From assembly GCF_024323335.1 (NCBI RefSeq), contig NC_066584.1, positions 233,149,494 through 233,213,493 on the forward strand: a stretch of DNA of 64,000 nucleotides, written 5' to 3'. The position numbers and the translations under genes are program-made. Source of the DNA: Lathyrus oleraceus (taxonomy: Eukaryota; Streptophyta; Magnoliopsida; Fabales; Fabaceae). A model generated the notes under the pieces. It saw only the letters and a list, made by a program, of their open reading frames with translations. It was not told the DNA's origin and did not search any database. This document shows, piece after piece, positions 1-64,000 of this stretch. Each line of letters starts with the position of its first letter. Position 1 is the first letter of the stretch.

Positions 1-2371
1 CATCTAACAGCCACGTGTGAACCCATATTCAAGTTGTTGAGAAAAGATCAAACGGTCAGGTGGAATAGTGATTTCCAAGCGGCATTTGAAAAGTTAAAAG
101 AGTATTTGTAGGAGCCTCCGATTCTGATGCCTCCTGTGGAGGGACGACCGTTAATACTGTACTTGACGGTCCTCGAGGGGTCTATGGGGTGCGTACTGGG
201 GCAGCATGACGAGTCTGGTCGAAAAGAGCATGCCATATACTACCTTTGCAAAAAGTTTACCGACTGTGAAACAAGATATTCACTGCTCGAGAAAACTTGC
301 TGTGCTTTGGTCTGGGCTGCTCGCCGACTAAGACAGTATATGCTGGTTCATACCACTTTGTTGATTTCCAAGATGGATCCAATCAAGTATATTTTTTAGA
401 AGCCAGCATTGACCGGACGGGTTGCGAGGTGGCAAATGATTTTGATAGAATATGATATACAATATACCTCTCAGAAAGAAATCAAGGGGAGTGTATTGTC
501 TGATTACCTCGCCCAACAACCCATTGAGGATTATCAACCGATGAAGTTTGAATTCCCATGATGAGGACATCATGTTTCTCAAATCGAAAGATTGTGAGGA
601 ACCAATCCCGGAGGAGGGGCCTGACCCTGAATCCGAATGGATTCTGATGTTTGATGGGGCCGTTAACGTGAATGGTAGCGGAGTTGGTGCTGTTTTGGTT
701 ACGCCGAAAGGATCCCACATTCCTTTTGCTGCCCGGCTAACATTTGAGTGCACCAACAACGTGGCTGAATACGAAGCTTGCATATTGGGAATTGAAGAGG
801 CGATTGATTTGAGGATCAAAAACCTTGTTATATATGGAGATTCAACTTTGGTTGTGAATCAGGTCAACGGAAAATGGTATACGCATCAGTCTCATTTAAT
901 TCCATATCGAGATTATACAAGGAGATTGTTGACGTTTTTCACCAGGGTGAAAATGCATCATGTGCCGAGAGAGGAGAATCCTTTGGCAGATGCTTTGGCT
1001 ACTCTGGCTGCCTTGATTAAGGTGCAACGGTGGAACCAGTTCCCCAGTGTTGAGGTGGGACGTCTGGATAGACCGACTTATGTGTTTGCTGTTGATACAG
1101 CGCCTGATGAAGAGAAGCCGTGGTATTACGATATCAAGCGCTATTTGGAGACCCAAGAGTATCCTGAGGGAGCATCCAAGAAGGACCGAAAGACTCTACG
1201 GAGGTTGGCCATGGTGTTCTATCTGAATAAGGATGGGGTTTTGTACAAGTGGAATTTTGATTGGGTTTTGCTCAGATGTGTTGATGATAAGGAAGCAAGC
1301 CAATTCATGAAAGAGGTTCACGAGGGATCGTTCGGTACCCATGCCAGTGGGAATGCAATGGTGAAGAAGCTGCTGCGGGAAGGTTATTATTGGATGACAA
1401 TGGAGGCCCAATGTTTCAATTTCGTGCGGAAGTGTCATAAATGCCAGATTTATGCTGACAAGGTGCACGTGCCTCCGAATCCGTTGAGTTTGATGTCATC
1501 TCCGTGGCCGTTTTCTATGTGGGGCATTGATATGATTGGGAAGATTGAGCCTACAGCTTCGAATGGGCACCGGTTCATATTAGTGGCTATTGATTACTTC
1601 ACCAAGTGGGTGGAAGCAGCCTCTTATGCGAACGTGACAAAGCAGGTTGTGGCCAGATTCCTGAAGAGAGACATCATTTGCAGATATGGGGATCCCGAGA
1701 GAATCATTACTGATAATGGTTCTAATTTGAACAATAAGATGATGGCAGAACTGTGCCGGGAATTCAAGATCGAGCATCACAATTCTTCTCCTTATCGTCC
1801 GAAGATGAACAGGGCGGTTGAGGTAGCCAACAAGAATAGAAAGAAGATTGTGCAGAAGATGGTCGTGACCTATAAAGATTGGCATGAGATGTTGCCGTTT
1901 GCATTGCATGGGTATCGAACTTCGGTGCGTACATCTACTGGGGCAACACCTTTCTCGCTCGTATATGGAATGGAAGCCGTGTTACCGGTTGAGGTCCAAA
2001 TTCCTTCTTTGAGAGTCCTGATGGACGTGAAGTTGCAAGAGGCTGAATGGGTAAGGACCCGGTACGAAGAGTTGAGCCTGATTGAGGAAAAGAGGCTGGC
2101 AGCCATCTGTCATGGGCAGTTGTACCAGCAGCGGATGAAGCGTGCTTTTGACCGAAAGGTACGACCTCGCGTGTATCACGTAGGTGATATGGTGCTGAAA
2201 AGGATCCTTCCTCCTCAAAACGATCGAAGGGGCAAGTGGACACCCAATTATGAAGGTCCATTCGTGGTCAAGAATGTTTTCTCTGGTGGAGCCTTGTTGC
2301 TAACGACCATGGATGGCGAGGATTTCCCATCCCCTGTGAATGCGGACGCAGTTAAAAAATACTTCGTATAA
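1..2371 (+). pseudogene. Element A: Ogre-type pol, 3' part (RT end, RNase H, second RNase H, integrase), broken
   Basis: This is the 3' part of a Ty3/gypsy (Ogre/Tat) polyprotein that would copy the element's RNA and integrate the cDNA; the 5' part lies outside the window. The first 540 bases encode the end of RT and the gypsy RNase H and match element B's pol, but contain in-frame TAG codons at 109-111 and 397-399 and a frame change near 555. From 548 a 607-codon frame is open to the TAA at 2369-2371. It holds the second, archaeal-type RNase H (FDGAVN with D at residue 36), the integrase CHKC zinc-finger end, and catalytic D328, D389 and E425 with 60 and 35 residues between them. Integrase residues look intact, but the nonsense codons make pol inactive. 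Family assignment is secure. Confidence 0.93.
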
Positions 2372-2648
2372 AGAGACCCGCTGGACGAAAAGAATAAAAT
2401 AGTCCAGGCAAAAATGGGCATCCCGGCGAACCGGAAAAAAATGATGAAAAGGTTTGGGCAAAAATTAGGGATAAAAAATGAAAAATGTACACCCGGCAAG
2501 TCGAAAACCTGAAAAGGCGGCTTGGGCAAAAAAGGGTATCCCGGTGGACTGAAAACCCGAAAGGGCGGTCCAGGTGAAAGAGGGATTGAAACGAACAACT
2601 GCGTCTGGCATGATCGTTTGTACCTTGGATATGACTGGATAATCCCTG
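2372..2648 (+). repeat. Element A: post-pol array of four hairpins, start of the 3' region
   Basis: Directly after the pol stop come four short inverted repeats, several preceded by a CCCG-like run and most followed by GGCAAAA or a close variant. The arms are CTGGAC/GTCCAG (2381-2386, 2402-2407), CGAACC/GGTTTG (2427-2432, 2451-2456), CAAGTCG/CGGCTTG (2497-2503, 2518-2524) and TGGACTG/CGGTCCA (2545-2551, 2566-2572). The last two enclose inner hairpins CCT-GAAA-AGG and CCC-GAAA-GGG with GNRA loops. The element is cut by B at 2654 and resumes at 33241. Confidence 0.8.
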
Positions 2649-2653
2649 ACAGG
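2649..2653. repeat. Target-site duplication of element B, left copy (ACAGG)
   Basis: These five bases directly precede the TG that opens B's 5' LTR, and the same five directly follow the CA that closes B at 33235. A 5-bp duplication is normal for Ty3/gypsy integrases. Confidence 0.93.
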
Positions 2654-4539
2654 TGTAAGACCCCAATTTTGGGCCCTAAGATCCCTCATGGCCCATATCA
2701 TTCATATCATAACCTCAAGGATCATTGCATGCCTTTGCTTCCCTCCTAGTGGATAGATTGCCTTGTGGTTTTGTTTCTTGATCACCAAGCATACTTTGCA
2801 TTTGTATATCTTTGCTTTCATATGTTTATCATTCAAAAAGTACAAAAATATTGTCAGTCTAACCTTGTTGCTTGCAGTGAAAGTAATCATCAGCAATTAG
2901 GTCAAAGTCAGTCATTGATCAGTCAAAGCGATGGATGGTGGCCATTCTTGCAGAATTTGGGCACCATTGGTCAATAATCAAAGGTTCATACAACTTGAGA
3001 CATCATTTGAAGTCAAGTTATCAAGGAATTAGGGTTTGGAATTCCTCAGAAGTGCATCAATCAGTCCAAAACCCTAGAAAAGTCAACAGACAGTCAAACT
3101 TGGTCAACTGTTGATTTAATCAAGAATTGGATGGATAGAATTGATTTGAAGAAGTTCATTCATGCTTGTATAAGCCTTATATATCATGTTCAACCTCATC
3201 ATGGAAGAAAATCAAGTCAAACAGAAAATTTTCCAGAAATAGAAAGTGGACCTGTAATTTCAACTGCCAAAAATGGAAACTTCTTGATCTTAAACTTACA
3301 TCATGATACAAGCTTCAAATGAATTTTTGCCCAACATGAAAGTTGAAGATCTTGTCTTCCCATTTTCAAAAAGTCCAAGAACATCAAAATCCCATGTGTG
3401 GTTGTCAAGATATGATCAAATCATTTTCATCAATTTTTGAACTTCAAAGGGCCATATCTCTCAAACCATAAGGCCAAATTTGGTGGGGTTTTTTCCTACA
3501 CATCACATTTTTCATCCTCTTTCCAAAAATATAAATTTCATGATCTAAAACCCTACCATTCAAAATGGCATTTTTGGACCAATTCCTTTAAAATTCAAAG
3601 TTTGACCCAAGTTTGACTTTTTGCTTCTTTGATTTTTTTTCTTGACTTGGCCAATTGGGAAATGTTTAAAACCATATTTGAGACATGTTCCAAGTTTGAA
3701 TTCATGATCATATCACCATTATACCACCATTCTAGACCAAAATGCAAAAATTGGCAAGTAGGCAAAATGATGGGAAAAGAAGCAAGGCAAGTACAGCAGG
3801 TCTGCAGCACACAAAACAACAATTTGAATGTCCTTTTGCAGCCTATGCCCAGCCCACTCGACCAATTTACACACCTCCATTTTCATTTGTACCAATTTAG
3901 CAAAAATGCAAATAAGTTCTTTAAGGCTAAGCAAGCTTAGCATGTGATTAGTGGAGCATAAACAGACCCATATAAGCCTTCTTCTGTCACATTTCTACCC
4001 TAGTTTTGGGCAGCCACCAAACAGAAATAGACTCTCACTCTCATATGGTATTTTTGGCAAAAACGAAATTCCGCAAAACCCTTGAAAACCATTGAGCCAA
4101 CCTTTGTTCCACCATCATCCAAACATCATTTAGAGCACCTTTGAACCCCCATTCATCACCTGTGACAGCTCCTGCTCACTCTGTTTTCTTCAACCCCTTC
4201 ATATGGCAGATCGTGATTCCCTCAACTCCAAGCGTTCTTGAACTTAAATAGCTTCATCCTCCATCATTGCAAGGCCAAGGGAACTTCTGTCTGAGCTTAG
4301 GATCTTCAAACAACTGCTGCATCTCAATTTCTTAAAAATCAAGTAAGCATTCGAGTTCAATCATTTGCTATGCTATAGTATGTTTTTGAAAGATCTTTTT
4401 ATGGTGATTCTAGAGAACTAAAGCATGCTTAATTTGGTTGTGTTTTGGCCAAGAAATCTTCATTTCATTTTGTGTGTTCAAACATGATTCTGCTCGTTTT
4501 ATCTTGCTAGCATGGATTTAATGAAATATGATCCCACAT

Positions 4540-5960
4540 CCTTGATGCCTGATGCTTATTGATGCTGTTATGTTGATTTGCTTGGTTAATGTTTGTTTGA
4601 AGATTGAACATGCTGAACACGATTGCCTGGCTGTCATAAACCCTAGAGCTTGCCAAAGTTTGCATGAATGTGTACATGTGCTGTTAAAATACTTGTCCTG
4701 TCCAGACTTTGCTTGGAAGATGAATGCTGTTGTGGCTGGTCGATTTTTGTGTTGCTGTTGAGTACAAATGCTATGCTGCTATGTGCTGTTGTTTTGATTA
4801 CATGATGATGATGGTGTTGTATGCTTGTTTGAATCATGTTGTTGGATTGCTGTTGAATGTGTCTGTCTGAAGTTGCCTGTATGATATTGAACATTAGGTG
4901 ATGAATATGCCCTGCTGCAGTTTAAAACATTATGAACATGCTTAGAAAATTCACATGAGCCATGTTGAATGCTGTTGATTGCCTGCTGCTACACATTGCC
5001 AAATGCTATGCTGCTATATGCTGTTTTTGTTTTTTGCTTGATTTGGTGATGGACATTGGATGATAATGAATTGATAATGCTGCCATGCTAAACCTTGCTG
5101 CAGTTTTAAAAAATGAATGTTGCTGTTGTCTGTTTGCAATATGAATATCACAATCACTTGTTCATGCTGTTTGTCTTTTGGTGCTTGAAATTCCATGTTG
5201 CTGTTGGTTTTTGACTGATTGATAAAGCTGGAACATAAATTTTGCTGCTTGTTTGAAACTCTATGGACATGTCCAGAAATCCACCATAATTCATGTTATG
5301 TTTGTTCGTGCTGTATGCTGTTGTTTAGCTGCTATGTGGTTTGCCATGATAGAATATTGATTAATGATTACATGATGATGATTATTGTATGCTGGTCGAA
5401 TTTTACATGAACTTTGTCATTGCCTTGCTGACTGCCATGCCTCTTGACTTTTGGTTGAGAAAATATTTTGGTGATGAACTTGTTTTGATTACATGATAAA
5501 CATTGACCTGCTGCTGTTTCAATCCTATCATTTCCAGAAAATCTATGAGACATGTGGCCTGCTATTGTTTGTATTTGTTTGAACATGTTGTCACCGTTAT
5601 ACTGTTAGCCATGCTGTTGTTTGGTTGCTTGTTGGTTGGAACTTCAATCAATGATGATTTTGATGAATACATGAGCTGCCATGCTGTTAAACCTCAAACT
5701 GTCCAATAATTTTTTCATGCTGTGGCCTGTTATTGTTGTTTATGCTGTTGGTCATTGCTGTTGTGATAAAGTGATGAATGCTGTTGTTTCTCAAATCATA
5801 GAACCATGCTGTTTAGATCCTGTTATGTGATTTGCTTGTTTCGATTGTTTGTTCAATGATTAAGATCATGAGAAGATGATGCTGTCGTGTGGTGTGTTTG
5901 CTTTGTTTCATGATGATGATAACATTGAGATTGCCTTGGCCTTGCTGTGTTAGAAACCCT
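4540..5960 (+). repeat. Degenerate TGCTGTTG-rich repeats in U3 of B 5' LTR
   Basis: Phrases such as 'atgctgctatgtgctgttg', 'gattacatgatgatgatg' and 'catgctgtt' recur about every 100-300 bases with drift. They look like slipped or partly duplicated low-complexity U3 sequence. The same block is present in the 3' LTR at about 26250-27680. Confidence 0.6.
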
Positions 5961-7506
5961 TAGGGTTTTAGAAAATTCAAAATTTCAAGTTTGGTTGGCT
6001 CATTACTGTTTTATTGGCTGAGAGCCAATCAAAACATTTCGTTTTGTAAGGCCAAAACGCAGCACTTCAATAAGTGACTGCAGAATTACACAATTGCCAT
6101 TCTGTTGACTTGTGTTGACCATTTTGCCTTGCCTTTGTTCATGTTTCACCAATTGTTTCCTCCATTTTCCACAATTTATTTCTCATTCAATTTTCATCAA
6201 AAAAATTATGAAATTTTTTACACATGATCACAAATGAGTCTAGAATTTAATTGTGAATTTTAATTAATTTTCCATTGGTTGGTTTTTAATTGACAATTAT
6301 TTTCTCAACATGTATGCATGAATGATACCCTTGGCCATTTCAATTGTGAAATTCTCATGTTGCATCCAATGCCCTTGAAATTTTTTGTGGTGAAACTAGA
6401 CACATTGATCTTCATTTCCATATAAAGTTTGTGCATTTATCATTTGTGGATTGATAGTTATGATTTTTTGAAGTTGTGTGTTGCATTTGGTGCTATACCA
6501 TGATCATGCATTTTCCCAATTTTGTTCACATGCTTCCTCTTATCCAATTGACTCCAAATTTTGCATGAATGATCCTTCACATGTCTAGTTTGTGTATGAA
6601 TTTTCTTGGAATTAATCTTGCTGTTTTCCATTTGATTGAGAATTTTCTTCCATATGTGGTCATTTGTTGACTTTTTGTGCTATGCCTTGCCAAATCTTTT
6701 GTGAAATTCTCATATCTTATTGTATGACCATGAAATTTCATATGTGATAACTAGACACCTCAAGCTTTGCATTGGTGTTAATCTCATTCATTTCTTTCTG
6801 TTTTCAAATTGATATGATTTTTGAAGTTGACCTATGCTTGTTGACTTTCACCATGCTTACTTGAATTTGGTTTGACTTCATGAATTTCATTGACTGCCTT
6901 CCTCTCATCCAAATGCCATGAAATTTGACATGTATACCATGTTAGATGTTAGGATTGAGTGTGATTTATTTCATAATTTTTGAGATTGTTTGAATTGACT
7001 TTTGAATGAAGTCTTTGCTGTTGACTTTTGTATGCTTCTCTTGCCATGCTTTGCACCCTTTTGTGTATGAAATGACCATGATGCATGATTTGGTTGTGAA
7101 TTCAATTGAGAATGCTTCTTGAATGTTTAAACTTGGTTTGGGTTGACTTTTTCTTGCTGCCTTGACTTTTTCTTTCATCTTTGACCCTAGGCTAGTCCTA
7201 GTGGTCTTCTGAGCTTATGTTGAGTTCATCTGTTTCAGGTTAAGCATCAATGCCTTGAGGATCATTCTAATGTGCTTGATTTGAATTGTTTATATTGTGC
7301 TAACCTTTGTTTTGTAGGTGTGACTCACATACTTGAGTCATTGTGCCTTGCACAATTGGTCCCTCTGTGGTTGACTTTTGTTTTCATTTGCCTTTGATTT
7401 TGACTGTTGACTTGTTTACTAATGAGTTTGACTTTTTCAGGTACTTTAGTTGCCTAAGTTCTTTGAACTTGATTGCTTGCTTTGCTATTTAGCATTTGCT
7501 TTGAGG

Positions 7507-7514
7507 TATAAATA
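7507..7514 (+). promoter_or_regulatory. Putative TATA box of B 5' LTR (TATAAATA)
   Basis: TATAAATA lies 25-32 bases upstream of the hairpin at 7539-7560, and the block 'TTCATGTAGTCTGG' between them is also found at the same spacing in element A's LTR (39140-39153). This is the best core promoter candidate in the LTR. If it is used, U3 is about 4.9 kb and R plus U5 about 2.3 kb. The 3' LTR copy is at 29224-29231. Confidence 0.55.
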
Positions 7515-7538
7515 CTTCTTCTTCATGTAGTCTGGAGA

Positions 7539-7560
7539 CCCGGTCTGTTATTTGACCGGG
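7539..7560 (+). promoter_or_regulatory. Hairpin at the expected transcript start (arms CCCGGTC/GACCGGG)
   Basis: Perfect 7-bp arms at 7539-7545 and 7554-7560 enclose the loop TGTTATTT. Element A's LTR has the counterpart at 39158-39179 with different arms (CCTGTCC/GGGCAGG, one G.U pair) around the near-identical loop TGTTACTT. The second copy in B is at 29256-29277. Confidence 0.6.
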
Positions 7561-8099
7561 CAAACTGTCTGAAGTCCTCCTTAAGAGGCAATGCCTGTGT
7601 TTGTTTATATTTGTCCTAAGCAGGAAAAGTCCTTCAAGTAAGGCAATTGGTGGAAGGTAGGGATAAGCAATCTATCCCCCACTATTCAGTGTGTCCTCTC
7701 TTTGCTCCCAGTACCTGGTTGAAGCAATGAGATAAATACCCAAGATCTAATCGAGTCAATAATGTGGAGAGAGTTCCTACTTTCTGAACTCCCACACTTT
7801 CTTTGATGCTCTCTCTGATTTGAGATTGAAGCAATGAGGCACACCCCTCATCTCCTTTTCATCTGCTTCACCTGAGCCCCTCAATGGCCAGGTTAAGAGC
7901 GACACTTACCTATTACAGTGGACTGTTAAAGTCAAACCCTCTTGTGTGAGCCCCCATTGTTTGGCTATAGAGTGTGTTGTTTGCTATTCATTGACTGATT
8001 GATTGCTTCATGTGCACTTGCTTGCTTGTATGCTATGCATTTATCATCATCATCAATTGCCATTAATGCACCATCATCTCATTTGCTTGTGTGCTATCA

Positions 8100-8860
8100 T
8101 TGTTGTTTGCCCATTGAGGACAATTGTAAGTCCATTGCCTTGGCATTTGCTCCTGTGATATGGAAGGATAGAGTGTAAGACCTCATTGGTCACTCATATC
8201 TTTTTGTTTATCTGTGTGTATGTGAGGATACAGTTATAAGTCCCTGTAAGTTGGCATCTGTTATCCTGTGATCATAATTTGATCTGTTTGGTTTGTATGT
8301 GAGGTTGCAGTTATAAGTCCCTGTAAGTTGGCATCTGTTATCCTGTGATCATAATTTGATCTGTTTGGTTTGTATGTGAGGTTGCAGTTATAAGTCCCTG
8401 TAAGTTGGCATCTGCTTTCCTGTGATCATAGTTTGTTTTCTTTTGTGATGTGAGGTTGCAATTATAAGTCCCTGTAAGTTGGCATTTGCATTCCTGTGAT
8501 CATATTGTTGCTTTTGTTTCTTGTATGTGAGGACCCATTGTAAGTCCCAGTGATGTGGCATTGGATTTCCTAGGACCATACTGTGGAGTTAACCTAAGTC
8601 CAGATAGATTGGCAGTTGACTTCGTATTTCATCTTTGTTTTCTTTGAGGAGATTGGTGTAAGTCCATTGAGTGGCATCTGATATCCGTTTCTGTTTTAGG
8701 AGACTGGTGTAAATCCATCTATTGGTATCCGGTATCCGCTTTTTATTTCTTTGCCTGTGGAGATTAGTGTAAGACCATTGAGTGGCTTCTGACATCCCGT
8801 TTATTTTAGGAGATTGGTATAAGACCAGTGATTGGCATCCGATATCCGCTTTTGCTTGCT
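8100..8860 (+). repeat. Degenerate tandem array in R/leader part of B 5' LTR (units about 50-77 bp)
   Basis: About ten units share the pattern GAGG or GGAGATT, then TATAAGTCC or TGTAAGTCC, then TTGGCAT, then TATCC. The 5' units at 8214-8590 are about 77 bp and very similar to each other; the 3' units are shorter. Element A's LTR carries related units at 39986-40145, so the unit is older than either family. The array is repeated in B's 3' LTR at about 29820-30575. Confidence 0.75.
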
Positions 8861-9451
8861 TTGTTTGTTATTATTATAATTGCTATTCCAAAGGACACAC
8901 TTGAATCATCTGCCATATGATTTCAAGAAGTGAACCTTCTAAGAAGTTTTACTATCCATCTTCATCCATTCATCATTCATTATGTCCTAGACCTTTTCAC
9001 ACTCTATCTTTCAAACTTGACATAAGTGTTGTGCAAACATCTTCATGTTTTCTAACTAAAAACCTGGACTCAAGTCCTTGACCTTTTTTCAAAATCCATT
9101 TCATAATACTTATTTGAATTGATCTTAATCATACTTTGACTCCATTTTCATAATCATAATCAGTAACTTCACTCATTCACTTGTTTTGGCTTTGTCCATT
9201 AATGTTTTCATACATGAGCTATAGGTTTGATTTATCTTAGTGGTTGATGTTAATCTCACCTTCTGTCTTTAGTGATTGAATTGTAAGCCTTCCTTGCCTA
9301 TTATAGGGTTAACCCCTCCTGGCAAGTTGAAGCTGTTCTCACATGGTGGACGTTGTTGTTTGTATAAGGTTGAGTTTTCTCCCGTGGATAACGTAAGACC
9401 TAGGGTTTGTGTTTAAAATTGAACCTAACCCACTTTTGGAAATCTTTTAGC

Positions 9452-9543
9452 CGAACTACGGCGTTCTGATCCTTACCTTTGATGGAAGGTACGTAGGCAA
9501 CGGGTTCATCCGTTCGAACCCAATAACCCAATAACCTAATAAA
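9452..9543 (+). promoter_or_regulatory. Conserved GAACTACG / hairpin / TACGTAGG block and AATAAA signal in B 5' LTR
   Basis: CCGAACTACG (from 9451) is followed by an inverted repeat TACCTT/AAGGTA (9474-9479 and 9486-9491) that runs into TACGTAGGCA. The same order occurs three times in element A's LTR and once in solo LTR E with different arms. AATAAA at 9538-9543 is a candidate polyadenylation signal; another AATAAA occurs near 9782. Confidence 0.6.
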
Positions 9544-9792
9544 TTGTATATTCTTTTCTCATCATCCCAATCATGTTTGCACAATCTTTATGTCATAACA
9601 AATAATAATTTTGCATAACAAGTGTGAAAAGGGCTCCCTAGGAGTACCTAGGACGTAGTGGGTGCCTAACACCTTCCCATTGCGTAATTTACCCCTTACC
9701 CAGAATCTCTGATCTTTTATTAGTTTTCTACGTGTAAAACTTCTTAGGCTTTTGTTCGCTTTTTAGCCAATCCTTTGGATAAATAAAAGTGC

Positions 9793-9803
9793 GGTGGCGA
9801 CTC
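9793..9803 (+). other. PBS-like motif inside U5 of element B
   Basis: GGTGGCGACTC contains nine bases identical to the start of the true PBS (TGGCGACTC) and lies 84 bases upstream of it. The equivalent position in element A's LTR reads GGTGGCGGCTC (40593-40603) and solo LTR E has the exact motif on the minus strand (53951-53961). Confidence 0.6.
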
Positions 9804-9878
9804 GAAAATTTCATTGTATCTCTTAGCTTATGTTTAATCGATAGATCATATAGCGACGAATACACCGCTACAGAAAAG

Positions 9879-9896
9879 TGGCGACTCTGCTGGGGA
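9879..9896 (+). other. Primer binding site of element B
   Basis: TGGCGACTCTGCTGGGGA begins six bases after the LTR end and has the TGG start expected for pairing with a tRNA 3' CCA end. Ogre elements are reported to use tRNA-Arg. The duplicated copy at 31605-31622 differs by one base. Confidence 0.85.
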
Positions 9897-10887
9897 CGAA
9901 CCCAGAATCCCTGGTTGTATTGCCTACTTTTCACCCTTGTTGTGATATATGTATTATTCTTTATCTGACATATTTTTGTACAATTTGGGATCCATGTATT
10001 GATTGTAATGTGTGAATTGCTTGATATACATTTGCTGTTTGCTTTGGTGATCTGTGAGATGAGTTCTATACCCGAACTCGAGTGCTCTCTAGGATAGGAG
10101 AATGGCATAGTCTTGTCGACTGGTGTGGAGTAGTCCTTAGCCAGTTGACTTGCGAGCCCATTCACTTGGTGGAGGTCATGTTGAACTAATAATGTCACAC
10201 AAGTTATTTGTGGTTAGGCATTATTCTTTCAATCATGTTCCGCAGAAGCCAAGGACCTTAGTTTACCAAACCCATCTTGGCCTATTTTTAGGACCGTAGT
10301 GCGGAGGTCGTTCAGATGTCAGTTCTGATACGATTGTTACGCGATACTACACTCATAAGAGTTTCTCTTGAGAATATTCTTGGAATACGAGTATTCGTTC
10401 CTCCGATAATATTCGAAAGATGGAACGATGATTATGGGAACCTCTGATAGAACATGTCTGGCAGGTTTAAACCCTAGTACACTCCCTTTGGGTGGTTCTT
10501 AACCGAGACTCCATGCTCGTGACTCTCAACAAACCCGTGATTCGTGGTTGAGTCGTTCAAACATTGTTAATATCAATGGATCCCGGATCAGGTGTAAAAC
10601 CTAAAATCCATCAAAGCGGCTGGTTGATATTAAGAATGTTTGAACCGGTTCATGTACCGTTAATATCAATGGAACTTGGGTGTCGATAAGGTGAAAACCT
10701 AAATCCACCAAAATGGATGATTGATATTAGGGATACATAGAGCTTTCCCACGACCTTTGTTTGGTGTGCTTTGTTTGATCCTTGAGTGTGTTTGTTGCAT
10801 TCATGCATTCACGCATTCATCCGCATTCATGTCATCAAAAAGAAAATTTTCAAGGAACTTAAAGGGTTATTTGCAAAATTTTCAGAC
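9897..10887 (+). other. Leader of element B with two tandem stem-loop units
   Basis: This non-coding leader lies between the PBS and ORF1. Two related inverted repeats are present: TAATATCAA/TTGATATTA (10568-10576, 10624-10632) and TAATATCAAT/ATTGATATTA (10671-10680, 10720-10729), each enclosing a GTGTAAAACC or GGTGAAAACC phrase. Element D has one such unit at the same place. The stretch is repeated at 31623-32615. Confidence 0.7.
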
Positions 10888-12336
10888 ATGGAAAGACCGA
10901 AAAGGCATACAAAGAAGTACAGCTTTAAGCAGCCCGATGTAAAAGAGTTAAGGAATCTGACATCATATGTATTAGATCCCTTGGGTTTCAAGGCTCGCTA
11001 TGGGAAGCTTCTGCCGTTGCTGACTACTCAAGTGGATGAGGGATTGATGAGCACTCTTGCTCAGTTCTATGATCCGCTCTATCATTGCTTCTTATTTCCG
11101 GACTTCCAGTTGTTGCCGACTTTGGAAGAATACTCTCACCTTATTGGGATTCCTATTCTGGATCAAGTGCCGTTCAGTGGCTTAGAGAGTATTCTATCTG
11201 CTCGAGAGATTTCCAGTCTGTTGCATATAGATGAAGATCTGATTAGAGCTAATCTGACTACCAAAGGCGGAATTCAAGGTTTTCCTTCCGAGTTCCTTAT
11301 TGCTCAAGCCACTTTCTATGGGAAGGCCATGAGTGAGGATGCCTTTGAGGCTCTATTCGTATTGCTTATCTATGGATTGGTGCTGTTTCCCAACTTTGAC
11401 AAGTTCGTCGATATGAACGCCATTAGGATCTTTTCAGTTCTTAATCCAGTTCCGACCTTGTTGGGTGATGCGTATGTCTCCTTGCATCTGAGGAATATGA
11501 AGAATGGAGGAGTCATTGTCTGCTGTTTACCCCTGCTGTACAAGTGGTTTATTTCGCACTTGCCGCAGACAGTTGCTTTCAAGGAGAACAAGGGATGTCT
11601 ACGGTGGTCTCAGAGACTCATGTCTCTCACCAATGATGATATCACCTGGTATGATCGTGTGTATGACACCGTCCAGATCATTAATTCTTGTGGTGAATTC
11701 CCTAATGTGCCTCTTCTTGGTACATGTGGTGGGATTACCTACAACCCTACGCTTGCACGTCGTCAGCTTGGGTTCCCCCTAAAGGATAAACCCCATAACA
11801 TTCTGTTAGAAGGTGTATTCTTTCAGGAGGGTAAAGATCCCCAAGGCCTGAAAGCCAGATTTGTCCGCGCTTGGCGCAATATTCGCATAAAGAGTAGGAA
11901 TGAATTGGGTCCAAAGAACTGCATTGCTTTGGAGCCATACACCTCTTGGGTCAGACAGAGGGCTGCTACCTACCTGATGCCGTATGATCATCCAAGACCT
12001 ACACTGTTGGATGTGGCTGGGCCTTCAACCCTCCCTACCCAACGTGTAGAGGAGTTGAGAGAAGAAGACCTTTCGCGTGCCTGGATCCGCGAGAGAGAGG
12101 AATTGCTGCAGCAGCTCAAGGAGAAAGATGATATGATTGAATTTCTCGAGCACCGAGTGATCGATGATCAGAACGACGCTTGGACTTCTCTGCTTCCTCA
12201 ATCATCCAAATTCTGGAAAAGGAAGTATGATCAACTTGCAAAGGAGAAAGCTGATATGGAGGCCGCCTATGAGAGAGAGATCAAGAAGTTGTACACTTCT
12301 CGTCTTCCAGCATCCCGCGCTAATAGGGATCCATAG
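10786..12336 (+). CDS. Element B ORF1 protein (Ogre-specific, function unknown)
   Basis: This 516-codon frame ends at a TAG in 12334-12336. The first Met is at 10786, but the conserved start is more likely the internal Met at residue 35 (10888, MERPKRHTKKYSF), because that is where similarity to element D's ORF1 becomes strong. The protein is an extra ORF found upstream of gag in Ogre elements. The central 330 residues resemble the plant-mobile-domain-like/DUF7745 family; this family name is from memory. Residues about 430-505 are charged and likely form a coiled coil. No catalytic motif is visible. The neighbouring gag starts about 300 bases downstream. The frame has no lesion. The role is unknown. 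Confidence 0.88.
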   Translation: MCLLHSCIHAFIRIHVIKKKIFKELKGLFAKFSDMERPKRHTKKYSFKQPDVKELRNLTSYVLDPLGFKARYGKLLPLLTTQVDEGLMSTLAQFYDPLYHCFLFPDFQLLPTLEEYSHLIGIPILDQVPFSGLESILSAREISSLLHIDEDLIRANLTTKGGIQGFPSEFLIAQATFYGKAMSEDAFEALFVLLIYGLVLFPNFDKFVDMNAIRIFSVLNPVPTLLGDAYVSLHLRNMKNGGVIVCCLPLLYKWFISHLPQTVAFKENKGCLRWSQRLMSLTNDDITWYDRVYDTVQIINSCGEFPNVPLLGTCGGITYNPTLARRQLGFPLKDKPHNILLEGVFFQEGKDPQGLKARFVRAWRNIRIKSRNELGPKNCIALEPYTSWVRQRAATYLMPYDHPRPTLLDVAGPSTLPTQRVEELREEDLSRAWIREREELLQQLKEKDDMIEFLEHRVIDDQNDAWTSLLPQSSKFWKRKYDQLAKEKADMEAAYEREIKKLYTSRLPASRANRDP

Positions 12337-12632
12337 GATGTCATTTACCTTCTCTCTTTGTAATATTTAAAAGAATGCTGTACTTCTTTGTCCTAATATT
12401 TTGAATGAAATATTTTCCATGAGTAATCAAAATGTTTAAATATTCGAAATATTGCAAATGAATACCCTAAAGGTTCCTTGAAATCAAAGCATTTGCACAA
12501 GCATTTCATGCATCATTCTTGCATAAACAGGTACCCATTTTTCTGGTCTTCTGGTTCTAACATCTGCTCTTCATTTATTTTGAAGACAAGCTGACTCACC
12601 GGTATTATACGAGAGTCAACTCTGCAAGGATT
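12337..12632 (+). other. ORF1-gag spacer with a conserved splice-acceptor-like site
   Basis: There is no independent ORF here. TGCATAAACAG/GT (AG at 12529-12530) has an equivalent in element D (TGCATAAGCAG/GT, minus strand at about 41240). The segment just before the gag ATG reads as a conserved peptide (FEDKLTHRYYTR) in both elements, which suggests that coding sequence may start upstream of the ATG. Confidence 0.45.
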
Positions 12633-13583
12633 ATGGAGCAATTGGAACAAGAGAACCAGAGTTTGAGAGATGAAGTCGCCAGACTTGGCGCTCTGATGGA
12701 GCAACTTCTTGCTGCCCAGAATCAGCCTGCTCCTCAACAGCCAGCAACTCCCGTTCAGCGGACGGTTATCTCTGAAATAGCTACTTCATCGGTGCCTGTT
12801 AGTGCCCAGCAGCCAAATGCCATGCCTCCCGGTTTTCCTTGGGGGATGCCTCCTGGCTTTATGCCTGATCTGCCAGCTCCAACATTTGCTCAAATGCCGG
12901 CATCTAGCCCGGTCCCTATTCCCGTTCCTCCTGTCGTGCATACCATGCCGAGGGTAGACGACACCATTTATCACTCTGAAGCTTCTGAAGGCTCAGATGT
13001 ACACGAGAAAATGGATGCAATGAACGACCAATTCCTTGAGCTGAGGAAGGAATTGAGAACTCTCAGTGGCAAAGATCTCTTCGGCAAGTCAGCAGCCGAA
13101 CTTTGTCTAGTTCCCGGTGTGAAAATACCTGTTAAATTCAAAGTCCCAGACTTTGAAAAGTATAAAGGGAACACTTGTCCTTTGGCACATCTGGTCATGT
13201 ATGCCAGAAAGATGTCCACGCAGACAGACAACGATCAACTCTTGATCCACTATTTCCAAGACAGTTTGTCTGGTGCTGCTCTCCGTTGGTACATGAGCCT
13301 AGACAGTGCCAACATCCGCTCTTTCAATGATCTTGGCGAAGCTTTCGTCAAGCAATATAAATACAATGTTGACATGGCGCCTGACAGAGATCAACTCAGG
13401 TCTATGTCACAAAAGGACAAAGAGACGTTCAAGGAGTACGCCCAGAGATGGCGTGAGCTGGCAGCTCAAATCACTCCACCATTAGAAGAGAAAGAGATGA
13501 CCAAGATCTTTTTGAAGACTCTTGGGTCATTTTTTATGAGAGAATGGTGGCCAGCGCTCCCTCTGATTTCACCGAGATGGTGA
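12633..13583 (+). pseudogene. gag: Element B gag, N-terminal frame, ends in a frameshift
   Basis: Gag would form the virus-like particle around the element's RNA. The frame opens with a short coiled coil (MEQLEQENQSLRDEV), followed by a Pro/Gln-rich stretch and then the retrotransposon-gag capsid region from about residue 165 (KVPDFEKYKGN, ...GAALRWYMSL, ...QYKYNVDMAPDR). Near 13530 one base appears to be missing compared with the expected frame: the frame runs on to a TAG at 13581-13583, while the conserved continuation is open in the frame starting at 13544. This probably prevents a full Gag-Pro. Capsid identity is clear; an assembly error is an alternative explanation for the frameshift. 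Confidence 0.88.
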
Positions 13584-15943
13584 ACATGGGGATGCGTCTT
13601 GAAGAAGGTGTCCGTGAAGGACGGTTAGCTAAAGATGATAGTTCTTCCTCTAAGCGGTATGGAGCGTTTAAGAGGAAAGAAGGTGAAACGCATGCTGTGC
13701 AGTCTCAGCCAAAGCATCGAAGACCCTCTGTTCAGAGGAAGCCTGCACATCGTGCCGGACATCAGCATCAGGTAGCTAGTGTGGCGCCTGTATTCAAGGA
13801 TAATGCTCAACAGTATCAGCATCAGCAGCAATATCCACAACCGCAATATCAACAGCAACAGCAGCGTCCGCAGCAACAGGCTTACCAGCCTCGTGGAAGT
13901 ACAACCAATCAAGCGAATGTGAACTATGATAGGAAGAAGGTCAGCTTCGACCCGATTCCGATGACATATACAGAGCTTTATCCCTCCTTGTTGGAGAGGA
14001 AGTTGGTTTCACCCAGGGATCCTCCTGCAATTCCTGCCAATCCGCAATGGTGGTACAAACCAGACCAGCATTGTGTCTACCATTCCGGTGCTCCGGGCCA
14101 CAACGTTGAGAACTGTTTCCCGCTGAAGAATAAGGTTCAAGACCTTATGAGAAGTGGAATTCTGAGTTTCGAGGACTCTAACCCTAATGTTACCAGGAAC
14201 CCATTGCCTTCGCATGGGAAATCCGTGAATATGATCCAGGAAGACCTTGGGAAATACAAGGTGAAGTATGTCAGTCATATCCGGCAATCATTGGTTGATT
14301 TACATAAGATGCTGTGTCAGCACAGTTATTTGGAGCATAACCACGATAAGTGCCGTGTCTGTTCTGTTAACCGCTTGGGTTGTGACCAGGTTCGCTGTGA
14401 ACTTCAGAAATTGTTGAATGAAGGTACCATTGAGATTCTCCAGAATCGAAATGTTGATACAGTTGAGCCCGAAGTGAGTGTCATCTCCCCGGTGTTCAAG
14501 TTGCCAGAGCCAGTTGTTATTCGTTACAATAGCAACAAGACGAAGGCTTCCCCTTCTCTGATCATCAAACCAGCCGGCCCTGTGCCGTATTCATCTGATC
14601 GAGCCGTACCATTCCGGTACAATCCTGTTGCTGTCCAGGATGGGGTTGAGGTACCTCTGCCGTCTACTTCCGTGACCACTATTGCTGATGTTAGTGGATT
14701 GACCCGCAGTGGTCGTGTCTTTTCTGCGCCTGCTAAGGCTGTTGCTTCTGGATCTGTTGAGCGTCCTGTGGGGACTGCTGTGAATGTTCAGAATCCGGCA
14801 CCTGATGTTGCCCAACCCTCCTCGTCTGTACAAAAGACTCCTGTTTCTTCAGATGGCCCGAGTGGCATTGTTGATGAAGAATCTGATGAGATGCTGAGGC
14901 TCATCAGAAAGAGTGAGTATAATATTGTAGACCAGCTTCTACACACGCCTTCCAAGATTTCCATTCTTTCTCTATTGCTGAATTCAGAGCCCCATCGGGA
15001 ATCTCTTCAGAAAGTCTTGGACCTGGCGTATGTCGATCACGACGTCACCTTGGAACAATTTGATAGCATTGTTGCAAACATTACCGCTTGCAACACTCTG
15101 AGCTTTTGTGACGCTGATCTCCCTGAGGAGGGAAGAGACCACAACATGGCTTTACACATATCCATGAATTGCAAATCTGATGCAATGTCCAATGTACTGG
15201 TGGACACTGGATCGTCCCTTAATGTATTGCCAAAATCCACACTCTCTCGTTTGTCATATCAAGGTCCTCCTATGAGGCAGAGTGGGGTTGTTGTTAAAGC
15301 TTTTGATGGGTCGCGTAAGACCGTGATTGGGGAAGTAGACCTCCCAATCAAAATTGGACCAAGTGATTTCCAGATCACTTTTCAAGTAATGGATATTCAC
15401 CCATCATACAGCTGTCTCTTGGGCAGACCATGGATTCACGAGGCTGGCGCCGTGACATCCACCCTACACCAAAAGCTGAAGTTTGTCAAAAACAAGAAAT
15501 TGGTTGTAGTAGGGGGAGAAAAAGCTCTCCTGGTCAGTAATCTATCTTCTTTCTCGTACATTGATGCTGAGGATGAAGTTGGAACTCAGTTTCAAGCTTT
15601 ATCTATTGATAAACCAATCGAGAAGAAGTCTCCTTCATTCACTTCCTACCGTGATGCAAAGCTAGCCATTGAATGTGGTGCAGTTGCTGGATTAGGGAAA
15701 GTGCTTGAACTTGAAGATAATCGATCCCGGGCTGGCATTGGCTATGGTTCTGGGGCATGCAATGAGCAAGGTCTGTTCACCAATGGAGGATTCATCCATG
15801 CTGATCAACCTGCAGAAGAGGAAGCTGCTGCTATCATTGAAGAAGAAGATGCAGAAGATTTGAACAATTTTGTTATTCCTGGTGGTGTCTGCCACAATTG
15901 GGTCGCTGTGGATGTTCCTACAGTTATCCATAGATCAGAGTAA
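13544..15943 (+). CDS. pro: Element B gag C-terminal part and aspartic protease (gag-pro, downstream frame)
   Basis: This 799-codon frame continues Gag after the frameshift. It contains a basic, Gln-rich segment (residues about 60-125), a zinc-knuckle-like motif with C177, H180 and C191, a long linker, and a retroviral-type aspartic protease with the active-site D554-T-G-S and a later ILLGRPW-like SCLLGRPW. The protease would mature the polyprotein. In Ogre this unit is separated from pol by an intron. The unspliced frame stops at 15941-15943, but splicing at 15940 would remove the stop and keep the frame open into the next exon. No other break is seen. Confidence 0.88.
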   Translation: MVASAPSDFTEMVNMGMRLEEGVREGRLAKDDSSSSKRYGAFKRKEGETHAVQSQPKHRRPSVQRKPAHRAGHQHQVASVAPVFKDNAQQYQHQQQYPQPQYQQQQQRPQQQAYQPRGSTTNQANVNYDRKKVSFDPIPMTYTELYPSLLERKLVSPRDPPAIPANPQWWYKPDQHCVYHSGAPGHNVENCFPLKNKVQDLMRSGILSFEDSNPNVTRNPLPSHGKSVNMIQEDLGKYKVKYVSHIRQSLVDLHKMLCQHSYLEHNHDKCRVCSVNRLGCDQVRCELQKLLNEGTIEILQNRNVDTVEPEVSVISPVFKLPEPVVIRYNSNKTKASPSLIIKPAGPVPYSSDRAVPFRYNPVAVQDGVEVPLPSTSVTTIADVSGLTRSGRVFSAPAKAVASGSVERPVGTAVNVQNPAPDVAQPSSSVQKTPVSSDGPSGIVDEESDEMLRLIRKSEYNIVDQLLHTPSKISILSLLLNSEPHRESLQKVLDLAYVDHDVTLEQFDSIVANITACNTLSFCDADLPEEGRDHNMALHISMNCKSDAMSNVLVDTGSSLNVLPKSTLSRLSYQGPPMRQSGVVVKAFDGSRKTVIGEVDLPIKIGPSDFQITFQVMDIHPSYSCLLGRPWIHEAGAVTSTLHQKLKFVKNKKLVVVGGEKALLVSNLSSFSYIDAEDEVGTQFQALSIDKPIEKKSPSFTSYRDAKLAIECGAVAGLGKVLELEDNRSRAGIGYGSGACNEQGLFTNGGFIHADQPAEEEAAAIIEEEDAEDLNNFVIPGGVCHNWVAVDVPTVIHRSE

Positions 15944-16218
15944 TTGTTCATTTTGTTTAAAACCCTTCTCCCATGCCAAAAGGAGAAGTGATGACATTGT
16001 TGGCAAAGCATATATACAATGATATTTTCATTCAATTTTTGCATTGTCAAAACATTTGTTTTTCCTTTGTTTTCACTTTTTGCTTTCTTTATGAAATCAG
16101 TGATCACAAAAAACCATAAAAACAAAAATAAAAGCTGTAAAAGCAACATTCTTTCATCTGCATAATGATTTGCTTGCTTTAAATTCTGAAATTTTTCTTA
16201 ACCAAAATCATTATGCAG
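15940..16218 (+). other. Predicted intron between protease and reverse transcriptase (279 bp)
   Basis: The candidate donor is GTAATTG at 15940 and the acceptor TTATGCAG ends at 16218, preceded by a T-rich stretch. Joining the two sides keeps the reading frame: the split codon stays glutamate and the next about 15 codons (PIEHNDPTPSPN region) are open. Ogre elements are known to splice an intron at this place. The exact sites here are my inference. Confidence 0.72.
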
Positions 16219-16286
16219 GTTGATCCTAAAACCCATTGAACATAATGATCCAACGCCATCTCCCAATTTGAATTCCCTGTATTTGA

Positions 16287-19200
16287 GGCAGAAAAGATGA
16301 CGTTGAAGAGATTCCTGATGAGATCACCCGTCTCCTTGAGCACGAAGAGAAGATCATTCAGCCGCATCTCGAAGACTTGGAAACAGTCAACTTGGGATCT
16401 GAAGATTGTGAGCGCCTGGTGAAGATTGGGGCACTTCTTGAAGGGTCTGTTAAGGAAGATTTGATCAGCTTGCTACGAGAATATTCAGATATCTTTGCTT
16501 GGTCCTATGAAGACATGCCGGGTTTAGATACAGATATTGTGCAACATTTCCTGCCTTTGAAGCCTGAGTGCGTGCCTGTGAAGCAGAAGCTCAGAAGAAC
16601 TCATCCAGATATGGCAGTGAAGATCAAAGAGGAAGTTCAGAAGCAAATTGATGCGGGGTTTCTGGTGACTTCGACATATCCTCTATGGGTGGCCAATATT
16701 GTGCCTGTTCCTAAGAAGGACGGAAAAGTCCGTATGTGCGTTGATTACAGAGATTTGAATAAAGCTAGCCCAAAAGATGATTTTCCTCTACCACACATTG
16801 ACATGTTGGTAGACAATACAGCTAAATTCAAAGTCTTTTCCTTTATGGACGGATTTTCCGGATATAATCAAATCAAGATGGCACCAGAGGATATGGAGAA
16901 GACAACATTCATCACACCTTGGGGAACATTCTGTTATCGAGTGATGCCCTTCGGTTTGAAGAACGCCGGAGCCACGTATCAACGAGCTATGACTACCTTG
17001 TTTCATGATATGATGCACAAGGAGATAGAAGTCTATGTTGATGATATGATTGCTAAGTCCCGAACGGAAGTTGAGCATATTGAGCATTTGTTGAAGCTTT
17101 TTCAGCGTTTGAGGAAGTTCAAACTTCGTCTGAATCCGAACAAATGTACTTTTGGAGTCCGTTCCGGAAAGTTGTTGGGTTTTGTGGTAAGTGAAAGAGG
17201 TATTGAGGTTGATCCTGCAAAGGTCAAAGCAATACAAGAGATGCCCGCACCCAAAACTGAGAAGCAAGTCCGAGGTTTTCTTGGCCGCTTGAACTACATT
17301 TCCAGATTTATATCCCACATGACTGCCACATGTGCGCCGATATTCAAGCTCCTCCGGAAAGATCAGTCTCATGATTGGACCGAGGATTGCCAGAAAGCTT
17401 TCGACAGTATCAAAGATTATCTGTCCGAACCTCCGATTTTGTCTCCGCCTGTGGAAGGAAGACCTCTGATTATGTACTTGACAGTTCTTGAAGACTCGAT
17501 GGGTTGTGTACTCGGTCAACAAGATGAATCAGGGAAGAAGGAGTTTGCTATCTACTACCTCAGTAAGAAGTTTACTGATTGTGAGTCTCGGTACTCTATG
17601 CTTGAGAAGACGTGCTGTGCTTTAGCTTGGGCAGCTAAGCGTTTGCGCCAGTACATGATAAATCATACAACTTGGTTGATATCCAGAATGGATCCAATTA
17701 AGTATATCTTCGAGAAGCCTGCTTTAACTGGGAGGATTGCCCGTTGGCAGATGTTGTTGTCTGAGTATGATATTGAGTATCGAGCTCAGAAAGCTATCAA
17801 AGGTAGTATCTTGGCTGACCACTTAGCGCACCAGCCAATTGAAGATCATCAGTCTGTTCAGTATGACTTCCCCGATGAGGAAATTCTGTATTTGAAGATG
17901 AAAGATTGCGATGAGCCTACACTTGATGAAGGTCCAGAACCTGGTTCCAGATGGACGATGGTGTTTGATGGCGCTGTTAATCAATATGGAAATGGAATTG
18001 GGGCAGTAATTGTTAATCCCCAGGGATCGCACATTCCATTTACAGCAAGGCTAACTTTCAAATGCACGAATAATATGGCGGAGTATGAAGCCTGTATTAT
18101 GGGACTTGAAGAATGCATTGATTTGAGAATTAAATATCTTGATGTCTATGGTGATTCAGCTTTGGTTGTCAATCAGATCAAAGGTGAATGGGAGACGAAT
18201 CAACCAAGTCTCATCCCATACAGAGATTATGCAAGGAGAATTTCAACTTTCTTTACAGAAGTTGAATTTTATTATATTCCTCGAGAGGATAATCGGATGG
18301 CAGATGCCCTTGCAACGCTTGCTTCCATGATAGTTGTCAGATGGTGGAATGATGTTCCCAACATTACTGTGATGCGCTTGGACAGACCCGCTCACATATT
18401 TGCAATTGAAGAAGTGAAAGATGACAAGCCTTGGTATTTTGATATCAAGAATTTCCTCCAGAACCAGGTCTACCCGCCTGGGGCATCTGTGAAAGATAGG
18501 AAAACTTTGAGAAGGTTGTCAGGCAGTTTCTACCTCAGTGGTGAAGTGCTGTATAAGAGAAATTTTGATATGGTTTTGCTCAGATGCGTGGATAGACACG
18601 AAGCAAACCTATTGATGACTGAGGTCCATGAAGGTTCATTTGGTACTCATTCCAATGGACATGCCATGGCTAAGAAGATGTTGAGAGCAGGCTACTATTG
18701 GCTGACAATGGAGTCTGACTGTTGCAAGTATGTGAAGAAATGTCACAAGTGTCAAATTTATGCGGATAAGATTCATATTCCTCCGACACTCCTGAATGTG
18801 ATTTCATCACCATGGCCTTTCTCTATGTGGGGAATCGACATGATCGGTATGATTGAGCCGAAAGCGTCCAACGGACATCGGTTTATTCTCGTAGCAATTG
18901 ACTACTTCACCAAATGGGTTGAAGCCGCTTCGTACGCGAATGTAACCAGACAGGTGGTTGTGAAGTTTATCAAGAAACAGCTGATTTGCCGTTATGGTGT
19001 GCCAGAGAGGATCATTACTGATAATGGATCCAATCTGAATAACAAGATGATGGATGAGTTGTGCGCTGAATTCAAGATTGCACACCATAATTCCTCTCCT
19101 TACAGACCTAAGATGAATGGGGCTGTTGAAGCTGCTAACAAGAATATCAAGAGAATTATCCAGAAGATGACTGTCACCTACAAAGATTGGCATGAGATGC

Positions 19201-19679
19201 TGCCATTCGCTTTGCATGGATATCGTACGTCTGTACGCACTTCAACAGGGGCAACCCCTTTCTCTCTTGTTTATGGCATGGAAGCCGTTCTCCCAGTAGA
19301 GGTGGAGATCCCATCAATGCGAGTCTTGATGGAAGCCAAGTTGACTGATGCTGAATGGATTCAGAGTCGTTATGACCAGTTGAATTTGATCGAAGAGAAG
19401 CGATTAACTGCCATGTGCCATGGTCAGTTGTATCAGCAGAGAATGAAGAAAGCATTCGACAAGAAGGTCAAGCCTCGCGTGTTTCGAGAAGGTGACCTTG
19501 TGCTCAAGAAAGTTTTGTCTTTCGCGCCCGATTCCAGGGGCAAGTGGACTCCAAACTACGAGGGTCCATATGTTGTTAAGAGAGCCTTTTCAGGCGGAGC
19601 TTTGATGCTTACAACAATGGATGGGGAGGATTTCACTCGTCCTGTGAATTCAGATGCAGTTAAGAGATACTTTGCCTAA
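16287..19679 (+). CDS. pol: Element B pol: reverse transcriptase, RNase H, archaeal-type RNase H, integrase
   Basis: The frame is open from 16287 to the TAA at 19677-19679. Counting residues from 16377, RT has its catalytic Y220-V-D-D223, followed by the gypsy RNase H (PPVEGRPLIMYL..., about 355-450) and a second, archaeal-type RNase H starting FDGAVN with D531 and ending near ADALATLASM. The integrase zinc finger contains C789-H-K-C792, and the DDE core has D821, D882 and E918 with spacing of 60 and 35. The dual RNase H is typical of the Tat/Ogre lineage. Between the intron acceptor (16218) and 16287 the expected frame is broken by one or two small deletions near 16268 and 16292. No stop interrupts the enzyme domains, so this is the best preserved pol in the window. 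Confidence 0.95.
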   Translation, partial: GRKDDVEEIPDEITRLLEHEEKIIQPHLEDLETVNLGSEDCERLVKIGALLEGSVKEDLISLLREYSDIFAWSYEDMPGLDTDIVQHFLPLKPECVPVKQKLRRTHPDMAVKIKEEVQKQIDAGFLVTSTYPLWVANIVPVPKKDGKVRMCVDYRDLNKASPKDDFPLPHIDMLVDNTAKFKVFSFMDGFSGYNQIKMAPEDMEKTTFITPWGTFCYRVMPFGLKNAGATYQRAMTTLFHDMMHKEIEVYVDDMIAKSRTEVEHIEHLLKLFQRLRKFKLRLNPNKCTFGVRSGKLLGFVVSERGIEVDPAKVKAIQEMPAPKTEKQVRGFLGRLNYISRFISHMTATCAPIFKLLRKDQSHDWTEDCQKAFDSIKDYLSEPPILSPPVEGRPLIMYLTVLEDSMGCVLGQQDESGKKEFAIYYLSKKFTDCESRYSMLEKTCCALAWAAKRLRQYMINHTTWLISRMDPIKYIFEKPALTGRIARWQMLLSEYDIEYRAQKAIKGSILADHLAHQPIEDHQSVQYDFPDEEILYLKMKDCDEPTLDEGPEPGSRWTMVFDGAVNQYGNGIGAVIVNPQGSHIPFTARLTFKCTNNMAEYEACIMGLEECIDLRIKYLDVYGDSALVVNQIKGEWETNQPSLIPYRDYARRISTFFTEVEFYYIPREDNRMADALATLASMIVVRWWNDVPNITVMRLDRPAHIFAIEEVKDDKPWYFDIKNFLQNQVYPPGASVKDRKTLRRLSGSFYLSGEVLYKRNFDMVLLRCVDRHEANLLMTEVHEGSFGTHSNGHAMAKKMLRAGYYWLTMESDCCKYVKKCHKCQIYADKIHIPPTLLNVISSPWPFSMWGIDMIGMIEPKASNGHRFILVAIDYFTKWVEAASYANVTRQVVVKFIKKQLICRYGVPERIITDNGSNLNNKMMDELCAEFKIAHHNSSPYRPKMNGAVEAANKNIKRIIQKMTVTYKDWHEMLPFALHGYRTSVRTSTGATPFSLVYGMEAVLPVEVEIPSMRVLMEAKLTDAEWIQSRYDQLNLIEEKRLTAMCHGQLYQQRMKKAFDKKVKPRVFREGDLVLKKVLSFAPDSRGKWTPNYEGPYVVKRAFSGGALMLTTMDGEDFTRPVNSDAVKRYFA

Positions 19680-19735
19680 AGAAAAAAAAGTATATGCAAA
19701 TAAAAAAACAAATGAAAAAAAAACAGAATAGCTCG

Positions 19736-19885
19736 CTAAGTTGAAAACCCGAAAGGGCGGCTTAGGCAAAATTGAGCGTCTCGGTGGAGAACCCGCAAGG
19801 GTAATTCAGGCAAAAATTAGAGACTTGAAAAAAGAGATATATTTGCATCCCGCTAGATTGAGTACCTCACCCTGGGGCAATCTAG
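19736..19885 (+). repeat. Element B: post-pol array of three hairpins
   Basis: The arms are CTAAGTTG/CGGCTTAG (19736-19743, 19758-19765) around CCC-GAAA-GGG; TGGA/TTCA (19785-19788, 19805-19808) around ACCC-GCAA-GGGT; and the perfect 8-bp CTAGATTG/CAATCTAG (19853-19860, 19878-19885). Each is followed by GGCAAAA. The arrangement matches those in elements A and C. Confidence 0.8.
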
Positions 19886-22042
19886 GCAAAAATTAGGGAT
19901 TTGGCAAGTAACTGCATCCTGACAAGACATTCTGTTCATCAGTCGTCATTTCGTCAGAAGATTCTCGATTCGTCGTCAACGAAGCTTCGGATACATCGAG
20001 ATTCAAATTGGTAGAGAAAGGATCATTATGTTCAATGTAGCCCTCTTCCAATATATATCACTGATTTCAAATTTGTACAGATCTATGGAGTCTTGCCATT
20101 TGCAGACTACCATTCTATCAAATCAATTTGAGCTTTTTATCCAATTATTTGCACTCTTATTTGTTTCAATTCAACAAATGTTTTGCATGTTTTAAATTGA
20201 TAAAATGTCATTGTTTTAAACAAATCAAATTTTTCAAAATTTTTGTTTTAAACAAAGTGAACATTCACAAGATTGAAAGGATACTCAAGAATATCTCAGT
20301 GCTCTCCCGAGGGTGGCATGATTCCAACAGGTAAGACATTTGTTCATATTCCTGGTTTGGTGGTATCTTCTTTCTCAGATCTTTGTTGAGGTTGTTCCTC
20401 AGACAAGTTGTTGTTGGGGTTGTTCCCCAGTACAGTCGCAAGTGATTTGTTGTTGAAGACTTCGTTTCTCCAGCAGCAGTTTTTCCCAGCATGGGTGTTT
20501 TCTTGAGAAGTTTCGGCGGTTGATGGTTTGTCATCTTGGTGCCCTGTCACTTTCTCTAGTGGGTCGTATGCCCCAGACTTTATTTGTCTCCTCAGCACAG
20601 TCGTGAGTATAACTGATTGATTGATGCTCCCCTCGGAGTCGCGAATAGAGCTGATATTAACATCCCCACCAGGTTTGCAAGTGGAGTTGTTACCGCTTTT
20701 CCCCATGCAGTGTGCCAGCAGGATTTGTCAGTTTCCTCAGCACGATCGTTTTCTTTTGAAGATTCGGTAAGTCAGTGGTCTGAAACCCGGTACTTTACCT
20801 TTTCCCCGGCGAAGTCGTCTGCGGAATTGTTGCTATCTCCATCAGAGTTTATTTTCTTCAGCAGAGCAGGATTTATTTTCCTACTCCGTGGTTGATTGGG
20901 TTGGTATCCCAGTATTTGCAATCATCTTTCCCTCAGCGTAGTCTGCAGGATGTTTGTTGTGGCGGTTTTTGCCTGTTGAATACTCTTTCAATCCCCGATA
21001 TGGTCGGATGATGGCTCTAGCCTCCAGTGAACGGATTTGATTTCCTGAATGTTTGTGATCCCCAGTAGAGTGGCTTGTATTGCAGAATCTACCTGTTGTG
21101 ATCAGTTTGCTATGTGTTTTCTCCCCAAGTGGAGTGGTTCGTCGCAGAATCTACTTGTTTGATCTGTCCTCCCTCAGTGGTTTGTTCCCAAGAGAGTAGC
21201 CGACAGTTTTCCCCAGTAGAATTGCTTATGCAGTCAGATTCTATTTGGATGATATCATTCTCCCTCAGTGGATCCTCCCCCAGTGGAGTTATGTGGATTT
21301 GCTTCTACAGCAATTCGTGCTTGCGCGCTCCTTTCGTTTCTCAGTTAACACTGGGATTCCCTGCAGATACTTTGGGATTTCTCTTGTTCCCCTACAGATT
21401 TGTCTTGGTGGCTGTTTTGCCCGTTATGACTTTCTGTACCCTGTTTGGGATGTTTCCTGATATTTCTGATTTCTCTGCTTCTTCAGCAATGCTCGCAGAT
21501 CTTTGCTTTACAGCATGTAGATCTCCGCAGATTGGCTCTCCAGCTGGTTTTTCCCCTGGAAGTATAATACCGGACGTTTGGTTTTTGAACCTGTTTGTGT
21601 TAGAATTGTCTGTTTTGTCAGCATTCATCAAACATCAATCACGCATATTCATGCATATTCATAAACATTCAGATATTCATGTTGCATTTCTCGCCATGTA
21701 TCTTTTGTTTGTCGTGTCTCCTGCTTTGGTGATATAGATCTCTTTACAGATCTCCCCAAGCAGATGTGGGTGTTAAAATCTCTCCATATAGAGTCAACCC
21801 CATAAGCAGAAAATGTCTGTCTTTCCTTCTGCAGTTCCCCACTGAAATATATCCTCGTGGATGACGGTTTCTTCCGTTTCCTCCCAACATATATATTGGG
21901 ATGGATTTTCCTATTTGAGTTATATCCTCATTAGGACGTGTCTTTATTCAGTCTGTCTTTTCGGATCATTCCCGAATTGGCTATTTGTCAGATATCTTGT
22001 ACTTCCCAGTGGGTTGTTCCCCAGCGGAATGTTTTTGGGCCT

Positions 22043-22292
22043 CTACCCTCAAACCGGTAGTTGTAAGTCCTATCTTTCCTGGCTTTCTTAACAGAATTTG
22101 TGGTTATACACCTTTTATTCTCCAGCCAGAGTTTTTGGTTTTCTACCCGTATCCCGGTAGTTGTAAATCCTATTTTCCTGCTCTTCAGCAGTTTGTGGTT
22201 TGTTATAAACCCTATTTTGGTTTCCCGTGCGGATTTGTGATTTGTTCTATCCCCACGTGGAGTTGTTGGTCTTCTACCCCGTATTCGGTAGA
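22043..22292 (+). repeat. Three CTACC/GGTAG hairpins in the 3' region of B
   Basis: The arms are at 22043-22047/22056-22060, 22143-22147/22156-22160 and 22273-22278/22287-22292, each followed by TGTAAGTCC, TGTAAATCC or TGTAAACCC. A 7-bp version, TGTTACC/GGTAACA, lies at 23856-23862/23872-23878. Related hairpins occur in element C. Confidence 0.6.
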
Positions 22293-22400
22293 TGTAAACC
22301 CTAATTTTGTGTTTATCTTCATTCAATACTTGATGATGATTTTCCTTTTGCTTGTATAAGTTGCTCAGATCAGCACTTATATCCTTAGCAAGTCTTTTGT

Positions 22401-22865
22401 GGATAATTGCCGTATGCTAGCAATTTTATCCCCAGTGGGTCTTTTCACCGTATGCTCGTGATTTGTTCCCTGGATCATTGATTCTTTATCAATGCATCCC
22501 CAGCTAGTCTTCTGTCGATAATTGCCGGATGCTTGCAATTTATCCTCAGCAGATCACCTTTCATTTACCCTTTTGTTGGTAATGTCTGTTGCTCCTTTTG
22601 ATTGGTCATCATTATATACCTAATTTGGTATCCCGATGCCTTTCTGTTCGGTTGATTTATCCTTTGTTAACCCAGTAACCGGTTGTGGATAGTCTTCCAT
22701 GCGAGTATATTATTCACGGTCTGCCGGTAATGAATAGTATATCTCATGCACTCTTCAGTCGAAACCTTTTGTGTTTCCCCAGTCGAGTAAGATTCGTTAT
22801 TTCCCTTTTGTGGAGTCGAATATTTTCTTGTTGTCGGATAATTGCCGGATGCTTGCAATTTATCC
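22401..22865 (+). repeat. Three GGATAATTGC/GCAATTTATCC hairpin units in the 3' region of B
   Basis: The units are at 22401-22431, 22517-22545 and 22836-22865. The loops are CGTATGCTA or CGGATGCTT and the 3' arm has one or two extra T residues. Confidence 0.6.
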
Positions 22866-23588
22866 CTTTGAGTTGTCTTTCGTTTACCCGTATGATTGGT
22901 ATCGATTGTCTCTCTTTGTGGTTAGTCACCTATTATATACCCAGTAACCGGTATCTCTGGTGTCTTTTCCTTTCGAGTGTATTATTCACGGTCTGCCGGT
23001 AATGAATAATATATCTCATGCGCTCTTTAGTTGGAATCCTTTGTTGATTTTCCCTGACTGAGTAAGATTCGTATTCTTTGTAGAATCGAATAGCCATCCT
23101 TTAACCAGTTTGTGTTTTGGATGATGAGTGTTTTGGAAGTGAAAACCAATTCACGTTTTCGGTAGATCACCTATTATATACCCAGTAACCGGTATCTCTG
23201 GTGTTTCTTACCATGCGAGTTTATTATCTACGTTCTGACGGTAATAGATAATATATCTCATGCGAGTATCTTATCCACGGTCTGCCGGTAATGGATATTG
23301 TATCTCATGCACTCTTTGGGTTTGTGTCCCCAGTTTGAGTAAGATTCGTTTTCCCGTTGTGGATTCGAATGCCCATCCTGTAAGTCGATTTGCTTTCTCA
23401 AGCCCTCCTTTCGGATGATGAGTGTTTTGGAAGTGAAAACCAATTCACGTTTTCGGATTTTTATCCTATAAACAACCCAGTAACCGGTTCAGGATAATCT
23501 TCCATGCGAGTATATTATTCACGGTCTGCCGGTAATGAATAGTATGTCTCATCTGAGTATTCTATCCACGTTCTGACGGTAATGGATA
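22707..23588 (+). repeat. Six nested hairpins TATYYA-CGK-TCTG-MCG-GTAA-TRRATA in the 3' region of B
   Basis: The outer arms are at 22711-22716/22731-22736, 22983-22988/23003-23008, 23225-23230/23245-23250, 23272-23277/23292-23297, 23516-23521/23536-23541 and 23563-23568/23583-23588. The outer pairs are TATTCA/TGAATA, TATCTA/TAGATA or TATCCA/TGGATA; the inner pairs are CGG/CCG or CGT/ACG around the constant loop TCTG. All pairings are perfect. Confidence 0.85.
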
Positions 23589-24359
23589 TTATATCTCGTG
23601 CGCTCTTGGGTCGATCTTTTGATTGTTTTCCCCTCAGAGTAAGATTCATTTTCCTTGTGGAATTGAATGTCCATCCTTTAAACAAGTTTGCTTTTCTAGC
23701 TCTCTTCGGGATGATGAGTGTTTTGGAAGTGAAATCCAATTCACGCTTTGGTCGGTCACCTATTATATACCCAGTAACCGGTATCCTTGGTGTTCCCTCC
23801 TTTCTGCTCCCTATTATGACCTCGGTCCCCCTGTGGAGTCAGATGTTCCTGAGTTTGTTACCCGTATGCTTGGTAACATCTCATTTCTTTGTTGCTTCCC
23901 CAGTGGAACTTGCTGTTGCTTCTCCCCAGGAGTCAGCTTGTGTCTATTCAATGGATTTATTTTCCTTTGGAATCTTTTCCCAGTGTGAGTCCTTCACTCC
24001 CCAGTGAGTTCTCCTGTCTGTTATCTCCTAATCAGAGTCGTGTCTTGTTCATGTTATGTCAAGTTTTGTTTTTCCCCAGTTTGGAGTCGTGTATCGTTCA
24101 CACATTTCTTTGTCTTTTATTATCCCCATAGAATCTTGTTAGAGTCTCTGTTCCTGGTGAGTATATTACTCCGATGGATCGTCTTTTCTTCTGTGTGAAT
24201 CATATTCCCCACAGAATTTGTGTCTTTTGCATACATACATTCGCATCATGAGGTCTCTTAGGGACCAAAATTTGTCTCATTACTGTTATTTAAGCCCATT
24301 CTACCGCGTCGAGATGAAGATTTCTAAACTTCACTTCTCCGGCTAGAATGACCTTAAAT

Positions 24360-24368
24360 AGGGGCATC
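24360..24368 (+). other. Polypurine tract of element B
   Basis: AGGGGCATC lies directly before the 3' LTR, in the context TTAAATAGGGGCATC. Elements A (ATAGGGGCAGC) and C (ATAGGGGTAGT) have the equivalent at the same position. It would prime plus-strand DNA synthesis. Confidence 0.75.
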
Positions 24369-27300
24369 TGTAAGACCCCAATTTTGGGCCCTAAGATCCC
24401 TCATGGCCCATATCATTCATATCATAACCTCAAGGATCATTGCATGCCTTTGCTTCCCTCCTAGTGGATAGATTGCCTTGTGGTTTTGTTTCTTGATCAC
24501 CAAGCATACTTTGCATTTGTATATCTTTGCTTTCATATGTTTATCATTCAAAAAGTACAAAAATATTGTCAGTCTAACCTTGTTGCTTGCAGTGAAAGTA
24601 ATCATCAGCAATTAGGTCAAAGTCAGTCATTGATCAGTCAAAGCGATGGATGGTGGCCATTCTTGCAGAATTTGGGCACCATTGGTCAATAATCAAAGGT
24701 TCATACAACTTGAGACATCATTTGAAGTCAAGTTATCAAGGAATTAGGGTTTGGAATTCCTTAGAAGTGCATCAATCAGTCCAAAACCCTAGAAAAGTCA
24801 ACAGACAGTCAAACTTGGTCAACTGTTGATTTAATCAAGAATTGGATGGATAGAATTGATTTGAAGAAGTTCATTCATGCTTGTATAAGCCTTATATATC
24901 ATGTTCAACCTCATCATGGAAGAAAATCAAGTCAAACAGAAAATTTTCCAGAAATAGAAAGTGGACCTGTAATTTCAACTGCCAAAAATGGAAACTTCTT
25001 GATCTTAAACTTACATCATGATACAAGCTTCAAATGAATTTTTGCCCAACATGAAAGTTGAAGATCTTGTCTTCCATTTTCAAAAAGTCCAAGAACATCA
25101 AAATCCCATGTGTGGTTGTCAAGATATGATCAAATCATTTTCATCAATTTTGAACTTCAAAGGGCCATATCTCTCAAACCATAAGGCCAAATTTGGTGGG
25201 GTTTTTTCCTACACATCACATTTTTCATCCTCTTTCCAAAAATATAAATTTCATGATCTAAAACCCTACCATTCAAAATGGCATTTTTGGACCAATTCCT
25301 TTAAAATTCAAAGTTTGACCCAAGTTTGACTTTTTGCTTCTTTGATTTTTTTTCTTGACTTGGCCAATTGGGAAATTTTTAAAACCATATTTGAGACATG
25401 TTCCAAGTTTGAATTCATGATCATATCACCATTATACCACCATTCTAGACCAAAATGCAAAAATTGGCAAGTAGGCAAAATGATGGGAAAAGAAGCAAGG
25501 CAAGTACAGCAGGTCTGCAGCACACAAAACAGCAATTTGAATGTCCTTTTGCAGCCTATGCCCAGCCCACGTCGACCAATTTACACACCTCCATTTTCAT
25601 TTGTACCAATTTAGCAAAAATGCAAATAAGTTCTTTAAGGCTAAGCAAGCTTAGCATGTGATTAGTGGAGCATAAACAGACCCATATAAGCCTTCTTCTG
25701 TCACATTTCTACCCTAGTTTTGGGCAGCCACCAAACAGAAATAGACTCTCACTCTCATATGGTATTTTTGGCAAAAACGAAATTCCGCAAAACCCTTGAA
25801 AACCATTGAGCCAACCTTTGTTCCACCATCATCCAAAAACATTTAGAGCACCTTTGAACCCCCATTCATCACCTGTGACAGCTCCTGCTCACTCTGTTTT
25901 CTTCAACCCCTTCATATGGCAGATCGTGATTCCCTCAACTCCAAGCGTTCTTGAACTTAAATAGCTTCATCCTCCATCATTGCAAGGCCAAGGGAACTTC
26001 TGTCTGAGCTTAGGATCTTCAAACAACTGCTGCATCTCAATTTCTTAAAAATCAAGTAAGCATTCGAGTTCAATCATTTGCTATGCTATAGTATGTTTTT
26101 GAAAGATCTTTTTATGGTGATTCTAGAGAACTAAAGCATGCTTAATTTGGTTGTGTTTTGGCCAAGAAATCTTCATTTCATTTTGTGTGTTCAAACATGA
26201 TTCTGCTCGTTTTATCTTGCTAGCATGGATTTAATGAAATATGATCCCACATCCTTGATGCCTGATGCTTATTGATGCTGTTATGTTGATTTGCTTGGTT
26301 AATGTGTGTTTGAAGATTGAACATGCTGAACACGATTGCCTGGCTGTCATAAACCCTAGAGCTTGCCAAAGTTTGCATGAATGTGTACATGTGCTGTTAA
26401 AATACTTGTCCTGTCCAGACTTTGCTTGGAAGATGAATGCTGTTGTGGCTGGTCGATTTTTGTGTTGCTGTTGAGTACAAATGCTATGCTGCTATGTGCT
26501 GTTGTTTTGATTACATGATGATGATGGTGTTGTATGCTTGTTTGAATCATGTTGTTGGATTGCTGTTGAATGTGTCTGTCTGAAGTTGCCTGTATGATAT
26601 TGAACATTAGGTGATGAATATGCCCTGCTGCAGTTTAAAACATTATGAACATGCTTAGAAAATTCACATGAGCCATGTTGAATGCTGTTGATTGCCTGCT
26701 GCTACACATTGCCAAATGCTATGCTGCTATATGCTGTTGTTTGTTTTGCTTGATTTGGTGATGGACATTGGATGATAATGAATTGATAATGCTGCCATGC
26801 TAAACCTTGCTGCAGTTTTAAAAAATGAATGTTGCTGTTGTCTGTTTGCAATATGAATATCACAATCACTTGTTCATGCTGTTTGTCTTTTGGTGCTTGA
26901 AATTCCATGTTGCTGTTGGTTTTTGACTGATTGATAAAGCTGGAACATAAATTTTGCTGCTTGTTTGAAACTCTATGGACATGTCCAGAAATCCACCATA
27001 ATTCATGTTATGTTTGTTCGTGCTGTATGCTGTTGTTTAGCTGCTATGTGGTTTGCCATGATAGAATATTGATTAATGATTACATGATGATGATTATTGT
27101 ATGCTGGTCGAATTTTACATGAACTTTGTCATTGCCTTGCTGACTGCCATGCCTCTTGACTTTTGGTTGAGAAAATATTTGGTGATGAACTTGTTTTGAT
27201 TACATGATAAACATTGACCTGCTGCTGTTTCAATCCTATCATTTCCAGAAAATCTATGAGACATGTGGCCTGCTATTGTTTGTATTTGTTTGAACATGTT

Positions 27301-30300
27301 GTCACCGTTATACTGTTAGCCATGCTGTTGTTTGGTTGCTTGTTGGTTGGAACTTCAATCAATGATGATTTTGATGAATACATGAGCTGCCATGCTGTTA
27401 AACCTCAAACTGTCCAATAATTTTTTCATGCTGTGGCCTTTTATTGTTGTTTATGCTGTTTGGTCATTGCTGTTGTGATAAAGTGATGAATGCTGTTGTT
27501 TCTCAAATCATAGAACCATGCTGTTTAGATCCTGTTATGTGATTTGCTTGTTTCGATTGTTTGTTCAATGATTAAGATCATGAGAAGATGATGCTGTCGT
27601 GTGGTGTGTTTGCTTTGTTTCATGATGATGATAACATTGAGATTGCCTTGGCCTTGCTGTGTTAGAAACCCTTAGGGTTTTAGAAAATTCAAAATTTCAA
27701 GTTTGGTTGGCTCATTACTGTTTTATTGGCTGAGAGCCAATCAAAACATTTCGTTTTGTAAGGCCAAAACGCAACACTTCAATAAGTGACTGCAGAATTA
27801 CACAATTGCCATTCTGTTGACTTGTGTTGACCATTTTGCCTTGCCTTTGTTCATGTTTCACCAATTGTTTCCTCCATTTTCCACAATTTATTTCTCATTC
27901 AATTTTCATCAAAAAAATTATGAAATTTTTTACACATGATCACAAATGAGTCTAGAATTTAATTGTGAATTTTAATTAATTTTCCATTGGTTGGTTTTTA
28001 ATTGACAATTATTTTCTCAACATGTATGCATGAATGATACCCTTGGCCATTTCAATTGTGAAATTCTCATGTTGCATCCAATGCCCTTGAAATTTTTTGT
28101 GGTGAAACTAGACACATTGATCTTCATTTCCATATAAAGTTTGTGCATTTATCATTTGTGGATTGATAGTTATGATTTTTTGAAGTTGTGTGTTGCATTT
28201 GGTGCTATACCATGATCATGCATTTTCCCAATTTTTGTTCACATGCTTCCTCTTATCCAATTGACTCCAAATTTTGCATGAATGATCCTTCACATGTCTA
28301 GTTTGTGTATGAATTTTCTTGGAATTAATCTTGCTGTTTTCCATTTGATTGAGAATTTTCTTCCATATGTGGTCATTTGTTGACTTTTTGTGCTATGCCT
28401 TGCCAAATCTTTTGTGAAATTCTCATATCTTATTGTATGACCATGAAATTTCATATGTGATAACTAGACACCTCAAGCTTTGCATTGGTGTTAATCTCAT
28501 TCATTTCTTTTCTGTTTTCAAATTGATATGATTTTTTGAAGTTGACCTATGCTTGTTGACTTTCACCATGCTTACTTGAATTTGGTTTGACTTCATGAAT
28601 TTCATTGACTGCCTTCCTCTCATCCAAATGCCATGAAATTTGACATGTATACCATGTTAGATGTTAGGATTGAGTGTGATTTATTTCATAATTTTTGAGA
28701 TTGTTTGAATTGACTTTTGAATGAAGTCTTTGCTGTTGACTTTTGTATGCTTCTCTTGCCATGCTTTGCACCCTTTTGTGTATGAAATGACCATGATGCA
28801 TGATTTGGTTGTGAATTCAATTGAGAATGCTTCTTGAATGTTTAAACTTGGTTTGGGTTGACTTTTTCTTGCTGCCTTGACTTTTTCTTTCATCTTTGAC
28901 CCTAGGCTAGTCCTAGTGGTCTTCTGAGCTTATGTTGAGTTCATCTGTTTCAGGTTAAGCATCAATGCCTTGAGGATCATTCTAATGTGCTTGATTTGAA
29001 TTGTTTATATTGTGCTAACCTTTGTTTTGTAGGTGTGACTCACATACTTGAGTCATTGTGCCTTGCACAATTGGTCCCTCTGTGGTTGACTTTTGTTTAT
29101 CCATTTGCCTTTGATTTTGACTGTTGACTTGTTTACTAATGAGTTTGACTTTTTCAGGTACTTTAGTTGCCTAAGTTCTTTGAACTTGATTGCTTGCTTT
29201 GCTATTTAGCATTTGCTTTGAGGTATAAATACTTCTTCTTCATGTAGTCTGGAGACCCGGTCTGTTATTTGACCGGGCAAACTGTCTGAAGTCCTCCTTA
29301 AGAGGCAAGGCCTGTGTTTGTTTATATTTGTCCTAAGCAGGAAAAGTCCTTCAAGTAAGGCAATTGGTGGAAGGTAGGGATAAGCAATCTATCCCCCACT
29401 ATTCAGTGTGTCCTCTCTTTGCTCCCAGTACCTGGTTGAAGCAATGAGATAAATACCCAAGATCTAATCGAGTCAATAATGTGGAGAGAGTTCCTACTTT
29501 CTGAACTCCCACACTTTCTTTGATGCTCTCTCTGATTTGAGATTGAAGCAATGAGGCACACCCCTCATCTCCTTTTCATCTGCTTCACCTGAGCCCCTCA
29601 ATGGCCAGGTTAAGAGCGACACTTACCTATTACAGTGGACTGTTAAAGTCAAACCCTCTTGTGTGAGCCCCCATTATTTGGCTATAGAGTGTGTTGTTTG
29701 CTATTCATTGACTGATTGATTGCTTCATGTGCACTTGCTTGCTTGTATGCTATGCATTTATCATCATCATCAATTGCCATTAATGCACCATCATCTCATT
29801 TGCTTGTGTGCTATCATTGTTGTTTGCCCATTGAGGACAATTGTAAGTCCATTGCCTTGGCATTTGCTCCTGTGATATGGAAGGATAGAGTGTAAGACCT
29901 CATTGGTCACTCATATCTTTTTGTTTATCTGTGTGTATGTGAGGATACAGTTATAAGTCCCTGTAAGTTGGCATCAGTTATCCTGTGATCATAATTTGAT
30001 CTGTTTGGTTTGTATGTGAGGTTGCAGTTATAAGTCCCTGTAAGTTGGCATCTGTTATCCTGTGATCATAATTTGATCTGTTTGGTTTGTATGTGAGGTT
30101 GCAGTTATAAGTCCCTGTAAGTTGGCATTTGCTTTCCTGTGATCATAAGTTTGTTTTCTTTGTTGATGTGAGGTTGCAATTATAAGTCCTTGTAAGTTGG
30201 CATTTGCATTCCTGTGATCATATTGTTGCTTTTGTTTCTTGTATGTGAGGACCCATTGTAAGTCCCAGTGATGTGGCATTGGATTTCCTAGGACCATACT

Positions 30301-31598
30301 GTGGAGTTAACCTAAGTCCAGATAGATTGGCAGTTGACTTTCGTATTTCATCTTTGTTTTTCTTTTGAGGAGATTGGTGTAAGTCCATTGAGTGGCATCT
30401 GATATCCGTTTCTGTTTTAGGAGACTGGTGTAAATCCATCTATTGGTATCCGGTATCCGCTTTTTATTTCTTTGCCTGTGGAGATTAGTGTAAGACCATT
30501 GAGTGGCTTCTGACATCCCGTTTTATTTTAGGAGATTGGTATAAGACCAGTGATTGGCATCCGATATCCGCTTTTGCTTGCTTTGTTTGTTTATTATTAT
30601 TAATTGCTATTCCAAAGGACACACTTGAATCATCTGCCATATGATTTCAAGAAGTGAACCTTCTAAGAAGTTTTACTATCCATCTTCATCCATTCATCAT
30701 TCATTATGTCCTAGACCTTTTCACACTCTATCTTTCAAACTTGACATAAGTGTTGTGCAAACATCTTCATGTTTTCTAACTAAAAACCTGGACTCAAGTC
30801 CTTGACCTTTTTCCAAAATCCATTTCATAATACTTATTTGAATTGATCTTAATCATACTTTGACTCCATTTTCATAATCATAATCAGTAACTTCACTCAT
30901 TCACTTGTTTTGGCTTTGTCCATTAATGTTTTCATACATGAGCTATAGGTTTGATTTATCTTAGTGGTTGATGTTAATCTCACCTTCTGTCTCTAGTGAT
31001 TGAATTGTAAGCCTTCCTTGCCTATTATAGGGTTAACCCCTCCCTGGCAAGTTGAAGCTGTTCTCACATGGTGGACGTTGTTGTTTGTATAAGGTTGAGT
31101 TTTCTCCCGTGGATAACGTAAGACCTAGGGTTTGTGTTTAAAATTGAACCTAACCCACTTTTGGAAATCTTTTAGCCGAACTACGGCGTTCTGATCCTTA
31201 CCTTTGATGGAAGGTACGTAGGCAACGGGTTCATCCGTTCGAACCCAATAACCCAATAACCTAATAAATTGTATATTCTTTTCTCATCATCCCAATCATG
31301 TTTGCACAATCTTTATGTCATAACAAATAATAATTTTGCATAACAAGTGTGAAAAGGGCTCCCTAGGAGTACCTAGGACGTGATGGGTGCCTAACACCTT
31401 CCCATTGCGTAATTTACCCCTTACCCAGAATCTCTGATCTTTTATTAGTTTTCTACGTGTAAAACTTCTTAGGCTTTTGTTCGCTTTTTAGCCAATCCTT
31501 TGGATAAATAAAAGTGCGGTGGCGACTCGAAAATTTCATTGTATCTCTTAGCTTATGGTTTAATCGATAGATCATATAGCGACGAATACACCGCTACA
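24369..31598 (+). repeat. Element B 3' LTR (7.2 kb)
   Basis: It matches 2654-9872 from end to end with sparse substitutions and one-base indels. It includes the TATA box at 29224-29231 and the hairpin at 29256-29277. It is not the end of the element: PBS, leader and ORF1 sequence follow. Confidence 0.95.
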
Positions 31599-33219
31599 GA
31601 AAAGTGGCGACTCCGCTGGGGAACGAACCCAGAATCCCTGGTTGTATTGCCTACTTTTCACCCTTGTTGTGATATATGTTATTATTCTTTATCTGACATA
31701 TTTTTGTACAATTTGGGATCCATGTATTGATTGTAATGTGTGAATTGCTTGATATACATTTGCTGTGTGCTTTGGTGATCTGTGAGATGAGTTCTATACC
31801 CGAACTCGAGTGCTCTCTAGGATAGGAGAATGGCATAGTCTTGTCGACTGGTGTGGAGTAGTCCTTAGCCAGTTGACTTGCGAGCCCATTCACTTGGTGG
31901 AGGTCATGTTGAACTAATAATGTCACACAAGTTATTTGTGGTTAGGCATTATTCTTTCAATCATGTTCCGCAGAAGCCAAGGACCTTAGTTTACCAAACC
32001 CATCTTGGCCTATTTTTAGGACCGTAGTGCGGAGGTCGTTCAGATGTCAGTTCTGATACGATTGTTACGCGATACTACACTCATAAGAGTTTCTCTTGAG
32101 AATATTCTTGGAATACGAGTATTCGTTCCTCCGATAATATTCGAAAGATGGAACGATGATTATGGGAACCTCTGATAGAACATGTCTGGCAGGTTTAAAC
32201 CCTAGTACACTCCCTTTGGGTGGTTCTTAACCGAGACTCCATGCTCGTGACTCTCAACAAACCCGTGATTCGTGGTTGAGTCGTTCAAACATTGTTAATA
32301 TCAATGGATCCCGGATCAGGTGTAAAACCTAAAATCCATCAAAGCGGCTGGTTGATATTAAGAATGTTTGAACCGGTTCACGTACCGTTAATATCAATGG
32401 AACTTGGGTGTCGATAAGGTGAAAACCTAAATCCACCAAAATGGATGATTGATATTAGGGATACATAGAGCTTTCCCACGACCTTTGTTTGGTGTGCTTT
32501 GTTTGATCCTTGAGTGTGTTTGTTGCATTCATGCATTCACGCATTCATCCGCATTCATGTCATCAAAAAGAAAATTTTCAAGGAACTTAAAGGGTTATTT
32601 GCAAAATTTTCAGACATGGAAAGACCGAAAAGGCATACAAAGAAGTACAGCTTTAAGCAGCCCGATGTAAAAGAGTTAAGGAATCTGACATCATATGTAT
32701 TAGATCCCTTGGGTTTCAAGGCTCGCTATGGGAAGCTTCTGCCGCTGCTGACTACTCAAGTGGATGAGGGATTGATGAGCACTCTTGCTCAGTTCTATGA
32801 TCCGCTCTATCATTGCTTCTTATTTCCGGATTTCCAGTTGCTGCCGACTTTGGAAGAATACTCTCATCTTATTGGGATTCCTATTCTGGATCAAGTGCCG
32901 TTCAGTGGCTTAGAGAGTATTCTATCTGCTCGAGAGATTTCCAGTCTGTTGCATATAGATGAAGATCTGATTAGAGCTAATCTGACTACCAAAGGCGGAA
33001 TTCAAGGTTTTCCTTCCGAGTTCCTTATTGCTCAAGCCACTTTCTATGGGAAGGCCATGAGTGAGGATGCCTTTGAGGCTCTATTCGTATTGCTTATCTA
33101 TGGATTGGTGCTGTTTCCCAACTTTGACAAGTTCGTCGATATGAACGCCATTAGGATCTTTTCAGTTCTTAATCCAGTTCCGACCTTGTTGGGTGATGCG
33201 TATGTCTCCTTGCATCTGA
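31599..33219 (+). repeat. Extra copy of PBS, leader and 5' half of ORF1 downstream of B's 3' LTR
   Basis: This segment repeats 9873-11491 with about seven substitutions and two or three single-base indels by my count. It starts with the bases after the LTR, has the PBS at 31605-31622, and stops inside ORF1 at ...TGCATCTGA. It shares 5' LTR-adjacent sequence only, so it is a partial second element fused in tandem. Confidence 0.92.
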
Positions 33220-33235
33220 CGAATACACCGCTACA
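33220..33235 (+). repeat. Terminal 16 nt of an LTR that closes element B
   Basis: CGAATACACCGCTACA equals the last 16 bases of both B LTRs (9857-9872 and 31583-31598). It abuts the right ACAGG duplication, so it is the original right end of the insertion. Confidence 0.93.
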
Positions 33236-33240
33236 ACAGG
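33236..33240. repeat. Target-site duplication of element B, right copy (ACAGG)
   Basis: It is identical to 2649-2653 and lies directly after the LTR tail. Confidence 0.93.
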
Positions 33241-35589
33241 GATCGGTCGAAAGCGTCTTGTTCAGAAGGCAGAAAGCACGGATAGTCTGAGGACATATGG
33301 GGTGTAACCGAGTTGGAACTCAATGAGATTGCGGTTTCACATTGCCATTAGGATAGATTTTTCCATTTGTGCGCAATTACCTCTTTTCAGGAATTACTTC
33401 CTTTGTATTGCTCGGCTCTGAGCCACACTTTTTCAATCAATAAAATGCATATTCAGTCAAATAATTTTGTTTTTGTTTTCATTACTGCTTTGATTGCAAA
33501 AACATACAATTGTTCGTGATAAAGAATCTTTGCATTTTAAGACATACAGGTCCCTTCCAATGCATGCTTATAAGATTGAATACTTGGAATCTTATTCGGA
33601 AGGTTGAGTGACCCAAGTGTTGAAATCTTGACACGCCTGGGGCACGTTTTTATCTAACGATCTCTTTTGCAGGTGCTGTTAGATATTTTCACTCACTTGC
33701 AGGTTGTGATGTGGAAGCTTTTGACAAAAGATCCCCGTGGAGTCCAATCAGGGACCAAGGGTTGGAGGAATGGTGAAAAGACGGCGAGAGACGTACGATG
33801 ATCCGGGATATTAATCAAGAAGACTCTTCAAAGTCTGATGATTAGAAAGTTCGTATGAATCCGTCGAGTACGGAGCAGCCGAGAATACAAGGTGATGAAT
33901 CAGAAAAGTCCATACGAGTCTGGGAGTTCTCAAAATTGGAAAGCTGACATTGGATTAGATGTTGGATGCCAAGGTTCGACGAGTCGACGGGTGTTCAGTA
34001 CCAGACTTTCCTCATCTCCCCGAGCAGAGTCGGGATGACTAATTCCCCAGCAGATTCAAGGTCTGTGTTTCCTCTAGCAGGGTTGGGATAGTTATATCCC
34101 CCAGTAGGGTGGAGATCGGTGTTTCCTCAGCAGCCAGGCCGAGAGGTTGCTATTTCCCAATGGAGGTATCTGTTGGTGGTGGTGTCTCCATGCTGAGTCG
34201 GGATTGTTGTATCCCTAGCAAGTCAAAGACCGTTGTTTCCCCACAGAGTGCGTTGGTGGTGCTTTCCCAAGCGGAGTCCCTAGGCGGGTCGGGTTCAGAG
34301 GAGGTTATCCCTGGTGAGGTTGCCTATTTCCCAGCAGCAGTGCTATTTCCCAGCAGGGTGGAGAGTGGAGTGTTGGCGAGTTCCTCAGCAGAGTACCCCG
34401 AGCTCCCCAGAATAGTCCCTTGAGGGGGATACTTTTTATGCATTCATCATTTAGATAAGCATAGCATGTTGCATAGCTAAATTGCGTAGCATTTTCATGA
34501 TCATGGAACATTACGCTTAAAAAATCATGCATCATCATTGCAAGCATAAGCTAGTCTCAAGCCGTGGTTATTGTTTGAGAGGTGGTTTCGCCCGAAGGTG
34601 AAGGTGTTACTCCCAGGAGTTTTGGCATCGTGATTTTAATCAACAGTAATTCCCCAGTAGTGCGATATTGGAGGAAGGATTTCTGTCAGGCGGAGATGGA
34701 AATGATAATCAAGGAAGTTTCGGGGTCTAAAAAGTAAAAGAGAGAATAATCCCCAACTGAGCATAAATTGTTCGATTGCGAGGGTTGAATAAAAGGATAA
34801 CATGCTCATGGCTTGTTACTCCCAACATGGGTCGTTGGCACGCGTGCCGGCTCATTTATCACTGTTTTTATCTCTGCCGATGCTGATAGGCATGAAGAAG
34901 TTTTCGACGATCAGGTCGAAGCACTTGTGGCTCTCAGGCCAGTTTCCGATTTTCAGATCGAAGAAGTTTCCGACGTTCAGGGCGAAGCACTTGTGGCTCT
35001 CAGGCCAGTTTCCGATTTTCAGATCGAAGAAGTTTCCGACAATCAGGTCGAAGCACTTGTGGCTCTCAGGCCAATTTCCGATTTTCAGATCGAAGAAGTT
35101 TCCGACAATCAGGTCGAAGCACTTGTGGCTCTCAGGCCAGTTTCCGATTTTCAGATCGAAGAAGCTTCCGAAGTTCAGATCGATGCAGCTTGTGGCAGTC
35201 AGGCCAGTTTTCCGGTGTTCAGATCGAAGTGGTGTTCAGACCAAAATGGTATTCAGGCCAATTCCCCGGTATTCAGACCAATGTTAATACTCTCATATTC
35301 TGATGTTCAGTATTCAGACTGATGAGCGGCGTTCAGGCCATGGCTATCCATGTGTTACCATTTATTTTGGGTATACAGATCAATATTTCTGTTTCGGTAT
35401 TCAGGCCGATTGTCTCCGTACCAGACAGATTCTTCTTTCAAGATTGCTTCTTCGCCGATTCTGACAGGCATTGTTAATTATTTCCCATCAGAGTGCAAAT
35501 TGTTCGTCTGTTCTTGGTATTCAATCACTCTTCACCCTGATCATCTGAAAGCCGAGGCTGTTCATATCGACAGGTTCATAGTGGATTGA
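33241..35589 (+). other. Element A 3' non-coding region, resumed after B
   Basis: This continues the sequence cut at 2653. It has an AATAAA near 33439, then from about 34010 a pyrimidine-rich part with many CCCAGCAGAGT-like motifs (34016-34033, 34050, 34390 and others), a 66-bp tandem array, and further 'TTCAGACC/TTCAGGCC' repeats up to about 35400. It ends at the polypurine tract. I see no gene. Confidence 0.82.
34912..35175 (+). repeat. Four-copy 66-bp tandem repeat in the 3' region of A
   Basis: The unit begins CAGGTCGAAGCACTTGTGG and contains CAGGCCAGTTTCCGA and CAGATCGAAGAAG. Four near-identical copies start at 34912, 34978, 35044 and 35110, followed by a decaying fifth. Because 66 is a multiple of three, two plus-strand frames stay open across it; one encodes a 22-residue repeat (VEALVALRPVSDFQIEEVSD...). 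Confidence 0.88.
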
Positions 35590-35600
35590 ATAGGGGCAGC
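35590..35600 (+). other. Polypurine tract of element A
   Basis: ATAGGGGCAGC directly precedes the TG of the 3' LTR. Confidence 0.75.
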
Positions 35601-37547
35601 TGTAACACCTCAAAATTTGCCCTCCTCATTGGGGACTAGCTTAGCATAGTGCATTTAATTTTTTTTTGGTCATTAGTCATTACATCTTTGCATGTCATGT
35701 GGAAACAATAGGCAAGTCACCCTCCTAGGTCTTTCTCAGAAGATGGAGAGGTTAAGAGATGCAAGCCTAAGGGTCTCATGAATTGATCACTAATCATCTG
35801 AGGGTTTGTGCTTCAATTAGGGTTTCTTGGTTCCTCAAGGAGATTGATCATTATCTTGGTTGGAATGGTACATCATCATCACCATGGTTCGTTATTTCTG
35901 ATCAGATTCCTTGGGATTAGGGTTTTGACCTCTGGTCAACCCTAATTAGGTGCATTATGCCAATCAGGGTTTTTTAAGGAGATGAGGTTTTTGTTGAGAT
36001 GGAGATCATCATGTGATTTTATTGAGCTTGTATAAGCTAGGGTTTCATTTTGGAGCCATTTCACCAAGTGGTTGAGGCTCAAATTCATATGTGCATGACC
36101 AAGTCATCTGAAACCCTAAAAAGTCAACAAAAGTCAACCACAAGTCAACTGTTGGATTTGGAGGTGGGAAGTGGTTAGAAATACTTCGTTCATGTTCAAA
36201 CAAGTCTCATTTGACATTTCAAACATCAACTGTGAAGAAAATAAAGTCCAGTCAAAACTTTCCAAAAATAGAAAGTGACCTGTAATTTGAAATTGCCAAA
36301 AATGGAAAGGTTTTCTCCTCAAGATTACATCATCAAGAATGCTTCAAATGAAATTTTGTTGAACATGAAAGTTGTTGATCTTGTTCTCCCATTTCCAAAA
36401 AGTCCAAGATCATCAATTTCTCATGTGTGGTTGAAGAGATATGATCAAAACTTGGTCAAGTGAATATTGAACGTCATAAGTGCATAACTTTCAAACCAAA
36501 AGGCCAAATGAGATGGCTCTTTTTGCAACATTCTCCTTTTAACCTCTAGTTTCCAGAATTGGCATTACATGACATGCATTCCATTCACATAAATATTTGA
36601 AAATTCAATTGATTTTTTGGGGGAAAAATGAAATTCAAAATATGTGCATTATTTGAACATGGCATTGCTTCCATTGGCTCTAAAACAGGTTTTTGAGTGA
36701 AAATAAGTGCAAATTCGTATTGTTCATCCATGCATTTCCATGCATAAGGTGAAATTCCAATTTTTGCAAAACACCTCCAAACTTAATTAATTTTCATTAG
36801 CACTTGGTTTAACTTAATTAATCATGATTAGTGAAGCATATATAACACAAATCATAACAGAATTTTCACATTTCCCAATTCTAGATCTAGAATTCTCAAA
36901 GTCTCTCAAAATTCTCTCTCATTTTTTTTCCAAATTTCTTCACATCTCATGCATTTTTCTTGATCAATTCATCATCTAGTATCATTATGGAGCAAGATTG
37001 AACCAAGAATCACAACAATTCGTGTAGTTTGAAGCATATCCATAGCTTGAGTTCATCAATGGTGGAATCAAAATTTTGTTGAATCAAGACCAATTGGACC
37101 TCAAGCATTCATCCAAACACTTGTACAAGCTTGCTGGAGCAACATTTGATCCATTACAAAGCCTTGAACACGCGAATCCAAGAGCTGCACTTCAAGAGGT
37201 CACTTTTTCGACTTCTTTAATTCATGAAATTATTGATATGTTCTTGTAGATCTTTTAATGGTGATGATTCTGCACTTTGAATCGAGTGATTTGGTGTAAT
37301 ATCCATGAAGTTACATGCGTTTAAAGTTTTGATGATGAAACTTAAATCCTTCGATTCACGCATGTTTCGTTGTTTCGTGTTAATTTGATTGTGGATTCTT
37401 GTTGTGCATTGGAAGATCTACCTATTCATATATTCAATTTCAAGAACTGAGAAAATTGTTCTTGATGGATGATGATGATGCACTGTTCATGGCGCGCGTG
37501 TTTGCTGGAGATGATGATGATAGTTTTAGGCAACGGTTTTCTCGATT

Positions 37548-37613
37548 CCATAGGCCACGCTAAACCGTTCCCATAGGCCATGCTAAACCGTTCCCATAGG
37601 TTCGCTAGGGCTG
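37548..37613 (+). repeat. 23-bp direct repeat in element A LTR
   Basis: CCATAGGCCACGCTAAACCG begins two near-identical 23-bp units (37548-37570 and 37571-37593) and a diverged third unit starts at 37594. The surrounding 37480-37700 is richer in GC than the rest of the LTR. Confidence 0.75.
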
Positions 37614-37624
37614 CGCTGTGATTG

Positions 37625-37647
37625 GCTGCATGCCATTCCCATGCAGC
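37625..37647. other. 8-bp hairpin in element A LTR
   Basis: The arms GCTGCATG and CATGCAGC flank a 7-base loop. It lies in the GC-richer part of U3. Confidence 0.55.
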
Positions 37648-39157
37648 GCGCGCCCAGCCTTGTTCAAATTTCGCCCGGGTTCAAGTCCTGCTGGCAGCAA
37701 CTTTCCATTGCTTCATTCTTTATTCCATGCCATGTTCATGTATATACTCCACATGCTTTTTTTAATTTTTCATGATCTTAAAAAATTCACAAGTGATTGA
37801 ATAATGGTCCAAAAAATGTGAGGATTTTTGCATTGATTTTCATTTTGTGTCTAATTTTTTATCATTAACTTTTCATAAATTGTGCCTGGCTGGATTTAAT
37901 TTTTGCCCTAGGGAATGTTAACATGTATGCTTTTTGAACCTTGCCTTACTAATTTATTTGTGTAATGATGGTTGTTTATCCAATGCTCATGAAATTTTGT
38001 ATGCTTAAACTAGACATCTCGCTGGACATTTTGGTGTTGAGTTTGCATTTTTATGAATTGCCATTGCTGAGTTATGATTTTTCTAAGTTAGGTGTGACAA
38101 TTTGTGTCACACTTTTGCTTGTCCAACACGATTGATGAATTTACCCTATCAAATGAATTCCAAATGTTCTGATTTTTTGTATGGTACGTGATATGAATAT
38201 TGTGAATGCTCATGATTTTTTATGGAATTTTTGGAATCATTTCTGATTTGATTGAGATTTTTCATTCTGGATGGTTATTTTTGAGCTTTTGAAGTGTCTT
38301 GATCTTCAATCTTTTGTGAAATGCTTGTGCTTTATCCTATGAATGTGAAATTTTGCACACTATTTCTAGACATGTTAAAGTTTGTTTTGGCTTTGGTTTG
38401 AGGTTTTTATCTTTTACCATTTCTGTTTTAGGCTTGTGCTAAGTTGATGTACCATTTGGTGTCACATTTGAGCTTGTTTGTGCTTGCCTTGCCTTAGGGA
38501 ATTTGATTACCATGCCTAATCATGTCCAAATGCTCTAATTTTCTGTGTGATGATTATGTTGTGTGTTCTGGTTACCCATGATTTTTGCCAAAATTAATTG
38601 AAGCATTTTTGAATTAATGTGCATTTGTTCATTCTGTTGTCACAATGTGCTTTCAACTTGCATACCTTGCCATATTTGGTTCATGAAATGGAATTGGTGA
38701 ATGATATTGATGTGGGATTTTTTGGATGATGTTCTTAATTGATTGAAGTTGATTCATGTCAATTTTCATGTTCTGTTTTGAATTTTTTCTCCCTCTTTGA
38801 CCCTAGGCCTTGACCTAGTGGTTTGCCTCTCATGTTTGAGCTTTGATTTCAGGTTGAGCACTCAAGTTCCATAGTTGTTGATGCTCTATCACTTGAGCCT
38901 TTGGTGTTTACTTTTGACTACTAACATTGTGTGTTTTGTAGGGTTGTTAACTCATTTGAGTTTGACTTGTTGGCTTATGCCTTTGCTCATTGGGTTTGAC
39001 TGTTGATATTGATGTTGTCTGTTTGTCTGTACAGTTTAACTGACTTGTGTGATGTTTCAACAAGTACATAAGTTGCTTAAGTTCATTGTGAACTTGCTTT
39101 TGCTTGGTTGCTTAACCATCTAGGTATAACTTCTCTGACTTCATGTAGTCTGGAAGA

Positions 39158-39179
39158 CCTGTCCTGTTACTTGGGCAGG
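39158..39179 (+). promoter_or_regulatory. Hairpin near the expected transcript start in element A LTR
   Basis: CCTGTCC and GGGCAGG pair with one G.U around the loop TGTTACTT. It is the counterpart of 7539-7560 in B, with changed arms and an almost unchanged loop. Confidence 0.55.
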
Positions 39180-39819
39180 CACCTGTCTGAAGCCCTCCTT
39201 AAAAGGCAATGCTTGTGATTGTTTATCTTTGTCCTTGTACATATCAAAGACCTCCTAAGTGAAGAGGCATTGGCAGATACAAGGGATGTGCAATTCATCC
39301 CCTGCTATTCAGTGTGTCATCCACTTTGCTCACACACCTTGTGTTGATGCATTATGGATACTAACCTAAGATCCATGTTGTGTCAGTCATGTGGAGAAGA
39401 GTCTCACATTCTGGACTCCCACACTTTCATTTGTCTGAAGCTCTCCGAGGCCAGGGATAAGAGTTGTGAGGTCTCATCCTCACTTCCCATTTCATCTGCT
39501 TCACCCTAACTCTCAATGTTAGGGTTAAGAGCTAACATCACCCTGATACAGTGGCTTGTTTGTCGAGGTTGACATGACCCCTTGACTAAAGCCTAGCCTT
39601 GTGTGAGCCCCCTGTTTGTATATAGTGTGTGTGCTTGCTTTGTGCTTTTGACTGATTGTGCTGTGTTTAGGATAGCTTGCTGCCTGTGCAAGTTAGGTGG
39701 AAACCTCAACCTAGGGCCATTGTGGATTGCATGATAACTATTAGGCTCGAGTCAGTCTCCCTTCTAGTTTGTCATTTCCCAGTCTCTGGTTAGGAGAAAG
39801 TTTCTCCCCTGTTAAGGGG

Positions 39820-40314
39820 AACTACGTTGCCCTGATCCTCATACCAGATGAGGTACGTAGGCAGGAGGTCGTACGAGATCTCTCCGGGCACCCTTTTTCT
39901 TTTTTGTGTGTGTTTGCTTGACAGTTATTAGGCTCGAGTTCCAGACTCCCTATTAACTTGTTTGCTTGTTAGCCTTCTTGTGTGTTAGGAGATGGATATA
40001 AGACCAGCGATTGGCATTCCGTATCCTGTTGTTGTGTGCTTGGAGTCCGATGTAAGTCCAACGATTGGCATTTGGTTTCCAGTGTGGGTTTGTTGGTTTG
40101 GAGTCTGATGTAAGTCCAGCGATTGGCATTCGGTTTCCATGTTTGCCTGTGTTTGTGTTTTGTTTTGTTTGGCGTGCGTGAGCCGAACTACGGTAGCTCT
40201 GATTCTCATTCCAGATGAGATACGTAGGCATAGGATGCGATATCCTGTCGAGCACGTTTCCCCTTGTCCCGAACTACGTTGACTCTGATGTTTGTTTCTG
40301 ACAAACTACGTAGG
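39820..40314 (+). promoter_or_regulatory. Three GAACTACG / hairpin / TACGTAGG blocks in element A LTR
   Basis: The arms are CCTCAT/ATGAGG (39837-39842, 39848-39853), TCTCAT/ATGAGA (40204-40209, 40215-40220) and GTTTGT/ACAAAC (40290-40295, 40301-40306). Each is followed directly by TACGTAGG and preceded at a near-constant distance by GAACTACG and CTGAT. Confidence 0.7.
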
Positions 40315-40648
40315 ACCAGGATGCGATATCCTGCCGAGTTACCTTCTTCCGTCTTCCTCCATCTGTGTCTTATCCCAGTATGTGTGTGTGCATTCTTTGA
40401 GCAGTTTCTTTTAGCAACCTTATCCTATCTTTTTGAGCGTGGATCCCGTCGAGTACGACGGACGTGAGGGGTGCTAATACCTTCCCCTTGCGTAACCGAC
40501 TCCCGTACCCTGTAATCTCCGGTCGTAAGACCATTTCCTTTCCAGGTTTACTTCGAGCGTTTCCTTTCCCTCTTTGGGATAAATAACGCACGGTGGCGGC
40601 TCTGTGTTGTTTTGTTTTGCCCGCCGGTTGTTTTTCACGGATGCGACA

Positions 40649-41250
40649 GGAACCAGACAGAGTTTAGCAGCAGACTTGCCAAATAGGTCCTTTCCTCTGA
40701 AAGTTTTGAGTTCCTTGCGGAGCTCAAGAAAATGATCATTCATTGCATCCATATTTTCATATACATCTGGGCCCTCAGACGGCTCAGAGTGGTAGATGGT
40801 GTCGTCTACTCTTGGCATAGTATGCACGACCAGAGGTGGAACGGCGAGGACCAGGCTAGATGCCGTCAGAGAAGCAAACATTGGGGCGAGACCCTCAGGA
40901 ACAAAGTTTGCGGGCATCCCCTAGGGAAACCTGGCTGGCATAGCAGTTGGCGCGAAGTGGGTGTTGGCAGCAGACACTGTTGAAGAGGCAATCTTAGAGA
41001 TGACTGTCCTCTGGGGAGGAGTTAAAGGTGTTGGAGACGATTGGCTTTGGGCATCTATGAAAGACTCCATCAAGGCAGTCAGTCTGGCCATTTCCTCCTT
41101 GAGTTCTCGGTTCTCTTGCTCTAAGTGATCCATCAGTCTTGAAGTGTTGGCTCTGGTGTAGTACCGGTGAGTCAGCTTATCTTCAAAATAAATGAAGAAT
41201 ACAGAGTTAGACCATTGAACAAGAAGCCTGGAGCAAAACCTGCTTATGCA
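40649..41250 (-). pseudogene. gag: Element D gag, N-terminal part, interrupted by element A
   Basis: On the minus strand this is an Ogre Gag start. The Met at 41133 (MDHLEQENRELKEEM) matches B's Gag start, followed by the Pro-rich linker and the DDTIYHSE...DLFGKSAA segment. A TAG at 40921-40923 replaces a Trp found in B. The gene is cut at 40649 by the end of element A's LTR; the remaining capsid, protease and pol would lie beyond A's left end, outside the window. The frame is open upstream of the ATG to the acceptor-like site near 41240. Confidence 0.88.
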
Positions 41251-41457
41251 CATGATGCATGCGATGCTTGTGCATATGATTTATTTTATTTATCAGAGGA
41301 ACTTTAGAGTCCTATTTGCAAATATTGAAAATATTAATTATTTAGACCTATATGGAAATCTCATAACAATAATATCTGGAAAATATTTTTACACCAAAGA
41401 AGTACAATCTTGGTAACCAAATACAAGAGAGAAGGAAAATGAACATCCTATGGAACC
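41251..41457 (-). other. Element D ORF1-gag spacer
   Basis: This matches B's 12337-12530 in position and partly in sequence, with no ORF. It carries a splice-acceptor-like TGCATAAGCAG near its end on the minus strand. Confidence 0.5.
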
Positions 41458-43017
41458 TTAGAAATAGTCGTCTAAAGCTCTGGAGACTAGAAGATAAGCT
41501 GCACAAAGCCTCTTCACCTCCCTCTCATAGGCTGCCTCCATATCTGCCTTCTCTTTGGCGAGTCGGTCGTACTTCCTCTTCCAAAACTTGGAGGACTGAG
41601 GAAGAAGAGAAGTCACCACATCATCAGGCTCGTCGATAACCTGATGCTCTAGAAACTCTATCAATGCATCCTTATCTCTAAGCTGCTGAAGTAGCTCCTC
41701 TCGTTCACGGATCCAAGCACGCGAACGGTCTTCGTCTCTCAACTTCTCTACTCCTTGGTTAGGGAGGGTTGAAGGCCCAGTCACAACCAAAGGTGTAGGT
41801 CTCAGATACTCGTAAGGCATAAGGTACTCAGAAGCTCTCCTCCTAACCCATGAGGTATAGGGTTCCAAAGCAATACAGTTATTCGGACCAAGCTCTTTCC
41901 TTCCTTTCCTATGGATCTTGCGCCAAGCGTAAACCATCATGCCCTTCAAGCCTTGAGGATCTTTACCCTCCTGAAAGAACACACCTTCTAACAGAATGTT
42001 ATTAGGTTTATCCTTTAAGGGGAACCCAAGCCGACGACGTGCCAAAATAGGGTTGTAGTTAATCCCACCACATGTACCAAGAAGAGGCACATTGGAGAAT
42101 TCACCACAAGAGTCAATAATCTGCACACCGTCATATACACGGTTGTACCAAAAGATATCATCATTAGTGAGAGACATAAGCCTCATGGACCATCGTAGAC
42201 ATCCTTTGTTCTCCTTGAAGGCAATCGTCTGCGGCAAGTTCGAAATAAACCACTTGTACAACAGAGGCAAACAACACACAATGGTACCACCACCCTTTTC
42301 ATTCCTCATATGCAAAGAGAAATAAGTGTCACCCAACAGAGTAGGAACGAGATTAAGAGTAGAGAAAATCCTAATAGCATTCACATTCACAAACTTGTCG
42401 ATGTTGGGGAATAACACTAGCCCATAGATGAGAAGTACAAATATGGCCTCAAAGGCGTCCTCACTCATGGCCTTCCCATACAAAGTAGCTTGAGCAATGA
42501 GGAACTCAGAAAGGAGACCTTGAATTCCACCTTTGGTAGTCATATGAGCACCAACCAGAGATTCATCTATATGCAACATATCAGCAATCTCTTGAGAAGT
42601 AGGAACCCTCTCTAAGCCACTGAACGACAACTGATCTAGGATAGGTATACCCACAAGATAGGCATACTCCTTAAGCGTAGGCAAAAGCTGGAAATCCGGA
42701 AATGTGAAGCAACGGTACAAGGGATCATAGAACTGCACCAATACACTCATCAGACCTTCGTCCACCTGAGTAGCCAGAATAGATAGAAGCTTCCCATGAC
42801 GAGCCTTAAAATCCAAGGGATCTAATACATAGGATGTCAAATTCCTTAGCTCTTTCAAGTCGGGTTGTCTGAAACTATACTTCTTCGTATTCCTTCTTTG
42901 TCTATCCATGTCTGAAAATTTGCAAATAGACCTCTTAAGTTCCTTGAAAATTTTCTCATTGTTGATGATATGGATGCAACAATCACACTCAAGGATCAAG
43001 CAAAGCACACCACACAA
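41458..43017 (-). CDS. Element D ORF1 protein (Ogre-specific, function unknown), intact frame
   Basis: This 519-codon minus-strand frame is close in length to B's 516 codons and alignable along its whole length. The likely start is the Met at residue 37 (42909, MDRQRRNTKKYSF), which is conserved in B. The domain layout is the same: a long conserved region (LRNLTSYVLDPLDFKARHGK...) resembling the plant-mobile/DUF7745 group, and a charged C-terminal coiled coil (about 430-505). It has no stop or frameshift, although the gag next to it has a nonsense codon. The function is unknown; expression of this truncated element is doubtful. Confidence 0.87.
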   Translation of the reverse strand: MCGVLCLILECDCCIHIINNEKIFKELKRSICKFSDMDRQRRNTKKYSFRQPDLKELRNLTSYVLDPLDFKARHGKLLSILATQVDEGLMSVLVQFYDPLYRCFTFPDFQLLPTLKEYAYLVGIPILDQLSFSGLERVPTSQEIADMLHIDESLVGAHMTTKGGIQGLLSEFLIAQATLYGKAMSEDAFEAIFVLLIYGLVLFPNIDKFVNVNAIRIFSTLNLVPTLLGDTYFSLHMRNEKGGGTIVCCLPLLYKWFISNLPQTIAFKENKGCLRWSMRLMSLTNDDIFWYNRVYDGVQIIDSCGEFSNVPLLGTCGGINYNPILARRRLGFPLKDKPNNILLEGVFFQEGKDPQGLKGMMVYAWRKIHRKGRKELGPNNCIALEPYTSWVRRRASEYLMPYEYLRPTPLVVTGPSTLPNQGVEKLRDEDRSRAWIREREELLQQLRDKDALIEFLEHQVIDEPDDVVTSLLPQSSKFWKRKYDRLAKEKADMEAAYEREVKRLCAAYLLVSRALDDYF

Positions 43018-43786
43018 AGGTCATGGGATGGATCAAGTCATCCTTAATATCAATCATCCATTTTGGTGGATTATGGCTTACACCTTATCAACACCCAAGT
43101 TCCATTGATATTAAGGATACACAAGAACGGATCAACCATGAATCAAGGGTTTGTTGCAAGTCACGAGCATGGAGTCTCGGTTAAGAACCACCAAAAGGGA
43201 GTGTACTAGGGTTAAAACCTGCCAAACATGCTCTACAAGAGGTTCCCATAGTCATCATCCCATCTTTCGGATATTATCGGATAAACGACTACTCGTATTC
43301 CAAAAATATTTTCAAGAGAGACTCTTATGAGTGTAGTATCGCGCAACAATCGTATCAAATCATACACTTGAACGACCTTCGCTCTACGTCCTAAAAATAG
43401 GCCAAGATGGGCTTGGTAAACTAAGGTCCTTGGCTTCTAAGGTCTATATTGGAAAGAGTAATGCCTAACCACGACTACTCGTGTGACATTATTGATTCCA
43501 ACATAACCTCCATCAAGTGAATGGGCTTGCAAGTCAACTTGCTAAGGAATAACTCCACACAAGTCAACAAGACTATGCCATTCTCCTATCCTAAGTACAC
43601 TCGAGTTCGGGTATAGAACTCATCTCACAAGAGACCCCCAAGCACACAAGCAATTAATATATCAAGCAATTCATACATTACAAACAATACAGTAATCCCA
43701 AATTTGCACAAAAATATGTCACAAAAAATAATATACAATACAATACAACAAAATGTGAAAAGTAGGCAAAATCCACTAGGCAAATT
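43018..43786 (-). other. Element D leader with one stem-loop unit
   Basis: This is the minus-strand leader homologous to 9897-10887. It has a single inverted repeat TTAATATCAAT/ATTGATATTAA (43044-43054, 43104-43114), where B has two units in tandem. Confidence 0.7.
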
Positions 43787-43804
43787 TTCCCAGCAGAGTC
43801 GCCA
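43787..43804 (-). other. Primer binding site of element D
   Basis: On the minus strand it reads TGGCGACTCTGCTGGGAA, the same primer type as B, six bases after the LTR end. Confidence 0.82.
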
Positions 43805-43810
43805 CTTTTC

Positions 43811-43833
43811 TGTAGCGGGGTATTCGTTACCTT
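43811..43833 (-). repeat. Element D 5' LTR fragment (terminal 23 bp)
   Basis: TGTAGCGGGGTATTCGTTAC (plus strand) matches the end of solo LTR E (53889-53908) at all but one base. It is cut by the copia element that starts at 43834. Confidence 0.78.
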
Positions 43834-44829
43834 TGTAAGAACAAAATTAGTTCTACAATAGAATTCCAGGATTTTGATGATAACAAAGGATGAAACCAAA
43901 AATGGCACCCTAACGAAATTTTTCTAAGTGTGCAGGACTCTGAACAACAACGAAGGACTCTGATTATTCTATCAGATACAAACACTGATCAGATACAAAG
44001 TGCTTGAAGATCAGACGGATCTGAGGAAGAAGTGCGCCCAAGCAGTTCCGAATCTGAGCAAAGCAAGACAATAAAAAGAATCAGAAGCTCTAACATCTAC
44101 TGGTCTTAGTTCTGATGATCTAGAAGACTAGTACTTTGAGAAGCTCTGATGAATTCATACATGATATCCTTTTGAAGAATGACTCCGATACAACAAGACT
44201 CTGATGAAGATTCTCCAAATCCCGAAAGAGTAACGGAAATAATCTCTCAATATGGAAAGGAATTATTTTAAGGAAGAAGTTATTCAGGGAGACAAAATGG
44301 TTATGGCAAGAAACACAACAGTAATGACATTGAATGCTCATCAAAGAAAAATATTTTGTTATCACTCCAACGGTCCTTCTCACTACTATATAAAGGACAA
44401 CCTACCTCATTGAGAGATATAACAATAACGCATAGAAAAAGTCATTCATATTCTCTCTCAATTTTCACGAGCTGCTGCTCATACGTGAAAACTCTTGCTC
44501 AAATATTTTGCTGTAATACTTGCTTACTCTTAGAAGCACTTTCTCTTACAAATTTATTTTGCTAAATTGCTTTTGTTCCTCAAGTGACTCTGCGTAGTCT
44601 ATATACTTGAGAGGACTAAGAAATAATTCTCTTAGACGTTTGGTTGTATAATCTTTCAAGATTAGTGGATTAAGTCCTTTTTGAAGGCGAAATCACCTTG
44701 GCCGGGTGGACTGGAGTAACTTTGTTTTCTAAGCGAACCAGTATAAAATTCTGTGTGTTCTTATTTTTTGAAGAAGCTTTTATTTTCTAAAATAATTGAA
44801 ACCCCCCTTTCTTGTTTTTCTCACCTTCA
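43834..44829 (+). repeat. Element F 5' LTR (about 1.0 kb)
   Basis: It runs from TGTAAGAACAAAATTAG to ...CTCACCTTCA. The right limit is set by the PBS. TATATAAA at 44387-44394 is the probable TATA box. There is no 3' copy to confirm the ends. Confidence 0.75.
44387..44394 (+). promoter_or_regulatory. TATA box of element F LTR (TATATAAA)
   Basis: TATATAAA in the context CACTACTATATAAAGGAC is a typical plant LTR core promoter. Confidence 0.65.
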
Positions 44830-44831
44830 GT

Positions 44832-44843
44832 TGGTATCAGAGC
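44832..44843 (+). other. Primer binding site of element F (tRNA-Met type)
   Basis: TGGTATCAGAGC is the usual initiator tRNA-Met PBS of plant copia elements and lies two bases after the LTR end. Confidence 0.88.
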
Positions 44844-44911
44844 TCCGACTCTGTTATTGATTTTCTAATCAAACACTTAACAGTGTAGAGAGATCCAGAA
44901 CGAGAAAAACT

Positions 44912-46329
44912 ATGGCCAACACCAATGAAAGAGATAGTTACAACGCTAAACCTCCAGCCTTTGATGGAGAGAAATTCGATTACTGGAAAGATAGAATTGA
45001 AAGTTTCTTTCTGGGATACGATGCTGATCTTTGGGACATTGTCATAGTTGGATACATACCACCTGTAACAAATGCTGGAGTTACCATTCCCAGAAGAAAA
45101 ATGACAGATGATCAGAAGCGTGAATTCAAGAATCATCACAAAGCCAGAACGATACTTCTCAATGCCATATCCTACAATGAGTATGAAAAATCACCAACAG
45201 GGAAACAACTAAAGAAATACTTGACTCCCTGAGGATGACTCATGAAGGAAACTCTCAAGTCAAAGAGACAAAGGCTCTGGCTCTAATCCAAAAATATGAA
45301 GCCTTCAAAATGGAGGATGATGAAGCTGTAGAGGTAATGTTTTCTAGATTTCAAACTCTAATTGAAGGTCTCAAAGTGCTAGATAAAGGATATACAACTG
45401 CGGACCATGTCAAAAAGATAGTCAATAGCTTGCCAAAGAAATGGAGACCCATGGTCACAGCCTTAAAGCTATCAAAGGATCTGAACAACATCAGCCTTGA
45501 AGAACTGGTCAGTTTACTCAAAAGTCATGAGATAGAAATAGAGGAAGATGAGCCTCAGAAGAAGATCAAGTCTGTAGCACTAAAGTCCAGATCCGAAAGG
45601 CACAAGTCTGACAAAAACAAAGCCTTCCAGGATGAAGAAGAAGATATTGATGACTCTGAAAAAGAAGATTCTGACAATGAGGAAGAATTATCCCTTCTAA
45701 CCAGAAGAGTAAAACAACTCTGGAGAAAAAAGAATAATAACTTCAGAAAACCAAGATCCAAAGGAGATCGATCAGAATCAACCTCAAAAGGTAAATCTAA
45801 CAAAGATGTTACATGTTATGAATGCAAGGAAACATGTCATTACAGAAACGAATGTCCCAAGTTGAAGAAAGACAGTTCCAGAAAAGAGAACTTCAAGAAA
45901 AATTCCTTCAGAACCAAAAAGGGACTGATGGCTACCTGGGACGACAGTGAATCTGACTCATCAGAATCAGACTCTGATGAACCGCCAAATGTGGCACTCA
46001 TGGCTACCACCTCCAAGAATACTTCAGATGAAGAATCTGAATTCGAAGAGGTATTTTCTGAACTTTCTCGATCTGACCTAGAATCATGCCTATCTGAAAC
46101 TCTAAACTCATATCAGAAACTCAAACAAAAATTTAAGGCTGTAAAAGGTGTGCTTGAAGAAACTCTAGAAGAATGTGGTAAACTTGAGATAACAATTTTA
46201 GAACTAAAAGATGAAAACAAAACCTTGATATTAGAAAAAGATTCAACAAAGAAAAAATGCTCAAAACTTGAAGAAGCGTTATCTCAAGCTCCACAAACTT
46301 CAAACACAATAATTTATAAATATGAATAA
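44912..46329 (+). pseudogene. gag: Element F gag, broken by one frameshift
   Basis: The first frame, 44912-45232, starts MANTNERDSYNAKPPAFDGEKFDYW, the N-terminal DUF4219-like part of copia Gag. A one-base loss near 45210 ends it. The Gag continues in the frame 45235-46329, with the capsid region, a CX2CX4HX4C zinc knuckle starting at C194 of that frame (with Cys where Gly is usual before the His) and an acidic, coiled C-terminus. Gag would package the RNA. The frameshift makes this copy defective. Confidence 0.87.
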
Positions 46330-46371
46330 TCTTTTTAAAAGTTTCTGAAAAATGGGATAGAGAGGAGCAGA

Positions 46372-47191
46372 ATGGCATCCATGATTTATGGGGTAAGTCA
46401 GAACAATAGAAGAGGAATTGGGTATGATCCTAGAGAAGATAAAACTTCTACTAATGACCAACCTAAATCTCCATTTTCCTATCACTATACACATACACAA
46501 GCACAACGATTTAATATTGCTAGAAAACCCAAAGTGTTAAGAAACTCTGGGAAAACTAATCACAAAGGACCCAAAAGATTTTGGGTACCAAAGGATAAGA
46601 TTGTTTATGTTGCAGATATCTTATGCAGCAGAGTTAAAACACCAGTCATGGTACCTGGACTCTGGATGCTCGCGACACATGACAGGAAGAAAGTATATGT
46701 TCCAAAACCTGGAACTTAAAGACGCTGGATTCGTAGGCTTCGGAGGAGATCAGAAAGGAAGGATTAGAGGCTCCGGAACTATTGGTAATGGTAATCTTCC
46801 CTTTATATATGATGTTCTCTATGTAGAAGGATTAATGCATAATCTGTTATCAATAAGTCAATTAAGTGATAACGGGTATGATGTAATCTTCAATAAAAAA
46901 ACATGTAAAGCCATAAATCAAAATAATGGATCTGTCCTATTCACTGGCAAGAGGAAAAACAATATTTATAAAATAAATATTTCGGATTTAAAAGAACAAA
47001 ATGTAAAATGTTTGATGTCTGTTCATGAAGAGCAATGGGTATGGCATAGACGCTTGAGCCACATTAGCATGAGAAAGTTATCTCAGCTAAATAAACTCGA
47101 GTTAGTCAGAGGTCTACCTAAGCTGAAGTTTTCTTCAGATGCTCTATGTGAAACATGTCAAAAAAGGAAAATTTTCAAAATCATCTTTTAA
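46372..47191 (+). pseudogene. Element F pol start: protease and pre-integrase region, two overlapping frames
   Basis: The frame 46372-46719 carries the Gag-Pol linker (...GPKRFWVPK). The frame 46601-47191 carries the copia aspartic protease with D20-S-G-C (46658) and the GAG-pre-integrase motif with WHRRLSHIS. The switch between frames near 46640 is a frameshift. The next integrase frame overlaps from 47139. Confidence 0.85.
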
Positions 47192-48152
47192 AAAGAAAAA
47201 TATTGTTTCTACCTCTAAGCCTCTGGAACTTCTTCACATTGATTTATTTGGTCCTATGAAAACAGCATCAGTCAATGGAAAGAAATATGGACTAGTTATT
47301 GTTGATGATTTTATTCGCTGGACATGGGTAAAATTCTTAAAGCACAAGAGTGAGTCTCACTTTGTATTCACTAGCTTCTGTTCCAAAGTGCAAAACGAAT
47401 TTGACTCTAAAATCATCAGAGTCAGAAGTGATCATGGTGGGGAATTTGAAAGTAAATTTTTTGAGGAATTATTTGACTCTAATGGAATATCCCATGATTT
47501 CTCCTGCCCTAGAACTCCACAACAAAATGGAGTTACAGAGAGGAAGAATAGGACACTCCAAGAGATGGCCAGAACCATGATCAATGAAACAAATGTGGCT
47601 AAGCACTTTTGGGCTGAAGCAGTAAATACAGTGTGTTATATTCAGAATAGAATCTCCATAAGACCTATTCTGGAGAAGACTCCCTATGAACTGTGTAAAG
47701 GAAGAAAACCCAACATTTCTTATTTTCATCCTTTTGGATGCTCTTGCTTTATTCTAAATACTAAAGAACATCTGAACAAGTTTGATTCAAAAGCACAAAA
47801 AGGCATTATGTTAGGATACTCAGAACACTCTAAAGGCTATAAAGTATACAACACAGAAATCAAAATTGTGGAAGAATCAATTCACGTCAGATTTGATGAT
47901 AAGCTTGACCCTGAAAAGTCAAAGCTAGTTGAGAAACTTGCAGATCTAGAGATTACTCTTGCAAGTTCTGACGAGAAGATCAAAGCACCTGAAGCAGCTG
48001 CCACTCAAACTTCAGAAGGAACTAAATCCCTAGCAATCCCAAAGAAAGCTAAAAGTCGCCTCAACATATCTGAAGAGTTGATTCTGGGAAACAAGGATGA
48101 ACCTATCCGAACTAGGTCAACCTTCAAGGCACCTGAAGAAACTTCTCTGTGA
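47139..48152 (+). pseudogene. Element F integrase
   Basis: The copia integrase core has D35, D98 and E134 of this frame (HIDLFG, RSDHGGEF, NGVTERKNR), with spacing 62 and 35. The linker toward RT follows and ends at a TGA in 48150-48152. The catalytic residues are intact but the frame is shifted relative to its neighbours. Confidence 0.87.
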
Positions 48153-49694
48153 CTAGTATCTCTGATCGAACCTACTTCCTGTGATGAGGCACTTCAAGAT
48201 AACGACTGGGTTCTTTCCATGCAAGAAGAGCTAGATCAATTCACAAAGAATGACGTCTAGGATCTTGTTCCTAAACCTAAAGGTACTCACATTATCGGAA
48301 CCAGATGGGTGTTCAGAAACAAGCTGAATGAGAAAGGAGAAGTTGTCAGAAACAAAGCTCGGCTGGTGGCTCAAGGTTACAGTCAACAAGAAGGCATTGA
48401 CTACAATGAAACCTTTGCCCCAGTCGCCAGGTTAGAATCTATTCGCTTACTTGTTTTATTTGCTGTAAATCATTCTATCAAACTATATCAAATGGAAGTC
48501 AAGAGTGAATTTCTTAATGGGTATATATCAAAAGAAGTGTATGTCAATCAACCTCCAGGTTTTGAAAATTCAAATTGTCCAGACCACGTTTTTAAACTTA
48601 AGAAATCTTTATATGGACTAAAACAAGCTCCCAGAGCTTGGTATGAAAGATTAAGTAATTTTCTTCTGGAACATGATTTTATTAGAGGGAAAGTTGACTC
48701 TACACTCTTTTGTAAAAACATTAATAATGATCTCATGATATGCCAGATATACGTTGATGATATCATTTTTGGTTCAACTAACTCCTCTGTATGTCAAGAA
48801 TTCTCTGAGCTAATGCAGGCAGAATTCGAAATGAGCTTAATGCAAGAACTAAAGTTCTTTCTAGGAATTCAGATCAATAATGTTTCAGAAGTGACCTACG
48901 TTCATCAAAGTAAATACATAAAAGACATTCTGAAGAAATTTGAAATGGCAGAATGCAAACCTGCTAAGACACCCATGCATCCAACTTGCATTCTGGAAAA
49001 AGAAGAAGTTAGTCAAAAGGTTTGTCAGAAGCTCTATCTTGGTATGATAAGCTCTCTTCTCTATCTGACTGCTACACGTCCTGATATTCTAGTTAGTGTT
49101 TGTCTCTGTGCCAGATTCCAATCAGATCCTAGAGAATCTCATTTAACAGTCGTTAAGAGAATACTCAGATATCTGAAAGGAACTCCTAACCTGGGCCTAA
49201 TGTATGAGAAAACATCAGAGTATAGACTATCTGGTTTTTGTGATGCAGATTACGCGGGAGACAAAATGGAACGAAAAAGTACATCTGGAAATTGTCAGCT
49301 CTTGGGAAAGAATCTGATATCTCGGGCCAGCAAAAGACAATCAACCATAGCCTTGTCTACTGCAGAAGCGGAATACATTTCAGCATCACTACGCGCTACC
49401 CAGATGCTCTGGATGAAGAATCAACTAGAGGATCTTCAAATCTTTAAGAGTAACATTCCTATCTTCTGTGACAATACTGCTGCCATTTGTTTAAGCAAGA
49501 ATCCTATTTTGAACTCCAGAGCTAAACACATAGAAATAAAACATCATTTCATTAGAGACTATGTTCAAAAAGGGGTAGTAACGTTGAAATTCATTGATAT
49601 AGACCATCAATGAGCTGACATCTTTACCAAACCCCTTGTTGAAGATATATTCTTCTTCATCTTAAAGAATCTGAACATTCAAAATTGTTCTGAA
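48153..49694 (+). pseudogene. Element F reverse transcriptase and RNase H
   Basis: The open frame is 48309-49613. Upstream, 48153-48308 still encodes the RT start but has nonsense codons, including a TAG at about 48258 in place of a Trp. RT has the catalytic Y148-V-D-D151; RNase H follows (FCDADYAGD..., LSTAEAEY). A TGA at 49611-49613 replaces a Trp and the conserved ADIFTKPL tail continues to about 49640. The protein is recognisable but not functional. Confidence 0.88.
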
Positions 49695-50060
49695 TAAAAT
49701 GTGCCTCTGAGTTAGCAAAATAAGATTCTAATGTAAACAAAGTGGATTTTGCATCTGACTCTGATACTCCTACTAGTTAGAAGTCATTTGAGTTAGAAAT
49801 CTCCAAGAACCAACCCTTTGGTATTCCTGAAGATCAGATAAAACAAACACGTGGAACATCTTACGTCTAACCTTGGAACTTCTAGAGAGCTGTCTAGCAG
49901 TAATCAAGAAACAATCTCTTGAGATCTCCTCGAGCAGTGTACTGACTGTTGAGATTAGACATCATTTATGAGCTGTAATCATTCTCCCTCTGACGTGCAT
50001 ACTTGGTTTTTGTGCTAAACTCATGTTTTGTGTGTCATTTTGCATGCGCCCTAATTTGGG

Positions 50061-50068
50061 TATTTAAA
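50061..50068 (+). promoter_or_regulatory. Possible internal TATA box upstream of the env-like gene (TATTTAAA)
   Basis: TATTTAAA is followed by a CT-rich stretch (CTCTTCTCTTCACAC) typical of plant transcription starts, and lies 139-146 bases upstream of the ATG at 50207. Confidence 0.4.
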
Positions 50069-50206
50069 CTCTTCTCTTCACACATTACACACTTTTCACT
50101 CTCACAAACACTCTTAACCTTCTTGCAAGTTCTTTTCTCCCTCAAGGCATTCCTGCAGCGTGCATTCAAGTTCTTCAACGTTCAACTCAGTGCATCAACA
50201 ATCTTC

Positions 50207-52516
50207 ATGGATTCTCAACAACAATCAGTGTATAACTTCTTTCAACAGATGAACTCAAATGAGCACGCTCCAAGTTCAAGCACTCCAAAGCTAGCTATTA
50301 CCGGTGTCGTCTCCACGCCCATCTACAAAGAACCTCACATTCTTGATCGTGAGCCTGATATCCACCTTGCAACACCTTTTGAGAAACTGGAAGTTTTGTG
50401 TGAATCACTGGTGGATTTTGAAAACATGCGAAGGAACGGTGTTGACCTCACTGAAGAACTGAAGAATCAAGGTCGGGGAAACTACTTCCAACGTCTCTAT
50501 GGTCCAGTTTACACAAACCTGGTTAAGGAATTCTGGAGATTCGCTGACGCTGACGATCACTACATCGTCTCCTATGTTCTGGGAGTCAAGATGGTGATCA
50601 CTGAGAAGTCCATTGCTGCTCTTCTAGGCATGGAGAAAGCTGGAGGAAGAAGAATTTACAACATTAATCCTAGGGCAAAGTATCTGTCCCATGAGATTAA
50701 TCCAACTATCTTCCAACAGAACGCTGAAGGCAAACACTCCAAGAACAAGGAACTACATCAGAACCTCCGGGTCTAGCTGAAGATCGTCTTGGGCACCATC
50801 CATCATCGCCCAGCTTCCAACTCCTCAGACTACATCAACACAGACCAGAAATGCATTCTGTACTGCATCCACAAGGGTCTGAAGCTTTGCCTTCCTGTAC
50901 TCCTCTTCAAGTATCTTAGAGACTCTGTGAGAGATACCAGAAACAACATGAAGCCCAGAAACTACATTCCTTTGCGTAGACTCATCTCTGACGTTCTGAC
51001 TGAAAGCGATCTCGTGGATCATCTGATTCAATTCAGACTCATGGAAGACATGATGATCGACACTAGAAGAGCTCTGAACGCCCGCAATCCGAAGAGCATG
51101 GGGATTCTGAATCAAGTAAGGGTCAAACCTACTCTGGACACCTTTTGGGAAGCTCTTAAAGATCAGAGAAAGATTCCAAATGAACTCTATCTGTTCTCAA
51201 AGATCGACCCTCCAGAGGTAGTCATGTATTACTTAGATGATCTGCGAAAACAAGGAGTTGAGTTCTTATACTTCAACTTAGACTGGCTGCCAGAATGCCC
51301 TCCAGACTTCATGAAGCAACCACAAGGACCATCTGAGAAGGAGAAGTAGGCGAAGAAAGCGAAGCTGGGAGAATCCTCTGGATCAAGATCTCCAGTACCT
51401 CTGACTGGATCTTCTGGTAAGTCTGTCTCTCTCCCTCCTTCTGTACAAGTTAAACCCATTGCTTCCTCTATCCCTCAACCAACACCCATATACACTAACT
51501 CAGAAACTCCTCCCTCAACCACCAGACCATCTAACCAACCCTCTCAAAAATTTAACCTAGCCACTACCTCTCTACCCATTTAGGAAGCAGAAATGCTAAA
51601 CGAAACAATCTCACCCTCTTTATCTTCCTCTCCAGAATCACCACCCTACTATAACCTTTCCTCAGATACTGAACCATCTGACCCTCACTCCCCAACTCTG
51701 GCTCAGCTCCAAACACGTGCTCTGGCCTCTCAACAACCAACACAATCCATTCCTGAACCAGAAGTCACCTCATCACCCACAGAAGAACTAAACACAACCA
51801 CATATGACCCTCCACCATCTGAAACAATTCACGCTGAAACACAACCACCCAACTCTGACATACCCCCACCAAATACATCCGCTGAACCACAAACTCCCAC
51901 ACTCAACCTAAGCCCTCCCACTTCTCCACCCCTAGGCTATGAACCTGAAAACACCCTTCCAACCCTTAAGGAAGCAATAATTGTGTTTGCAGAAGCTTCA
52001 GTTGACAAGGTCAAGTCTCTGATCATCAACACATGCATCAGTGATGATCCTTCCGCTGTAAGGACTCACTGGAACAGAGTGATTAGTTGGATGACCTCTG
52101 AAGCCTTTAAGCTGAAGGGCCTCTCTGAGAAAGTCCGCAACGACTTCATCAGAGATGCTGAGATCAGACTTCAGGAGCGCCTAGCTAGAGAAGCTGTGGA
52201 GCGAGCATGCAAAGAAGCAGAAGAGAAAGCCAAGCAAGAAGAACTGCAAAGGATCAAGGAAGCTGAAGCCAAAGCTCTAGCTGATGCCGCTGAAGCTGAA
52301 GCACAAGCCAAAGCTGCCGCTAAAGCTAAAGCACACCTAGCTGAAGAGTCTGCCACCAGGGTAGAACAGGATGCTCTGACTCAGGGAGAGTCCTCCACTT
52401 TTGTCCCTCTGGTTCTAAATACTCTTGAAGAACTTCAGAAAGAACAGCAGGAAGTCCGAGCCAGATTGGATCAACAGGACTCAGTAAATGTCAACATTCA
52501 GAATCTGCTGACCTAA
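50207..52516 (+). pseudogene. Element F env-like gene, one frame with three TAG codons
   Basis: A single reading frame runs from the ATG at 50207 (MDSQQQSVYNFFQQM) to a TAA at 52514-52516, interrupted by in-frame TAG at 50774-50776, 51347-51349 and near 51583. The first 380 residues resemble the 'putative plant transposon protein' type domain seen in retroelements (GPVYTNLVKEFWRF...VLGVKMVITEKSIAALLG; assignment from memory). A Pro/Ser/Thr-rich middle (about 51430-51960) and an Ala/Glu/Lys-rich coiled coil (about 52170-52370) follow. SIRE elements carry an env-like ORF at this place; no convincing membrane anchor is seen in this copy. The function is unknown. Confidence 0.75.
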
Positions 52517-52680
52517 CTGCTCCAGAGGATGCCTCCACCTCCAAACCTTAGGCACCTAGGACTTGTTTATGTGTTCTTTTCCTTTTGCTTGTTGTTCTTC
52601 TGATTTGCTTGTTGTTTTCTGCATTCTTGTTTGTTGTCTGCGTTTCTGGCATTTGTACCTGCTATGTGAATATATATTAC
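52517..52680 (+). other. Tail of element F up to the junction with element C
   Basis: This is T-rich non-coding sequence after the env-like frame. Similarity to Ogre pol begins at about 52679-52681 (CTCCTCAAGGAACGCA). No polypurine tract or LTR is found. Confidence 0.6.
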
Positions 52681-53888
52681 TCCTCAAGGAACGCATTTTC
52701 CATTTACAGCTAGATTGACTTTCAAGTGTACAAACAATATGGAAGAATATGAAGCTTGCATTATGAGGCTTGAAGAGGCCATTGATCTCAGAATCAAGTA
52801 TTTAGATGTCTTTGGAGATTTAGCTTTGGTTGTGAATCAAATCAATGGTGAATGGGAGACGAATCAACCCAGTTTGATACCATATAGAGATTATGCGAGG
52901 AAGATTTCAACTTTCTTTACAAAGGTTGAATTTCATCATATCCCTCGAGATAAAAACCTAATGGCAGATGCTCTTGCAACGTTGGCATCGATGATTGTGG
53001 TAAAGTATTGGAATGAGGTTCCCAATTTAACTGTAATGCGTCTTGATAGGCCAACTCATGTATTCGTTGTTGAAGAGGTCAAAGACGTGAAGTCGTGGTA
53101 TTATGATATCAAGTGTTTCCTCGAAAGTCAGATTTACCCGCATGGGGCATCTTTGAAAGATAGGAAGATTTTGAGAAGATTAACCGACAACTTTTACCTG
53201 AATGGTGATGTTTTGTATAAGAGAAATTTTGACATGGTTTTGATCAGATGCGTGGATAGACATGAAGCAGACATGTTGATGACTGAAGTCCATGAAGGTT
53301 CCTTTGGTACTCACTCCAATGGACATGCAACGGCAAAGAAGATGTTGCGAGCAGGTTACTATTGGCTGACAATGGAATCCGATTGTTGCAAGTTTGTGTA
53401 GAAATGCCACAAGTGTCAAATCTATACAGATAAGATTCATGTTCCTCCGACATTGTTGAATTCCATTTAATTCCCCATGGACCTTCTCCATGTGGGGAAT
53501 TGATATGATTGGCATGATTGAGCCCAAAGCTTCAAACAAACATCGTTTCATTTTGGTGGCAATTGATTACTTTACAAAACGGGTTAAAGCGGCATCGTAT
53601 GCGAATGTAACCAAGCAAGTTGTTGTAAGGTTTATCAAGAATCAGATTATATTCCGTTATGGTGTGCCAAGTATGATCATTACTGATAATGGATCAAACT
53701 TGAATAATAATATGGTGGAAGCTCTTTGTAAAGACTTCAAGATTGCACATCATAATTCTTCTCCCTACAGACCTAAGATGAATGGGGCTGTTGAAGCTGC
53801 GAACAAGAACATCAAAAAGATCATTCAAAAAATGGTTGTGATGTATAAGGATTGGCATGAGATGCTTCCATTTGCTTTGGACGGGTAC
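52681..53888 (+). pseudogene. Element C: Ogre pol fragment (second RNase H to integrase core), left part
   Basis: It starts inside the archaeal-type RNase H (FTARLTFKCTNNMEEYEAC). The frame 52715-53401 reaches the integrase zinc finger and stops at a TAG (53399-53401) where B has Lys. A second stop (TAA near 53468) precedes the frame 53490-53927, which has the integrase residues D5, D66 and E102. The solo LTR E interrupts the gene at 53889. Protein similarity is closer to B than to A. Confidence 0.88.
53884..53888. repeat. Target-site duplication of solo LTR E, left copy (GGTAC, decayed)
   Basis: The other copy at 58732-58736 reads GGCAT. The same pol position in A and in B reads GGTAT and GATAT. 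GGTAT is therefore the likely original, with one change in each copy. Confidence 0.65.
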
Positions 53889-54250
53889 TGTAGCGGGGTA
53901 TTCGCTACCTTTATACTTATTGACTAAATCAAAAGTAAACCATACAAGTCGAGTCGCCACCGCACTTCTATTTATCCAAAGGAAAGGTTAGAAAGCGAAC
54001 AAAAACCGAGAAGTTTTATCGAATCAAAAACTAATAAAAATGTCAGAGATCGGGGTAAGGGGGTTGGTTATGCAATGGGAAGGTTTTAAGCACCCAAAAC
54101 ATCCTAGGTACTCCTAGGGAGCCCTTTTCTCAATTTGTTGTAAGGTAGGTTGGTATTTTGTGAAAATTTGTTTGTGCAAACATGATTGGGGGGATGAGAG
54201 AAGAATGTACAAATTATTTACAATTTTGTGTTTGAATGGATAAACCCATT

Positions 54251-54310
54251 GCCTACGTACCATCTTAAAAAAGATTAGGATCAAAACCTCGTAGTTCGGG
54301 GTACAAATCT
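54251..54310 (-). promoter_or_regulatory. GAACTACG / hairpin / TACGTAGG block in solo LTR E
   Basis: On the minus strand CCGAACTACG is followed by arms ATCTT/AAGAT (54271-54275, 54262-54266) and then TACGTAGGC (54259-54251). Confidence 0.6.
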
Positions 54311-56639
54311 CAAAACAAGTTGGTGAATTGATTGGTCCAAAAGCCTTAAGGTCTTTTGTTATCCAAGGGAGAAAACTCAACCTAAAACCACAAATCCACC
54401 ATGTGAGGATAACTTCAACATGCTAGTGAGGGGTTAACCCTATAATAAGCATGGAAGACTTATTGTCCATCACTAAGGATATAGGTGAGTATTATATCTA
54501 CCTCAAGGATAACTCAAAGCTAATAGCCAAAGGTTATGAAAAACATTTTGATAAGAAGTGGCCATTGAAACCACAAAAACATTTGAATGGGTTATATTTA
54601 CCAATGAAAAGTATTTACAAAATATGGTCAAAGTTGACTTAAGGATTCAATTTAAAATAAGTGTTATGAAAAGAAAGTTTGAAAATCAAAAGCATAATGC
54701 TTAGGTTTCTAATGTTTGAAAACAAATGTTAATGTTTGCACAAAAGTTTTGGCTTGGGTTAGAGTGGAAGGAAGAAGAAGAATGGCTAAGTCTTAAACAT
54801 ACAAAGGATGAAGGAAAAGAAATAAGATCACAAATGAAGTTCCCTTCTTGAGATCATATTGATGATCCAAGTAGCTCCCATCCTTTGGAATAAGCAAGCA
54901 AATAAGTGTATACTCAAGCAACCAATCAATCAAGCAAGCTCTTAGGAATCTTCCAATGGCTCTTGTATCTCTCACTTTAGATGCACATGACAATGGTTCT
55001 TCAATTTGGCTCAAATGGGAATCCCTTGCACAAAGGCACACACATCAAAAAGTTCCATAATGTAATCCAAGAATGGACAAAAGTGAGTTTAGAGATTTGG
55101 TCCTTCTAATCCATCTTCAACATTAAGGCCTTTTTACTCCATTTTTGCATAAGGAATGTCCTAGAATCTAAGTCCTTTTTGTCCATTTTGCATTTGGTTC
55201 ACATCAATCAAAATAAAACACAAGCACAATAATATATACACAATTATGTGCTCAAGTGAGCAAAAGGCAAATTGCATTAACATAAACATGTGCTCAAATG
55301 AGCAAAGGGAAAAAGCATATGAATAATATGTACAAGAATGGTAAATTGCATAAATCTAAAGTGCAAGAATTAAATGTTAATGGTTAATGGTTAGTGTTAG
55401 TGTGCCATAAGGCAATTCAGCGCTATGTTAAGCAATCTTAAGTGGACTAATGTAGTAGTCACACCTATCTGAGGCCGGTCAATAAAATGTAGGCAACAAC
55501 ACATGTTAGAGATCTTGATTAGTGAGTCAAACTCCTACAACTTGCCATGCCAAAAGAAGATGAGAAATGATCTTGTATTGATTTAGGTTCTTTGCTTGAT
55601 TAGGAAGCAACCTATCCTTAATGCAAAGCCATTCACTTGATCTATGTTCAAGATGAATTAGATTTGAATCAAGGAAGGTTAAACCTCTCATACATCAAGG
55701 CTAACCACCAATCTTTAACTCATTGATCAAAAAAGAAAAAGATGAAGAAGGAGATGAATAAGAATGAACATTAATGGAAATCCAAATGAAGTAATCAACA
55801 TACATTGACCAAAGATAGATGGAATCAAGGTCAAACATTAGTAAATAGAAGCAAAATGAAGCAAAATGAAGCTTAGAAGTCAAGAAACAAATAAAATATT
55901 TTTGGTATTTTTCAAAATTAAAATAATACTTGAGTTAAATAAAAAATTAAAGGTCAAACTTCAAATCCATCTCAAATCAACTTTGAAAAGTCCAAATGGA
56001 TCATCCTAAGTTCAACAAGGTCAAACAAAGTTTGACAAAAAATTTCAGCATTTTTAGAAACCAGAAACTATTTTTAATCAATTAAAAATGCATAAAAATA
56101 ACCTAATTGAATTAAAATCTCAAATAAATCTCAAATCAATTAATAAATTGATGAGAATATTTTTCATAGATCCATCATCTTTCAAAGAGGTTAAGAAAAT
56201 ATTTTTGTATTTTTTGAATATCCAAAAATATTTAAAATGAATTAAAAATAACTAGAAAAGAGAAAATTCATAAAAATCATCAAATGATAAAATAAAAAAT
56301 ATTAAAAGTCATTTTTAGAAACTAGAAATTAAAAGAGAAATAATGCAATTGGTCTCACATTTTTTGGACAAATAATGAATGAGATATGATTTTTTGAAAT
56401 GAAATGGAATAAAAGAAATAAAATGGAAATTAAAATCAGAAATTAAAAAAAAGAAAAAGCGTGAGGCGTTGGATGTAAGATCATTAATTGAGCTGGCGCA
56501 TCAAACGGTCTATGAGCGCGCATCCATCATACACTCAAGTCAAAGCGAAACATGCAGCCATTAAACAAGTCATAAGAAAGAAGGATCCAGATTAGATCTA
56601 GAAACGAGATCCAACGACCATGGCTTAATCTGGCAACCA

Positions 56640-56661
56640 GACGGTGGTGTACACCACCGTC
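56640..56661. other. Perfect 22-bp palindrome in solo LTR E
   Basis: The half-site GACGGTGGTGT is followed directly by its reverse complement ACACCACCGTC. It lies in a GC-richer patch of U3. Confidence 0.8.
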
Positions 56662-57262
56662 TTCTCCGGCGAGACCTTCGGTTCCGGTGAGAGTTGCAGA
56701 CATGGCAACCTCAACCAAATGCCACGATCTATACAGCAACGGAAAGCTGGAGTGATGTACATCAACCCTGTGCCATCTATTTCCACTCTAGACTTCCATG
56801 GAGAGAGAAATTAGAGGTTGAAAAATATGGCGTTCAACTGAAACTTAATGGATTTTCAAAATTCAAAGCACAGTTATGTTGCCTCTGATGAGAGGACTTC
56901 AGCCAACCCAATAAATGCAAGAAACAAGCTATAAACAAGGAGTTTAGAAGAAAATAAGTTTGGATATCCACCTCTGAAATGTGGATCGTGAGAGCATGAT
57001 TTTCCTTTGCTAATGCTTGCAGTATGATCTCAGGATGAAGATGAAGCAAGGTTAAGGAACTATGAGTCTGAAAATCAATCAATGAAATTGAAATTCAGAT
57101 CTGAAAATTTGAAGAGAAAGAGAGAGTTCCTTTAAGTGAGGCTATGGAGGGATTCTTGCAGCATAACATGCGCCTTCAGGTTGTGAAATTATGAAGCCTT
57201 GTGCACTTATTTATAGCAAATGGAGAAGGTATGCATGAGCAATGCATGTGCATGAATGGAAA

Positions 57263-57303
57263 GGGCCTCCATGCATGGGCCTGTACAGGCGCATGGAGGG
57301 CCC
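57263..57303. other. Hairpin in solo LTR E (about 12-bp arms)
   Basis: GGGCCTCCATGC (57263-57274) pairs with GCATGGAGGGCCC (57291-57303), which has one extra G. The middle contains GGCCTGTACAGGC. Confidence 0.7.
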
Positions 57304-58731
57304 AATTCCTCTTGGTTTGGAAAGCTGAGATCATAACATGATGGAATGGTCGTGCAAAATGGATGGAATTGGCTTATGCAATGTGTTTTCAACTTGTTTC
57401 CAAAAATGCACCAAAATTTTATCCTCTTCGAAAATGCCACCTCAAAAATAGAACATGGCCTTATGGGTAATGGTTGGAAAGATCTTGGCATGAGGATCAT
57501 TTTTTATGTTGGGCAAAGATTCATTTGGAATTGGGGAATTGGTGAAAATTGATCATAAAGTGCAAGGTGCAAAACATGTGTATGTGAAAATTTCCAAAAT
57601 GGGCCAACTTCAAGCCCTTATGTTTCAATGATACAAGCTCCAAATCACAAAACCTTAAACATAAAAGTTGTAGATCTTTTCAAGAAAATCAATTTGGACT
57701 CAAATTTTGCATCATTTCGAATTTGTATGAGAAAGTTATGGGCACTTGAAGTTGGACTTTTTCACATTTCAATGCCTTTGGTCCAAAGTGACCTATAATG
57801 TTTTGCATTATCACATGTATTTATTTTAGGATTATGAAAATTTGTCCAACATAACAAATTAATTATACATCTAAAAATTTCCAATGAATTTGATCCGACC
57901 TCAAAATTATGAAAAATGAATGAGTTATGTTCTTGAGAAGTTGTCAGAAAATTAGGGTTTCAGTCAAAATGACCTATAATGTTTTGAAATGGATGATGAC
58001 CTTCCCAGCTTCAAATAAATTTTTTATGAACATGGAAGTTGTTCATATGGTTCCTAAGAACTTTGTTTCTCTTGGGGTCATCTCCATTTTACAAACACAT
58101 CAAAAGTTAGGTCTTAGTGTACTTCAAAATAGTCTGATGAATTGACTGATCAATTTCTCAAGTTCATGCCTCAAATCTTGATGAATTAATGATTGAGGAT
58201 ACTCAAATAAGATCAAATATGCATGAAATGATGAATGTAAGAACTTACCTTAATTGTATTTGACCATGGATTAAGGTTGCTTCATGAGCAAGGCACAGTT
58301 GATGCACAGTTGAATTAGGGTTTCCTTGGGAAGCAATCCTCAAGCCCCTTGGTTTGCTTTGGTCAAATTGACAAATTGAGATACTTGGGAGGCATATATG
58401 ATGAATGAGATCCTTGTGAACCATTGTCATGCTTGCTTTCATCTTCATCTCGCCATATCAATGAGCATAGGGTCTTTTTGGAGCCTTGGATCTTATGATT
58501 TCTCAAGCTACAAAACAAGCAAAGTTAGTGACATATTTTTGTGCTTTTGGTTAGTAAAAAAAAGGAGAAAAGAAATAATATACAATTCAAGCATGCTTGG
58601 TGATCTCAAACCAACTCACAAAAGTTGCCATCCCAGGGTTAGGAGCCAAGATGCTATGATCCTTGAGGCAAGATGCAAATGCAATGTTATAATGCCATGA
58701 GGGACCTTAGGGTCAAAATTAGGGTCTTACA

Positions 58732-58736
58732 GGCAT
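58732..58736. repeat. Target-site duplication of solo LTR E, right copy (GGCAT, decayed)
   Basis: It is the partner of 53884-53888, with one difference in each copy from the inferred GGTAT. Confidence 0.65.
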
Positions 58737-59287
58737 CGTACATCCATCTGCATTTCAACAAGGGAAACCCCTTTTTCTCTTGTGTATGGTATGGAAGCTG
58801 TGCTCCCATCCCATCATTGCGTGTTCTCATGGAAGCCAAGTTGACTGAGGCTGAATGGTGTCAGACCAAGTTTGATCAGTTGAATTTGATAGAAGAGAAT
58901 AGGTTAACTGCCATGTGACATGGTCAATTGTATCAGTAGATGATGAAGAAAGCTTTTGATAAGAAGGTCATACCTCGTGTATTCAGAGAAGGTGACCTTG
59001 TGCTCAAGAAGATCTTGTCATTCAAACCAGATTCTAGGGGAAAATGGACTCCTAACTATGAAGGTCCATATGTTGTCAAGAGAGCATTTTCAGGCGGTGC
59101 TTTGATTCTTACAACTATAGATGGTGAAGAGTTTACTCGTCCTGTGAATGCAGATGCAGTCAAGAAATTCTTCTCCAAAAAAAGAAAAGAGCAGCTCGCT
59201 AAGTTGAAAACCCGAAAGGGCGACTTAGGCAAAAATGAGCGTCTCGGTGGATTGAAAACCCGAAAGGGCGATCCAGGAAAAAGTTAG
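58737..59287 (+). pseudogene. Element C: Ogre pol 3' end (integrase C-terminal part)
   Basis: Pol resumes after E with the conserved TPFSLVYGMEAVLP region, then MKKAFDKKV and GKWTPNYEGPYVVKRAFSGGA. TGA at 58916-58918 and TAG near 58937 break the frame, and a short deletion near 58807 is likely. The normal stop is lost: the last frame (58940-59287) reads through into the post-pol hairpin repeats. Confidence 0.85.
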
Positions 59288-59348
59288 AGACATAAAATAG
59301 AAAAGAATTATCCCGATAAATTGAGTACCCCACCTTGGGGCAATTTAT
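59199..59348 (+). repeat. Element C: post-pol array of three hairpins
   Basis: The arms are CTAAGTTG/CGACTTAG (59199-59206, 59221-59228), TGGATTG/CGATCCA (59248-59254, 59269-59275) and the perfect ATAAATTG/CAATTTAT (59316-59323, 59341-59348). The first two enclose CCC-GAAA-GGG, the third CCCC-ACCTT-GGGG. Order and spacing are as in element B. Confidence 0.82.
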
Positions 59349-62159
59349 GAAAAAGTTATGGATTATGGCAAGTAACTGCATCCTGTTGATATTTAATGTT
59401 GAAGACATTTTTTAGCACAGCGGTCAACGGTGATTCATCATCCCCTAGTAGCGGCCAAGAGCACAATGGACATCAAGAGTTGGTGGAAGGATTAGTGGTC
59501 ATTTGTATTCAATGTAACCCTTTTCCATGTAAATTACCATTTTCAACTTTGTAAAGATCTATGGAGTCTTGTCATTTACAAACTACCATTCTATGAAATA
59601 AAGTTGAGCTTTTATCCAATTATTTCTACTCTTATTTATTTCAGTCAAATAGTTTTAAATTTTATTATGATCATTTTCGAAAATTAAATTTTTAATCAAA
59701 ACATGTTTTCTTAAACATATAAAAGTAGTAATTTAAAATAATCGATTTCATTTAAAAAGAATATCAATAGTGGTTCGAAAGCAGTAAGCCCTAAGTGCGG
59801 AGTAGTATTGATTCTCCCCAAGCAATAGGCACAATTTCTCTTTCATCCCCGATAACATTGTTCAACACTCGGTGTTTGTTGATTTCTCCAGACGATTGAT
59901 TGTTTGCTATTCCCCAATAAGGTAGCCAACCGAGTTGGTTGATTAATCCCCTGTGGAGTATTTGTTCCCTAGCTGAGTACAGACATTTCGTTACGACAAT
60001 TTGCATGATTTTGGAAGAACGTTGGTTTCCCTCATCAGTCTCCATTAGATTTACTCCCGGTCAGAGTTTCCTCCTGGTTTCTTAGCAACTATTTTTGTTT
60101 ATCCTCTGCATGGTTGTCTCCCATTTGATATGGTGTGGACCTAAAATTCCCCGCAGACTCGATGACGGTTTTCCTCAGCATATCTCCTCTTTCCTCGGCT
60201 AGGTTTGAGCCTTAGGGATGATGATCTCTCTTTTCTCCAGCAGTTGTTTCCCTCCTTTGTGTGTATTTCCTGAGAATTGTATCGATGATTCAAATTCTGT
60301 GACACCCTTGTATCCTTTGCAATCACTTTATCAGCATAATCATCATATACACATATACATATACATATACACTCATATAATTTCATGATTGCATTATAGC
60401 ACTTGTTGAGTCATTCTTGTGATTCTTATTCTCTATTATGGTGTTACTTTATCCCCATACGAGTTTGGTGTCTGTCTTCCCTCAAATATAGAGTGTCAGC
60501 CCCTTAAGCAGAAAGAATTTAACATTTCTCCTTTACCCATTGAGTTATTTCCTCATGGATGATTATTATTTCAGTTTCCTCCCTAGCTGATTATCTGGAT
60601 GGAATCACTCCCCTCGAGTTATATCCTCATTGGGTTGAGTCTTGATTGACCGTTTCTTTCTAGATCTTACCTAGATAGATATTTTGGGTCCCCTAAGAGT
60701 TTATTACCCAGTAACTAGTAATATTATTCTTAGTTTGCAGTTTGTTACTTCTTGCCCAATACCCGACAAAAGTACCCCCGTTTTCTCCCCACTGGAGTCC
60801 CCAGCGGATTCATTTTTATATTTCCCCAGGAAGTGTATCCTTGATATGTTCATCCTAACCGATGACGGATATTTTATTCCCCTATTTTGAGTTTATCCTT
60901 GATATGTTCATCCGAACCGATGACGGATACTCTCATCTTTGGTATTCTACCCAGTAAAAAGGTAGTTGTAATCCCTATTTTGTTCTCTAGGGAGATAATC
61001 CTTGATATGCTCATCCTAACCGATGACGGGTTTTCTTCTCTTTGCGGTCTTCTCCCTAGTAACCGGTAGTTATAAATCCCGCTTTTCTCCCCTTTGCAGA
61101 GTCTATCCTTGATATGTTCATCATAACTGGTGACAAATATTCTCTCCTTCGATATTCTATCCAGTAACTGATAGATGTAATTCCTATTTCTCTCCTCTCA
61201 GAGTCTATCCTAGATATGTTCATCTTAACTAGTGACAGGTTTTCTCTTTGATGGTATTCTATCCATCATTCGATAGATGTAATTCCTACTTTTTGTTCAG
61301 TTGGTTTATCCTTGATATGTTCATCCTAACTGATGATGGATATCCTCTTTGACATCCCCAGGAAAGTCTATCCTTGATATGTTCATCTTAATCGATGACG
61401 GATTTTCTTTCCTTTGAGTCTATCCTTGATATGTTCACCTTAACCGGTGATAGATATTCTCATCTTTGGTCTTCTGCCCAGTAACTGGTAGTTGTAAATC
61501 CTATTTCCGCAAATTTTCCCCCAACAAGCCTATTCTTACCCAGTAACCGGTAATGAATACTCCGTCCTGATGGTTCCCAGAGAGTCATCCTTGATATGTT
61601 CTTCCTAACCGATGATGGATGTCCTCTCTATCATATCTTTATTATCTCCTTACCCAGTAACCGGTAGTGGATAATAAATTTCTGCTCCTTCTGTGTTGAA
61701 GTCTATTTCTTCCCCAGTTGAGTTGAGTGTGCATTTCCTTAGTGAAATCCCTTTTCCTGCATGATTCAAGTACTTCAATTTTATCCCAATCTACTCGTTT
61801 CCCCTACATATGTTTTGTTTCCCCGACTGAGTCTTTCCATCTTTATGGAATTCCTCTAGTCACCCAGCAGTTTTTAAGTCATAGTCTGGCCTATGCATAA
61901 CCCTTTTATTCCCCCAGAGTCTTTGTTTCCCCGATGAGTTTTCCTTACAGAATACATTGTGCTCCTGCAGACTTTCGGTCGCTCTAATTTCTTTTCCCTT
62001 TGTGGCAACATTTCCCCACAGAGAATTTGCTTTTACATTATATGCATCATGAGGTCTCTTAGGGACCAAAATTTGTTTCTATATGTTGTTATTTAAGCCC
62101 ATTCTACTGAGCCGATATGAAAATTTTAACCTTCACCTCCTCAGTTAGAATGTCCTTAA
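59349..62159 (+). other. Element C non-coding 3' region
   Basis: The part at 59510-59625 matches B and contains GAAATAAAG (59607-59615), a possible polyadenylation signal. From about 59800 the sequence has the same style as B's 3' region, with TTCCCCAG-type motifs and CAGTAACC hairpins. A short (AC/AT) microsatellite lies at 60343-60372. I see no gene. Confidence 0.82.
60830..61625 (+). repeat. Tandem TCCTTGATATGTTCATC units with CCAGTAACYGGTAG hairpins in element C
   Basis: About ten copies of a core of about 38 bp (TATCCTTGATATGTTC, ATCCTAACCGATGACGGAT) recur at 40-105-bp intervals. Between them are hairpins CTACC/GGTAG (60947-60951, 60961-60965), CTATC/GATAG (61157-61161, 61170-61174), TCTATC/GATAGA (61258-61263, 61272-61277) and TTACC/GGTAA (61536-61540, 61549-61553). 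Confidence 0.8.
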
Positions 62160-62170
62160 ATAGGGGTAGT
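62160..62170 (+). other. Polypurine tract of element C
   Basis: ATAGGGGTAGT directly precedes the LTR TG. Confidence 0.72.
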
Positions 62171-64000
62171 TGTAAGACCCTAATTTTAACCCTAAGATCC
62201 CTCATGCAATCTCATCATATGCATTAGCATTGGGATCATACCTTGGCATCCTCCTTACGCCTCTTTCATTGGGTTTGTTTTGGGAGAGATCACCAAGCAC
62301 CATGTTATTGTATCATACTTATATATTGTCATTTTACTAACCAAAATACTAAAAAAATATATCTTTGCTTTTGCCTAACTCTTTTGTAGGTAGGGCATGA
62401 TCACGCTTGATCTATCAAGTTCACATCTAGGGTTTGAGACCCCCATGGCTAAAAGATCAACCAAGGATTGATCCACAATGTATCTAAGCATCATATATGA
62501 GTCCCAATGATCTCAACATGTTATTTTGATCAAGCATTCTTCAAGAGTTTGAAGTTGGTTTGCCTTGGAAACCCTAGTTTGTCTAGGTATCTTGAGTAAC
62601 TTCTTCAACAAGCTTCTTCACCAATTGATCCAATTCCTCAAAAGGAATTTCAAAATTCATCATATTATGCATATATGATCTACCATGAGCCTAAAAATTC
62701 AAGAGAATTGCAAGTTAGCAAGTTGGTTGATGGTGGTTGGCCAGATGAATTCATCTGATTAAAACTAGGTCACCCTAGATCCTATCTCCTACAATTTTCA
62801 TCCTATGAAAACTATTCCAATAGAAACGTTACTCTAAATTACATTCCAAAAAAATTTAATGTTGAGGTCTAAAGCTAGTTTTGCTTGGAAAGTCATTTTC
62901 TACGTTGAAACATTATAGGTCATTTTGTCTAAACCCTAATTTGAAAGACAACTTCCCAAGGACATAACTTGCTCAATTTTTATGATATGAAATATTTCCA
63001 AGTTTCACAATCAAATTCAAGATGCCTACTTCAACTTTGATGTTTGGGGTGAAATTTAAATCAACTTTTATGAGCATGTGATATGAGGATACATTATAGG
63101 TCATTTTGGACCAATACCATTGAACAAGTGATTTTCCTCAACTTCAAAAATGCATAACTCTCTCATTATAAATCCAAATGATGTCAAATTGGTTACCATT
63201 TTGAAGGTCTTTGAAATATATACAAATTTTATGAAGACACTTTTCTCATTTGAAGCTCACATAAAAAGTTAAGCAAGGTGGAACATTGAAGTATATGACT
63301 TAACACTTAGAAATGTTTTCAACATGTTGAAATTTCCAAACTTCCACCTCAAGTTTCATCATGATCCAAGTTACAAATGGAAAAATGTTCAACATAAGAG
63401 TTGTTCCTCTGGATCTAAGCTTTCTAAAGAGTCTTAATTCATTCATTTTGGACGAGGATCACTAGGGATGCGCATGGTGTTAACAGGCTTGCATCAATTG
63501 GAAAAATCAAAACTTCAAATAACCATTTCACTTTGCCTTGCCATTGAAGCTTCATTTAGACTTCAACACAGTTGAATTTGGACCTTAGTGCATTGCTTCA
63601 TGGGCCTGTATACGCCCATGCAAGCATGAACATGACATTGCCAATTTTGGAAGAAATTTCAAGTGTGCAAATAACACTTCAATTTACTATAAATAGAGAC
63701 CCTTTGAGCTCATTTCAAAGGATCCTTGTGCACCAACTTTTCCTCCACTCTTCAAACCCCAACAATTCAAAGGAAAACCTGATAATTTTCACTTAAAAAT
63801 TGAGTTTGAATCTCACTATTTGGAGATTCAAAAACTCCAGGATCCAAAGCTTTGTATCAATCCTAATCCACTTCTGCAAGCTATTAGAGCAAGATCAAAC
63901 AAGAATTGAAGCAAGAGATATCAAGTTCTGCACAACATTGAAGGTATTTTCCAGATTTTGTCTTCTTTTCGATTCTCACTCAATTCTCATCAATTCTCTT
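62171..64000 (+). repeat. Element C 3' LTR, first 1.8 kb (cut by window end)
   Basis: It starts TGTAAGACCCTAATTTTAACC, nearly the same as solo LTR E on its own strand. U3 contains repeated phrases such as CATTATAGGTCATTTTG (near 62920 and 63090) and a hairpin CATGGGC/GCCCATG (63599-63605, 63614-63620). No gene is seen. Confidence 0.85.

Follow-up and report, generated by a model that had tools for sequence, protein, structure and literature searches.

Ogre elements make up a large share of big legume genomes. A 64,000-nucleotide stretch of the pea (Lathyrus oleraceus) genome, referred to here as the window, contains three pol ends of the Ogre type (A, B and C), and an initial annotation made from its letters proposed that each is followed by an array of hairpins whose arms differ in sequence yet pair. 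We asked whether this array is a selected RNA structure, whether it is general at Ogre pol ends, and what it might do.

Three Ogre Copies in the Window

Copy B, whose LTRs are about 8.9 kb each and 99.4% alike, carries in order a DUF7745 ORF, gag, protease, RT, RNase H, a second RNase H and integrase, the domains of the pol ORF 16377-19679 lying within it at 111-270 (RT), 362-464 (RT_RNaseH), 530-648 (RVT_3) and 738-911 (integrase). A second RNase H between RNase H and integrase is the arrangement of Ogre (Tat) Ty3/gypsy elements, and the available part of PMC6317226 gives the same order, there common to Ogre and Retand. The two-ORF organization of Ogre is also seen in B, where one listed ORF ends at 15943 and, after a short intervening region, the RT-INT ORF starts at 16377, with gag in a separate ORF (12633-13583). 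In pea and Medicago Ogre, the region between gag-pro and RT-INT is described as a partly spliced intron (PMC6317226, in the part available), and the LTR length given there, "up to about 5 kb", is exceeded by the LTRs of B. The distance to the LTR is 4,689 nt from the pol stop of B and 8,425 nt from its gag-pro stop.

Copy B is nested within A and flanked by a target duplication of 5 bp (ACAGG at 2649-2653 and 33236-33240), its insertion point being about 280 nt past the pol stop of A; the 3' remainder of A should be found from 33241 on. Upstream of its array, copy C is decayed. The DUF7745 ORF of B (10786-12336) has its start in the LTR repeat and extends from there into internal sequence, and the 3' LTR holds the first part of that ORF (32514-33290). 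Diverged tandem repeats occupy 22670-23794 in B, past the array and ahead of the 3' LTR.

Table 1. Coordinates in the window of pol ends, hairpin units and the conserved tail
Feature	Position	Strand	Description
A pol end	548..2371	+	array begins 3 nt past stop
A unit 1	2375..2419	+	CCC/GGG, CTGGAC/GTCCAG, open A-rich loop; held-out E 2.7e-6
A unit 2	2420..2472	+	ATCCC/GGGAT, CGAACC/GGTTTG, open A-rich loop; abuts unit 1; held-out E 0.23 (weak)
A unit 3	2490..2538	+	ACCC/GGGT, CAAGTCG/CGGCTTG, AAAA bulge, CCT-GAAA-AGG; model training unit
A unit 4	2538..2586	+	ATCCC/GGGAT, TGGACTG/CGGTCCA, AAAA bulge, CCC-GAAA-GGG; model training unit
B pol (RT, RNase H, second RNase H, integrase)	16377..19679	+	array after stop
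B unit 1	19731..19777	+	GCTC/GAGC, CTAAGTTG/CGGCTTAG, AAAA bulge, CCC-GAAA-GGG; model training unit
B unit 2	19778..19824	+	GTCTC/GAGAC, TGGA/TTCA, ACCC-GCAA-GGGT; abuts unit 1; held-out E 3.2e-6
B unit 3	19847..19900	+	ATCCC/GGGAT, CTAGATTG/CAATCTAG, AGTA bulge, CCTCA/TGGGG, CCC loop; held-out E 2.7e-7
19-nt tail after B unit 3	19903..19921	+	letters identical in C at 59367-59385
C pol end	58940..59287	+	open frame, extends into units 1-2
C unit 1	59194..59240	+	folds; model training unit
C unit 2	59241..59291	+	abuts unit 1; C reading frame ends inside (59285-59287); model training unit
C unit 3	59310..59363	+	two compensated pair changes vs B unit 3; held-out E 6e-5

Architecture of the Hairpin Units

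As the initial annotation had it, each copy carries three or four hairpins, making ten units in all (four in A, three in B and three in C); the arms that it named lie where it placed them in each copy, and minimum-energy folds return those hairpins. What it missed was a third, outermost helix, so the arrays are wider than it gave: with these helices included they span 2375-2586 (A), 19731-19900 (B) and 59194-59363 (C), or about 170-210 nt. The typical unit is a nested hairpin with three helices. The outermost helix (4-5 bp; for example, GCTC/GAGC, GTCTC/GAGAC, TCCC/GGGA or CCC/GGG) is separated from the middle helix by GG or G facing a purine strand, which reads GGCAAAA, the motif that the initial annotation placed after most units, in seven of the ten. 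The middle helix (4-8 bp) is followed by a 4-nt A-rich bulge (AAAA or AGTA), from which unit 2 of B departs with a GA/AA loop, and then by an inner helix of 3-5 bp. A GNRA loop, said to be present in many units, closes six; the third units of B and C have a CCY loop, and units 1 and 2 of A an open A-rich loop instead.

All ten units form nested hairpins when folded singly and nearly so in context, the outermost helix of C unit 3 being absent from the context fold of C but formed when that unit is folded alone. With arms set by eye, the pairs over the ten units comprise 133 Watson-Crick, 9 GU, 2 AC and 1 other. In the middle helix, the two compensated changes that distinguish C unit 3 from B unit 3 are C-G to A-U and G-C to A-U. 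Abutting pairs of units are 0, -1, 0 and 0 nt apart, unit 4 of A overlapping unit 3 by one base, and 17-22 nt precede the next unit; a start-to-start distance of 48 nt was seen in 12 of 16 close neighbors hand-picked among the genome pattern matches listed. A stretch partly similar to the 19-nt tail of B and C also lies behind A unit 4. At one genomic locus (L132), a two-unit array is present twice in one copy (128-224 and 393-489), 265 nt apart.

A covariance model trained on five units (Table 1) recovered four of the five held-out units at E<1e-4; A unit 2 reached only 0.23, and the best further match in the 64 kb had an E value of 0.39. With structure, the held-out units (B3, A1, B2, C3 and A2) scored 29.9, 27.0, 26.8, 23.1 and 12.6 bits, compared with 10.9, 7.6, 19.6, 3.5 and 8.6 bits, some of them for partial matches, with a sequence-only model; the gain from structure was 4.0-19.6 bits. 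Folding energy gave z values of -1.26 for B (24 of 200 shuffles as stable), -2.09 for A (6/200) and -3.82 for C (0/200), and by itself is modest evidence. Arm swaps among the ten units of the window were set aside as a biased test, because the arms of these units had been picked by their pairing.

Hairpin Arrays at Ogre pol Ends across the Genome

The assembly to which the window belongs (3,795,255,167 bases, 1,550 contigs) was searched with an arm-blind pattern, G N8 AAAACCCGAAAGGG N8 GCAA, in which the letters of the arms are left free. There were 52,304 matches (26,230 and 26,074 in two counts), and the reversed pattern gave none in the same assembly. From the matches listed, in the first 10.2 Mb of one chromosome, 100 places were taken, representing 87 loci, some overlapping, which reduce to 76 distinct contexts and 31 distinct 35-mers. 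In this array-first sample, all 64 of 64 locus-strands had a same-strand match to the final 150 aa of B pol no more than 700 nt upstream (58-100% identity, some matches partial), and the first arm-blind unit lay 14-361 nt from the end of the pol match.

The converse sample was drawn from pol. A pattern for the pol motif KWTPNYEGP has 44,829 matches in the assembly, and among those listed, 90 pol ends in the first 10.2 Mb of one chromosome were chosen regardless of arrays. An exact arm-blind unit lay within 600 nt at 56 of these 90; of the remaining 34 (examined as 621-base stretches), 33 had covariance-model matches at E 0.01 or better, and the last has a unit 2.3 kb downstream. Overall, 89 of 90 pol ends are followed on the same strand by units no more than about 620 nt away.

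The Rfam search that the initial annotation had called for was run, and no family matched the window at the gathering score; over 19600-20100 it returned two sub-threshold minus-strand hits only, both outside the array. In viral contigs, an 18-base pattern had no matches and pol had no relative, and a shorter 16-base pattern was found at 11 places; in prokaryote contigs there were no matches. In a partial search of the literature for the motif or for Ogre RNA structure we recognized no description, although an earlier mention is possible.

Covariation and Wobble Pairs

Among the 31 distinct arm-blind units, 206 of 217 middle-helix cells were paired, compared with a mean of 184.2 and a maximum of 197 in 5,000 arm swaps. 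In the same sample, 60 of 68 flank pairs formed an outermost helix of at least 4 bp (swap mean 35.5, maximum 44; 300 swaps). From the 34 more diverged loci of the pol-first sample, those lacking an exact arm-blind unit, 68 units (63 distinct) were aligned with a sequence-only model and the middle and inner helices superimposed afterwards. In the 63, 95.8% of middle- and inner-helix cells were paired (shuffled 86.2%, slid 24-54%), there were 97 double-change cells versus 36, and the covariation score was 0.463 versus 0.300 when shuffled; 0 of 500 shuffles reached any of these three values. The outermost helix was formed in 47 of 54 cases, compared with a control value of 26.8 and a maximum of 36 in 1,000. 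Two of the five measures applied to this alignment showed no excess over shuffles: pairs with a double change (6 versus 5.3, with 207 of 500 shuffles as high) and further pair types (15 versus 17, with 500 of 500 as high). The further-types measure showed no excess in another test either (434 of 500). The copies are related, so these counts are not counts of independent events, and the two main arm types largely trace back to a single old divergence of unit 1 from unit 2. Loops in the 63 units were GAAA in 39, AAAA in 10 and GCAA in 8, GNRA being common but not universal; the AAAA bulge was present in 54 and the purine strand GGCAAAA in 47.

If the sense RNA is under selection, U.G pairs should be tolerated but A.C pairs should not. 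At one middle-helix pair, the genome-wide counts were 1,903 U.G and 85 C.A (about 22 to 1), and in the pol-first set GU exceeded AC by 70 to 4 in the middle helix and by 19 to 3 in the inner helix. A pattern with the inner letters free had 13,582 matches; among 100 of those listed, read by eye, 16 varied, with 10 U.G, 2 C.A, 1 compensated and 3 other mismatches. The excess of U.G over C.A fits selection on the sense RNA.

Conservation of the Array against Its Neighbors

Between B and C, identity was 91.5% in units 1-2, 83% in unit 3 and 80% in pol, compared with 29% in the spacer, 59% in the gap and 67% beyond the tail. In an alignment of 80 rows (3 from the window and 77 fetched), it was 0.74-0.77 in the units, 0.77 in pol and 0.51 after the array; in the spacer, where 883 of 3,160 row pairs were measurable, it was 0.26. 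Because its identities match those of pol, the array, non-coding in most copies, is kept about as well as the coding sequence. A separate stretch about 350-490 nt past the B pol stop, 20031-20168, is 85% alike in C (59508-59643), the preceding stretch being 67% alike, and may be another constrained element.

Just downstream of pol, Ogre thus carries a selected RNA element that is held as sense-strand RNA. In the sample examined, the array proves to be real, under selection and general, and the proposal that selection acts on an RNA structure near the stop is borne out by the covariation in both samples, the wobble asymmetry and the conservation of the array at or above that of pol beside decayed flanks.

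Comparison with Known RNA Elements

Cis-acting structured RNAs in the 3' regions of retroelements are already known as a kind, of which the Ogre array is a new variant. By place and possible task, it may be likened to the three elements that follow, but not by loop type. The Rous sarcoma virus (RSV) stability element lies directly after a stop and before a multi-kilobase 3'UTR (PMC5580461, in the part available), and the Ogre array likewise follows a stop and precedes a long 3'UTR, copy C being the exception. The RSV element, as described in that part of the paper, is 400 nt long (minimal 155), lies after gag and binds PTBP1, whereas the Ogre array lies after pol and consists of tandem hairpin units, of which none are described there. 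Protection from UPF1-dependent decay, the trait of elements of this type, is for the Ogre array a candidate role only. The constitutive transport element (CTE) of MPMV is a structured cis RNA that lets unspliced RNA exit the nucleus, one of its stem-loops being bound by the TAP/NXF1 export receptor (both from the part of PMC3856414 available); the comparison with this element is by description rather than by sequence, the window having no Rfam match.

In the plant LTR retrotransposon Evade, the Element for Nuclear Expression (ENE), a 3'UTR structure, is reported in the available part of PMC12501189 to raise RNA stability and mobility. Its internal loops, as described there, are U-rich and form a triple helix with poly(A), whereas the loops of the Ogre array are A/G-rich and repeated; unlike the ENE, the array in B sits 4.7 kb ahead of the LTR. 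Identity with the ENE was rejected on loop content, the array having the AAAA bulges and GGCAAAA strands counted above rather than U-rich strands flanked by G-C pairs. Sirevirus elements (Ty1/copia) are another case of plant LTR retrotransposons with motifs conserved outside the coding sequence, but those in the part of PMC2829016 available comprise copies of the PPT, LTR boxes and an inverted repeat where PPT and LTR meet, and none is a covarying hairpin following pol.

A Candidate Role in RNA Fate, and the Main Rival

The most likely reading, although in our view slightly short of an even prospect, is that the Ogre array is a cis-acting element of RNA fate, stabilizing and/or exporting Ogre RNA. 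The repeated hairpins would expose single-stranded purines (the AAAA bulge and the GGCAAAA strand) together with loops that are mostly GNRA; an RNA-binding protein of the host or of the element would recognize these, and the array thus bound would stabilize the RNA and/or promote its export. Ogre transcripts are partly spliced (PMC6317226, in the part available) and 4.7 kb separate the pol stop of B from the LTR, so that the RNA could meet both nuclear retention, the intron being kept in part, and decay, the 3'UTR being very long. A first guess, prompted by the position of the array beside the pol stop, was that it might act as a shield against nonsense-mediated decay, as with the RSV element. 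However, the gag-pro stop of B lacks such an array (the covariance model found no further unit in the 64-kb window), which counts against a simple decay shield. A further point against the RNA-fate reading is that the pol frame enters the array in copy C and, by a regex count, in 18 of 136 database proteins.

The main rival, ranked second and in our view rather unlikely, is a packaging or dimerization signal, in which Ogre Gag would bind the hairpins and pick genomic RNA for particles. Repeated purine-exposing hairpins would suit Gag binding equally well; exposed purines and mostly GNRA loops recur at 89 of 90 sampled pol ends, and in MPMV and MMTV packaging is determined by purine-rich sequence in single strands or loops, as far as the available parts of the sources go. 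However, the array lies 3' of pol and hence would be on spliced RNA too, and packaging does not require a fixed site beside a stop.

Stops, Reading Frames and the Less Probable Readings

Control of translation termination or readthrough at the pol stop, which we regard as improbable, would fit a stop that is close by. The array was originally placed directly after the stop, which is true of A (3 nt) and roughly so of B (51 nt); the pol-match distances in the array-first sample are likewise short. It does not hold for C, which lacks an in-frame stop before the array, its frame (58940-59287) crossing unit 1 into unit 2. Against such control, the spacer varies freely in length and sequence, and units shift frame inside one array, as in the database protein entry P0078.

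That the array might be a coding C-terminal tail of pol, its nucleotide pattern arising from protein repeats, is very improbable. The frame of C does enter two units, and run-in from pol occurs in the 18 database proteins mentioned above. However, in 81 of 81 other locus entries (77 distinct stretches) a stop lies upstream of the earliest arm-blind unit, which is not necessarily unit 1 of its array. The 136 database proteins that contain translated array units, the last search for which contributed one new protein (the third search), were retrieved by array words, so that motif sharing among them is no test; those with a species name come from Medicago truncatula and pea. In the best protein frame, 295 of 312 cells can pair, compared with a shuffled mean of 0.84 (0 of 1,000 as high). 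Shuffles reached the observed value in frame 1 in 0 of 1,000 cases with either a strict or a loose motif, and in frames 2 and 3 in 3/1,000 and 79/1,000 (strict) and 79/1,000 and 0/1,000 (loose); frames 2 and 3 add little. The reading frame differs between arrays as well as within the one cited, the change within one array arguing against a coding role, and the covariation acts at the level of base pairs. Several annotated Medicago or pea "hypothetical proteins" (P0007, P0011, P0012, P0023 and others) carry array translations and so are probably not genes. This suggests that some small predicted plant "proteins" are translations of hairpin-array RNA.

Hairpin-templated correction or replication slippage without selection, the alternative raised by the initial annotation, can yield paired changes but is scarcely credible, because it predicts neither the 22-to-1 bias of U.G over C.A nor the asymmetric AAAA bulge retained in 54 of 63 units, and the array is conserved above its flanks.

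Implications

According to the part of a 2025 review available (PMC12786077), the export of plant LTR-retrotransposon RNA has not been directly studied. With a defined, covarying element some 170-210 nt long beside almost every pol end sampled, such export becomes directly testable, and the array offers a clean signal of RNA selection with tens of thousands of natural variants. Somewhat more tentatively than for the RNA-fate reading itself, we suggest that these tandem three-helix hairpins, near-universal at sampled Ogre pol ends, may be an undescribed RNA family that serves as a dedicated protein-binding platform, enabling the survival, nuclear exit or packaging of Ogre RNA that keeps its intron and has a long 3'UTR. 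If so, plants would have in the array an equivalent of the transport, stability or packaging elements of retroviruses, and it would partly explain why Ogre fills these genomes.
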